Shown piece by piece: positions 1-64,000 of a DNA stretch of 64,000 nt. The stretch covers positions 67,027,501-67,091,500 of the forward strand of contig CP142451.1 in the NCBI GenBank assembly GCA_038049695.1, in the 5' to 3' direction. This DNA is from Cinnamomum chago (Eukaryota; Streptophyta; Magnoliopsida; Laurales; Lauraceae). Positions within the stretch are counted from its first letter, which is position 1. Each line of letters opens with the position of its first letter. The notes under the pieces are model-generated. The model made no database searches, was not told the DNA's origin, and was given only the letters and a program-made list of their open reading frames with translations. Position numbers and translations under genes: made by a program.

Positions 1-659
1 AGGGTGGCGCCTACCCTCTCCTATTGATCCTTTTTTAATTAAGACACCCCAATTCTAACCATGAAGGATTTGCCTATAACATAAAACATTCTTGACAAAG
101 TAAATAAAGAAAACGTGGGACAAAGCATCATCACACCAAGACAAAAGCCAACATTAACACAAGAGCATAAGACTAGTTTCAAATTCAAATCAAAGATTGT
201 GCACGTGTGTGACAATAACTACAAGTCAAAAGAACTAACAAACTGAACATAATTATGAAATATCAAACAAAAAAAAATCGCCAAACACAAAAAAAAAGCA
301 ACAAAAAGGCAAAAACATGATCACGGAGATAAAAAGAATGACCAGCCATATAAATCTAAGAGAATAAAAGCAAATTGAACATTAGAATAAGAGTAATTGA
401 AAGAACAAAAAAAAAGAAAGATGCTTTAATTTGAAATTATATACCAAGTTGATCAACGAAACTATTCAGACAATTAGAGATACGTACATGAGACGTGCCA
501 TTCATCCCAAAAGAAAGAAGGGTGGAGAGGAAGCTTACTTTGGAGCAAAGAAGAGCTTGCAAATTCTGAGATTCGAAGTCTGAAAGAGCAGGAGTTGTGG
601 GAAATCCGTAGCCTTGATTCACTTATATAGATGAGAGTTCGAACCCCATGAGGACTTTA

Positions 660-1300
660 AAAGGACCCAAACTGCAACTTGGGCGCCACTCCCTGGGCGC
701 CCAGGTCACCTGTTTCTCCTAGAATTTGGGGCTTCTCTTTGACAGGGACTCTAAGTGCCAAATATGCAGTCCCACATGGGCACCACACCCTGGGCGCCCA
801 GATCACCTATTTTCTAGAAATCCAGCCTTCATTCCGACAAGGATTCCTAGTGCGATACGCTGTATACAAATCCTACTCCGAGACTAACTCAAAATTCAGT
901 CTGGGCGCCACCCCTTTGGCGCCTAGGTCACATGCTTCCCAGAATTCGGAGTTCTACCTTGAGACCAACTCAAAATGCAGTTTGGGCACCACTCCTTGGG
1001 CGCCCAGATCACTTGTTATCCTGAAATCGGAATTCTACTTCGAAACCAACTCAAAGTGCAACCTACTTCCCTGAAGTCAAAAACTCCACTCTAAGACGGA
1101 CTAGGACTGCATCTTGCGTGCCACTCCTCAAACGTTTAGGTGACTTGTCTTCCAGATTCAACATTCTACTTCGAGACGGATTCTGTCTATGCAACTCCAC
1201 CTAGGGGCCATCCCCTGGGCGCCCAAGCTGTCTTCTTTCACAGTCCTTGAACCAAGGTCCAAACAGGCTGGGCACCACCCCTGCGGTGCCTATCCATCGC
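660..1300. repeat. Degenerate tandem repeat with GGGCGCC hairpin words
   Basis: About seven units spaced roughly 80-120 bases apart. Each has a word of the type TGGGCGCC, a C-rich loop, then GGCGCCCA, followed by phrases like GAGACCAACTCAAA. Words are seen near 682, 780, 902, 986, 1108, 1204 and 1270. Plus-strand ORFs across it are repeat translations, not a gene. Confidence 0.7.
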
Positions 1301-2387
1301 CTTAGAAAACCAAATGCCCCTTTGAGCCAAACTGTCCTAGAACTTTGAAAAGTTGAACCCGAACAAGAATTGATGATGATCATTGATAAAAATAATAATG
1401 AAAATCATAATAAAAAAACCCAACAACAAAAAAAAATAAAAAAATAAAATAAAAAACTGATAAAAAAAGGGAGAGAGAGAAAGGAAGGAAGTTAAGAGAG
1501 GCACACACAAAGACACGACGCACCTTGTTAAACCAAATATTATCCCATCACATAAGGTCCCGTCACATGCACAACATTAGTCCCATCACGCATACATCCA
1601 TCATCGTGCATTGCACCTCGTGTCGTCTCCATCGATAAAATTGAAGTAATATTTTTGCAAGATGCTGTTACTAAATATTAATGACAAAAAATGCAGAATC
1701 TTCTAGTGTTTGTTCAATACCGGTTCCCAAAGAGAAATTGAAAACACCAAAAGTGGAAGACCTTCAAGTACACTAATGAGGATGAACGACATAAGCTTCA
1801 GCGAACAAACAACACAAAAGCGGCAATGATCCCCAACATTGGATTTACGTAAAGCTCTTGAGGTAAGTATCCCTAACTACGATTTTCATGATTTTACCTC
1901 ACGTATGGAAAATTGAGTCACCGTAGGCCTCCCTTAAGCGCCTATAATCGGTACGGCAACCATAATACCATGTTCTCACGAATTGTGGTGTTCGCTGACT
2001 CAAATCTTGACGTTGGAAGATGGAAACCGTGCAATTCGAAACTCTCCATGACAAGCATCAAAAAGATGATCGAATCTATCCTAGGTTCTCATCTAGGCCT
2101 GGGTGAAGACCAAGATCCCTAGAGAGTGACAGTTATTCTGGTGACCGTCTTCCATTGATTTAGCTTTTTCGATGCATACCTGAGTTTCAAAATAAAAATC
2201 TCTTTTCAAAAAGAAATGCATCTCATTCTCACATGCACTCACACTATTGCTTGAACTATGTTTATGATTGCCATGAAAGTTAAAAGACGTTATATATGAC
2301 CATTTGAAATAAATTCTATTCCAAGAACAAATGAAATTCTAATAGTGACTTAGCCAATCGAAAGATCGACTCCTGATTCAGACCACT

Positions 2388-2480
2388 GGGGCACAGTTCC
2401 CACCATCAACTCAAATTAAACAACCGGGGCACAATTCCCAACCCGCCACGTGGCAATACCACGGGCACCGAGGCACAGAT
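2388..2480 (+). repeat. Three short GGGGCACAGTTCCC-like words before the LTR
   Basis: Near-identical words at about 2389 (GGGGCACAGTTCCC), 2425 (GGGGCACAATTCCC) and 2469 (GAGGCACAGATCTCGG), spaced about 40 bases. Short repeats between the coding part and the 3' LTR are common in Tat/Ogre-like elements. Function unknown. Confidence 0.55.
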
Positions 2481-2697
2481 CTCGGGTTTCCAATCAAATC
2501 AAAAGGCACATAACTTCTTGTTTTTTATTTTTCTCCCCTGAATCAGATCGACCCTAGAAAAGTGAACCTCACCTTTAGAACAAGTTTACAATTGCATACA
2601 TCCATAGGCGGCCACTCCCGCGAGCTCAAAAGCTCCCGTGAATCATGAGTGGTGTGTCTACTTTCTTTGGAGCACAACTCTGCACGTGTTGCTCTCC

Positions 2698-2711
2698 AAA
2701 GAGGGGCATAC
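2698..2711 (+). other. Polypurine tract of element G
   Basis: AAAGAGGGGCATAC sits immediately before TGTAGACACC. A purine-rich run abutting a TG start is the expected plus-strand priming site, and it fixes the 5' edge of the LTR that follows. Confidence 0.65.
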
Positions 2712-3114
2712 TGTAGACACCTCATTTTGGCCCCCTATTTTAGCCTTAGACACTTATCATATATAATGATGCCCCCATTTCACCCATAATTGAATGGTTA
2801 ATGGCATAATTCAAATTAATTAATGATGATGAAGATGCTTGTTGATAATTTTAGACTTAGTTCGATGATTCATAGAAATTGTGAGAGAAAAAGCCAAATC
2901 GCGTCGAGATCCCAAGTCAAACTCATTATTCACATAAGGGCCAGACACTGACACTACTTGAACCTTTTTCGGACCACTTAAGACATGCTTAGGCCAATTC
3001 CCACAAAGATCACACTTAACTTGCCTAAGTATCATATGACTAACACAAATTAGGAGGTTAGAATCGTTGATCCGAATATCCCTTCTTCTTTCCGACATCC
3101 GATCACTATTACAT

Positions 3115-3860
3115 ATGAACCAATAGATTCTACGCTCCAAGAGCTTTACGACCATATATAGAATATCCAAATTGGATCAACGCGTCGAAAGTTATGAACT
3201 TCCGAAGTTAAGAAATGACGAAAACTGTTTAGGCACCACCCAAGTGGCGCCCCACCCTACTGAAAACCACATAGGCGCCCTAGGCTGGGCGCCCACAGTT
3301 TCCAAAATCACATAGACGCCCTAGGCTGGGCGCCCACACTTCTCAAACCCTAATTTGCCCTAACATCACCTGATTAGCCTAAGTTACGAAGCCGGTTCCT
3401 TTGGTCCATAGGTTCCCCCTTTTTTTTTGCAGCCCCTAATCATCAGGACATTTAGACCATTGGATTCTTGAATCCGAGAGCTTTCCGACGATATATAGAA
3501 CGTCCAAATCCGATAAATGGGTCAAAAGTTATGAGCTTCCAAAGTTTGTCCCAAGAGGAGGTCAAAATCACCTAGGCACCATCTAGACGCCCCATGCTGG
3601 GCGCCCATACTGCCCAGGGCCACCTAGGCACCTCATGGTGGGCGCCCACCCTCCAAATTCCACTAGTTGGTCTGAAAACAGACCTGGGCCATTCAACATA
3701 GGCCACCTGATCTCGACTCCAAATGGGACCAAGTTCCAAAAGCGAAACCCAAACCATCCGGGCATCTACACCCTCCAGGACTACCTAGGCACCACCCTGT
3801 GGGCGCCCAGACTGCGCAGGCCATGTGGGCGCCACCCCATGGGCGCCCACCCTCTCTCAA
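3115..3860 (+). repeat. Two diverged direct repeats of about 340 bp in LTR G
   Basis: The phrase around 3137-3215 (AGAGCTTTACGACC, then ATATATAGAATATCCAAAT, then AAAGTTATGAACTTCC) recurs at about 3478-3555 with small changes. Each copy is followed by a cluster of GGCGCC words. This is a diverged tandem duplication upstream of the TATA box. Confidence 0.6.
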
Positions 3861-3966
3861 ACCCTAGTTCACCCTAAAATGACTTAAGTCGCCTTGGGAT
3901 GCGTGAGACCTTCTAAAAGCACGAATTAATGAAGCCCTAGCCCTCCTAAACTCGTCTCAAAGCCTG

Positions 3967-3974
3967 TATATAAT
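3967..3974 (+). promoter_or_regulatory. TATA box of LTR G
   Basis: TATATAAT, about 1.26 kb from the LTR start, followed by a purine-rich leader at 4010-4120. Likely core promoter of the element. Confidence 0.5.
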
Positions 3975-4940
3975 CCCTCTTAACTCCATATGCAAAAGGA
4001 GCTACCCTAAAGAAAAAGTGAGAAAATAGAGAATAAGGAAGAAGAAAAAAGGTAGCCTCCATTAGAGAAAGAGTTTCAGATCTAGAGAAGAAGGAGAAGA
4101 GGTAAAGAAGGAGGATTCCATATCTTCAACTAGGGCTATGGGATTTCGCGAAAGCTTCGTTCTAGGAACTTGAGAAACGCGTCATATACCGGTATTCCTA
4201 GATCTCTCCTTTCGATTACTGCATTCCATTGGCATAAATGCTTAGAAATATGTTTAGGATCATTTGAGCATCATAGATCTACATTAGCTTGTGTTAAAAC
4301 TGATATTAGCATCTCATCATACTAGAAACATGCTTAGGTTCATTCTAATATAGTAGATCTGCATTGATTTCGTAATTCTAATTGCATATCTAGGTTAGAT
4401 CTCGCATTAACAGTATCATTATTATCATTTATATCAAAGAGATCGCGAAAAGCCCTTGGCAGAAAGGCTGGGCGCCTGCCCTCTCCCGGATAGGCTGGGC
4501 GCCACCCCCTGGGCGCCTACCCTTCTGAGACTGGGTCCGGGTTCTACATCTTCGCCCGTTGCATCGTTTCCTCATAGATTTGCTAGCTACATCATTAATA
4601 GTTCGCATTAGGAATTCACATCAGTCGCTGAATATCGGAAATTGTGTTGGAAATACTAAGATTTTTTTGTGCATTCATTGTGATCCATTGAAAGCCCTGA
4701 CTGAGCAGGGTAGGCACAGCAGGTGTGGCGCTCAAGTGGATTTTTTCCACCTTCGTGCATAACTTCCGATCTTCCGCATTTAGTTTACTTAGAAACTGTT
4801 TGATAATGATATGTTTGGTTGTTTGATGTGTTCTGAACTTCGAATTACCATTTTTGTCACACTTCACATCATATCATTTGAATCGTAGAGTCATACAAAA
4901 AACCCAAAAAAATATCATAAAACATAAAACAAAAAGTCTA

Positions 4941-5061
4941 CTTGGACAAACTTTTTGGCCAGAATTTTGGCCAACCCATATGGTTTCCATTGAATATCAC
5001 TATGATATTCAATGGAAACCATATGGGTTGGCAAAAATTCTGGCCAAAAAGTTTGTCCAAG
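4941..5061. mobile_element. Foldback MITE, TA-flanked (Stowaway/mariner-like?)
   Basis: Two arms of about 59 bases are almost perfectly complementary: the left begins CTTGGACAAACTTTTTGG and the right ends CCAAAAAGTTTGTCCAAG. They meet at TGAATATCA, CTA, TGATATTCA, leaving a 3-base loop. I see one mismatched spot in the arms. TA flanks both ends (4939-4940 and 5062-5063), which suits a Tc1/mariner-type target. The terminal sequence is not the common Stowaway one, so the superfamily is tentative. It lies inside LTR G. Confidence 0.7.
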
Positions 5062-5316
5062 TAGCATCACTCAACATAAAATCACTTCTTCTCTTTCCTT
5101 ACTTTTTAGTAAATTAGAGGGGAACCCAAAAATAATAGTTAGATAGTCTAGGTTATCGAATTTAGCGCCTAAGTAGGATAAACCCTAAGATTAATTAGAA
5201 CATCATAATTAGTTAATTTAAGAACCATCAAATCATTAAGAACACCTTTAATCCCCTTAAGGGCCTAGTTAATTCGGATTAAAAGCAACTAAGAACATAA
5301 AACACCTAAAACTCAA

Positions 5317-7350
5317 AACACAGTCACCTGGGTGCCCATCCTTCCACAGCCACTTGGGCGCCACCCCCTGGGCGCCCAACCTCTTCATTCTCTAAGATAC
5401 CCCGATTAAAGCTTAAACCAATTAATTAAGACCTTAAACTAATCCGAATCAACACCGTAAAACATTTTAAACCTGAAATAACTAAAACCCTAATCAACTC
5501 AACCTCTAATTAACTCGAAAACACAAAATCAACAAAACCCAAAACAGTCCACCTGGGCGCCACCCCCTGGGCGCCCATCCTTCCGAGACACCTGGGCACC
5601 ACCCTCTTGGCGCCCATCCTATCCCATCACTAAGGAACCCTTAATTAAAACTTCTAATTAATCACAACCCAAATTTAATCCTAATTAACATAATAAAACA
5701 CTTTTAGACTTAAGAAACCTGAAACCCTAATCAATTCGAACTCGAATCAACTTAAAAGCACAAGACCAACACGAAACCAAAAACCAGACACCTGGGCACC
5801 ACCCCCTAGGCGCCCAGCCTATCAATCCGCTTAGGCACCACCCCTGTGGCGCCTATCCTACCCATTTCCTTGGAGACCATCAATTGAAATTAAAACTTAA
5901 CTAATTAGACCCGAATCAATACATTAAAACACTGTCAATTTAAAAGACTTGAAACCTCAATCAATTTGATCTTAAATTCACTCAAAACATAAAACCAATT
6001 CGAACCATAAAAACAGATACCTGGGTGCCACCCCCTGTGCGCCCATCCTTCCACATCCACTTGGGCACCACCCTCTGGGCGCCTATCCTACCCAATCACT
6101 AGGAAACCCCACTTGAAACTAAACCCGAATTCAATCATAATCAACACTTCAGAATTCCATTGAATTTAAAACAATTGAAGTCAGAAGTCCGACTTCAAAT
6201 TAACTTAAAGATCATTGAACCAACTCAAAACTTAAAAAACTTTCCACATGGGCGCCACCCCTTGGGTGCCTATCCTGCCATATCCACCTAGGCACCACCC
6301 TCTGGGCGCCTAGCCTCCCGAATCACAAAGAGACCTAATTAATTAGAACCTAATTTAATCCTAACAACACAGCAAAACACTTTTATTTTAAAATACATCA
6401 AACCATAAAAGTTCAACCTCAAATCCACCTAAAAAATACGAAACCGACTCGAACCATAAGATAGCCACCTGGGCATCACCCCCCTGGGCGCCTACGCATT
6501 CTTAGGAAATCCCCCAAATTAACAGTTTAACCTAATTAATATTCAAACTAACCCCAATTAACACATTAAAACACTTTATTATCAACAGACTTGAAACCTT
6601 AACCAATTCGGACTTAAATTCACCTAAAAACATAACACCAACCTGAACCACAGAACAGTCCACTTGGGCGCCACCCCCTGGGCGCCTATCTTCCATTTCC
6701 ACCTGGGCACCACACCCGGGGCGCCCAGCCTACTTGTTTTCATAAAACACCCCGACCAACAACTTAGCCTAATTAATTAACATTCAAACCAATCCCAATC
6801 CACATATTAAAACACTTTTAACTTAAAATACTTAAGACTTTAATCGATTCGGACTTAGCACCCAAAACCCTTACGAACCAACAAACAACTACCTAGGCAA
6901 CACCCCTGTGGCGCCTATCCTACACTTTCACCCCGACATACTACCTCGACTAAAAACAAATAACTAAACACCTTATAACTAAAATTAACTAAAACCAGAA
7001 CCCAACATAATCCCTAGACCCCAAAAACCGAAAACTTGGTCCCATCTGGAATACCAGAAGATCACAAGCCATCACCTGGGCGCCACCCCCTTGGCGCCTA
7101 TCCTTTCATTTGCACTAAAACGCGAATTCTTGGTTTTGTTTCAAAATCCGGATCCGAATAATTTTGACAGTTGAACACCAGAGAATTAAAACAATTTGGA
7201 ACATTAAAATTCATCAAGAATCCTTGGGATTCCGAAGATAACAACGATACCACCACCACTAACCAAACCACCAAGAAATAGCCACTTGGGCGCCACTGCT
7301 TGGGCGCCCAAGTCACCAGAGTGACCTAGGCGCCACCCCCTGGGCGCCCA
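5317..7350. repeat. Tandem array, 180-235 bp period, with paired GGGCGCC hairpins
   Basis: About ten units in AT-rich sequence with phrases such as AAAACACTTTTAA and AACCTAATTAATTA. Hairpin words fall near 5331/5347, 5556/5591, 5791/5831, 6021/6059, 6249/6285, 6470, 6661/6703, 6893, 7075 and 7286/7327. Many units carry two hairpins about 40 bases apart. A typical word is TGGGCGCC, ACCCCCTG, GGCGCCCA, an 8-bp stem with an 8-base loop. No coding potential. Confidence 0.75.
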
Positions 7351-7960
7351 AGTCCTCCGCCAACCCTGTTCGTCGATTTTGACATCATTTCACTTCTCGA
7401 ATTAAAACTTGAAATCCCAGAGCCTTAAACGACTTAAGCAGAACCTTAAAACATCCTTAAGTCACTCTTAATCAACTCATAACTTAAAACAAATCGAATC
7501 GACTAAAACCATAATTAACAAACTGTTTAGGCGCATGAACCGTCAAACTTAGGCTATTTGCACCCTAGGATTAGATTGGATTTCCCCATTAGGTAGCTTA
7601 GAGCATTAGGTTTCGCTCCATCACTTTTCCTGTTCCGTTAGGGGACTGGGAGAGCTGATGAGGACGGTCTAGGACCTTAGGTTAGGGTTAATCCGATGAT
7701 CAGTAATAAAGCATTAATCACGAAAATCCAAGTAAAATCCCGTAGTTAGGCCCTTCTAGCCCAATATAAAAAATCCCTAAAAATTATAAAACCAACAAAA
7801 TAAACCCAAAAAGATTTTTCCTTTATTTCTTCCTCCACCTCAGGTGCCAGATATTCAATCGAACTTAATGATAAAAGGGAATAAAGAGTTGATTTCTAAA
7901 ATTGAATAAATGAGAATAATAAGATGAGATGAGTGATTTCACACACTTTGCATATTTTTA

Positions 7961-8062
7961 TTTCGGCCCATCGGCCACCCTCTAAATCAATTTCGGCCCA
8001 TTGGCCTCTCTAAAACAAACATCGGCCCATCGGCCACTTTCAATCAATTACAGCCCATCGGC
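7961..8062. repeat. Four CGGCCCATCGGCC words, about 30-bp period
   Basis: The word (T)CGGCCCATCGGCC recurs near 7963, 7993, 8022 and 8051, slightly varied, in AT-rich sequence near the right end of LTR G. The surrounding sequence from 7350 to 8235 shows no gene. Confidence 0.65.
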
Positions 8063-8235
8063 TTTTCACTTTATCACTTGTGTATCACACACGAAAAACA
8101 CAGAAATCACAAGTCAAAGTCTCATTTGCATCATCATCTTGATTTGAAAACTCAGCTTTTAAACCCTATTTTGCCAAGGGATTAGAAGGGGGTACCCGGG
8201 AACGGGGCCGATCCTCTTCTTAAATATTTGGCACC

Positions 8236-9130
8236 TCCCCCTTCTTGTTTTCTTTATTTTAGTTTTTTCATTTCACTTGGATACACCATGATTATGCTAT
8301 GTGAGGATTAACCTTATTTGGACTTTGACTCATAACCCTGAATTGACCCAATATTAAGGAGACCAAAAGAGACCCAAATTAATGTGACAGGAAAACCGTC
8401 GTGTGTTGCCGGCAGCACATTAGATGAGAAAAGAACCCACCCATTTATTTTCTCCCATTTTTCTTCGGCTTTTGTCGAAGAACGGTGGTACGGCCGTTAC
8501 CGTAGCTGGCGATCGTGATCCGTCGATTTTGAGGGTAGTCGGAATCCTCATTTTCGATGTAAAATTTAAATAGCACATATAGATGAATGGAGATTCCCCT
8601 CCCCTAAGGGGATCAAAATTCACGTCTGACAGTTGCCACCCTTTTAAAACATGCACTTCGCAAAGGGGATCCGGGGGTGTCCCCCGGCGGGGATCGACCT
8701 GCCCAGTCAGCTCGCGGGGGCCCAGGGGGCAGCGCACCTGGTGGGGGCTGCTACCCCCGAACCAAAAATTTGGATAAAGAACAAAGTGATCCTGTGTGTT
8801 CGGTCGACCGGCCAGAGGGCTCAGTCGACAGGCCTTACAGGCACCCGGTCGACCGAGCACAGGGCCAAGTCGACCCGCCTGCGAAGGCAGAAAATTGAGT
8901 TTTCTCAATTCGAGTCCAAACACCTCCAAAACACTTCTGAAGGCTCTCAATGGCTTCCTACCATCCTTCCATCATTATTAAACCCTTTTGCGACTATCCA
9001 AACATAGACTCACTTACAAGCAAAGCAAATCCTTAAAAAACTGATCCGTACATAGCCCTTGTTCTATCCTCTTCGCATCTCATGCAAGGATTAGAACAAG
9101 TTTACTGATCTAACATGATTAAAGATGAGG
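8236..9130 (-). mobile_element. Non-coding internal part of element F with a GC-rich island
   Basis: Lies just inside the minus-strand primer site of element F, where gag would start, but no gag or pol domain is visible. Sequence at 8590-8765 is strikingly GC-rich (runs of G and C around 8670-8760). At 8799-8880 it carries GTCGAC words including CGGTCGACCG, the word type of LTR family B. The longest minus ORF here (8420-8950) reads through the GC-rich words and resembles no protein I know. F may be a non-autonomous element, or its coding part may lie elsewhere. Confidence 0.4.
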
Positions 9131-9148
9131 TATGGTTCTGATACCAAT
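9131..9148 (-). other. Primer binding site of element F (tRNA-iMet type)
   Basis: On the minus strand this reads TTGGTATCAGAACCATA directly after an LTR ending in CAACA. It matches the initiator-Met type (TGGTATCAGA) used by many plant LTR elements, and it sets F on the minus strand. Confidence 0.7.
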
Positions 9149-9654
9149 TGTTGAAATAGGTTGGCCTCGTGGATAAGTTTTAAAACTTTTGACCCACTTG
9201 ACACAGCGATCAACTATCTAGAAGGCTATAAAACCCAATCCAGGATCCAAGTCCTCTATCTCAGCCATCATGATAAGTAAATAAACCTATTTAGAAGATA
9301 GAACAGCAGCCAACAAGCATCCATAAAAATCTACAACATGCAAGGAAGTAGATTATACCTTTAGAGCTCGGTTGTGCTCTAATGGAGAAGTTGAGTCTTT
9401 CTTTGATGATGAAACTCTTTCACGTATCAAACAAGAATCTCCAAGACCTATTGATCTTCCACGCTATGACCCTCTATCAGATCTCTTTTCTCAAGATGAT
9501 GGGTGGAATCTCCAAGAGAAAACTCAACTAGAAACTCCAAGGAACTAAAAGGGAACTAGAAGAGAAAGAGGAGAAGAAGAATTGTGCAACTCTTGCACTA
9601 GAGAAGGAGCTGGGCGTGGGATCCTATATTTGACGTCCAAGGGGGATTCTTCCC

Positions 9655-9664
9655 CTTTATATAG
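9655..9664 (-). promoter_or_regulatory. TATA box of LTR F
   Basis: On the minus strand CTATATAAAG, about 510 bases upstream of the primer site. Good plant TATA context. Confidence 0.55.
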
Positions 9665-10081
9665 CCTTCAAAACTCCTTTTCTTTCTCTCTTACTAATTA
9701 TATTAGAAGTCACACTTCCACATTAATTAGTAGCTTACTATTACCACTATTAGAAGTTCCACTTCAAATAGAAATAGTAACTTTCTAATTCCTTTCTTTT
9801 GGAGGTCAAGTAGAATTAGTAATTGAAAGTCCACGAGGATCCTAACCCTAGAGGGGGGGGGGGTGAATAGGGTGAGCTACAATTATGACCAATTTACACC
9901 AATTTTAACTTCTAAATATAAACTAGTCAAATGTGATGATTAAACAATCAATATGCGGAAGCTAATAAACAATCACCACACAAACAATCACCACAACACA
10001 ATATTTATAGTGGTTCGGCCAACGTGCCTACATCCACTACCGGCTTGTGTCTCCAACACCCCACCGGATTCCACTAATTAT

Positions 10082-10290
10082 GCTTTTTACTAGGCTAAGC
10101 AATAACCCTTACAAAGTTGTTTTTCTAAGGCTCAACAACAACCTTTACAAGATGCTTTTCAAGGCTAAGCAATAACCTATCAAGATGCTTTTCTTAGGCT
10201 TAGCAATAACCCTACAATATGCTTTTATTAGGCTAAGCAATAACCTTACAAGTTGCTTTTCTTAGGCTTAGCAATAACCTTTACAAATAA
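10082..10290. repeat. 35-bp minisatellite in solo LTR B1, about 6 units
   Basis: Units of the type TAGGCTAAGCAATAACCTT followed by ACAATATGCTTTTCT, with small changes. The same array has about 7 units in B2 (44830-45065), 4 in B3 (50362-50510) and 5 in B4 (57318-57490). Confidence 0.8.
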
Positions 10291-11106
10291 AGATTTCTCA
10301 AAGAAAGTGTCTTCACAAAAGATCACTCTAAGAGATACAATTTTAGCTCAATGTAATTGCCTCTTCAAATAGGCGGATTTGAAAGTGAATAACAAACTCA
10401 CACAAACACTCTAAGAATGCAAAGATGTATGCTAATGAGGTGTGTGTGTGATGACTTCAATCAAGATTAAAAAGGAAGCTTAATCAAATGTATGCCCAAG
10501 GCATTTCAAAGTTTAAGACTCATAAAAGACTTGATTGAAGTTTAATGCAAATCACATGTATGTTTAATAACTTGTTAATGATATGAAAATCAAAGAATCA
10601 CAAGTTGTATGAAAATGACTAACTTAGAACATGTGATGCATGTGCAATGTTGTTTTCAAAACCAAATAAATTTTACTAATGCTTAAATGAATGAAAACAA
10701 CAAGCAATGTTTCAACCAAGTAAAAGACTCATGCTATGAAAGAAAAACAAGGATTTTGTCTAAGCATGATTAACAAAGTTAACAACTTGGATTGAAAACA
10801 AAGGTGAAGAATCCAATCTTAATTAGACCAAAGATTAGAAAAAGAAGGGATTCAACACATCATAGTTATTATGCTAAATATCATATACCAATAGTTTAAA
10901 CAAAGCACATAACTATGATTAATAAAGGTAGAGCTTACTTGGTGGTTTAACTTAATAATCCAAGCTTTAGCTCTCCTAATTGCCTCCTAGCCTTTCCAAC
11001 TTCATCCCCTTTCAATGGCTCCAAAAGGCTCTCAAAGGTTCAAGTTTCAAGCCTTGAAAAAGGTTGGAAATGAATGGACTTTATAGCCAAAAAGTTGCCA
11101 ACGGCT

Positions 11107-11235
11107 AGTCCTCGGTCGACCGGCAAAGAGGTCTCGGTCGACCGAGAAAGCACAACGGTCATATTTCTGACCGTTGGGGCTTCAGTTCAGAAAACTGTCC
11201 ATTTGCCCTGCAGTGGTCTCGGTCGACCGGCGACA
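11107..11235. repeat. GGTCGACC palindrome island in solo LTR B1
   Basis: Contains CTCGGTCGACCGG, the perfect 14-base palindrome CTCGGTCGACCGAG (about 11130), the hairpin CAACGGTCA / TGACCGTTG (11152-11176) and another GGTCGACCGG near 11220. It lies just upstream of the LTR's TATA box in the inferred minus orientation. Confidence 0.75.
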
Positions 11236-13323
11236 CTGCCGGGACACCCCCAAAAATTCCAACTTTTGCATTTTGAAGATTTTCTTTGTGGAATTTTGTG
11301 GGTCACTAAACCAAGCTTAAAAACATGTTTTAAAACATTTAAAAACATGAAACACACAAAGCCTAAAATGATTCAAAGGTTTAAAACCAAAGGCAAGCTT
11401 GATTAGTAAAAACTCTTTTCAAATCAAATTGCATACAAAACTGATTCTAAAGGTGCTGAATGTATGCAAAGCTCAAACCTAAATTCACAAGAAGATTTTC
11501 CAAATCTAATGCACAAGGAATTTGGTTTTCAAAAGAGTTTTGGGTTCTAAAACCAATGCATCCAAGTTTAGAACCAAACCATGCATAAAACACAAACTTT
11601 TCCAAATCTAAAAACCAATGCATGTATAAAGCTAGATTTCAAGATATTTTAAATCAATGCATGTGTGTGAATTCAAATGATGCCAATATGCAAATGCATC
11701 CACCAAATTGCAAAAACAAAATACCTAACAGTAATGATCCAATCTTGGGCTAGCATGGGGACCACTAGGGATTCCAAAGAAAGCTGGCTCCAACTGGGAG
11801 ACGTGACCCCACATCTCATGTGCAATCCGGGCCCACAGTTAATTGTAAATAACACCACTATATAAATGCAATTGCACTTGAGTCTTAGGAATAAATTACA
11901 ATGAAGACCTTAAACTTCCCAATTACCATAAGTAGGCCCCTCTATCATTATCCATGGATCAATTGGAATAAATCTGTCTCATCCAATCCTAGATCCACAT
12001 CTTATTATCCTTGTGCCCCAATTAATCACAATGATCATTAGTACCATCCAATTAACTCTTAATCGAAATGGGTGCGCATTTACTAATGATAAATCCATTA
12101 ATTGGCACAAGGGGATAATATAGATAGATTCCATCTTGACCGTTGCATGTTCCCACAGTTCTACTACCATGTACCCAAGACACCGAGGTGTTGACCTACA
12201 GTTGGCCTCACTCATTGGTGACTCAAAGCAAATGAATAAACAGAAACTTGAGTTCATCAATGTCTCAGGATTGAGAGCCTATTGCTAGGGAATTATGAGA
12301 GAAAACCTTAAAATCGAGACAGTGTTCATAAGGTGCTTCTCATGGTCCTTCAATACATCCAATGTACCGGCACTATGATCCAGAATCTTTCATTCTGATG
12401 ATCGGGACAAATCAGACTATCTCATAGTGATCAAAGTGCTGTAACCTTATCAGATGAGATGCCTAGTCTCATCTCTGGTTGTGAAGATATTTTTAAGTAT
12501 AAGATTTGTGACACATGGATGGACCCGATTTTCCTTCCTTTCCTCTCCCATCCGTCCCCGGGGTCACTGATAGGATCCAAATGGAGGGAAGAAAGGGGGA
12601 GAAAAAAGGGTATCAACATTTTTGTACGGGTATGCCAGATTTTCTATTATACTTGGAATTTAGAAATGGTGATCCGGAGATCCACCTTCGTAAGTAGAAA
12701 GGAAATCAACATTTTTCCTAACTTTCCATTGGACATATATTTAAGAAAAGAGACAGTTTTTTTTTAATGCCGTTAGGGGCGATTTTGTTTGCCGTGAAAG
12801 GCGATTTTGCGTGAAAGGCGATTTACAAATCTCATCAAAATGAAAGACAAGAAATGTGATTTTTTGTCTCGAAGAAAATACAAAGTACAATAGAAAAGTA
12901 AGAAAAGGAATCTGTCTTCTCAAGAGATTGTGGGGTTTCATTCAGATCGACGATCGCAAGTCATGTATGGACTTCACCATCGTCCTTCAGATGAGAACGC
13001 TTGATGCTTTGATTATTTGGCTTGGCTTGGACTTCGGTTTTTTTAGATGATAAGGACCAAGGGAAGGTCCTATACCCAATAAAAAAATGAACAGACGGGC
13101 TGAAAAGCCGCGTTTTGGCCATGTTGAATAGGAGAAGAGAGGGCTTTGCCTTGAGGGGGAGTGCCCCCCAAGGGACTTCAATCACCTTTTGGTGTTTGTT
13201 GCAGCAGAGTTTCTTCAGAGTAGCAGAGCTTCTGGATGATCTTCCTGGCTAATTCTCTCCGATTTTTCTGGTTGGAGTTCTGGATTTTTTCTCTCTCTAG
13301 ATCCGTTCTTCTTGGAATGATCT

Positions 13324-13334
13324 CCTATTTATCG
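13324..13334 (-). promoter_or_regulatory. TATA-like box of LTR C
   Basis: CGATAAATAGG on the minus strand, followed by a leader with CGGATCTAGAGAGAG. Likely but not proven core promoter. Confidence 0.4.
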
Positions 13335-14534
13335 GCCTTTGGTAGCCATTTAGGAGTGTTTATGAGCTTTGATGGCTTTAAAGCTCCATGATGGGAGGAG
13401 TTACAAGTTTTTATTTCTTGATTTTGTAACTCCTTTTTCCTTGAATCTGATTGGCCGATGGGGAATGATGGGCTTTTAATCGCTTTTAATCTCCATGATG
13501 AGAGGAGTTTCATGGCTTTAATGCCATGATGGCTTTGACTTGTAACTCCCATTTCCTTGCTTCTGATTGGGCCGTCCAAAATAATGAGTGAATGACCGCA
13601 TTTAGTTGGGTCAATTAACAATATTAAGTGGTCGCCGGGGATTTGAAGAGTCGTGGGCCATGCCGCGTCTTTTGAAATTCTTCTTGCGATGATCGACGAT
13701 GGATCTTCATGTTGATCGATGTCGGATGACCATGCAACTTCAGACATAAATTGCTAATAGCGGGCCGGTACCATCTGTCATGTCGATTTCTAGATCGGTC
13801 GGACAGAAAGTGTACTTTCTTGATCGGCCGGTTGGAGATCTTGGAGCGATCGATGACGATTTCATGCTCTTGATGGCGGATCCGAGATGTCGATGAAGAT
13901 CAGTCATTTTCGAGCGTTGAAAATCAGATTTTCAGGAAATAACAGGGGCTGGAACTCCCGAAACGCAAAAAGAATCGAAAAAAGGGCCTTCCGGCGGAAA
14001 TCCGGCGACCCGAATTTCCATGGTCGCCGGTGTAAGACCCCGACCTGAGTGAACCCACTTAGTGTTAATTATGTCGTGTTTTAGTCCTAAGCGTGTTTAG
14101 TGGATTTTGGTTAGGTTGGGCTCGGAATAGCTTTTGAAATAGTTTTGGGGAATTTTGATTGCTTTGTGATAGTGGGGCCCTTTGGGGGTTCCCTTTTATG
14201 ACCTTGCATGCGCTTGAGGATTTATCAGAGATTTTTGCATTCATTGTTTTAATCCCGTTTTATTTGTATTGTTAACCCTTACAACTTTTATGTTGATCTC
14301 GTCCCCGTTTGAGATCCCGAAACCCGATTTTATAGCCTTGAGGGCAAAACAATCATTGTGCACAAAATCTGTACCCAAAACTTGATATTCCTGAAATCCG
14401 CGAAACATATACTTTTTGGAAACTTGATATTTCAGCAATCATTTCTTCCTTCTTCGTCGAATTTATCCGAGATCCCGAAAGACATGATTTCAGCCCTTGA
14501 ATGTCTTAAGTAGTGGGACCCACTCCCATTTGCT

Positions 14535-14542
14535 TATATAAG
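14535..14542 (+). promoter_or_regulatory. TATA box of solo LTR A1
   Basis: TATATAAG, 505 bases from the LTR start; the same site is conserved in both LTRs of element A (29361, 43120). What follows is a leader of about 2.5 kb, with a donor-like ACAAGTAAGC at 14782. Confidence 0.65.
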
Positions 14543-15379
14543 GAGAACCCATCTTCCCCATTCCCTTTTTCCAGCATAAAAAGAACCTAGGGTTTACTTG
14601 GCAACTTTCTCTTCTTCTTCTTGCTCTCTCCATCTCAATCTCCTACTAATCTTGCACCAACATCAAAATGGAGGTCATCATTCTCTTCCTCATAACCATA
14701 GCTATCTTTTGATACCATTTGTGAAGAAAATCTCCCATTCCAAGACCTTCTTTGAGCTCACCTTGCAATTTGGAGAACCTACAAGTAAGCAACCTTCCCC
14801 ATCTCTTAGATTTGTGCTACTTTGATTTTGAAGAAGTCCCATTCTCATTATTGTAAGGTTTCCCTTTCTATTTCATTATTTGACCATTTTAGGGCTTGTT
14901 TTTTGGGATTTTGTTCATAGCTTGGTTCGTTGGCTTGGAAGAGTATTAGAGCTTGATTTCCTTGATTAGAAGACCCAAGGCAAGTGGATGAAATGATAGT
15001 TTGAACATTTAATGGTTTTATGAAGAAGGTGGTTGGTTTTGCTATTCATATCCATATTTATTAGCTTGCATTCATTGTGAAATAAATGCTCATGAAAGGT
15101 TTTTGTTAGCTCATTTATTGTCATGGAAATGTGATTTATTGCCTTTATTTTATCTCTTGTTTATGGCTCAAATGAACCTTTGTGAATGTTGGGGTTTCTT
15201 CTCTTTCTTTGGTGTTGAGTGTAAAGAAGAATGTGTTTAGATTTAATGTTTATTGGAGTTTTGATGAAGGTTTTTATATGATCGTTTGAAGAGAATGGTT
15301 GTTATTGGGAGGCAAGAAGGCCTTTTGTTGCAAGAAAAATATTTTGGAGATGAATGAGAAAAAGGCCAGAATGGCCATT

Positions 15380-15580
15380 CCCGGGCAGCAGAAATGACTG
15401 CCCGCTCGAGCGCGCAGTCATTCTGACTGCAACTCAGGCAGCAGATTGGTTGGCCGCTCGAGCGCGTTGTTGGCCGCTCGAGCGCGTTGTTGGCCGCTCG
15501 AGCGCACCATTGGCCGCTCGAGCGCGCAGACGTTCTGTCTGCCCGTTCGTCTGTGCAGCCCAGGTCCGCTCGAGCGTACC
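15380..15580. repeat. CGCTCGAGCG palindrome island in solo LTR A1
   Basis: Six CTCGAG words, mostly in the context CCGCTCGAGCG, four of them in a near-perfect 21-base tandem (15470-15525). The first sits in a longer hairpin: arms AATGACTGC and GCAGTCATT around CGCTCGAGCG. GCAGAC / GTCTGC forms another at about 15526-15542. The island lies about 850-1050 bases downstream of the TATA box, so it would be in the transcribed leader. Confidence 0.8.
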
Positions 15581-17339
15581 CCCTCTTGGGTATGGACCAT
15601 TTTTGGAGCTCGGGAAAGGTTTTTAAGGGAACCCCTTGATATCGGGGAGAATTATTAGGCAATGTATGAAGCCTATTCGAGAAAGAAACCACATCACAAA
15701 GATTCATCGAAGTCTTAGTAATCACCAAGGTGTGCAAGGAGCTTGGAATGTCCCTAAACTCAAAGAGTACCAAGTTATATCGAAATTGACATACGAGACC
15801 CCTATTCACCTTGGGCTAGATTTGAATCCCGATACTTGTTCCGAAACTTCAAAAGATCAACTATGTTTTCAATTATTTTGAATTGTCACATGTACTCCTG
15901 AAAATTCATGAATTATGGTTTATCATTCCCGAAAGCATGGAAATTGTACTTGTATTAATTGCGAGCCTTGAGATGCATTGCCCGACGTGAAATGACAGTG
16001 TGCCCTTAAGCACCCCCGTCCTGCCCGTTTATTTACTTACATTTGGTTTACTTGTACATGTCTCGATTGGTGTTTGACCTATGAGTCGGCACCACTAAGC
16101 TTGGATAACCTTGTTGGTCTGATCCACCGACTTGGAGATCCCCTTCTTGTCCCACCAGTTGCGGTTTGGATCCTGCTATATTACCGTGGTCTTGTCCCGA
16201 TGCCGTAGATTGCTACTGTGGTTCCCGATGCCCGGCTCGCTACCGTGGTCATGTATAGTATATGTATATGTATTTATAAGATCCACTGTTTCTCCTTACC
16301 TCGAGTGACTAAGATCAGTGCCTAGTTATTGCTCTGTCACCTTAGTGATAGAGGACTTAGCTTCGTGTGGTTGTCATCTTGCTTGTTTCTCGTTTCCTTG
16401 GTCACCTGTACATGTTTTATAATGCATACTTGTATTTGAATAAATGTTTTATCTAGTTCATAGAAACTATTATTTAAACAGGTTTAAATGCTTTTGGAGG
16501 TAAATTCATTTATTATCATATTGTCATTGTGTTTTACCCATTTGCCAAACCGTCGTGTTTGACCCACTCTTTGGTACTCATGTCCCGTTGCCGGGGCTAC
16601 CTTGAGGAGGAGCCAGAGGAGGCGGTCGATGAACCGCAGCACTTAGTTGAGTGGCGTGCTGATGATGTCGTATAGATATTCGATTGCAAAGAGAGACATA
16701 ATATTTTGGGGAAACTATTAACCATTCTTTGGGAATTGATATTTTGTTTATATTGGCCTTTGTTGGCCTCTATTTTTGGGAATGTAATTAAATGACCGTT
16801 GTATAAACTTTAACTTACTTTTGGGAAACATGCTAATGATCATTGCTCATTCTGATACAGTATTTATACTTGTGTATTGTCTTTATGACTAGAGATGGTT
16901 TGAATATTTGATTTGCTACACGCTTCCGCACTTAAAAGAAATGTTCATGTATGGTTGGAATATCCTCACCGCGGACACCTGTGGGAAATTAAATAAATGT
17001 ATGGCATTAAACCGATGATGTGGTATTTTATCATCATTAATGTCCCGATCTCAGATTGGCTCAGTGGACCCGGTCCAGGGTCGCGACAGCCGGTGACCAT
17101 GGGGGGATTTTCCACTTTGGTCGCCGTTTCGTCTGTCGTTTTTCGAGTTTTTTTTTATTTCTTTTTATTTCTCCTGTATTTTCTTGACATTTTATCCTCA
17201 TTTTTTGGCTTGGTTCTCCTGAAGAAAATCCGATGAGAAGTCGTGCAAATCAGTGCACAAAGTTTCTTATTTTTTGGAAAAGCAAAAGACTTTGTCGTGC
17301 AGAGTTGCCGATTTTTGTCAAGAGTCGAAACTAGATCAA

Positions 17340-18130
17340 ACGATGTCAGAATTACCTGAAATTTGACGTGAAGCCTCCTGAGGAGCAGATAGGACCAACC
17401 ATGGGCTTTTGTTTGAGTTTTAAAGCCGTTTGGGGTCCCGTCGCTGCTAAGCTTGATTTCACCGCGAGGAAGATGTCGCGCTTTGATGTGCGGTTAACAG
17501 ATGTCCAATTGACTTGAAATTTGATAGGGAGCCTATTGGAGTAATTTTGAGATGATCCAATAGCTCTGATTTGGATGTCATGGTCCCGAGGTGCTCCACC
17601 ACTGGTAGCCTTGATTTTCTTTAGGAGTGTCAAAGTCGGGTCAAACATTGTCGGAATGACCCGAAATTTGACGTGCAGCCCTTTTGAAGCATATTGAAGC
17701 CGCCCATGTGCTCTGTTTGATGAGTAATGGTCCTGGTGGTTCTCGCCGCCAGGAGATTTAATTTTCTTTCGGAGCGTCAAAGTCGGGTCAAACGTCGTCG
17801 GAATGACCTGAAATTTGATGTGGAGCCTTTTGGAGGTATTTTGAAACCATCCGTAGGCTCTGATCAAAGTTTTGATGTCTTTACCGCCGCCGCTGCCAGG
17901 AGCACCTGTTTGGCGGTCGGAGGAGTGAAGTTAGGCCAAAAGATGTCAAAATGACATGAAACTTGATGTAGAGCCTCCTAGTGGTATCTTGGGGCCAGTT
18001 GTGTACTTTGTTTTTTTATGTCAGGGTCTTTGGCTTTACCGCTGCCGGGAGCTCCTGCTCAGCTGTTGGAGGAGTGAAGTTGTGTCAAATGATGTCGAAA
18101 TGGCCCGAAACTTCATGTGAACTCCTCTTT
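17340..18130. repeat. Tandem repeat of about 150 bp in LTR C, 5-6 units
   Basis: Units share GTCGGAATGACC(C/T)GAAATTTGA then (T)GTG(G/C)AGCC. Starts lie near 17345, 17500, 17650, 17800, 17948 and 18092. The minus ORF at 17352-17867 is a translation of these repeats. Confidence 0.7.
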
Positions 18131-18266
18131 TGGTTGTCTTGAAGGATCTTGCAGTTTTTGTTTGATTCTGACAAGATCTGAAGTAGCATTGCCGTTTGTA
18201 GTAGGATGCGGCTTCATGTAGCTTCTTGATGTTTGAAGAGGCAAAGTGACATTTTTGGCGTCAACA

Positions 18267-18281
18267 AATGCCCCCTTGAGG
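18267..18281 (-). other. Polypurine tract of element C
   Basis: On the minus strand CCTCAAGGGGGCATT, directly followed by the LTR start TGTTGACGCC. Sets the boundary between the internal region and the 3' LTR of C. Confidence 0.65.
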
Positions 18282-18477
18282 TACAACGACAAGTAGCTTT
18301 TGTAGTCGATGTGCCTCGAAGAGAAACTTGAAGGAGAGCTTTCAATTTGACCAAGAGTCTTTGAGCATTTTTTTTAATAGCCTTTTGAGTTTCCAAGGGG
18401 ATCTTATGGTAGTGAGAAGGATCACGTACCATCTGAAGGCAAAGTTTTGAAAATGACATGAGGGAGTTGGATTTTGG

Positions 18478-18730
18478 GTTTTCCTTTCGACCTTGTGAAC
18501 CTAAGGGCTGTATGTGGCGCATCAGGCGATCAAGAAGGATTTTTTGGTTTTTGACCTTCTGACCTAACAAGCTGTATGTGGCAGGTTAGGGGGTCGGTGT
18601 TTGATTTTTTTTTTTTGGATTTTGACCTTGTGACCCAATAAGCTGTATGTGGCAAATTGGGGGGGTCAGATTTGGTTTTGACCTTGTGACCTAACAAGTT
18701 GTATGTGGCAAGCTAGGGGGTCAGGTTTGG
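18478..18730. repeat. Four tandem units of about 65-70 bp
   Basis: Units share TTTTGACCTTGTGACC(T)AA and AAGCTGTATGTGGCA, with starts near 18485, 18550, 18618 and 18678. They lie between the polypurine tract of C and the promoter of the antisense gene. 18282-18477 shows nothing else. Confidence 0.75.
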
Positions 18731-18989
18731 ATTTTGTTGAATGTCAATTTCAAGATTTTGGCTCAATTTGGTATATGAGGATGGATGGTTTGGTTTTTTG
18801 GAAACTCATGAGGCTTTCTCTCTGTTTTTTTTTAATGGTTCAATCGACTCAAAAGAGGCATGAAACCATTTTGTATGCTCTTGGTAAGAGGAATTTTTTT
18901 TGAAAGGAAGCCCCTTTTAGTGCCTAGGTGGTGAAACCTGACTCATGTGGTCTAGCCCATGGGACCTTAAGCTTTTAAAGATGGCTTAG

Positions 18990-19250
18990 ATCTCACAAGA
19001 TGTCAATTTGTAAAGAATATCTAAAAATATTTCTTTTGGATAGAGAATATCTAAGAATATTCTTACTTGGAGAAAATCTCTCAAGTTTCCTTTCTTTTGG
19101 GAGAGATTTTCTCAAAGTATCTCTCTTTGGGAGAGAATATATCTCATTCCCTTTCTTTTTGGAGAAAATTTCTCAAAGAATCTTCTCTTTGGGAGAGAAT
19201 ATCTCAAATCTCCTTTCATTTGGGAAGGTTGCTAATTTTTAACACTTACC
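18990..19250. repeat. GGAGAAAATTTCTC-type repeats upstream of the antisense gene
   Basis: Short imperfect units with TTTGGGAGAGAATATCTC and TTGGAGAAAATCTCTC, about 35-60 bases apart. GAGAAAATTTCTC-like words are near-palindromic. They sit just upstream of the TATA box at 19294 and may be promoter material. Confidence 0.55.
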
Positions 19251-19293
19251 TCCTTTCTTTTCTCCTTGTTTCCTCTTTTGATTTTCTCTCTTC

Positions 19294-19301
19294 TATAAAA
19301 G
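19294..19301 (+). promoter_or_regulatory. TATA box of the antisense PMD gene in element C
   Basis: TATAAAAG, about 120 bases upstream of the first ATG (19417), followed by a TTCTTC-rich leader, a normal plant core promoter layout. Confidence 0.55.
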
Positions 19302-19416
19302 CAAGATTAGATTGGATATTTTCTTCTTTGTTTTCTTTCTTTGCAAGAGTGCTCCAAGATCAAGAGTTCTTCTTCTTCTTCAAAGATCTTCAAGCTTTTC
19401 TTCTTCTTCTCCATCA

Positions 19417-22400
19417 ATGGCTTCAAGTAAGTTTTCTTCCTCCACAAGAAATTCCATTTAGATGTAGAATTCCTTTTCTCTTCTTTCTCCTTCTAATTTT
19501 TTTCTTTTCCCTTTTTTTCTCACGTGTTTTCTTTTTCTTTTTTTTTCACGTGTTGTTTTTTTGTTTTTTTTTTGTTTTTGTTTTTTTCTTTTCCTTTGCT
19601 GTACGGACAGGTCCGTACTTCCACGTGGCAGTGGGCCACGGCCTGTTGCTCAAATTTTTTTTTTTTTGAAACTTCTCTCTCCTTTTTCTTTTTTGTTTCT
19701 CTCTTTTTTTGCTCACCAAGATAATGAGGTTTATGCATTCCAACATGTTCATGCATATTTCTTTCTTTCTCTCTTTTTGTTGGTGCATCAAGATAAAAGG
19801 CTAGAATTTCTAGGTCAAGTCAACATGAATTTTGACTTTGACAAAGTTTGATTGGTTTTGACCAAGTTAGGTTGGAATTGATCAAACTTTGGTTAAATTT
19901 CTCCTAGCATCTAATGCATGATGATTTTTTGGATGCATGCTTTTTAGTAAATTGATTGGGAGCATGATGATGCATACCTGGAAATCTTTTGTAAGTTTTG
20001 GGATTTGGAGCTCGCAGCAATGTTGAGCCCTTTCCTGACCTTGCTGGATTTTGAGGAGGTTCGCAAGTTTTGGAGTTTGGAGCTCGCAGTGATGTTGAGC
20101 CCTTCTTCAAACTTGCGGAGATTCGATAAAATTGGTTTGATCTTGAAGCAATGTATGAGTTCAAACCTTCTTTGAGGATGCTTTGTTGAGCTTATCTTCA
20201 AGCTTCCTGTCTTCTTCGGGATGTCTCCCTTTTCTTCGGAATTGTCCCGGAATCATGCCAAAATTTCGCTAGAATTTTTTCTTAGCAAAATTCGGTCACT
20301 TTAATGATTGATTTTTTCCTTTTTCATCCTTTGCAGGTAGTTCCTCCAGAACGAACAAGGGCAAAGAGCCTGCTACTGATGCACCTCGTCGGTTTACCAG
20401 GTATTCTAATGTGGCCGTACAGCAGGCCTGGGAGAAGGTTCAGTTTGTGGAGAGAAACCTGGAAGAGAGTGACTCCCTCAACCGCGATGAGATGAGACAG
20501 CGATTAATAGCTCTCAAGGATGAGGAGTTTTACAAGATTATGGCTAGCAACCGTCCTTGGGTCATGGACGATCAAAGCATTGTGCCCAAGCTTACCTTCT
20601 TCTTTGGCGACGCAGTCCCTGACGACTTGACGTACCAAAGAAGATGCTTTCAGTTCTCTTACACAGCTAATCGTGAGGAGAGAACTATTTCTACCCGGTC
20701 GACTTTTGATCGGACTGTCTCGATCATGAGTCTTTCTCCCTCGAGTCCTAAGAGGGAGGATCCTCCAAGCTAGGTGAAGAGGACCAATGTGATAAAGACC
20801 GGGGTTTTTGTTGGCGGCCCTTCCGGATATGTGGAGAAGTTGCCCGTCCGTATGGACATATTGATGCCCTCTAGTGGCTACCAGGGTTCTGACCATCCGT
20901 CGGTCAATTTGAGACCAGTTGGCCTTGGCATTTTTCGGGGTGACGGCAGCAGTTGGGTGAAGCCTTTTCGACTTCGTGGCCGTTTCAGTGCTGATTCGAG
21001 CTATGAATCATGGACTGATCACATCCTGCAGGTTGGCAGAGCCATTTTGAAGGATGCCAGGATCTTCGATGCGGTTCGCGCTTTTCGGAAGACCGTGGTT
21101 TTCTCCGATGAGGCCTTCATGGCCATGCTAGAGTCATTCCTTCCACAAACTAACACCTTCATTGTGACGAACGATGAGATTGATTTTACTTTGAAGGAAT
21201 TAAGCGTCATCACCGGGCTGCCCCTCCTTGGCAAACTCTATGAGGAGTTTATGCCCATCGACAGCGTCCTTGAGGAGCAATCTAAGGAGTTTAGGCTCTT
21301 GTACTTTCTGCTTGTCGCCTTCTATGATTTTTTGAAGGAGAAGGAGGGCTCGAAAGTCCGGTGTAGCAGTTGGAATAATTGTAGCTCCAACTTCTTTGAC
21401 GGCGGAGAGTCTTCTGATGGTATGGCCCAAGATGCTAGGGCCAAGAACCCAGGTTCGAAAAAGATCTCCATTATGTGAGATGACTTGAAGAAGTTCTTTG
21501 AGAATACAAACGCCATTTGTCCTGACATTGCACTGCGAAGAGATCTCGCTGTTTACCTCACTTATTGGTTGGGTGAGGCTGTTTTCGCTGGAGGAGATGG
21601 AACACACATCAGGCCGCATTGTATTTTTCAGGCTTGTCAGATGGCGTTCGGAGAGCGGTTGGCTTTGGTGCCAGCTCTTTACTCCTACTTGTGTACCGAA
21701 CTGCAGGCTGCTGCTTTTCTGGTTCGGCTTGGGCTCCCTATGAACAGGGTATTTTCAGCCCATATTTTTTATTCGTGGTATGTTTACCACTGTCCTGGCT
21801 TCCACCGCTTAGGAGTTGCGCAGGATGATGACCCTTTCATGATTCGGTTGGCTAGAGGGACAGCCGTTTCCGAATCTCTTTTGACTGCCTGTTTGAGGAT
21901 CCGACGGTTCAGGGACGTCGAGATCGGGCAATCTTCAGTGAAGCTTTCCCCAGGTTTGCGGAAGAAGACTTTTGATTTTGGAGCCTCCCGTGATTCCACC
22001 AGGGCGAGATCGGGAAGACATTACTCCTTGACCAATGCCGAAACGGGGTGGCGTTTTAACATACGTGTTGGTACGATGGTGTACCGGAGACATCTTTTTG
22101 TTGATATCCAGCTGTATGTTCCCTCACGTTTCGCGCTGTAGTTGGGCTTCTTAAGGTGTTGTTGGAGCGCCTTCGAGCATGGTGAAGCGCTTTGGAGGTT
22201 TGTAGGATGGAAGGAATGCATGTGCCTTTTACAGTGCAGAGGACACAACCGCCATGATTTTTTATCCTGAGTTGCTCGCTTTCCGGACTACTGGCTCCAC
22301 GAAATGGTTTGCGGAAAGATTTTCAGTGTACCGGGGGCTTTCCAAGAAGGAGCTTGATGTCAAGCAATCTCCTGGGAAGGGTCTTGGAAGATTAGATGGA

Positions 22401-24207
22401 GTCCGTCGAGAGGAAGTTCTGGCTTTCCTTTCCGGAGAAAGCAGGACATCATCAAACCAGGAGCTGTACAAGAGATACCTAGTCAGGTGTTGGAACAGCT
22501 CGAAGAGGAGGAAACCGAGATCGAGGCTTGGATGCAAGCGGAACTGAAGAAGGCTTCCATGGAGTCCACTGGGAAGAATAGACCATTCGGTGAGGAATCA
22601 AGTGAATCTCCTGACTTTGACAGTGGGGCTGGTACATTAAGTAAACCAACCCATAGAAGCAAGAGGAAGAGAGGGCAGCGCCGTAATAAGAGACGGCATG
22701 AAGACTCTCCTGATTTAGAAGTCCCTCTCACCACTGTTGAAGAAACGTCAGGGGATGTTGATGAGCCTCCGGAAAGAGGAGTCGGGAGGAAGAAACAGTT
22801 GATGAAGGTATGATTCCTCCTTTTTCCCTTTTCGTTTCTTTCTTTGAGATTTTCTTGTTTTGATTTGCCTTTTCTCCCTTTTCAGTGGAAGATGAGGACT
22901 TGATCTTGCCTGAGGTTCCAGCCAATGAGGCAGCGACGGATCCGGTTGCAGCATTTGAAGAAGAACCGAGGGATCCTGGAGTGATTCTAGAATCTTCACC
23001 TGGTGTGACTTCTTTGTATTTTCGTTTCATTTTTTTGTCTATGCTGTCATATGCTAACATGTTGCTTGTTTTCTTGTCCGCTGACTTGCCACAGGATTTT
23101 GACGATTTCGAGCCATCCATGGACGCGGCCTTTGACGACACTTCGGATGAACTCATGGAGGCAAAAAGTATTCCGCCAATCGTCAAAGAAGGTATTTGTA
23201 GCAATAATCCTGATGATGATGAAAATCTTTAACAGGATCATATTCCTACCACTTTTTTGTTTTGTTTTGCTCGTAGGTTTTGAGGTAGCAAAAGAAGTTC
23301 ATCCGTCTTTCTCAGTGCCAGAGCAGGGGATGCCTGCAGTTGAACCAGAAGTAGGGACTTCTTCTTCCAGTTTTAATGCAGCAGAGAAGAAAGCATCTGA
23401 GCAGATTCCTTAGCCAGTGTCTCCGGTTAGAAAGAACTTAATGATCACTCCTCTAGCAGGACATGACATGGGCAGTCGACCAATGGAGAGGGGCGAGCCT
23501 TCATCCGGGCCATCTCTTGAGTATGCGAAGAAAGTGTTGAAGATCGTTTTGAGCTCATGGATCGAAACTCTTTCTTCTGGCCATTTAGAAGCTGGCTTTG
23601 GCATGGTTAAGCATGTATAGGAAATCCTTGCTGATAGCGAAGAAGTCGGCCTGGACATTGCAGATGCAAAGGCTATCATTGATGAAGTCATAGCTTTAGG
23701 GAGCAAGTGGAATGAAACCAAGAGCTTCCCAAGTGGTGACTTCTGCAATGAGATGTTTTTGAAGCCTTCTGGTGAGGTCAAGTTTGAGCTGGACGAGATC
23801 TCGCAGACTCGGAAGCAATTCGTTCGGGAGAGGAACGTTACCGAGTTGGCTATCATCGGGCTGACAGAGGACCTGCGCAGTGTTGATAGAGAGGTTGTTG
23901 AGACCAGGCAGCGTCTTGAGCTATTGGAGGAACAAGCTGCTGCAAAATGGGCTGCCATTGTGGAAGCTCGTGCTAGAGAAGGGACTCTGATTCGCCAAGT
24001 CGAGGAGGCTGAAAGCAATCTTCGGATGAAGAATCAAGAGTACGAGCAATGACAGATTCTTTGGGAAGAGCTTCCTCGTGCTGCAGATGGATCGCGGCGT
24101 TCTGCCGGATTTTATGGGAAGATCTTGAAGAAGCATGGTCTGAAAGCTTTGGAGGCTAAGGCCAAGAGTCTGCTTGAGGAGTTGAGTCTTTGGCTGAAGA
24201 CTATGTG
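19417..24207 (+). pseudogene. Antisense extra gene of element C: plant mobile domain protein, broken
   Basis: Plus-strand gene lying antisense to element C, between its integrase end and its 3' LTR. ORF pieces at 20774-22141 carry plant mobile domain (PMD, formerly aminotransferase-like) signatures: FSDEAFMAMLESFLP, TNTFIVTNDEIDFTLKELSV, ITGLPLLGKLYEEF, and further on DLAVYLTYWLGEAVF and HIRPHCIFQACQMAFGERLA. After it come an acidic and basic low-complexity stretch (22487-23230) and a coiled coil rich in E, R, Q and L (23753-24052). It has introns: the start ATGGCTTCA is followed by GTAAGT, with the acceptor TTTGCAG at 20336, and short introns with GT/AG borders lie around 22812-22886 and 23233-23277. 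The PMD is known from the plant proteins MAIN and MAIL1 and from transposable elements. The frame is interrupted in several places. A host origin of the domain is inference. Confidence 0.7.
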
Positions 24208-24469
24208 AGACTGAGCTCCTAATTCTTGTAACAAACCTTTTTTTTCTTCTTCTTTTTGGTACTCGTGTATACACACACTTATTTTTTGGTACTCTTTCTT
24301 TTGTAGTGCCTGTGGACATTTTTTTAGCACTTCCTTTTTTGTATTCCCTCTTTTCACTCAAATTCTTTTGTGATAAATTCAAGCAATAGTTAAATGGGAA
24401 CGTTTTTTTGGAAATTTGATCAAAAGTTTTTCATTTTGTGAAAAACCTTTTATCAAATGGTTGTTTTGG

Positions 24470-25330
24470 CGTGAAAACTGAATTTGGGTCGGTATGGAAG
24501 CCGAATTTTGAGATGGCATGAAAGCCAAAATTTGGGTCGGCATGGAAACAGGAATTTTGTGGAGCAAAAGCCAAAATTTGGGATGGCATGGAAGCCGGTT
24601 TTGTTTGTGGCATGGGAGCCAAAAATTTTGAGATGGCGTGAAAGCCAATTTTGAAATGGCATGAGAGCCGGATTTTGTGGCATAAGAGCCGAAGTTTGGG
24701 ATGGCATGGAAGCCAGTTTTGTTTGTGGCATGGGAGCCAAAATTTTTGAGATGGCGTGAAAACCAATTTTGAAATGGCATGAGAGCTGAATTTTGTGGCG
24801 TAAGAGCCGAAGTTTGGGATGGCATGGAAGCCGGTTTTGTTTGTGGCATGGGAGCCAAAATTTTTGTTTGTGGCATTGATAGCCGAGATTTGTTTTTTGT
24901 TGGCATAGAAGCCGAAATTTGTTTTTGGCATGGAAGCTGAATTTGTGGCATTGATACCGATTTTGTGGCGTTTATAGCCGATTTTTTTTTAAAAACCAAG
25001 CTCTGTTTTGTTGGCATGAAAGCTGAATTTTGGCATGAGAGCCGGGTTTTGTGGCATTTATAGCCAATTTTTGTGGCATAAGAGCCGGGTTCTTGGCATT
25101 TATAACCGATTTTTGTGGCATTTATAGCCGAGTTCTTGGCATGGGAGCCAATTTTTTTTTTTGAAAACCAAGTTTTGTTTTGTTGGCATGAAAGCCAAAT
25201 TTTAAATTGGCATGAGAGCCAGATTTTGTGGCATTTATAGCCATTTTTGTGGGGTTGATAACCGAGTTCGTGGTGTGAGAGCCGGGTTTTTGGCATTTAT
25301 AGCCAATTTTTGTGGCATTTATAGCTGAGT
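24470..25330. repeat. GGCATGNNAGCC array, about 35-40 bp units
   Basis: Over twenty copies of words like GGCATGGGAGCCAAAATTT, GGCATGAGAGCCGG and GGCATTTATAGCCG. Each has GGC and GCC arms round a 6-base loop, sometimes longer (TTGGC / GCCAA). Larger units of about 130-190 bp recur at 24590-24860. The long minus ORFs across it are repeat translations. The array lies in the 3' region of C, past the end of the antisense gene. 24208-24469 holds T-rich sequence with no gene. Confidence 0.75.
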
Positions 25331-25347
25331 TTTTGGTTTTAAAAAAT

Positions 25348-25917
25348 GCAAGTATCGACTAAAAGTCGCCTCCCTGCTTAATGGTCTTGCAAGTATCGAA
25401 GAAATGTCGCCTCCTTGCTCATTCGGTTGCGAGTATCGATGGAATGTCGCCTCCTCGCGAATTTGGGTGCAAGTATCGACTAAGCGTCGCTTCCTTGCTT
25501 TTTTCAAAAAATTTATTTTTGTGGGTATCGATTGAATGTCACTTCCCCACAATTTTTGAAATTTGAGGTCTCTTTTTTTTTTGGACCTCGGTGTTTTGTT
25601 TGAATTTTGGGTTTGTGGATATCAACTGGAATGTTGCGTCTCCACAATTTTTGACATTTTGCAAGTATTGACAGAGTGTCGCTTCCTTGCGATTTTGAAA
25701 CTTGAGGTCTCTTTTTTTTTTGGACCTCGATTTTTTGTTTGAATTTTGGGTTTGTGGATATCAATTGGAATGTTGCATCTCCACGATTTTTGAAATTTTG
25801 CAAGTATCAACAAAGTGTCGCTTCCTTGAGATTTTGAAATTTTGGAAGTATCGAATGGGGTTCGCATCCTTCCAATTTTCGGGTTTTGCGAGTATCGACT
25901 GAGAGTCGCTTCCCTAC
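25348..25917. repeat. Array of eleven ~30-bp hairpin units with compensatory stem changes
   Basis: Units start at 25348, 25389, 25429, 25469, 25521, 25615, 25661, 25754, 25800, 25844 and 25888. Each has a 5-base outer stem, then TAT, an inner CGA(C)-type stem, and a return. Outer stems seen: GCAAG/CTTGC, GCGAG/CTCGC, GTGGG/CCCAC, GTGGA/TCCAC and GGAAG/CTTCC. Inner stems seen: CGAC/GTCG, CAAC/GTTG and CGAA/TTCG. The middle of the array also has two GAGGTC ... GACCTC hairpins with T-rich loops (about 25564-25589 and 25703-25729), giving a higher-order unit of about 138 bases. Between 25918 and 26280 no gene is seen. Confidence 0.8.
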
Positions 25918-26280
25918 GGTTTCTGAAAAACCTTTTTTTTGTTTAATGACACGAGGGTCATAAATTTTGACTTAAAACCATTTTTGGTTGTAAAAGTCAG
26001 GGTGGACTAGTGAGGAAATTCTTAAGTCCTGATTTTGTTTCAAACCATGAATTTTGGGTTCAAGGGTAAAAAATTTGGTCAAGTCCGGGAAGAGGCTCCT
26101 AAACTTGGATTTTTGGAATTTTTTTTTGAACAATGAAACTATGAAAGTAAGCATTGTTTTGAAATTTTAGAAATCTCAACATAAGGATGAAAATTCTAAA
26201 AGAGGCGGGTTTGACGAGCAAGTACCTAAGAATAGGCTTTTGGCCATGCAAGCATTGCTCTGACCCAATGGCGTAAGTCT

Positions 26281-27640
26281 TCAAGGGTAGTACCGCTTCA
26301 AGAACTTGTCTTTGATGGGCAGCATACATCTGTCGCCCTCCATGTTTAGAAGTGCGTATGCGCCATTGGAGAAGACTTTGTCAATGACGAAGGGTCCCTC
26401 CCATTTTGGTTCGAGTTTGCCTTTGGATTTGTGGGCAGAAACCATTAGCCTTTTTACTGTAAGAACCAAGTCACCCTTTTTATAGGTGCGTTGCCTGACC
26501 TTCTTGTCAAAAGATCCTGCCATGCGCGCTTGGTACAACTCAATGCTTTGTAAGGCTTCGAGACGTCTTTCGTCGAGATTGTCCAGTTCTTGGAGTCTCA
26601 GTTTGACATTGCTTTCTTGCGTCATGTCATTTTGTAAAGATACCCTTAAGGAAGGAATTTGTACTTCCAAAGGGACAACAACTTCGCATCCATAGACCAA
26701 AGAGAATGGTGCGCTATGGGTTGACCCTCGAATGGTGGTTCGATAAGCCCACAAAGCTTCAGGTAGTTTGTCTCCCCAGTCTCTTTTCTGACTAGAGACC
26801 ATTTTCTTGAGAATTTTGCAGAGTGTCTTGTTGAAGGCTTCTGCGAGTCCGTTTGTTGGCGGATTGTACGGAGTCGAAGGACAACTCTGGATTTTGTATT
26901 TGTCGCAAAACCTGTAGAATCGGTGATCCCAAAATTACGGTCCGTTATCATGAACGAGTCTTTTAGGTATGCCGAAGCGACAAATAATGTTGATGTGCAA
27001 GAATTGAAGGACTGATGAGGTCTTCATTTCACTGAGTGCAAATGCTTCTGACCACTTGGAGAAATAATTCGTAGCAGCGAAGATGAAACGATGGCCTTTG
27101 CTTGACGGGGGAGAAATAGGACCTATGATGTCCATACCCCAAGCATCGAACGACCATGAGATTGCTGTGGGGTGTAGCCATTCTGGAGGCATATGAACAT
27201 AGTCTCCATGAACTTGACATTGGCGGCAGCGTTTAGCAAATTGCATGGTGTAAGCTACCATGGTAGGCCAATATTATCCTAGCCTTTTTATCAGATCATA
27301 GAGCTTGGGACCAGCTTGATGAGCTCCACAAAGACCAGCATGAACTTTGAGGGTTTCCTCAGCCTCTTGTTGTGACAAGCAACGCAGAAGTACTCCGTTG
27401 AAGGATTTTCTATAAAACATTTTTGAAGGTATATCCAAATGAAAGTTTGAGGCTCGTCTTTGAATCTTACCCGTTCTTTTGGATCTTTAGGGAGGATTCC
27501 GAACATGGTGTAATCAATGAACGGATCTCTCCAGTCGCCGATCGAAGGTTTGAGGATAAAGATCCGACTTCCGGCCAATTGGTGGCATTCAACAACTGCT
27601 TGGTGTGTGTTAAGAGGGGGGAGAATCTTTCTTTTACACA
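26281..27640 (-). pseudogene. Integrase of element C (Tat lineage), broken
   Basis: Minus-strand ORF pieces at 27261-26935 and 26802-26281. The catalytic core shows AWGMDIIGPISPPSSKGHRF, then CRFGIPKRLVHDNGP. The C-terminal part shows LPEALWAYRTTIRGSTHSAP, FSLVYGCEVVVPLE, KKVRQRTYKKGDLVL, KLEPKWEGPFVI and the end LKRYYP. A CRQCQVHGD segment near 27230 is the end of the zinc-binding region, and a piece at 27677-27291 belongs to the part just before the core. Integrase inserts the element's DNA copy into the genome. The reading frame is interrupted in places. Confidence 0.85.
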
Positions 27641-27649
27641 CTTTGATTT

Positions 27650-28021
27650 TCATGTTTTCCCCTCCCTGGATCGCCATGGATGCGGCAAGTCCGGCCAGTG
27701 CATCTGTACGGATGCTCTCACCTCTGAGGATATGGGTGATATGACAGATGCAAACCTTTGACGAAGTGATTGGGCCTTGTTGTAGTAAGGCAACAGATCA
27801 GGCTTCCTGACTTCAAATTTCTGATTCATCTGGTTGACGATCAGTTGAGAGTCTCCAAAGACTTCCAGCATGGTGATGCCAAATTCGAGGGCTAGTTCCA
27901 ATCCTACAATTAGGGCTTGGTACTCAGCTGCATTGTTTGAGCATGGTTCCAGTAGCGAGAAAGCATGTGGAATCATGTGCTTGTCGGGGCTAACAAAGAG
28001 GATGCCAACTCCTAAGATCAA
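27650..28021 (-). pseudogene. Second (archaeal-type) RNase H of element C
   Basis: The ORF shows SLLEPCSNNAAEYQALIVGL, EVFGDSQLIVNQMNQKFEVR and LLPYYNKAQSLRQRF. This is the ribonuclease H type found after the ordinary RNase H in Tat-lineage elements, where it lies between the gypsy RNase H and integrase, exactly as here. It is the main ground for placing C in the Tat lineage. Confidence 0.8.
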
Positions 28022-28024
28022 CTT

Positions 28025-28849
28025 TCATTTTTCATTTGTCCTGGTTGCACCGTCAAAGTACATGTCCCAGGAGGCATTTAGTGAGAAAGTCTCCACGTTG
28101 TAGACAAGTTCGTCTGGGAGATCATCCCTTAGTGGGGAATCTTTAGGCAACGGATGCTCTACAAGAAAGTCTGCTAGAGCTTGGCCTTTGATTGCCATTT
28201 GTGGTACATACCTGATATCAAATTGTGATAAGAGGATGGACCATTTTGCCAGTCGGGCATTGGGAGAACCTGCTTTTGTGACAAGGACCTTTAAGAGGTT
28301 GATCCTCGAAATCAGGTAGACTGTGTTCGAAAGAAGGTAGTGACGTAGCTTTTGTACGGCGAACATCATTGCAAAGCATTCTTTCTCGACTGGAGAGTAG
28401 TGATGCTCCGCACCTACCAGCATACGGCTGAGGTAGTATAGAGCATCTTCTTTTCCCTCGTCATTCTCTTGTGCGAGCAGGGCGCCCAAGGAATGGTCGA
28501 GAGCTCTTGTGTACAGGATGAATGGTTTTCCAGTGGTAGGGGCAGCCAACACTGGTGGTTTGGTTAGGTATGACTTGATATCTTAAAATCTGCTTCACAT
28601 TCAGCAACCCAAACAAAGTTCACACCTTTCTTCATCAATTGAGAGAAAGGACGACATTTCCCCGAAAGATTGGAGATGAACCGTCTGATGTAAGCCAATC
28701 TTCCTTGAAGTCCTTTCAGTTCTCTTAAGGTCCTTGGAGAAGGCATTTCAAGAATAGCCTTGACTTTGATGGGGTCAAGTTCTATTCCAGCTTTCCGAAC
28801 TATGAATCTGAGAAACTTACCCGATGAGATGCCGAAGAAGCATTTCAGG
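28025..28849 (-). pseudogene. RT thumb/connection and RNase H of element C
   Basis: Minus strand. At 28746-28564: LRELKGLQGRLAYIRRFISN and FSQLMKKGVNFVW, the end of reverse transcriptase. At 28552-28025: PFILYTRALDHSLGALLAQE, YYLSRMLVGAEHHYSPVEKE and WSILLSQFDIRYVPQ, the ribonuclease H, followed by KGQALADFLVEH. Element A is inserted just before the thumb, and RT continues at 47848 on its far side. Broken. Confidence 0.85.
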
Positions 28850-28854
28850 GGATT

Positions 28855-31800
28855 TGTAAGACCCCGTCCCGAGTGACCTCGATTAGCATTAATTAAGTTG
28901 TGTTTTAGTTCTAAGCGTGTTTAGTGGATTTTGGTTAAGTTGAGCTTGGAATAGCTTTTGAAATAGTTTTGGGGAATTTTGATTGCTTTGTGATTAGTGG
29001 GGCCCTTTGGGGGTTCCTTCTTTATGACCTTGCATGCGCTTAAGGACTTATCGGAGATTCTTGCATTCATTATTTTAATCATGTTTTATTTGTATTGTTA
29101 ATCCCTACGACTTTCATGTTGATCCCGTCCCCGTTCGAGACCCCGAAACCCGATTTCATAGCCTTGAGGGCAAAACAATTATTGTGCACTAAATCTGTAC
29201 CCCAAACTTGATACTCCCGAAACCCGCGAAACATATACTTTTTGGAAACTAGATATTTCGACGGTCACTTTTCTCTTCTTTGTCGAATTCATTAGAAGCC
29301 CCGAAAGCCAAGATTTCAGCCCTTGAATGCCTTAAGTAATGGGACCCATTCCCATTTGCTTATATAAGGAGAACCCATCTTCCTCATTTCCCTTTTCCAG
29401 CACAAGAGATAACCTAGGGCTTCTTGCAACTTTTTCCTTCTTCTTATTGCTCTCTCCATCTCAATCCACCACCAACCTTGCACAAATTGAGAGGTTGAGA
29501 TCATCGTCTTCTTCCTCATCACCATAGCTCTCCATTGATATCATTGCTAGAGAAAACCCTCCATTCCAAGACTTCCTTTGAGCTCACCTTGCCCATTTGG
29601 AGAACCTACAAGTAAGCAATCTTCTCCATCTTCTAGATTTGTGTTCTTCTAGTCCTAGAGAAGCTTCATCTCCATTATTGTGAGTTCTATCTTCTTCATT
29701 CATCATTTGACCCATTTTAGGGTTTGTTTTTAGGGATTTCGTTCATAGCTTGGATCTTTGGCTTGGAAGAGTATAAGAGCTTGATTTCCTTGATTAGAAG
29801 ACCCACGGCAAGTGGATGAGTTAATATTATGAGCTTTCAGTGGTTTTAATGAGGAATGTGGTTGATTTGTCATTTTCATTCATATTTATTGGCTTGCATT
29901 GATTTTTGAGATAAATGCTTGAATGAACCTTTGCTAAGTCATTTAATGTTTTGGAAACATGTTAGTTATAGTACTTGTTGTCTTTTGGATATATCTTAAA
30001 TGAATGTTTGTGAATTGGTTTCTCATTCCTCTTGTGGTTGTTATGGTTAAGAAGGAGGTGATGGAATGAACACATATTAGAGTTTTGAAGAAGTGTAGAT
30101 AGGGGTATTGGAGGAGCTCTTAGCTCAGTTTTATCACAGGGATTAAATGAAAGTGAGGAGAATGGTTTTGAGGAGGAAAAATGGCTCAATCTTAACACAG
30201 TGGGTGTTTTCCGCACCTGGTGGTCAGCCAGCGGTCACCTGTTGGCGAGCCGTTTGGTGACTGGCGGCTAACGGCCAACTAGCCGAACAGTCGTGGTTAC
30301 TTTTCCAGAGTGCAACACTTTCCTCCTGAAAACACGGTTAGCCTCACAGTTAGCAAGCGGCTAACCGCCTCACCCATCGGCGGCTAACCGCCAGCCAACC
30401 GACCCATTCGGTTACTTTTCCAGAGAGCAACATTTTCCTCCTAAAAACAGGGCCAGCCTCATGCTTAGCAAGCGGCTAACCGCCAGCCAACCGACCCATT
30501 CGGTTACTTTTCCAGAGAGCAACATATTCCTCCTGAAGGCATGGTCAGCCTCACGGTTAGCAAGCGGCTAACTGCCTAACCCATTGGAGGCTAACCGCCA
30601 ACCAACCGAACCGTTTCAGTTACATTTCTAGTAATCTGTCTTTCTGTCAAGCCAACCGCGGTCAGCCAGCGGCTAACCGCCTAACCCAACGGCGGCTAAC
30701 CGCCATCTGACCGCTAGGTAACCGAAATCACCCAGACAACCATCCCAGAGAGCTCCTCACTCGAGCGATGAGCTTTGTCGGTCAAAGGCTATGTTGGGAC
30801 AATGATGAACTATTTAAATGTTTTGGGACTATTCATTGAAAACCCCTCTATGTCAGAGAGATTTACTAAGCAATGTATGAGGCCATCTGAGAAAGAAACC
30901 ACATTACGAAGATTTTATTTGAAGTTTTGAAAATTCAAAGTGTATAAGGAGCCCGAGATGTCCCGAAACTCAAAGAGTACAAAATTATTATTAGATCGAC
31001 ATACGGGATCCCTATTCACTTCAAATAAATCTTTAACCCGATACTTTACCCAAAATTTCAATTGTTTATTGTACTTTATAGATACCGAGATTTATACTAC
31101 ATGCTTAGTTTGCTTGAAAGAGTTGAAGTACACTTACAATGGTTACTTGTCTTGAAGTGCATTGCACCACATGAAACGACAATGTGCCCATGAGCACCCC
31201 CGTCCTGCCCGTTTATTTGTTTGTACTTGATTTACTTGCACATGTCTCGATTTATTATTTGACCTATTAGTCGGCACCACTAAGCTTGGATAACCCTATT
31301 GGTCTGATCCACCGACTTGGAGATCCCCCTCTTGTCCCGCCAGCTGCAGTTTGGATCTCGTTACCCAGTTATTACCGTGGTCTTGTCCTGATGTCGTAGA
31401 TTGGTACTGTGGTTCCTGATGCCCAGCTCGCTACCGTGGTCATGTATAGTATATGTATATGTATTTTATAAGATCCACTGTTTCTCCTCACCTCGAGTGA
31501 CTGAGATCAGTGCCTAGTTATTGCTCTGTCACTTTAGTAATAGAGGATTTCGCTTCGTGTGGTTGCCATCTTGCTTGTCTCCCGTTTCCTTGGTTACTTT
31601 TACATGTTTTACAATGCCTACTTGTATTTGAATAAAAGTTTTATCTCGTTTATAGAAATTGTTATTTAAACAGGTTTAAACGCTTTTGAAGGTAAATTCA
31701 TTTATTATCATATTGTCATTGTATTTTACCCATTTGCCAAACCGTTGTGTTTGACCCACTTTTTGGTACTCAAGTCCCATTGTTGGTTATCCCGAGGAGG

Positions 31801-32277
31801 AGCACGAGGAGGCGGTCGGAGAACCGCAACCGTTAGTTGAGTGGCATGTTGTTGATGTCATTTAGACATTGGATTGCTAGAGAGAGATAACATTTTGGGA
31901 GAACTTCTAACCATTCTTTTGGGGATTGGTATTTTGTTCATATTGGCCTTTGTTGGCCTTTATTTTTGGGGAAATGTAATTAAATGATCTTTTTATAAAC
32001 TCTAACTTACTTTTGGGTAACATGCTAATGATCATTGCTCATTCTGATATAGTACTATACTTGTGTCATTATCTTTATGACTAGAGATGGATTGAATATT
32101 TGATTTGCTACCCGCTTACGCTCTTAATAGAAATGTTCTTATATGGTTGTGATATCCTCACCGCGGACAACTGTGGGAAATTAAATAAATGTATGGCATT
32201 AAACCGATGTGGTACATCATCATCATTAGTGTCCCGATCCCGGATTTGTCCTTTAGGCCCGGTCCGGGGTCGCGACA
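28855..32277 (+). mobile_element. 5' LTR of element A
   Basis: 3,423 bp from TGTAAGACCCCGTCCCGAG to GGGGTCGCGACA. TATA box TATATAAGG at 29361. A donor-like ACAAGTAAGCAATC at 29608 suggests the long leader may be spliced. A GGCTAACC hairpin island lies at 30200-30720. It matches the 3' LTR across its length and, more distantly, solo LTR A1. Confidence 0.92.
30200..30720. repeat. GCGGCTAACCGC hairpin island in the 5' LTR of A
   Basis: Many copies of GCGGCTAACCGC (4- or 5-bp stem, CTAA loop) and of (C)GGTTAGC AAGCG GCTAACC(G) hairpins, with AGCCAACCG between. Larger units of about 120 bp share CGGTTACTTTTCCAGAGAGC and CCTCCTGAA. The island lies about 840-1360 bases past the TATA box. The matching island in the 3' LTR is at 43975-44465. 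Confidence 0.8.
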
Positions 32278-32280
32278 GAC

Positions 32281-32292
32281 TGGTATCAGAGC
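32281..32292 (+). other. Primer binding site of element A (tRNA-iMet)
   Basis: TGGTATCAGAGC, three bases after the LTR end; the standard initiator-Met tRNA complement used by Tekay and many other plant elements. Confidence 0.9.
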
Positions 32293-32423
32293 GAGACGTG
32301 TTTCAAGCAATTAAAAGAAACTAGAAATCCTAAGGACGTGGCGAGGATTCGTTAGCTAGTATCGTGTGAGCAATGTGACCCTTTATTTGATTATTATGTG
32401 CTAACAATTTGTTTTGCAGCATC

Positions 32424-33779
32424 ATGCCACCTCGTAAGCGACCGATAAACGACAACCCTTCTGCAAGCAATAGTGATCATACAGGGCCACTTGAAGAGGA
32501 TAGGGTTGATAACAACACGCCAAATCAATTCCAACCAATGATGCAAGCAATGCTTGACCAACATCGTCAGGCCAATGAGAATCAAGCTAGATTGCAAGAG
32601 CAAATGCTTAAGAGGGAGGAAGATCATGCAAGAGAATTGGCAGAAATGCAGAGGCAGTTGTTAGAGGTATTACAGAGAAGGCCCGAACCGGTTCAACCTC
32701 AACCCGCTATTGTCATCAATCAGAGGCAACATGACCCAAATGCATTATTTGAGTGGTTTCGGAAGAGGGCTCCAAAAGAGTTTCTTGGGATAGAAGACCC
32801 ATTAGTTGTAGATGACTGGCTAGAGCATACAGAGAACATCTTTGAGATCTTCCAGTGCACCGGAGGAGAAAGAGTAAAACTTGCATCATCTCTCTTTAGC
32901 GGTACAGCGGACAAATGGTGGAAGACAGTTAGGGAGGAATACAGGACTATGGCTGATGCAGAGATTTGGGCAACTTCAAGAGGTAATTCCATGATAAGTA
33001 TGTACCCGCCCACATCAAGAGACAGAAGGCAATAGAATTCCAATAGCTTGTGCAAGGGAATATGACAGTCCTAGAGTACCTCACCAAGTTTGAGAGACTA
33101 TCAAGATATGCTCCAGAGTTAGTGGACACCGTTGAGAAGAAGATTGCAAAGTTCCTTGAGGGATTAACCCTTTCATTGAGAGAAATGCTACCGGAGTTGT
33201 ACCACCTACAACTTTCGATGAAGCTGTCAAGAGGGCCTACAAGTTTGAGAATTTCCATTACAAGATCCTTAGAGTCCAAGGCAAGGGACAAGCTCATCAA
33301 CAGAACTACCAGCACATGAATCATCAGAACAAGAAGCAGAGGACAGAACCGAGTACTCAGAATCCATTGGTGTGTGCCCACTGTGGGAAGAACCATGAGA
33401 GTGCATAGTGCCGTACACTGACAGGAGCGTGCTTCAGATGTGGTTCCATGACCCATCAGATGAGAGACTGTCCAAGGCAGAATAGACAGAATTAGCAGCA
33501 GCAGCAAGGGGCACATCGTCCAGCAGCACCACAGAATGCAATCATTGTCCAGAATCAGGTAAGGCCACTCCAGCAACAAGCACCACAACAGCAGCAGCAT
33601 AGACCACATCAGCAACAACAACAGGCTCATCAGCAGGGACAGAACCAAAATCAGCGTGCACCGCAACAACATAGGAATGCACAACAAGGCAGGCCACAAC
33701 AAGCTCCAAACAGGCCACAACATTGAGGGCAAATCTATGCGGTCAATAGAGCTGATGCAGAGGCAGCGGGAAATGTAGT
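32424..33779 (+). pseudogene. gag and start of protease of element A
   Basis: Starts MPPRKRPINDNPSASNSD at 32424, right after a TTGCAGCATC context. Features in order: glutamine-rich coiled segment, FRKRAPKEFLGIEDPLVVDD, WLEHTENIF and SSLFSGTADKWWKTVREEY (the gypsy gag core, pfam retrotrans_gag), MTVLEYLTKFERLSRYAPEL, zinc knuckle CFRCGSMTHQMRDC (about 33430), then a Q-rich stretch (33490-33720). Gag forms the capsid. The protease begins near the end, where the CACTA element is inserted. The frame is broken. Confidence 0.85.
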
Positions 33780-33782
33780 GGA

Positions 33783-34035
33783 CACTAAAAAAAAAAGGAC
33801 TTTTAGTCTCGCTTTTGAAACGAGCTTTTGTGTCGCTTTTACAATAAAGTGACACAGTATGGTCTGATGTGTCACTTTAGAGGAGGAGTTAACGAGGAGG
33901 AGGCTTGTTGGGTCACTTTTCTATAACGCGACTCACAAAACAAATTTATGATTTTCCCCCACTAAACAAAAGTGACACAAAAAGTTTAATTGTTATTTTC
34001 TTTCATGAAATAGGAAAGAAAAGCGACACATGAAC
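33783..34035. repeat. Left terminal and subterminal repeats of the CACTA element
   Basis: After the terminal CACTA come repeated words TGTGTCGCTTTTA, AAAGTGACACA, TGTGTCACTTTA, AAAAGTGACACAAAAA and AAAGCGACACATG. Such subterminal repeats are the transposase binding sites of this superfamily. Confidence 0.8.
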
Positions 34036-34139
34036 TTGCCAAGTGATAATTTGGGTTCCCTCCATCGTAAGCATTTCATTCCCTCACTCCAACCCTAATC
34101 GACTTTTAGCCCACTCAAGTGCATACCATTTCCAGCGCC

Positions 34140-34640
34140 CCCTCTGCCTCTTCTCAGTCCCTCATCTCTTCCTCATCTCTCTGACCCTCTCTCGCCCAGC
34201 AATCCCTCATCTCTTTGACCCTTTCTCGCCTGTCATCCCTCCATTTCCTTCGCCCTCACGACCTCAGCCCTCTCCTCCCAGGAGACCTGCGCTCCTCCAT
34301 CTCCCAGGTGCAGAAGCTCCTCTATCTCCCAGGAGACCTGCGCTCCTCCATCTCCCAGGCGCAGAACCCCCCTCTCCTCCATCTCGATCACCCTCTGCAT
34401 CTCTCTCGGTGTGCCACCTCTTCTGTTTTTCTGATTTATGGTTTTGTTGATTTGAGCTTACTGGTGCTCTTGTATTTCTTCATTTTTTTAGTGGTAGAAA
34501 TAGAAAGGAATGATCTTGCCGTGTCTTATCTTGTTATTTCAAAGGAATGGTTTGGCTTCTGTGAAGTGCTGCTACTTGGAAGTGGGCTGGTGTTGGTTTG
34601 GGGACAAAGAAACAAGGGTTTAGGGTTGTGATTTGTGTTT
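34140..34640 (+). other. C- and T-rich possible captured promoter/first exon, with 51-bp tandem duplication
   Basis: Rich in CTCTCTGACCCTCTC-like sequence. A 51-base unit with CCCAGGAGACCTGCGCTCC occurs twice (about 34275 and 34326). Plus-strand ORFs span it (34043-34450, 34215-34631) and encode proline- and serine-rich sequence. It may be the 5' end of the gene whose later exons follow at 35164, but this is inference. A second direct repeat (ATGAGCTGTCGGCCAATATG) lies at 34691-34751. From 34760 to 35160 there is AT-rich intron-like sequence. Confidence 0.4.
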
Positions 34641-35163
34641 GGCTACTGTGTATTGGATAGATGAGTTATGTGGTTGGTGTATCAGGGGCAATGAGCTGTC
34701 GGCCAATATGTATTGGGTTTTATGAGCTGTCGACCAATATGTATTGGGTTTATCAGGACGGAAATTCGGTGTGCCTTGCGTTTGGGCCCGATTGAAATTT
34801 TAAAGTGGGGGTTGCATCAAACAGTTTTTTCTTTTAATGCCATTTGATCTGATGTTTTTGAGTAATTCCTGAATATTCTCAGTATTGGTCTGTCTATTCG
34901 ATCACACATTATCTTGATTCTTGAAGCTCTGGAACTTAAACTATATTGTCAATTTGAACTGTGGACTGCTTCTGTGTTCTAGAGAAAGGAACAAATTATT
35001 TCTAGACTCTCTCTCTCTCTCTATGTGGGTGTGTGTTTATATGTTTTCACTTAAACATAGGGGCGCTTTGTGGGCAAGTCAAATATGCATGCATGAAAAG
35101 CTACAGTTCAAATTTTGTTTGATTTGTTTTGGTTGATGAATACCTCATTTCTTTTATTGACAG

Positions 35164-35524
35164 GTGTGAAATATTCTGAAGGAGTGCCAATGTATCCTTT
35201 ATACAGGCATCTTGCATTAACTTTACACGATTGTATAACCTCTGGAACTTTTTGTAAATCATCCAACACAATGGCACAGAGTCAGGAAAACGAAGTTTTG
35301 AATCAGAAAGAGAACGAATGGAGTAAGCTGATTATGGATAAGGGATCTGAACTGATAAAAGTAAGATAACAAGTGTTATGCGATCTAAATATGTTCTTCA
35401 GACTATTGGTTGGAAAGTGCATGTTTTAGTTACCACAATATCAATGAACATGTGCTTTGTTAGATGGTGAAGGCAGTTGGTTTTGAGCTTCATGTCCAGG
35501 AACCTTTTTTCTCACAACTAAGAG
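35164..35524 (+). pseudogene. Captured exons resembling a plant ASCH-domain protein gene
   Basis: Two exons with proper splice borders. The first, 35164-35360 (after TTGACAG, before GTAAGA), reads GVKYSEGVPMYPLYRHLA, LTLHDCITSGTFCKSSN and NEWSKLIMDKGSELIK. The second, 35464-35524 (after TTGTTAG, before GTAATA), reads MVKAVGFELHVQEPFFSQLR. Exons join in phase. The pattern (W..LI...G.EL followed by FELHVQEPFF.QL) matches, from memory, the start of plant RNA-binding ASCH-domain proteins, where DGLKT.EGR follows. Only the part before and entering the ASCH domain is present; the rest of the domain is absent, so this is a gene fragment carried by the CACTA element. Identity rests on recall, not a search. 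Confidence 0.6.
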
Positions 35525-37497
35525 GTAATACATAACCATTGATCAATCTAGTTACTTTTTCCTTACTATGAAGATTTTATGGGAGCCCATGCTGTACTTT
35601 CTTATATGGGTAAATTTGATATTGGTTGGCTTGGACCGTGGTAAAAATTGTGTTAGAGATTTGTCACTGCCAGTCATAACTAGATTTTGTTAGATCCCCA
35701 CTTCTCTGCATAGTGGAACAACCATAACCCCTTGATTGACTCTGTAAATACATGGTTAATAATGGAAAGTACAAGTGGTTCATATAATAATAAAACAGAA
35801 AGGCCTCATTGGTGATTAAGATCTTCCAATCTGGGCTATTTATGGGTCATATTGTAGGTTCAATTAGTTCAACAGTACAGGCCAACGGGTTTCATGTTTA
35901 CATACCAGAGCCTTGATGGTACTTCGGTATCCTCAATTAAAGGATCACATAAGCCCTCTTTGTTTAGGTAAATTTCACTATTTTCTGCTTCAAACCAACA
36001 TCTGCTAGGAATGTATGGTCCAATTAAAAGCTGTAGTTTAGCCAAATATTGAATTTGGGTTGAATCCTGCTCTCCCCACAGTTTTAAAGACACCAATGCA
36101 AGGCCTTAGTCCATCACTTAATTATTTCTGAATCTAACATTTGCTAATTCTCCTCTGTCTCTCTGTGTGTATATATAGAGATGGATTCAATTGGAAATCT
36201 CATTGGGGGAGATTAAAATCTCAATATTTTTAATTTTTAATTATTTTTTATGTTGTGGGTAATTTTTTTTTTAAATTGGTATGAATTGGAAATTGCAAAA
36301 TAGTTGCTTTATGACTTGTTAGCTGTATAGGGTTGGGTTCTTTTACTAGTTCCATCTTTCTTTTGCTTGTTGGAAATGTTACATGCTTTGGTAGATTAGA
36401 TTTATGTGAAACAGTAAATCACCTTTCTAGAGAGAGAGGAAATTAAATGCTTTGATTGAAAAAAGATATTACAAATGGAAAAAGAAGATTTTATGAGCTT
36501 AGATGAGAACCCCATTTAAATGCTACTGGTGATGGAAGTCACCAAAGTCTGATGTAGTTGGAGCACATATATGAAATGAAGCTGAATGGACTTCATTATT
36601 AATTGAATGTAACAGTTTTAGAATATTACAGGTTGTAGACATTGTTGAATGGAATGAAATGAATGACACTAAAAATGTTACGAATTTTGTTTCAGGTTAT
36701 TACGAATTATGGAATTTGTTTCATGTGCTTAGTTACGTGTAACTGACAGTTTGATCTGTTATTTGTCCATAACCAATTAGTTGTAAACAGACTTGAAAGA
36801 GTTAATAGGTAAACCGAATGTGTGGGGAATCTGAGCTCTGAGGATCCCCATGGGGCCTTACTTGGGACAAAATAATGCCAATACTAAGACAAGGCACCTA
36901 ATAAAAGATCCCATTGTCAATGCACACTCTGACCCTAGATATTTCCAAAGACAATGCAGCTCCATATAAGGAACAAAGTAGGCCAACTACTGTACTTCTG
37001 GATTCAGCTGAATCCTCAAGGGATTTAAACGAAATAGATCAACTCCATAGGAGGGGGTTGGCTGAATTCCTCTAGGGGATGGGATTCGACATACAAGCAT
37101 TCTCAATCGAAGATAATCACTCACAAGTCACAACCATAGGGAAACCAAAAACAAATTTTTAAACCTGCATCTCCTAACGGAGGGTTGACATATCTATAGA
37201 AAAGATTGGACTTACCCCTTTCCTAGTAGTGTCACATGCTGTGCAGGAGAATAACAAGGATACACTGTAACACTGATTGGATGAGCCAGCAAGCAGATGT
37301 CCATTGATCAGATGGACGGGATTGACCAATCAGTGTCGGTGTCCATCATTTGAACTGTTTAGATTCCGCACACATGTAATGCAACATGTAAGTAACTGTC
37401 TGCGTGTGTTTGTGCGTATGATCCTCCATCTCTCTGTATAATTCTCTCAGTGATATGATTTCTTATATTTTTCTTTGCACCTGTTATACCATGGAAG
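35525..37497 (+). other. Intron-like sequence inside the CACTA element
   Basis: AT-rich, with no ORF of interest on either strand. The minus ORF 35869-36096 looks like chance. A stretch at 36830-37200 is less AT-rich and of unknown origin. Probably introns of captured genes, and the junction between two captured pieces. Confidence 0.45.
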
Positions 37498-38510
37498 GTT
37501 GCAGAATTTCCTCATCACTACAAAATTGGCGATGAAGCCTGTCCGACACATGTATGAAATTCCATTACTTGATTGTTTCTCTTTGGTCGATCTTATCACA
37601 TTCTTCACTCAGTTTAATACTTTTAACTCCTTTGAATGTTTGGTTTATGCACTGCAGGTGACTTGCATGCCTCATTATGTAAGGAGATCTCCTGTTCAAA
37701 GGTGAGTTTGTTGCTATATGCTTATAGAGACTATTCATGAAGGGAAGCTTTCCAGTTATGATTGTTACATGCTGACATGCATCTTACTGCACCTTGAGAT
37801 CCTCCAAATTCTGAATTTGAACTTGAGCTTGACTTAGTGTGTGAGATCCTTCGACTTTTGAGTCTGAATTTGAGCTGCACTTCGTGTGTGAGTTTATATT
37901 TGGTTTCTATTCACTTGATTTTGGCTTTGGCTTTTCCATCATATGTGGCTCGTTTGAGAAAATGAGATTAACAATATTCAGAACTTCATTGACATCTCTT
38001 ATTTTCCTGTGTAACCATGACCATCATCACCATCATCAAAGCCATATCCCATCTAGTTTGGCATGGCTATGGTAATTCAAGATGCACTTGAACAATAAAA
38101 AGTGGTCACTGCTGTAGCTTTTACATAGTTCTTGTAATAGAATTTGTGGCTATTTCTACTGGAGAAAAAGTCGTTGCTTCAACTAGTGTTACTGGAGAAA
38201 GTTGGAGACTCCATCAAATAAAATAGACTCCATCAAGTGAATAATGGCTACTCTCTTCATCCCTCTGTTCTTGAACAGGAATGAAGAGGAGCATTCCTAG
38301 TTAATTAGTGACAAACATATCATCCTGTCAATTCTATTATAAGCTGTGCTACTACTTGAAAAAAGAACAAAGAGAAACTGAATTATTTATGTATTTACAA
38401 AACTGGTGTTGTATACAAAGTACAGTAATCATCATTATTTGCTTGAAATATATAATTATTGTTGGGGGCTATGCAGGTTCATGGAGATTACTCTGAAGAT
38501 GTGGGAGTAA
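37498..38510 (+). pseudogene. Second captured gene fragment, three short exons, product not recognised
   Basis: Exon-like segments with GT/AG borders: 37498-37551 (VAEFPHHYKIGDEACPTH, then GTATGA), 37658-37701 (VTCMPHYVRRSPVQ, acceptor ACTGCAG, donor GTGAGT) and one starting at 38477 after TATGCAG. In phase, the last exon continues RFMEITLKMWE and stops, which would suit a C-terminus; another frame reads VHGDYSEDVGVKLERPAEET. Two conserved-looking Cys and several His residues are visible. I do not recognise the family. It could belong to the same gene as the ASCH-like exons, but its sequence does not look like the ASCH domain. AT-rich introns and a 3' untranslated-like region to about 38,750 surround it. 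Confidence 0.45.
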
Positions 38511-38839
38511 AGTTGGAGAGGCCCGCTGAAGAAACCGTGGTTGAGGTTATGTCGTGACGCTTTGGTTACGAATTCGAAGGTTAATGTAAATAGTTTGGAT
38601 TATGGATGGATTCAAATTGACTATGTTTTGAATAATTTGTTTGATTTAGTGCGTGGACGAGCAAGTACGTTCTTTAATGTAAATGGTGATTAATTTCCAA
38701 TTAATGAAATGGTTCTCATTGAATGTTGCTATCTATATTTTTTTGCATCTTTTGTAAGGCAGGTTTAGTGATTTGAAAGTGTATCCATACTGCAGCATGT
38801 TATTAGTAATGTATATATTGCATTTTTATTTAAAAAAAA

Positions 38840-39196
38840 ATGGATGGTATCTCGCTTTTACGAAAACTGTCACAACTGATGACTATTTGTGTCACTTTTG
38901 GTCCGAAAACAACATATTGATCACTGTTTTTGAAAAGGGAGACAACAAAGTTATCTTTCTTGTGACGCTTTTAAGTTATTTCAGTGTCACTTTTGGGTTT
39001 AAAGTGACACAAGTAACCATTTTTTTGTGTCACTTTGATAACAGAAACTGACACAACAAAGGTATTTCTTGAGACGCTTTTACGAACTTTTAGTGACGCC
39101 GGCAGATAAGACACTTGCATAGTCATCAGAAAAGCGACACAAACCACTTTTTAAGACACTTTAAAAGTGACTCATTAAGACATTTTTTTTGTAGTG
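38840..39196. repeat. Right subterminal repeats and terminal repeat of the CACTA element
   Basis: Words TTGTGTCACTTTTGG, TGTCACTTTTGGGTTT, AAAGTGACACAAG, TTGTGTCACTTTG and AAAGCGACACAAA, ending TTTTTTTTGTAGTG. Complementary in type to the left end. Confidence 0.8.
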
Positions 39197-39199
39197 GGA

Positions 39200-40640
39200 A
39201 GGTACACTTCTTGTTTGTGGGATAAAAACTAGGATTTTATTTGACCTTGGCTCTACACATTCATTCTTATCCCATGAATTTTCTAAGTTGATTGATATGC
39301 ATTCTAGAGAACTTGAGTTCATTTTGACTGTGGCAACCCCAGTAGGCAAACAAATTATCTGTAGAACATATTACCCTAGTTGCACAGTTCAGATAGGAGA
39401 AGTGGTTTTAACCGCAGATCTCATTCTATTAGAGATGTTTGATTTTGATGTCATCCTAGGGATGGATTGGCTGGCAAGATACCATGCCACAATGGATTGT
39501 TTCCATAAGACCCTGACTTTCAAGTTAGATGAGACACCAGTAGGGGTGTTGTTTCAGGGAGAGAGGAGGAGTCCTTGTACAGGGTTGGTCTCAGCATTGA
39601 AGGCTGATAGACTATTGAGAAGTGGTTGTGAAGCATATTTGGCGTTTATCATGGAGGATATACGGTCCCAAGGGGTGGAGGAGATCCCAATTGTTTGGGA
39701 ATTCCCGGATGTTTTTCCGGAGGGGATCCCAGGTTTACCACCCATCAGAGAGATTGATTTCACTATCGAGTTGTTACCAGGGACCGCTCCGATATCTATT
39801 GCACCATATAGAATGGCTCAGCAGAGTTGGGGGAATTGAAGACTCAGTTACAAGAATTATTAGGCAAAGGTCTTATGAGACCGAGTATTTTACCATGGGG
39901 AGCTCAAGTCTTATTTGTCAAGAAGAAGGATGGTTCGATGAGAATGTGCATAGATTACAGAAGATTGAATCAAGTGACCATCAAGAACAAGTATCCATTG
40001 CCAAGGATACATGAATTGTTTAATCAGTTACAAGGTGCATCATGCTTTTCGAAGATTGATTTGAGATGCGGTTACCATCAGCTGAGAGTCAGAGAATCAG
40101 ATGTGTTGAAAATAGCTTTCCGGACAAGATATGGCCACTATGAGTTCCTAGTGATGCCATTTGGGTTGACTAATGCACCGGCAGTGTTCATGGTGTTGAT
40201 GAATAAGATATTTGCAGAGTATCTGGATCAGTTTGTTGTAGTATTCATAGATGACACTTTGGTGTACTCCAAGACTAGAGAAGAGCACGAAGAGCATTTG
40301 AGGATAGCACTGCAACTCTTGAGAGAGAATCAGCTGTATGCGAAGCTCAACTAGTGTGAATTTTGGTTGGAGCAAGTAACATTTTTGGGACGCATCATCT
40401 CCAAAGAAGGATTATCAGTAGATCTGTCCAAGATTGAAGCAGTTATGAGTTGGGAAAGACCGAAGAATGCATAAGAAATCAGAAGTTTTCTAGGTTTAGC
40501 AGGTTATTACAGGAGGTTTGTGCAGGGATTCTCATCGATTGCGTCACCTTTGACGAAGTTGACAAGGAAGAATGTTCCATAAATGTGGACAGATCAGTGT
40601 GAAGATAGTTTTCAAGAGTTGAAGAAGAGATTGACTACAA
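39200..40640 (+). pseudogene. Protease and reverse transcriptase of element A
   Basis: Protease: LFDLGSTHSFLSHEFSKL, then VILGMDWLARYHATMDC, the retropepsin and the gypsy ILGMDWL motif. [76 protein letters not shown] and the catalytic loop [12 protein letters not shown] (about 40240). Then FLGRIISKEG and [22 protein letters not shown] copies the element RNA into DNA. The CACTA element sits just before this segment. Coding is interrupted in places. Confidence 0.88.
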
Positions 40641-41040
40641 CACCAGTCCTTTACCATCCGGGAGCGGCGGTTTTACCATTTTTACCGATGCTTCGAATAT
40701 TGGACTTGGTTGTGTGTTGATGCAAGAAGGTAAAGTGATTGCATATGGATCCCGACAGTTGAAAGATCACGAGAAGAATTATGTCACCCATGATCTTGAG
40801 TTAGCAGCGGTCGTTTTCGGGTTGAAAATGTGGAGACATTACCTCTATGGAGAGAAGTTCGAAGTCCACTCCGACCACCGCAGCTTACAATATTTGTTTT
40901 CTCAGAAGAAATTGAACACGAGGCAGAGAAGATGGATGAAATATATCAAGGACTATGATTTTCCAATCAAGTACCACCCGGGGAAAGCTAATGTAGTTGC
41001 CGATGCCTTGAGCAGAAAATCAGTAGGCTTGGCAAATCTA
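40641..41040 (+). pseudogene. RNase H of element A
   Basis: [60 protein letters not shown] and [17 protein letters not shown]: the full run of gypsy RNase H motifs. It removes RNA from the RNA-DNA hybrid during reverse transcription. Part of a longer open stretch, 40714-41460. Confidence 0.88.
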
Positions 41041-42570
41041 AGTGGCACTTGTATCTTTGAGCAATTTGAAGAATTGAGTATAGACCTGCAGCCACTAAGG
41101 AAGGGTGTTTTGTTAGCTAACATGACAGTGTCAGAGCCTTCTTTTATTCAGAAGATCAAGGATAGTCAGTTGCAAGATCCAGAGTTGGCCAAGATTTTAG
41201 AGCATATAGCAGAACGTCCTGACTTCCGTATTGTTGATGGAGTTTTGTACTACCGTGACCGTTTATGCGTGCCAAATATTGAAGATTTGAGGAATGATAT
41301 CATGACCGAAGCTCACAGTACGAAGTACTCTATGCATCCAGGCAGCACAAAGATGTATCAAAATCTGAAGGGCAAATTTTGGTGGAATAACATGAAGAGA
41401 GAGATTGCAGCGTTTGTCTCCCGTTGTATGACTTGTCAGTTGATAAAAGCAAAACATTAGAGGCCTCTAGGATTATTACAACCGTTAGAGACCCCGGAAT
41501 GGAAATGGGAATACATTACCATGGACTTTATTTCGGGACTACTGAGGACTAGCAGAGGCAACGATGCGATATGGGTCATTGTGGACCGTCTCACCAAGTC
41601 AGCTCATTTCATTCCTATGAGGACAGGGAAGAAGATGCACATGCTACCTTTGGCAGAGTTATTTGTCAACGAGATTGTCAGTCGACATGGACAACCGGTC
41701 TCTATCACTTCGGTCAGGACAACAGATTTGTCTCGAGGTTCTGGAAGATATTGCATGAGTCTATGGGTACAAAACTACAGTTTAGCACGACTTATCACCC
41801 GCAGACAAATGGTCAATCAAAGAGGACAATTCAGACCCTAGAGGATATGCTCTGTGCTTGTGTGTTAGATTTCAAGACTCAATGGGATGAGACTCTACCA
41901 TTGTGTGAGTTTGCTTACAACAGTAGTTACTCGAGCATTGGGATGGCTCCTTTTGAGGCTTTGTACTGCAGAAGGTGTAGGACACCTGTTTGTTAGGAAG
42001 AGGTCGGAATTCGCAGTTTCCATGGACCGACCATAGTGAGTGAAACCAGCGACAAAGTGAAGTTGATCCAAGAAAGTCTGAAAGTAGCCCGGAGTAGACA
42101 GAAAAGCTATGCAGATTCTCATAGAAGGGATTTACAGTTCAAAGAAGGAGACAAGGTTTTCCTGAAAGTGTCACCTACGAGAGGAACATTGAGATTTGGA
42201 CAGAAGGGCAAGCTATCACGGAGATACATTGGACCATACGACATTGTGAGCAAGATTGGTGAGGTGGCTTATAGGTTAGCCTTACCACCTGAGCTATCTG
42301 GCGTACACAACGTCTTCCATGTGTCTATGTTGAAGAAGTATGTCCCCGATCCTTCACATGTACTTCGGTATGAGCCATTGGAGATTTGAGAGGATGCTAC
42401 CTATGTTGAGAAGCCCATTCAAATCATTGATACGAAAGAACAAGAGTTGAGGACACGGACTATTCAGTGGGTAAAGGTACTATGGGAGAATCATGGACGG
42501 AATAGGCCACATGGGAGTTACGAGATCAAGTTCAGAGGAAGTATCCTCATCTACTACCTGAGGTGAGTTT
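41041..42570 (+). pseudogene. Integrase and chromodomain-like C-terminus of element A
   Basis: Zinc-binding HHCC region: [20 protein letters not shown] to CMTCQ (about 41310-41440). Catalytic core: MDFISGLLRTSRGNDAIWVI, VDRLTKSAHFIPMRTGK, then the TYHPQTNGQS region (about 41796). C-terminal: GDKVFLKVSPTRGTLRFGQK, LPPELSGVHNVFHVSMLKKY, VPDPSHVLRYEPLEI, then a chromodomain-like tail up to the stop before the polypurine tract. The HNVFHVSMLKKY and VPDPSHVL motifs point to the Tekay (Del) chromovirus lineage. Broken in places. Confidence 0.86.
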
Positions 42571-42599
42571 TATATTTCATTTGGAGGACCAAATGCCCT

Positions 42600-42612
42600 A
42601 AGGGGTAGAGGA
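42600..42612 (+). other. Polypurine tract of element A
   Basis: AAGGGGTAGAGGA right before TGTAAGACCCC. The same TTTGGAGGACCAAATG leader precedes the polypurine tract of element E at 52074. Confidence 0.8.
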
Positions 42613-43974
42613 TGTAAGACCCCATCCCGAGTGACCTCGATTAGCATTAATTAAGTTGTGTTTTAGTTCTAAGCGTGTTTAGTGGATTTTGGTTAAGTTG
42701 GGCTTAGAATAGCTTTTGAAATAGTTTTGGGGAATTTTGATTGCTTTGTGATTAGTGGGGCCCTTTGGGGGTTCCTTCTTTATGACCTTGCATGCGCTCG
42801 AGGACTTATCGGAGATTCTTGCATTCATTGTTTTAATCCCGTTTTATTTGTATTTTTAATCCCTACGACTTTCACGTTGATCTCGTCCCCGCTCGAGACC
42901 CCGAAACCCGATTTCATAGCCTTGAGGGCAAAACAGTCATTGTGCACTAAAATCTGTACCCAAAACTTGATATTCCCAAAACCCACGAAACATATACTTT
43001 TTGGAAACTAGATATTTCGACGATCACTTTTCTCTTCTTCATCGAATTCATTAGAAGCCCCGAAAGTCACGATTTCATCCCTTGAATGCCTTAAGTAGTG
43101 GGACCCATTCCCATTTGTTTATATAAGGAGAACCCAACTTCCTCGTTTCCCTTTTCCAGCACAAGAGATAACCTAGGGCTTCTTGCAACTTTTTCCTTCT
43201 TCTTATTGCTCTCTCCATCTCAATCCACCACCAAACTTGCACAAATTGAGAGGTTGAGACCATCGTCTTCTTCCTCATTACCATAGCTCTCTATTGATAC
43301 CATTGCTAGAGAAAACCCTCCATTCCAAGACTTCCTTTGAGCTCACGTTGCCCATTTGGAGAACCTACAAGTAAGCAATCTTCTCCATCTTCTAGATTTG
43401 TGTTCTTCTAGTCCTAGAGAAGCTTCATCTCCATTATTGTGAGTTCTATCTTCTTCATTCATTGTTTGACCCATTTTAGGGTTTGTTTTTGGGGATTTTG
43501 TTCATAGCTTGGATCTTTGGTTTGGAAGAGTGTAAGAGCTTGATTTCCTTGATTAGAAGACCCAAGGCAAGTGGATGAGTTAATATTATGCGCTTTCAAT
43601 GGTTTTCATGAGGAATGTGGTTGATTTGTCATTTTCATTCATATTTATTGGCTTGCATTGATTTTTGAAAAAAATGCTTGAATGAACCTTGCTAAGTCAT
43701 TTAATGTTTTGGAAACATGTTAGTTATAGTACTTGTTGTCTTTTGGATATATCTTAAATGAATGTTTGTGAATTGGTTTCTCTTTCCTCTTGTGGTTGTT
43801 GTGGTTAAGAAGGAGGTGATGGAATGAACATATATTGGAGTTTTGGAGAAGTGTAGATAGGGGTATTGGAGGAGCTCTTACCTCAGTTTTATCGCAGGGA
43901 TTAAATGGAAGTGAGGAGAATGGTTTTGAGGAGGAAAAAGGGCTCAAATCTGAACACAGTGGGTGTTTTCCGCA

Positions 43975-44465
43975 CCTGGAGGTCAGCCAGCGGTCACCTG
44001 TCGTCTAGTCGTTTGGTGACTGGCGACTAACCGCCAACTAGCCAAACAGTCGCGATTACTTTTCCAGAGAGCAACACTTTCCTCCTGAAAACACGGTCAG
44101 CGTCACGGTTAGCAAACGGCTAACCGCCTAACCCTTCGGCGGCTAACCGCCAGCCAACCGACCCAATCGGTTACTTTTCCAGAGAGCAACATTTTCCTCT
44201 TGAAAACACGGCCAGCCTCACGGTTAGCAAGCGGCTAACCGCCAGCCAACCGACCTATTCGGTTACTTTTCCAGAGAGCAACATTTTCCTCCTGAAGGCA
44301 CGGTCAGCCTCACGGTTAGCAAGCGGCTAACCGCCAGCCAACCGAACCATTTCGGTTACATTTCCAGTAACATGTCTTTCTGTTAGGCCAACCGCGGTCA
44401 GCCAGCGGCTAACCGCCTAACCCAACGGCGGCTAACCGCCATCTGACCGCTAGGTAACTGAAATC
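43975..44465. repeat. GCGGCTAACCGC hairpin island in the 3' LTR of A
   Basis: Same word set as at 30200-30720. A clean example is CGGTTAGC / GCTAACCG with loop AAGCG at 44221-44241, followed by AACCGCCAGCCAACCG. GGCGG CTAA CCGCC occurs near 44137 and 44427. Confidence 0.8.
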
Positions 44466-44569
44466 ACCCAGAAAACCATCTCAGAGAGCTCCACGCTCGA
44501 GCGATGAGCTTTGTCAGTCAAAGGCTATGTTGGGACAATGATGAACTATTTAAACATTTTGGGACTATT

Positions 44570-46389
44570 TGAAAGTCCACGAGGATCCTAACCCTAGAGG
44601 GGGGGTGAATAGGGTGAGCTACAATTGTGACCAATATCGACCAATTTTAATTTCTTAAACTAAACTAGTCACATGTGATGATTAAACAAACAAGATGCGG
44701 AAGCTAATACAAAATCAATCACCACATAGCATGCACCACAACACCAATATTTATAGTGGTTCGGCCAACGTGCCTACATCCACTACCGGCTTGTGTCTCC
44801 AACACCCCACCGGATTCCACTAATTATGCTTTTTACTAGGCTAAGCAATAACCCTTACAAAGTTGTTTTTCTAGGCTAAACAACAACCTCTCAATGTGCT
44901 TTTATAGGCTTAGCAATAACCTTACAATATGCTTTTCTTAGGCTAAGCAATAACCTTACAATATGCTTTTCTTAGGCTAAGCAATAACCTTACAATATGC
45001 TTTTCTTAGGCTAAGCAATAACCTTACAAGTTGCTTTTCAAAGGCTAAGCAATAACCTTTACAAATGAGGATTTCTCTAAGAAGGTGTCTTTACAAAAGA
45101 TCACTCTAAGAGATTACAATTTAAGCACAATGGAATTTGCCTCTTAAATAGGCTAATAGGAAAATGAAATTCCAATTACAAACATACACTAAAATAAACT
45201 AAAGTGTGTGCACAAAGTGTATGTATGAGTTTCTTCAATCAATTTTAACAATGAAGCTTTTAAATGAATGCATGATGCATCTTAAAATCAAGGTTTATAA
45301 AATGATGATTGAAGAGAAAACTAATCACATAAAAGATTCAAACAACTTTGAAGAATTAAGATAAACAAGTTGAGTGAAAGTTAAAGTCTAAGAACATATG
45401 TGATTAGGATAAGAGTGTGTGCAAACTAATCTAATTTACCAAGAAAGATATTGAGTTTGCAAAACAACTCTTTAAGGGCTTGAAATCATGCATAAATGAA
45501 AATACAAAGGATTTGAACATGCATGAATTTCATTTGAATGGAAATCAAAATAACTTAGAAGATGTACCTTTTAAAAACTCATGAGATTGATTTCCAAATA
45601 GCCCTCTAGCCTTTCCAACTTCTTCCCCTTTTTTTGGCTCCAAAATGCTCTCAAAAGTTCATAGTTCAAGCCTTGAAAAAGGTTGGAAATGAATGGACTT
45701 TATAGCCAAAAAGTTGCCAACGGCTAGTTCTCGGTCGACCGGCAAACAGGTCTCGGTCGACCGAGAAAGCACAACGGTCAAATTTCTGACCGTTGGAGCT
45801 ACAGAACAGGTTCTGGAAAAAATGACTTCCAGTTGTCTCGGTCGACCGAGACCTGTGTCTCGGTCGACCGGCGACACTGCCGGGACACCCCCTTTTTGCA
45901 AAAAATGCAACTTTTGCCATTTCAAAGGTATTTCTTTGGGGGACCTTTTGGCCACTAAAACAAGCTTGGAAAACATGTTTTAAGATATTCTAAGATGTTT
46001 AAAAACATGAACACACAAAGCCTAAGAAGATTTGAAAACTTTAAAACCATAGACTAGCTTGATTTGTAAAAACTCTTTTCAAGTGAAAATGCATACAAAA
46101 ATGAATCTTTTTGTGAAGAATGTATGCAAGGCTCAAACCTAAATTCTCAACAAGATTTACCAAACATAATGCACAAAGAATTAGGTTTTCAAAAGAGTTT
46201 GGGTTTCAAAACTAATGCATCCAAGTTTAAAACCAAAACATGCATATAACAAATACTTTTCCAAATCTTAAAAGCTATGCAAGTATAAAACTAGATTTCA
46301 ATGTTTCTAAAAACAATGCATGTGTGAAATATCAAATGATGCTAAAGTGCAAATGCATCCATCAAATTGCAAATACAAAATCCCTAACA
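44570..46389 (-). mobile_element. Solo LTR B2 (family B), inside the 3' LTR of element A
   Basis: TGAAAGTCCACGAGGATCC to CCTAACA, flanked by CTATT on both sides (44565-44569, 46390-46394). The interrupted LTR sequence resumes exactly as in the 5' LTR of A (GGGACTATTCATTGA). It contains about 7 minisatellite units (44830-45065), a minus-strand TATA (GCTATAAAG) near 45700 and a GGTCGACC island (45730-45875) with the CAACGGTCA / TGACCGTTG hairpin. Confidence 0.9.
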
Positions 46390-47847
46390 CTATTCATTGA
46401 GAACCATTGTATGTCAGAGAGATTTACTAAGCAATGTATGAGGCCATCTGAGAAAGAAACCACATCACGAAGATTTCATTTGAACTTTTGAAAATTCAAA
46501 GTGTATAAGGAGCCCGAGATGCCCCCAAACTCAAAGAGTACCAAATTATTATTAGATCGACATACGGGATCCCTATTTACTTCAAATAAATCTTTAACCC
46601 GATACTTTACCCAAAATTTCAATTGTTTATTGTACTTTATAGATCCTGAGATTTATACTACATGCTTAGTTTGCTTGAAAGCGTTGAAGTACACTTACAA
46701 TGGTTACTTGTCTTGAAGTGCATTGCACCACATGAAACGACAATGTGCCCTTGAGCACCCCCGTCCTACCCATTTATTTATTTGTACTTTATTTACTTGC
46801 ACTTGTCTCGATTTGTTATTTGACCTATTAGTCGGCACCACTAAGCTTGGATAACCCTGTTGGTCTGATCCACCGACTTGGAGATCCCCCTCTTGTCCCG
46901 CCAGCTGCAGTTTGGATCCCACTACCCGGTTATTACCATGGTCTTGTCCCGATGCCGCGGGTTGCTACTGTGGTTTCCGATGCTCGGCTCCCTACTGTGG
47001 TCATGTATAGTATATGTATATGAATTTATAAGATCCACTGTTTCTCCTCACCTCGAGTGAATGAGATCCGTGCCTAGTTATTGCTCTGTCACTTTAGTGA
47101 CAGAGGACTTAGGTTCGTGTGGTTGCCATCTTGCTTGTGTCCTGTTTACTTGGTTACCTGTACATGTTTTACAATGCCTACTTGTATTTGAATAAATGTT
47201 TTATCTCATTTATAGAAATTGTTATTTAAACAGGTTTAAACGCTTTTGAAGGTAAATTCATTTTTTATCATATTGTCATTGTATTTTACCCATTTGCCAA
47301 ACCGTCGTGTTTGACCCACTTTTTGGTACTCAGGTCCCGTTGTTGGTTATGTTGAGGAGGAGCACGGGGAGGCGGTCGGAGAACCGCAGCAATTAGTTGA
47401 GTGGCATGCTGATGATGTCATTTAGACATTGGATTGCTAGAGAGAGATAACATTTTGGGAGCACTTTTAACCTTTCTTTTGGGGATTGGTATTTTGTTCA
47501 TATTGGCCTTTGTTAGCCTCTATTTTTGGGGAAATGTAATTAAATGATCTTTGTATAAACTTTAACTTACTTTTGGGTAACATGCTAATGATCATTGCTC
47601 ATTCTGATATAGTACTATACTTGTGTCATTATCTTTATGACTAGAGATGTATTGAATATTTGATTTACTACACGCTTCCGCACTTAATAGAAATGTTCTT
47701 ATATGGTTGTGTTATCCTCACCGCGGACAACTGTGGGAAATTAAATAAATGTATGGCATTAAACCAATGTGGTACATCATCATCATCATCATTAGTGTCC
47801 CGATCCCGGATTAGTCCTTCGGGCTCGGTCGGGGTCGCGATAGGATT

Positions 47848-48849
47848 CATTCGCAGTTTGTGTTTGCGAAGTCGGAGGAAGACTTCCCGAAGGTCTTTCA
47901 AATGGTCTTCTTTTCTTCTGCTTTTGACAGTGAGGTCATCAACGTAACATTCAACCGTCTTGTGCTGCATATCTTGGAATATTTTCATCATTGCCCTCTG
48001 ATATGTTGCACCGGCATTTCTCAGACCAAATGACATGACTGTGTAGCAATACACGCCAAATGGGGTTTGAAATGATGTGTGTTTTTCATCTTCAGGATAC
48101 ATCTTTATCTGATTGTAGCCAGAGAATCCATCAATGAATGTCATTCGCTTAAACCCACATGTATTGTCAATCATCACCTCTAGTATGGGGAGCGAGAACT
48201 CATCTTTGGGGCAAGCGCCATTTAGGTCTCTATAATCAATACAGACCCTGATCTACCCATTTTTCTTTGTCACTGGGACAATGTTGGCCAACCATTCAGG
48301 ATGTTGTTCCTCGCGGATGAAGCCGACGCTTTTGAGTTTTTGAACTTCTTGTTCAATTTTGTCCATCACATCCGGACGAAATCTTCTTTGGCCTTGTTTG
48401 ACAGGCTTGATATCTTTTTGCAGATTGAGTTTGTGGACTGCTATTTTGGGGTCTAAGCCAGGCATTTCAGCATAACACCATGCAAAACAATCAACGAACT
48501 CACGAAGAAAAGAGATATACTCGGGTAACTCATCATCCTTTATATTATTGCTTATGAATACAGGACGTGGGTCATCTGGTGTTCCCAAGTCTATCTTTTG
48601 AACAGAGTCTTCTGTTGGAAGGTTCGAAGGTGGTTCCTCCACAATATTTTCGGAGGCTTCCAACTCAACGAAACCTTCTGGAGTCTCAAGGGCATTTTTA
48701 GGCCAAGACTTTGTTTCTGGCCATGGGTCTTCAGGATCAGTGATCCTCTCAAGGCTTGCTATGAGATGGTCCCAATCGCCTGTTGAAACTGGGTTGAAGT
48801 AATGTACTTTTTTTGGAGATGATGGCTTTTCTGGGTCAGAACGCCACAT
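47848..48849 (-). pseudogene. Reverse transcriptase of element C, N-terminal and palm part
   Basis: Minus strand: FVDCFAWCYAEMPGLDPKIA, KPVKQGQRRFRPDVMDKIE, KLKSVGFIREEQHPEWLANI, VPVTKKNG, then FIDGFSGYNQIKMYPEDEKH, TSFQTPFGVYCYTVMSFGLR and the catalytic loop CYVDDLTVKS (about 47935). It continues beyond element A at 28849. The Tat-type spelling (AWCYAEMPGLDP; YNQI) agrees with the lineage. Interrupted in places. Confidence 0.87.
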
Positions 48850-49800
48850 GTCTGTATCACCGGATAATTCCTTTTCAGAAAAATCGTACCAATTGGTAGA
48901 GCTTCCTAGATCCTTGACGGGTGATTCTTCAAAGAGTTATCCAGGGAGATCGATGTCTTCAAGGACATAAGATGTTGAGGCTTGGTCGGTAAATCAACTC
49001 CTTAGCATTTGTGTCAACCGTCTCATGGGAGTGTCGGGATCATACTCCAACCCATGTGAAGATTTTTCTACATGACCGTAGAGTCTCCAATCTTCCAGTT
49101 GACTTTTGGTTAAGGCGGGCCCCAGTGGTGTGAGAATACTGCGACCTTGCCCCAGACTGACTGGGTTTTGAGTGTCATAACCCATTTTCTTCATAATAGC
49201 TTGTGCCATAGGACTATATAGAAATAATTGAGGCATACCTTCGTTTTGGAAAGGTTCAAGCATGGAATTTGATGAAGAAGCTTCTGATCTATGGAAGAAG
49301 ATTGACTTCTCTTCGGCTGAAGTTGCCGGAACAACAAAGGAAGCAGATATAGGATCTTCTACATCAGCAGGTGTCTCTATCGGAGGTAGAGTAGGCTGAG
49401 CTGAGTGTCAGCTTGGCTTGATGGTGTGTCGTCTTCTGGCTCTGACTTTGAATCTATGTCTTGCATGATAGACACGAAGGAGACAACAAGCTTGCCCCCG
49501 GACTTTTACTTTGTCTTCTTTGCTTTGGTTGTTATGACCAAAGGATTTGAAGATTTGATAGAGACAACGAAGGGAGATGGATCTCTTTCTTCAGATTTAC
49601 CGGAAGGTTTGTTTTCTTCCAATGATCGCTGAGGAGCCTTGCCTTTATTTTTCTGAAGATTTTCAGCAAAGGGTGTTATTTTTTCCTCATTTTCTTCTTT
49701 TTCATCTTTGTACATCTGACCATCTGCAAAATAGACTTCTTTGCCTTTGAAGGGCTTTTTGTCTGCAAACACTCGATGTATCGAGCCGTCGTTGCCGACG
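48850..49800 (-). pseudogene. Protease-RT linker of element C
   Basis: Minus-strand ORF pieces at 49263-48994 (MLEPFQNEGMPQLFLYSPMA, MKKMGYDTQNPVSLGQGRSI) and 49772-49506 (lysine- and glutamate-rich). The YSPMA..MMKKMGYD..pattern with a GxGRG-like motif resembles the G-patch-like segment seen after protease in Tat elements, but the match is weak. Mostly low-complexity and broken. Confidence 0.55.
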
Positions 49801-50109
49801 AACTTAATGCATTGATGTAGAGTTCAAGGGACGACACCATTCTTGTGTATCCAGGGACGTCCAAGAAGGATGTTATAGCATGAGGGGGTTCTTATTGCAT
49901 ACACAGTGACTTCAGAGATAAGATCACCAATTTGCAACTTGAACCTGATTTTGCCGATAGGCCTTTGAGTGCTCCCATCGTATCCAAAGATGGATACAGA
50001 CGTGTGACTCAGCTTGCTAGGTGGGATGCCCAGCTCTTCAGGTGCCGAAGTAGAGATGAGATTGAGTGCAGAACCTGGGTCAATCTGGACTCTGTGTATC
50101 GGCATTTCT
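49801..50109 (-). pseudogene. Protease of element C
   Basis: Minus-strand frame: MPIHRVQIDPGSALNLIST, GIPPSKLSHTSVSIFGYDGS, PIGKIRFKLQIGDL and SCYNILLGRPWIHKNG, the retropepsin of Tat elements (D.GSA.NL and NILLGRPWI). The start of the domain continues at 51832 beyond solo LTR B3. Confidence 0.82.
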
Positions 50110-51826
50110 TGAAAGTCCTGGGATCTAACCCTAGAGGGGGGGGTGAATAGGGTGAGCTACAATATGTGACCAAATGTGACAAGTTTTAATTTCTTAAACT
50201 AAACTAGTCACAAGTGATGATAAACAATCAAAATGTGGAAGCTAATAAAACAATCACCACAAGCAAACACCACTACACAAAGATTTATAGTGGTTCGGCC
50301 TCAATGCCTACATCCACTACCGGCTTGTGATCTAATCACCCTACCGGATTTCCACTATCTATGCTTTTCAATAGGCTAACCAATAACCTTTATAATGTTG
50401 TTTTTCTAGGCTAAAGAACAACCTTTACAAGATGCTTTTCTAGGCTAAGCAATAACCTTTACACAATGCTTTTCTTAGGCTAAGCAATAACCTTTACAAA
50501 ATAAAGTTTTCTCTAAGACAGTGTCTATATAAGAACACTCTAAGAGATACAATTTAAGCTCAATGGAATTGCCTCTTAAATAGGCTAATGTGAAAGTAAA
50601 AAACAAACTCACACAAACACTATATGAATGCAAAGATGTATGCTCATGATGTGTGTGTGTGTGATAACTTCAATCAAGTTAAAAACAAAGCTCAATTAAT
50701 ATATTGCTTAAAGCATTTCAAAGTTTAAGGCTCATAAAAGATTTGATTGAAGTTTAATGCAAATCACATCTATGAATATCAACTTGTTAATGATATGAAA
50801 ATCAAAGATTCACAAGTTGTATGAAAATGACTAACTTAGAACATGTGATGCATGTGCAATGTTGTTTTCAAAACTAAACAAATTTAACTAAAGTTCAAAT
50901 GAATGAAAACAACAATTGAAGATTCAATCAAGTAAAAGAATCATGCTATAAAAGAAAACAAATTTTTTGGCTAAGCATGAGAAGGAAGATTTTAAAACAA
51001 CTTGAATTGAAATCAAGGGTGAAGAATCCAATCCAACATAAATCAAAGATTAGAAAAAGAATGGATTCAACACATCATAGTTATAATGCTAAAATTAATT
51101 TACCAATAATTTAAACAAAGCATATAACATATGATTAATAAAAAGTAAAGCTTACTTAGAGATTTAACTTCATTGATCCAAGCTTTAGCTTCACTAATGA
51201 CCCTTTGATCTCTCTTAGTTCATCCCCTTTTCTTTGTCTCAAAACACCTCAAAAGAGTCTTCAAAATCTCTAACTTTGGAAAAGAAATGAACTTCATTTT
51301 ATACTCAAAAGTTGAGTTTCTGCGTCTCCCCGGTCGACCTGCCATACCCCCGGTCGACCTGGCCTTCAACGGTCATAAAAATGACCGTTTGAAAAAAGGA
51401 GCCAACGGCTCTTTACCCGGTCGACCCGCAGCGCCCACTGCGGGTCGACCCGGGCCTCTGGGCCAAAATTCCCTAAAATGTGTTTTTTCAAAGTATTTCA
51501 TGAGGGAACTTTTGGGTCACTCAATCAAGCTTGGAAACATGATTTAAATCAAACTAAGTGGTTTAAATTTATGAAACACAAAAAGCCTAAAATGATTTGA
51601 AAGATTTAAAACATAGGCTAGCTTGATTTCTAAAACTTCTTTTCAAAAACAAATGCATCCAAGTTTAAAAACAAAACATGCATAAATCAATACTTTTACA
51701 AGTCTTAAAAACAATGCATGTATAAATCAAGATTTCAAGATTTTCAAAATCAATGCATGTGTGAAAATTCAAATGGTGCTAATATGATAATGCATCCATC
51801 AAATTGCAAATACAAAAACCCAAACA
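50110..51826 (-). mobile_element. Solo LTR B3 (family B), inside the protease of element C
   Basis: TGAAAGTCCTGGGATC to CCAAACA, flanked by TTTCT on both sides (50105-50109, 51827-51831). It has four minisatellite units (50362-50510), a minus-strand TATA (GTATAAAATG) near 51296 and a GTCGAC island (51330-51450). It is more diverged from B1, B2 and B4 than they are from each other, with CGGGTCGACCCG replacing CTCGGTCGACCGAG, so it is probably a subfamily. Confidence 0.88.
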
Positions 51827-51831
51827 TTTCT

Positions 51832-51925
51832 TTGATGTACCCTGTGAAGTACAGGGGTCGGTTGTGCTTCGTCTCGCCTAGCAGGAGGTCATCCTTACCG
51901 AAGGTGATGGTTGCACCTGCTACTT
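51832..51925 (-). pseudogene. Start of the protease region of element C
   Basis: Minus strand reads VAGATITFGKDDLLLGETKH, then NRPLYFTGYIKEMPIHR across the B3 site. This is the standard Tat sequence ahead of the protease active site (F..DD...G..HNRPLYFTG). Element C is not recognisable to the right of this. Confidence 0.75.
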
Positions 51926-52105
51926 TTTGTACCGAGAGGCATTTGGTGCCTGAGAGGATGATCCAGCGAGTTCAAGTGCTTCTGAGAGGACCAATTTGGA
52001 GCAGTCCTTTGAGGTTTTATTTTTGAAGTGTGGGATTAATGTCCCCACTTGTTTTTGGATTTGTTTAGTTCATTTGGAGGACCAAATGTTCTAAGGGGGG
52101 GAGGA
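51926..52105 (+). mobile_element. 3' internal end of element E with polypurine tract
   Basis: Plus-strand remnant ending CATTTGGAGGACCAAATG, TTCTAAGGGGGGGAGGA, then the LTR. The same layout precedes the 3' LTR of element A (42580-42612), so E is a relative in the Tekay group. Only the last bases of the element interior are present. Confidence 0.65.
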
Positions 52106-53854
52106 TGTGAGAACCCGACCCCTAATTTCCTGTATTAGTGGTGTTTTATTTGTGGATTAGTTTCTTTTAGTGGGATTAGTGTTTGTTGGGTTGAGTTTGT
52201 GAGGTAGAATGGTTTTTCACTAGTTTTGGGGAGTTTTGAGTGCCTTTGTGATTAGTGGGACCCTTTGGGGGTTCTTTTAGTGACTTTGCGGGTGATTGAG
52301 AGATTATTCAAAATTTCCGATAATTCTTGTTTTGGTCTCGTTTGACTTATTTTGTTAATCTCTACAACTTTCATGTTAACTTCGTTCCCGTTCGAGACCC
52401 CGAAACCCTACTTTCCTAATGTTAGGGGCAAAACAGTCTTTTCACACCAAATCAAGACCCAAATTTCGAGACCCCAGAACCATGCCAAAATTATACTTTC
52501 TGAAAACCAGATTTTATGAAAAACATTTTCCTCTTCTTCGTCGATTGCATCCGAGGCCCAGAAATTGATGTTTTACCATTGGCAAGTTTTTTGTGTGGTG
52601 GGGCCCACACCCACTCATTATAAAAAGATAACTCTCCCCTCTTCTCCCTCATTTGTTACAGCCCAAAGGGGGAGCTCTGCAACTGAGCCTCCCCTCCCTT
52701 TTCTTCTTGTTTTCTCCTCCCCATTCATGGAGGAAACCCTTGCCATTTGGAAACCCAACAATGCCATCTTCTTCCTCATCTCTCTAGCTTTTCATGGATG
52801 CTATTTTTGTGCAAAACCAAGGTGGGCAGCCCCTATTTCAAGCTTCTTCTTGTTGATTAATGGCCCTAGAGGTAAGGACTTCTTTCCATCTTCTATTGTT
52901 GAGCTATGGCTTTCCCTTAAGTTCTATTTCCTAGTTTGGTTGGAGCCCATTCCTTGTCTTTCTTGATTTGCCATTTTAGGGTTCTAAATGGGTTTGTTTT
53001 GGGGGGTTTTTGGCTATGCTTGTAGGGTTGCTTGAGAATGTTTGGAGAGCTTGATTAGCTAATTGGAACCCAAGGCAAGTGGATGAATGGATGGTTTGAA
53101 TGTCATCAAGTTTTATGAGAAAATCCTAAATTTTGTTACTTGTTCTTGATAATTTGATACATGTTTTCACATATGCTTCTTGCCACATTTCTATTGATTT
53201 CGAAAATGCATATTAATGGGTCTTTCCCTCTTGTTAAATCTCTTGGAAAGGTATGCATTTTATTTGGTCAAAGTTTGTTCATATGGTTTTATAGAAATGT
53301 GGTTGATTTTATTGTTTTTCCATACATGCTTATTTATTACTTTGACTTGAGATGAATGCTCATGAAGAGCCTAGATAATGCATTTATTGTCATAGAGATG
53401 TATTGGTCCATAGCATTTAACTTTCCCTTGTTTTATCTCAAATGTACTCTTGTGTGTAGTGGTTTCCTTCCCTCTATTCATTGTATTTGAATATGATATT
53501 GTTAAAGGAGGTTAGAATGGATGTTGTTGGAAAAATTATGTTGATTTGGATGAAGTTTTGAGCCCCTCTTGTGGTGTATATAAAGGGGTTAAAAAGTGGT
53601 TGTAGAAGGAAGAGATAGAGAGGAGCTGAACTGGTCCGGAATCAGTTTCTGGACAGTTCGCTCGAGCGAAGTGTCCAGAAAAGGGTTCGGAGCATTCCAG
53701 TAGCTTGGTCGCTCGAGCGGACCCTCGGTCGCTCGAGCGGACATCCCAGAACTTGTTCCAGAGAGTCGTTAGTTCGAACGCACTTAATAATTCGCTCGAG
53801 CCAATGAGTTTGCTCGAGCTACCTTAACTTCGCTCGAGCGAACCCACCCGGACA
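52106..53854 (+). mobile_element. LTR of element E (partial)
   Basis: Starts TGTGAGAACCCGACCCC. Colinear with the first half of LTR A: GGGACCCTTTGGGGGTTC at 52257, CGAGACCCCGAAACCC at 52393, TATA box TATAAAAAG at 52619, the AGGCAAGTGGATGAATG phrase at 53072 and a CTCGAG island at 53650-53850. Its second half is not seen; beyond 53854 the sequence is LTR of element D in the opposite direction. Plus ORFs in it (52565-52966 and others) are not gene-like. Confidence 0.75.
53640..53850. repeat. CGCTCGAGCG palindrome island in LTR E
   Basis: Words TCGCTCGAGCGAAG, GGTCGCTCGAGCGGAC (twice, about 53708 and 53728), TTCGCTCGAGCC and TTCGCTCGAGCGAACC. The last is a 14-base palindrome (TTCGCTCGAGCGAA). 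Same position relative to LTR landmarks as the islands of A and A1. Confidence 0.75.
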
Positions 53855-54626
53855 CTCACGATGTGTAATAAATACACGACCAGTCTGGAGACAGTCCACA
53901 TGTTTAAGGACCCCCGGACAGTGGATCAAACTGAAAAGGGCAGTCCAAGCTCAGTGGTGTTCACTTAAATTCATGAATGCATAAAACCCACGAAACACGG
54001 TCTAAACATGTCGAGATAAAAAGGGGGAAAATCACTTATCAAAACACAACAAACACCTAGCACAAGGCATAATCAATATGCATAACACGCTTAGGAAGTG
54101 ATCCCCTTTTTCTTGAAACAATTCTTCAAAACGAGCTTGTACTTAAACTTCAAAACGAGTACACAATGATATTCGTTGCATCAAAGCCAACGTACGAATC
54201 CAAAGCCTGACAAGCACAGGTAAGGACCTTTGATTGATCCTTGTGCAATTGACCCCAAATGTTCGAATATAAAGGAGAATTGGTGCCCCGGAAGTTCAAA
54301 GACATCTCAGGTTCGAGTGCACAATATCAGGCTAAAGGTCACTTAACATGTTCTAGTTTTCATTCTTGTAAAACTTCTTCAAAACAAGCATATTGTCAAT
54401 TTAAGCTGACCGTAGGGCTGACCGCTGAAAACCCAGGTCAGATACAGCTCTCTGGAAAAGGAACCGTAATGATTTCGGTTGGCTTACGGTTAGCCGAAAT
54501 GGAAATTGGCGGCTAGCCGTAAGCTGACCATAGGGCTGACCGCTAAACCCTGATGCAGAAGCCAGCTACTGGAAAAGGAACCGCCGAACTCGGTCAGCTC
54601 GCAGTTAGCCGAAATCCCCATTTCAA
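53855..54626 (-). mobile_element. Part of the 3'-side LTR of element D
   Basis: Matches 62224-63045 of the other D LTR (for example ACGATGTGTAATAAATACAC, CAGTCCAAGCTCAGTGGTG, GGAGAATTGGTGCC) at about 97 percent by eye and in the same order. It contains the GGCTAGCCG / GGTTAGCCG island at 54400-54615. Only part of the LTR is present. Confidence 0.75.
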
Positions 54627-55060
54627 TCTTAGAAAAATAGGCCGCTCCTTGCAATTGATCAAATAATTCAGCTATCCTTGGCAATGGATACTTGTTCTTC
54701 ACGGTCACATGGTTCAACTTCCTGTAGTCGATGCACATTCTCAAACTTCCATCCTTTTTTTTCACAAACAACACCGGTGCTCCCCAAGGTGAAACACTTG
54801 GCCTAATAAAGCCTTTGCTCAACAAATCCTGCAACTGGAGTTTTAGTTTACCCATTTCTGATGGAGCCATTCTGTATGGTGCAATCGAGATCGGAGCCGT
54901 CCCTGGTAGGAGCTCAATTGTGAACTCAACTTCTCTGATTGGTGGTAATCCCGGGATTTCTTCTGGAAAAACATCCAGAAATTCACACACAATGGGGATA
55001 TCCTCCACCCCTTGGGACTGTTTATCCTCCTTGATAAACGCAATAAATGCCTGACATCCA
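54627..55060 (-). pseudogene. Partial reverse transcriptase of element D
   Basis: Minus strand: [84 protein letters not shown]. This is the N-terminal third of a Tekay-type RT; the rest of pol is not in the window. Confidence 0.85.
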
Positions 55061-55062
55061 CT

Positions 55063-56757
55063 CTAAACTAATTTGCTTGCCTTCAATAACGAAATAAACC
55101 CTGCCTGAGTTTTCCTCTTGTTCCCCTGACATATCAATTCTGCCTGTGGTCCTTGGAATCTGAATGTTATGGTTTTACTAAAACAATCCATGGTGGCATG
55201 ATATGCTTCTAACCAGTCCATGCCTAAAATGACATCAAAATCATGCATGTTTAAAACAATGAGGTTAGCTGGTAAATTAACATCTCCTAACAAAACTGTA
55301 CAGCTAGGGTAATAGGTTCTACACACAACTTGTTTTCCTACTGGAGTGGTTACTACTAGAATATAATCCAATTCACTACATGGTGCATCAATCATCTTAG
55401 AAAAACTAGGGGATGAAAAGGAATGCGTGGATCCAGGGTCAAATAAAATCTGGGCTTCTACCCCACAAACAAGAAGTTTACCTTCTACCACGTCTCCTGC
55501 AGCTTCAGCATCTGCACGGTTGAGATAATATAAACGTCCATGCATCTGTAGTCTATTCGGTGCTTGATTTTGCCTTCTTTGGCCCTGTCTGTTCTGTTGT
55601 GGAGGACGAGTATTCTGATCCTGTGCTGGTGGCCTAGCCTGCTGCTGCTGCTGAGGTGGTCTAACTTGATTCTGAACTGCTGCTTGATTCTGAAGAGCTG
55701 CTTGTCTCTGCTGTTGGTTTCTGTTCCCCTGATTCTGAAGTAGTGGGCAATCCTTGATTGCATGATTCATAGCCCCACATTTGAAACAGGCACCCATGGC
55801 CTTACGACATTCATGAGTTTCATGATTCTTGCCACAATGTCCACAACCCTGTCTCACTTGACCTTGTTCTTGCCTTGGTTTCTTGTTCTGCTGTTGCCTC
55901 TGATTCTGCTGCTGATAGTGCTGCTTCCTGTCTTGAACGATCAAGTTGTTAATATCTTCAAACATATATGCCCGCTTGACTGCCTCATCATATGTAGCTG
56001 GTGGAACTACTCCTATGGCATCTCTCATGATGATCGGATTCAACCCTTCCAAAAGCTTCGTTATCTTTTTCCGTTCCGAGTCAATCAACTCGATAGCATA
56101 TCTAGCCAATCTTTCAAACTTGGTGACATAGTCTAGCACCGTCATGCTACCTTGCTTGAGCTGCTGAAATTCAATAGCCTTCTGCCTCTTGACATGAGAG
56201 GGGATGTACTTATCCTGAAACTGTGTCTTAAATGCTGCCCACGCCTCTTCGTTAGCCATCACTGCATATGGATCCTTAACTATTTGCCACCACCTATCTG
56301 CAAGCCCATAAAATAGTGAAGCTGTAAGGTTGACCTTCTGTATTCCCGTGCACATAAAGACATCGAAGATTTTCTCGGTATTAACTAGCCAGTCATCTGC
56401 CACTAACGGGTCCTCATTGCCCAAAAATTCCTTCGGTGCTCTCTTCCTGAACTTCTCAAATAACGCATTAGGATCATGATCCCTATTATGGATAACAATC
56501 TGTGGACCCAAAGGAGGTGGAACTACGTTCCTGTTCTGAAGAACTTCTAAGAGTTGCCTCTGGACTTGTGCCATTTCGTCATCTTTCTTTGCTAACTGTT
56601 CCTGAAATCTTGCTTGGTTTTCATTAGCCTGCCTTTGTTGTGCTATCATAGCTTACATTAGTTCTTGAAACTGTGTAGCTGTTGGGGTATTAGATGTGTC
56701 TGACTCATTCTGATTACTGCCTGAAGCATGATGGTGTGGAGCTTTTCTTGGAGGCAT
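55063..56757 (-). pseudogene. gag and protease of element D
   Basis: Starts MPPRKAPHHHASGSNQN at 56757. In order: MIAQQRQANENQARFQEQLA coiled segment, gag core FRKRAPKEFLGNEDPLVADD, WLVNTEKIF, ASLFYGLADRWWQIVKDPYA, MTVLDYVTKFERLARYAIEL, two zinc knuckles (CGHCGKNHETHEC and CFKCGAMNHAIKDC, about 55745-55850), a long Q-rich stretch (55560-55740), protease LFDPGSTHSFSSPSFSKM, and VILGMDWLEAYHATMDC. A 528-residue open stretch covers most of it, making it the best-kept coding part of the window. It is the close counterpart of the A gag at 32424. Overall the element is broken. Confidence 0.9.
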
Positions 56758-56902
56758 GGTGCTGTAAAACAAGGAGTTAGTACACAATAATCAGGGTATA
56801 AGGGTTTCTAAGGTCCTATACCAACGAATCTATCGAACTCACGAATCCTCGCCACGTTCCTAAGACCTTTCTAGTTTCTTATAAGTGCCTGAAACAAGTC
56901 CC

Positions 56903-56914
56903 GCTCTGATACCA
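56903..56914 (-). other. Primer binding site of element D (tRNA-iMet)
   Basis: Minus strand TGGTATCAGAGC, four bases after the LTR end GGGTCGCGACA. Same site as in element A. Confidence 0.9.
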
Positions 56915-57053
56915 GTCCTGTCGCGACCCTGGAACGGATCCCCAGGCCCGCGACGCGTTGTTTCTAAGATTGTTATGTTTTTCCCACAGGTTCCCGCAGT
57001 GAGGATTCCCGAAGCATGCGGAATCTGACTCACATGATCAAGTTTGCGGAAGC

Positions 57054-58800
57054 TGAAAGTCCACGAGGATCCTAACCCTAGAGGGGGGGGGTGAATAGGG
57101 TGAGCTACAATTGTGACCAATTTAAACCAATTTTATTTTCTTAAAGTAAACTAGTCACATGTGATGATTAACCATACAATATGCGGAAGCTAATAAAAGA
57201 ATCACCACAAATGCAAGCACCACAACACCAAGATTTATAGTGGTTCGGCCTCAATGCCTACGTCCACTACCGGCTTGTGATCCAATCACCCCACCGGATT
57301 TCCACTATTTATGCTTTTTCAAAGGCTAAGCAATAACCTATACAATGTTGCTTTTCAAGGCTAAACAACAACCTCTCTATGTGCTTTTTTCTAGGCTAAG
57401 CAATAACCTTTACAAAATGCTTTTCTTAGGCTAAGAAATAACCTTACAAGATGCTTTTCTTAGGCTAAGCAATAACCTTTACAAATATAGATTTCTCTAA
57501 GAAGGTGTCTTTCCAAAAGATCACTCTAAGAGATTACAATTTAAGCTCAAATGAAATTGCCTCTTGAATAGGCTAATATGAAAGTTTAATACAAATTACA
57601 AACATACACTCAATTAAGCTAAAGTGTGTGCACAAGTGTATGAATGTGTTTCTTCAATCAATCTCAACAAAGAAGCTCTTAAATGAATGCATGATGCATT
57701 TTAAAATCAAAGCTTATAAAATGATGATTGAAGAGAAAACTAATCACATGAGAAATTCAAACAACTTTAAGAAATGAACTAAACAAGTTGTATGAATGTA
57801 AAAGTCTAAGAAAGCATGTGATTTAGTTAAGAGAGTTTGCAAACTAATCTAATTTACCAAGGATGATTTAGAGTTTGCAACACAACTCTTTAAAAGCTAG
57901 AAATCATGCAAATATGAAAATACAAAGATTTAACCATGCATTGATTCTACTTTTAATGGAAATCAAAATGATAAGTAAGGTCTACCTTTTTAAATCTCAA
58001 GCATTTGATTTCCAAATGGCCCTCTAGCCTTTCCAACTTCTTCCCCTTTCTTTGGCTCCAAAATGCTTTCCAAAGTTCATGTGTCAAGCCTTGAAAAAGG
58101 TTGGAAATGAATGGACTTTATAGCCAAAAAGTTGCCAACGGCTAGTCCTCGGTCGACCGGCAAAGAGGTCTCGGTCGACCGAGAAGGCACAACGGTCATA
58201 TTTCTGACCGTTGGAGCTTCAGGTCACTGGGACCCTGCAGTGTCCTCGGTCGACCGAGACACAGGTCTCGGTCGACCGGCGACACTGCCGGGTGAGTGAC
58301 CTGTTGGTCCAAAAATCCAACTTTTGCTCTTTTGAAGGTATTTCTTTGGGGGGATTTTTGGGCCACTAAACCAAGCTAGAATACATGTTTTAAGACATTC
58401 TAAGATGTTTAAAAACATGAAAAACACAAAGCCTAAAATGATTCAAAGGTTTAAAACCAAAGGCTAGCTTGATTTGATAAAACTCTTTTCAAATGAAAAT
58501 GCATACAAAAATGATTCTTTTTGTGATGAATGTATGCAAAGCTCAAACCTAAATTCACAAGATGATTTTCCAAATATAATGCACAAGGAATAAGGTTTTC
58601 AAAAGAGTTTTGGGTTCTAAAACCAATGCATCTAAGTTTAGAACCAAAACATGCATAAAACAAAAACTTTTCCAAATCTTAAAAACTATGCATGAATAAA
58701 ACTAGATTTCAAGGTTTTCTAAAACAATGCTAGTGTGTGAATTCAAATGATGCTAAAGTGCAAATGCATCCATCAAATTGCAATTACAAGATCCCTAACA
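57054..58800 (-). mobile_element. Solo LTR B4 (family B), inside LTR D
   Basis: TGAAAGTCCACGAGGATCC to CCCTAACA, flanked by GAAGC on both sides (57049-57053, 58801-58805). LTR D resumes as GAAGCGTGTAGCAAA, the same as at 59574. Five minisatellite units (57318-57490), a minus-strand TATA (GCTATAAAG) near 58116 and a GGTCGACC island (58146-58280) with CTCGGTCGACCGAG three times. Confidence 0.9.
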
Positions 58801-59445
58801 GAAGCGTGTAGCAAAGCATATCACGATGAGCACCAATAAATCTTTAAGTGCTACGACAAATAATAACAAGACATAGTATCAAAAGAAAGGAGTTAACGTG
58901 GCATTCCCATCAGAATTCAAGTTACGAGACTATACAAAGTAAGTTAAGTTTAGTTACATCCCATTAGAGGCCAACAAAGGCCAATACAATTCTCAAAATG
59001 ATAAAAGAACCCCATGACAAAATTTGGCGAAACTCAAGAACCCGTCCGACGTCTAGTTGACATCGTCAGGCTGCCACTCTCTAACTGGGGTTGGCTCAAA
59101 AGCCTCCTCCTGACACTCCTCCTCAAAGGCAACGTCACCGGTACCTGGTCTCCAACAAACAAGGATCAAACACAACGGTTTGGCAGGTAATCAATTTAGG
59201 CATGAGCATGAAAGTAGTAACGTTTAAAGAAACATATAAAGACTAAGGTACGTTTCAAAATACAAACGAAACTAACATGCATACTTGTATATCATGAACA
59301 GTTACAATCCACAAAGAGCCCATCCTTTCTCTATCATTTATAATGAAAAGAGCAAGCACGCACGACAAGCACGATATACATAATATAATCACAACACGAT
59401 TCCCACATATTACGGGGATTTCCGGCTGCGGAACCGGACAGGCAC

Positions 59446-62220
59446 TGTCGCGACCCCGGAACGGATCCCGGGCCCACGACGTGTTGATTGCGTTTATTGT
59501 TTGTTTTCCCACAGGTTCCCGCAGTGAGGATTCCCGAAGCATGCGGAATCTGACTCACATGATCAAGTTTGCGGAAGCGTGTAGCAAATCACATCAAGAT
59601 AAGCACCGATAAATTGTTAAGTGCTATGACGATTAATAACAAGACATAGTATCAAAAGAAAGGAGTTAACATGGCATTCCCATCAAGATTCAAGTTGTCA
59701 GACTAACACAAAAGTAAGTTAAGTTTAGTTACATCCCATTAGAGGCCAACAGAGGCCAATACACTTCTCCAAATAATAAAAGAATCCCATGACAAGATGT
59801 AGCGAAACTCAAGAACCCGCCCGACGTCTAGTTGACATCGTCGGGCTGCCACTCTCTCACTTGGGGTGGCTCAAGAGCCTCCTCTTGACGCTCCTCAAAG
59901 GCAACATCTCCTGCACCTGGGCACCAATATACAAGGGTCAAACACAACGGTTTGGAAGGTAATCAATTTAGGCATGAGTATACAAATAGTAATATTTAAG
60001 AAAACATATAAAGACATTTTTACTGAATTGCAAACAGTTACATGACTAAGATATACTTCAAAAATACTATCAAAACTAGCATGAATACTTATTATATCAT
60101 GAATAATTACATTCCACAAAGAGCCCATCCTTTCTCTATCATTTATAATGAAAAGAGCAATCACGCACGACAAGCACGATATACATAATATAATCACGAC
60201 ACGATTCCCACATATACGGGGATTTCGGCCGCGGAACCGGACACACACGATGTGTAATAAATACACAACCAGTCTGCAGACAGTCCACATCTTTAAGGAC
60301 CCCCAGACAGTGGATCAAACTGAAAGGGCAGTCCAAGCTCAGTGGTGTTCATTTAAATTCATGAATGCACAAAACACGTGAAACACGGTCTAAACATGTC
60401 GAGGTAAAAAGGGGGAAACACTTATCAAAACACGACAAGCACGGCTAGCAAAAGGCATAATTAATATGCATAATAAGTTTAAGAAGTGACCCCTTTTTCT
60501 TGAAACAAATCTTCAAACGAGTTTATACTTGAAATCGAAAACGAATATACGATGGCACTAATTGTACCAAAACGGAAGTTCAAACGCAAAACCCATCAAG
60601 CACGTGTTAAGGTTATTAATTGACCTTTGTGTAATTGGAACCCAAATGTCAGAATTATACATAGATTGGTGCCCCCGAAGTTAGGGTGCATTTCAAAGTT
60701 CCATTTACACAATGTCAAGCCAAAGCCCTCAATATAGTCTAGTTTTCAACCTTCAAGAAAATACATAAATGGAAACAATTCTTTTTCCTGAATCTGGCAG
60801 GTTCGCTCGAGCGGAATTGACACATCGCTCGAGCGAGACAGTTCGCTCGAGCGGACCATAAGGTCGCTTGGACGGACAACTCTCTGCCTTACCCCAGACT
60901 AAACAGCGGGCAGTTCGTTCGAGCGGACATAAGGTCGCTCGAACGGACAGCTCTCTGTCTGCGCTCGGACCAAGCAGTGACTTGGTCGCTCGAGCGGACA
61001 AGCTTCTGCATGTGCTCGCTGAGTACAGAAAAAGCCTTTCTATTGTACAATTTCTAATACATTTCTCCCCTTCTTCTCATCCTTAAACCACATACAATCC
61101 CTTGAGCCTTCATGCTCACCAAGGGTTCATTTTTCACAATTCCAAACATTCAATCCAATGAAAACAAGATCATGAAGCTTGTAAACAAGTTTATATGCAC
61201 AATTCCTAAAATAACAATGAAATCAAAGTACACATGCAACATTGAACCTATAGAGATTACTTGCCTTTGCCCAAATGCTAAACAATCCTCTTCAAGCACT
61301 CTTACTCAAGAGCTAAGCCAACACTACAAGAATCCCATGGAAAACCATTCAAAACTCAACAAAAATGAAAACAAAGAACCCATTTTCACATAAGGGTTTG
61401 AAATATGAAAAACAAGGTCTTTAAGAACCAAAAAGACTTCATGAAAAGTATGGGTTGAAGTTCTTACCTAGAAATGGACAAACAAGAATAGACGAAGAAA
61501 ATGTAGAGCTTGTCCCACAAGAAACTCCAAGAAATTTGTATTAGTAGAAAGCTTGCAAGGAGAGGAAGAAGATGATAGTCTTGGAATTCTATTTGGAGAT
61601 CTCTAACTAGAGCATGCAAGAGGAATGAAGGGGAAGGGAAAAATGGGTTTTTAGCCCTAGGTTAAGAAAGTTGCAGGATTTTGGGGAAGTGAATGAAAAG
61701 AGGTGAAGATGAGGTTTAAGTGATGACAATGGAGCCCAATGAACCTAATCCTTGTATTGACAAAAACATGATCTTGTGGGACTCGAATGAACTCGATGAA
61801 GAAGGATAAAATGATCCTTGAAATATCTAGTTTCCAAAAAGTATATTTTTGGCATGGTTTTGAGATCTCGAAAATTGTGTCCAGATTTGTGTAAAAAGAC
61901 CACTTTACCCTTTTTGGGTCAAAACTTAGGTTTTGGGCTTCAAACATGAATGGGATGAAAACAAAAGTTGTAACACAGAGAAAAATCAATCAAATGAAAT
62001 CCAAATCACAAATACACGGAAACCGATACGATCCTCCTAAGCTTACACGTGCACTCAAGCCTTTGTGACTGTGTCTAATAACACTTAACGTCCTCAAAAT
62101 TCCCAAAACTATATCCATGACTAAACTAATTATTTCTAACCCAACAACAACTAAACCCACTTAGGACTAAACACACACTAATCGAACACTAATCGAATTG
62201 GTCTAGGTTAGGGTCTAACA
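59446..62220 (-). mobile_element. Solo LTR D' nested in LTR D
   Basis: TGTCGCGACCCCGGAACGG to GGGTCTAACA, 2,775 bp, of the same family as the D LTR that surrounds it (AAGTTTGCGGAAGCGTGTAGC at 59567 matches 57041 joined to 58801). Flanks are GGCAC before and TGCAC after, a near-perfect target duplication. It carries a CTCGAG island (60795-61005) rather than the GGCTAGCCG words of the outer LTR. ORFs in it are short and not gene-like. Confidence 0.78.
60795..61005. repeat. CGCTCGAGCG palindrome island in solo LTR D'
   Basis: TTCGCTCGAGCGGAA, ATCGCTCGAGCGAGAC and TTCGCTCGAGCGGACC, plus decayed forms (TCGCTTGGACGG, TTCGTTCGAGCGG) and TGGTCGCTCGAGCGGAC at 60980. Word type matches E and A1. Confidence 0.75.
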
Positions 62221-62764
62221 TGCACGATGTGTAATAAATACACGACCAGTCTGCAGACAGTCCACATGTTTAAGGACCCCCGGACAGTGGATCAAACTGA
62301 AAAGAGCAGTCCAAGCTCAGTGGTGTTCACTTGAATTCATAAATGCACAAAACGCACGAAACACAGTCTAAATATGTCGAGATAAAAAGGGGGGAAATCA
62401 CTTATCAAAACACAACAAACACCTAGCAAAAGGCATAATCAATATGCATAACACGCTTAGGAAGTGATCCCCTTTTTCTTGAAACAATTCTTCAAAACGA
62501 GCTTGTACTTAAACTTCAAAACGAGTACACAATGATATTCGTTGCATCAAAGCCAACGTACGAATACAAAGCCTGACAAGCACAGGTAAGGACCTTTGAT
62601 TGATCCTTGTGCAATTGAACCCAAATGTTGGAATATAAAGGAGAATTGGTGCCTCGGAAGTTCAAAGACATCTCAGGTTCGAGTGCACAATATCAGGCTA
62701 AAGGTCACTTAACATGTTCTAGTTTTCATTCTTGCAAAACTTCTTCAAAACAAGCATATTGTCA

Positions 62765-63085
62765 ATTTCGGTCAGCTTGCGGTCAAATGGCGGCTAGCCG
62801 AAATGGAACCTGGCGGCTAGCCGTAAGCTGACCGTAGGGCTGACCGCTGAAAACCCAGGTAAGATACAGCTCTCTGGGAAAGGAACCGTAATGATTTCAG
62901 TTGGCTTACGGTTAGCCGAAATGGAAACTGGCGGCTAGCCGTAAGCTGACCGTAGGGCTGACCGCTAAACCCTGATGCAGAAGCCAGCTACTGGAAAAGG
63001 AACCGCCAAACTCGGTCAGCTCGCAGTTAGCCGAAATGGGGATTTCGGCTAGCCGCCAGCCGACCAGCGGCTGACCGAAACTGCA
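62765..63085. repeat. CGGCTAGCCG hairpin island in LTR D
   Basis: TGGCGGCTAGCCGAAATGG, CGGCTAGCCGTAAGCTGACC (twice) and CGGTTAGCCGAAATGG (twice), and at 63044-63080 a compound hairpin with TTTCGG / CCGAAA outside and CAGCCG / CGGCTG inside. CGGCTAGCCG is a perfect 10-base palindrome. The corresponding words at 54400-54615 belong to the other D LTR piece. Confidence 0.78.
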
Positions 63086-64000
63086 CGGGAAATGCAGCAG
63101 AGTTCGGATTTTTCACTTTTTCTTCTTCCTTTCTTCTTGTTTCCCATTCCACTTGCACTCCCTGAGCCTCCATGCTCTCCAAGGGTAAAACACACATTTC
63201 AAAACACAATTTGAGACATTAAAATCCCATTCTCCAAATCATAACAAAAACCCCAAATTTTTCAATGAATGAGAAGAGTGCAAGGAAAACAAATGCAATG
63301 CACATATGCTAACATCCATCCTAGATTGGTTACCTGCCTTAGATCAAAGATGCCACAAACCTCTCCAAGCACTTCACTCAAGCTAATCCCAAGAACTACA
63401 AAACCCATGAAAACCACACAAAACTCACTCAATCTTGAAAACGAGAAACCCGTTTTAACAAAAGGGTTTGTAAACATCAAAAACAAGATTTTAAGGAACT
63501 AAAAAGACTCTATTAAATAGATGAGTTGGAGCTCTTACCTACACAAGGCAAAACAAGAGGGAAGGAAGAAAATGGAGCTCTTGCCCAACGAGAAGCTTCA
63601 AGAAAGTTATGTCAATGGAAAGCTTAGGATGAGAGGAAGAAGATGATAGTCTTAGAATTCCATTTGGAGGCTTATGGCTTGATCGTTCAAGAGGACAAAG
63701 TGGAAGGAAAAGACTTTCTCTCCTTTGGCTGCTCTAGGATTAGGGTTGAGAGTGAAAAGGAGGGAAAGAGAAAAAGGAGTTGACTTAAAACACTTGCAAT
63801 GAGGCCCAAATGACTAAATCTTGTATTCATGAAAGCATGATCTTGTGGGCCTCGAATGAACTCGACGAAGAAGGATAAAACGATCCTCGAAATATCTAGT
63901 TTCCAAAAAGTACATTTTTGGCATGGTTTTGAGATCTTGAAATTTGTGTCCAGATTTATGTATAAAAGACAATTTTACCCTCTTGAGCCAGAACTTGGGT

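Follow-up and report, generated by a model that had tools for sequence, protein, structure and literature searches.

The window analysed here is a stretch of 64,000 nucleotides from the genome of Cinnamomum chago (contig CP142451.1, positions 67,027,501 to 67,091,500 of the forward strand). On its minus strand lies the 3′ part of the pol region of a Ty3/gypsy element (26281-28840, in several frames, with the stop codon at 26281-26283). Pfam recognises in it RNase H (RT_RNaseH, 28028-28582, E 7e-26), an additional RNase H-like domain (RVT_3, 27653-28024, E 5.5e-14) and the integrase core (rve, 26938-27273, E 9e-7, below Pfam's cut-off). There was no Pfam match to a reverse transcriptase domain in this pol part, and our own reading of the translation suggests that the end of that domain is present. 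The additional RNase H sits between RNase H and integrase, an arrangement described as marking out Ogre and Retand within the Tat clade (PMC6317226), and the element was assigned to that clade. The same source reports an extra open reading frame (ORF) with a plant mobile domain (PMD) in 57% of Ogre elements and with Transposase_28 in 23% of Retand elements. Here, antisense ORF pieces on the plus strand (20312-24049), convergent with pol, match PMD (PF10536) weakly, with E values of 1e-4 and 3e-5 that both fall below Pfam's cut-off, and no Transposase_28 match was found among the pieces searched. The Tat pol is apparently cut near 28855 by another LTR element, which occupies 28855-47840 on the plus strand, has a gag-like ORF near 32391 and carries repeats at 28855-32278 and 42613-47840 that are about 94% alike, the latter with an insert. 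An LTR-like block at 14031-17089 is related to this second element.

Between pol and the antisense ORF pieces, 363 nt past the pol stop in the sense direction, lies an array of eleven hairpin units of 30-31 nt each (25348-25917). An earlier note on this DNA had described eleven units of about 30 bases between the convergent pol and PMD ORF and had listed their outer and inner stems, and in all of these respects it proved correct. All eleven were recovered by a sequence-only profile, itself built from those units. A Tat 3′ tandem-repeat array is defined by at least three tandem units between pol and the 3′ LTR; the array here has eleven, its position being read from the pol side. On the minus strand the units are s1 (25348-25377), s2 (25389-25418), s3 (25429-25458), s4 (25469-25498), s5 (25521-25550), s6 (25615-25645), s7 (25661-25690), a second s6-type unit (25754-25784) and a second s7-type unit (25800-25829), both products of a 139-nt duplication, s10 (25844-25873) and finally s11 (25888-25917), the unit nearest pol. 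The duplicated block also contains a hairpin with a poly-T loop, GAGGTC...GACCTC, whose two copies lie at 25565-25589 and 25704-25728; this form occurs in 24 of 39 copies of subfamily A and in none of 29 copies of subfamily B (both introduced below).

On the sense strand, each unit consists of a 5-bp outer stem, an internal loop with GANG opposite AUA, a 4-bp inner stem of which the last pair is often open, and an apical loop. In s1, for instance, an outer stem of 5 bp, with G-U on the sense strand at pair 4, is followed by the internal loop GAGG/AUA and an inner stem of 4 bp. Stem letters and apical loops vary among units: the outer stem is GCGAG/CTCGC in s3, GTGGG/CCCAC in s5, GTGGA/TCCAC in s6 (inner stem CAAC/GTTG) and GGAAG/CTTCC in s10 (inner stem CGAA/TTCG). 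Across the 612 units collected from the genome, the apical loop measures 5-6 nt in 609, the AUA side of the internal loop (TAT on the plus strand) is kept in 604, and the other side reads C-N-T-C on the plus strand in 578, with all four letters occurring at N. The most conserved part of the unit is this asymmetric 3x4 internal loop, which was absent from the earlier note. By likeness to known RNA motifs, it may be built of non-canonical pairs with one flipped base. An Rfam search of 24400-26400, with matches accepted up to E 1, returned nothing in the array and two matches outside it (E 0.15 and 0.44), far below gathering scores.

In the sense direction the hairpins are followed by a second array (24467-25327, minus strand) of 32 matches, 14-15 nt each, to a loose pattern resembling TGGC-loop-GCC[A/G]. 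The block at 24494-25331 folds at z -5.7 on the sense strand and z -2.0 on the plus strand relative to shuffles. A repetitive ORF of 305 codons runs through the second array (24379-25296, minus strand) and is probably open only because the repeat has no stops in that frame. On the other side, the stretch from the hairpin array to the pol stop (25918-26280) also folds better than shuffles (sense z -3.9, plus z -1.9).

The analysis covers one genome (1.06 Gb, 14 contigs) and two close subfamilies, whose labels were assigned by how the copies were fetched. Searching the DNA with the array as query yielded 1,786 first-look candidates, 40 of which were scored; subfamily A comprises 39 further copies obtained by this array similarity (L009-L047). 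Subfamily B comprises 29 copies obtained by integrase similarity (L049-L077), namely the first 30 of 150, which were scored, minus the window copy. The presence of the array is a matter of construction in A and a result in B, where all 29 copies carry it. A genome search with the PMD family as a means of sampling relatives was not useful, other PMD sequences outranking that of the window. The unit search over 69 sequences, including the window copy, passed 612 units at E<1. Pairing limited to this one copy, which the earlier note had considered, is thus not what was found. The other 68 copies hold 3-12 units (8-12 in A, 3-11 in B), and nine slots can be distinguished among the units. Of the 39 A copies, 34 have the plain order s1 s2 s3 s4 s5 s6 s7 s10 s11, and 17 of the 29 B copies have this order minus s7, most others differing by duplication or a missed unit. 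Two B copies, L054 and L055, carry s7 and look A-like; they were left in B. An extra s2-s3-s4 block (about 121 nt in L058) raises the number of units from 8 to 11 in 6 of the 29 B copies.

Exact matches in the whole genome, which count copies and not independent events, number 4,290 for one inner-stem motif (3 for its reversed control), 2,012 for GCAAG/CTTGC units, 830 for GCGAG/CTCGC units and 1,026 for the s6 type. Four reads beside other integrase motifs (L086-L089) showed no units; L088 and L089 are weak negatives, since these reads start only 350 nt beyond the motif and other insertions may lie within them. On the other hand, the array is present in at least one sister type: an s6-type unit (C1:67359935) was found about 600 nt downstream of a different integrase end, of the F-E-P-K-W-E-G-P-Y type (C1:67359315). 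In a family with an N-W-E-G-P-Y integrase end, a 95-nt repeat of 2.7 copies follows pol (L087:369-627), with folding that is not unusual.

The stems of the window keep pairing while their letters change, as the earlier note had claimed. Of the 99 stem pairs, 87 are Watson-Crick against a mean of 67 when the 3′ arms were shuffled among units (200,000 permutations, P 1.2e-4), and the outer stem is indeed fully paired in eight of eleven units (P 5.5e-5). The inner stems are weaker, all four pairs being Watson-Crick in 5 of 11 units and the first three in 8. Letter changes under maintained pairing include transversion pairs in s10. When the majority letters of each slot are taken, pairing again exceeds permutation in both A (P 1.4e-4) and B (P 5.8e-4). 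In these majorities only two positions depart from Watson-Crick pairing: outer pair 4, a sense-strand G-U in s1, in s11 and, in B only, in s4; and inner pair 4, where s2, s3 and s5 have a plus-strand G-U that reads C-A on sense.

A covariation test, a kind of check proposed in the earlier note, was run with 500 shuffles and slid controls; its 94 distinct units came from the window copy and from 13 of the other 68. Three of its five measures exceeded the controls. The covariation score was 0.427 compared to 0.234 for shuffled units (none of the 500 as high) and 0.07-0.13 for slid ones; the cells changed on both sides (113 versus 39) and the percentage paired (90.3 versus 80.6) likewise lay above all 500 shuffles and all slid versions. 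The other two, pairs with a change on both sides (7 versus 6.4) and further pair types (17 versus 16.3), showed no excess over shuffles, and RNAalifold recovered the outer stem only. As related sequences inflate such counts, we place more weight on divergence between the subfamilies.

If the hairpins are under selection in an active element, they should show fewer changes between subfamilies than the spacers, with decay after insertion hitting both alike. For this comparison 39 A and 28 B copies were used, one B copy without s1 being left out, as were s7, the 139-nt duplication and columns with fewer than 10 letters in a group. This retained 126 of 144 stem columns and 84 of 146 spacer columns, the s6 unit being lost to the alignment; the figures are nearly unchanged with all 144 and 146. 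Net divergence between A and B is 0.016 in stems and 0.001-0.002 in internal loops, compared to 0.047-0.048 in apical loops, 0.053-0.054 in spacers and 0.066-0.067 in the flank up to the pol stop. The integrase, compared in the copies with more than 300 aligned bases (29 of 39 in A, all 29 in B), gives 0.020, 0.004 and 0.097 at codon positions 1, 2 and 3. The divergence of stems and internal loops is about as low as that of codon positions 1-2. The contrast of stem plus internal loop with apical loop plus spacer has P 0.004 (stems alone P 0.019, internal loops alone P 0.0003); bootstrapping gives overlapping intervals, 0.003-0.034 for stems and 0.022-0.093 for spacers. Leaving out L054 and L055 changes the contrast little (0.019 in stems, 0.0015 in internal loops, 0.054 in apical loops, 0.062 in spacers).

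Diversity within the subfamilies bears on how these figures are read. In A, stems (0.081) are as diverse as spacers (0.072-0.075), so the stems are not a mutational cold spot; in B the values are 0.047 and 0.081. Internal loops are less diverse within the subfamilies too (A 0.037, B 0.023), and their low divergence may in part reflect low mutability. Majority letters differ between A and B at 3 of 175 hairpin columns versus 10 of 119 others (P 0.008; stems alone P 0.046). All three stem differences keep pairing on sense RNA: at 25495 the change gives G-U on the sense strand, and at 25890/25915, in s11, both partners of one pair have changed from G-C to A-T, a compensated difference.

These results bear first on the alternative that survives best, which we nonetheless consider unlikely, namely that the array is one more functionless, hypervariable Tat 3′ tandem repeat whose structure merely reflects descent from a palindromic founder unit that drifted slowly. 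In the Tat clade, tandem repeats located between pol and the 3′ LTR have been described as common and family-specific (PMC11963269, PMC7004042), and duplications do occur in the array, both the s2-s3-s4 block of subfamily B and the 139-nt blocks of the window. However, a drifting palindrome loses its pairing, whereas here several stem pairs differ among slot majorities and pairing still holds, bar two wobble-type positions, and the hairpins diverge less than the spacers that separate them. For two other families, 12 windows downstream of pol gave sense-strand z values from -1.85 to +1.37.

In our preferred reading, the array acts in cis as a hairpin signal within the genomic RNA (sense, minus strand) of this Tat-clade Ty3/gypsy element; we hold this reading tentatively, at somewhat less than an even chance. 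A related possibility is that the selected RNA is instead the antisense (plus-strand) transcript, with the array at the 3′ end of the PMD-ORF messenger. The array does lie downstream of the PMD ORF on the plus strand, and inner pair 4 argues for that strand: it is G-U on the plus strand in 220 of 612 units and on the sense strand in 8. With G-U allowed, all four inner pairs form on the plus strand in 228 of 247 B units and 283 of 354 A units, versus 134 and 194 on the sense strand. Outer pair 4 speaks for the other strand, with G-U on sense in 158 of 612 units and on plus in 3. The outer lean to sense rests on this pair, the other four outer pairs together giving 59 sense and 69 plus G-U. The direction of change agrees with outer pair 4. 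Reverse transitions (T>C, A>G) at A-T pairs produced G-U on the sense strand in 21 events (37 copies) and on the plus strand in 7 (8 copies; P 0.0125 on distinct events), and spacers had no such bias (in A, rates of 0.0129 for T>C and 0.0123 for A>G; in B, 0.0091 and 0.0119). Genome-wide counts of the two mixed forms lean to sense but fall short of significance (73 sense-wobble matches versus 51, P 0.059). A wobble asymmetry was also sought among all single changes from the slot majority and was absent (sense/plus 101/96 in A, 34/36 in B), as is expected from decay after insertion.

Folding against shuffled controls was another check proposed in the earlier note. The array folds at z -4.55 on the sense strand and z -2.75 on the plus strand, but a few windows outside it reach z -3.2 to -3.8. 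From 24320 to 26599, windows range from z -1.2 to -7.2 on sense and from +0.6 to -3.2 on plus, and the lowest of 62 windows on both strands is 25460-25649 on sense (z -7.24); at window 25650 the plus strand folds better. In the whole-array ensemble, 6 of 11 designed hairpins exceed a mean pair probability of 0.5 on the sense strand and 3 of 11 on the plus strand. Taken alone, the majorities of s2, s3, s5 and s10 fold as well or slightly better on the plus strand, while that of s11 does not form the designed fold there and that of s1 forms it only weakly (-4.8 versus -10.5 kcal/mol on sense). Taken together, the sense strand is more likely the selected one, and we regard selection on the antisense transcript as rather improbable.

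The earlier note had left open whether the paired changes reflect selection for structure or a copying process that uses the hairpin. Covariation, reduced divergence and pairing-preserving differences favour selection, and we think it very unlikely that arms templating one another's correction, through quasipalindrome correction or template switching by reverse transcriptase, produced the pattern with no structural selection. Such copying would yield paired changes and high arm complementarity, and recent double changes within slots do exceed independence (14 versus 6 expected in A, 3 versus 1 in B). However, C>T plus G>A makes up 12 of the 17 double changes listed, and methylation decay can give both of these independently. 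In addition, copying through the arms should have turned the 3x4 internal loop into a symmetric one, whereas its asymmetry persists and its letters hardly vary; its lower divergence between subfamilies would also be left unexplained. Equally improbable is an element selected in double-stranded DNA, either inverted protein-binding sites or a cruciform: the units do form inverted repeats around an invariant core, and for related elements DNA binding by the antisense-ORF proteins has been predicted (PMC11963269), but a dimeric site keeps its letters, whereas here stem letters change if pairing holds, including the transversion pairs of s10, and the wobbles from reverse transitions lean to one strand.

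Under the preferred reading of a signal in genomic RNA, each unit would fold into a 5-bp stem, the asymmetric internal loop 5′-GANG-3′/5′-AUA-3′, a stem of 3-4 bp and a free apical loop. During retrotransposition, selection would have maintained pairing and an unchanged internal loop, leaving the letters of stem and apical loop free to vary. The internal loop would then be the putative read-out site, and some 8-12 units in a row a putative multivalent docking platform for an RNA-binding protein. The putative ligand would most likely be Gag, in packaging or selection of genomic RNA, or else a factor for export or stabilisation of the long unspliced RNA. What the computation shows directly is that the units recur and covary, that they are constrained between subfamilies and that the sense strand folds better; that the unit is a repeated protein-binding hairpin is suggested by the combination of selection on pairing, a fixed asymmetric loop, free apical loops and spacers, and many copies. 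Among candidate roles we would guess at packaging or export through Gag or a host factor ahead of control by the antisense-ORF protein. If the reading is true, part of the supposedly free-varying Tat repeat region is a working RNA signal. The array also offers a defined motif to probe, to mutate and to use as bait, with thousands of units in one genome.

That tandem repeats occupy this place in Tat elements is known already. Tat, Ogre and Retand elements have been shown to carry such arrays between pol and the 3′ LTR (PMC11963269, PMC7004042), so the earlier note's remark that it knew of no described element of this kind needs qualifying: for such repeats, the literature searched yielded no report of structure or covariation. 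Among recently active Retand elements, antisense coding regions are reported in all and tandem arrays in about half, and the Discussion of that paper gives the origin and function of the repeats as unknown (PMC11963269); in its main text the terms hairpin, stem-loop, secondary structure and inverted repeat are all absent. The repeats have also been discussed as raw material for satellite DNA (PMC7004042). The array resembles these described repeats in clade, in place, in being made of short repeats beside an antisense ORF, in copy number that varies by duplication and in family-specific sequence (PMC7004042, PMC11963269). Unlike them, described as hypervariable in the same sources, it keeps its slot order in most copies, and its units covary and diverge less than the spacers.

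Antisense-ORF proteins have been compared with retroviral regulators including Rev (PMC11963269). The array might play in a retrotransposon the part that RNA-response elements play in retroviruses, with a protein encoded by the element, perhaps the product of the antisense PMD ORF, binding it cooperatively to control export, packaging or a switch between translation and packaging; we consider this improbable. Retroviral transport elements and the Rev response element would then be relatives in working principle. The constitutive transport element consists of a single two-loop hairpin that lies between the last gene and the 3′ LTR and is recognised at conserved internal loops. That element, from simian retroviruses, is named in PMC4488727. 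Its likeness to the array is one of anatomy, and the array is a row of hairpins. In the HIV-1 Rev response element, purine-rich internal loops with non-canonical pairs provide several sites for an accessory protein; there, however, they belong to a branched RNA inside env, whereas the hairpins described here stand in a linear row (PMC4488727).
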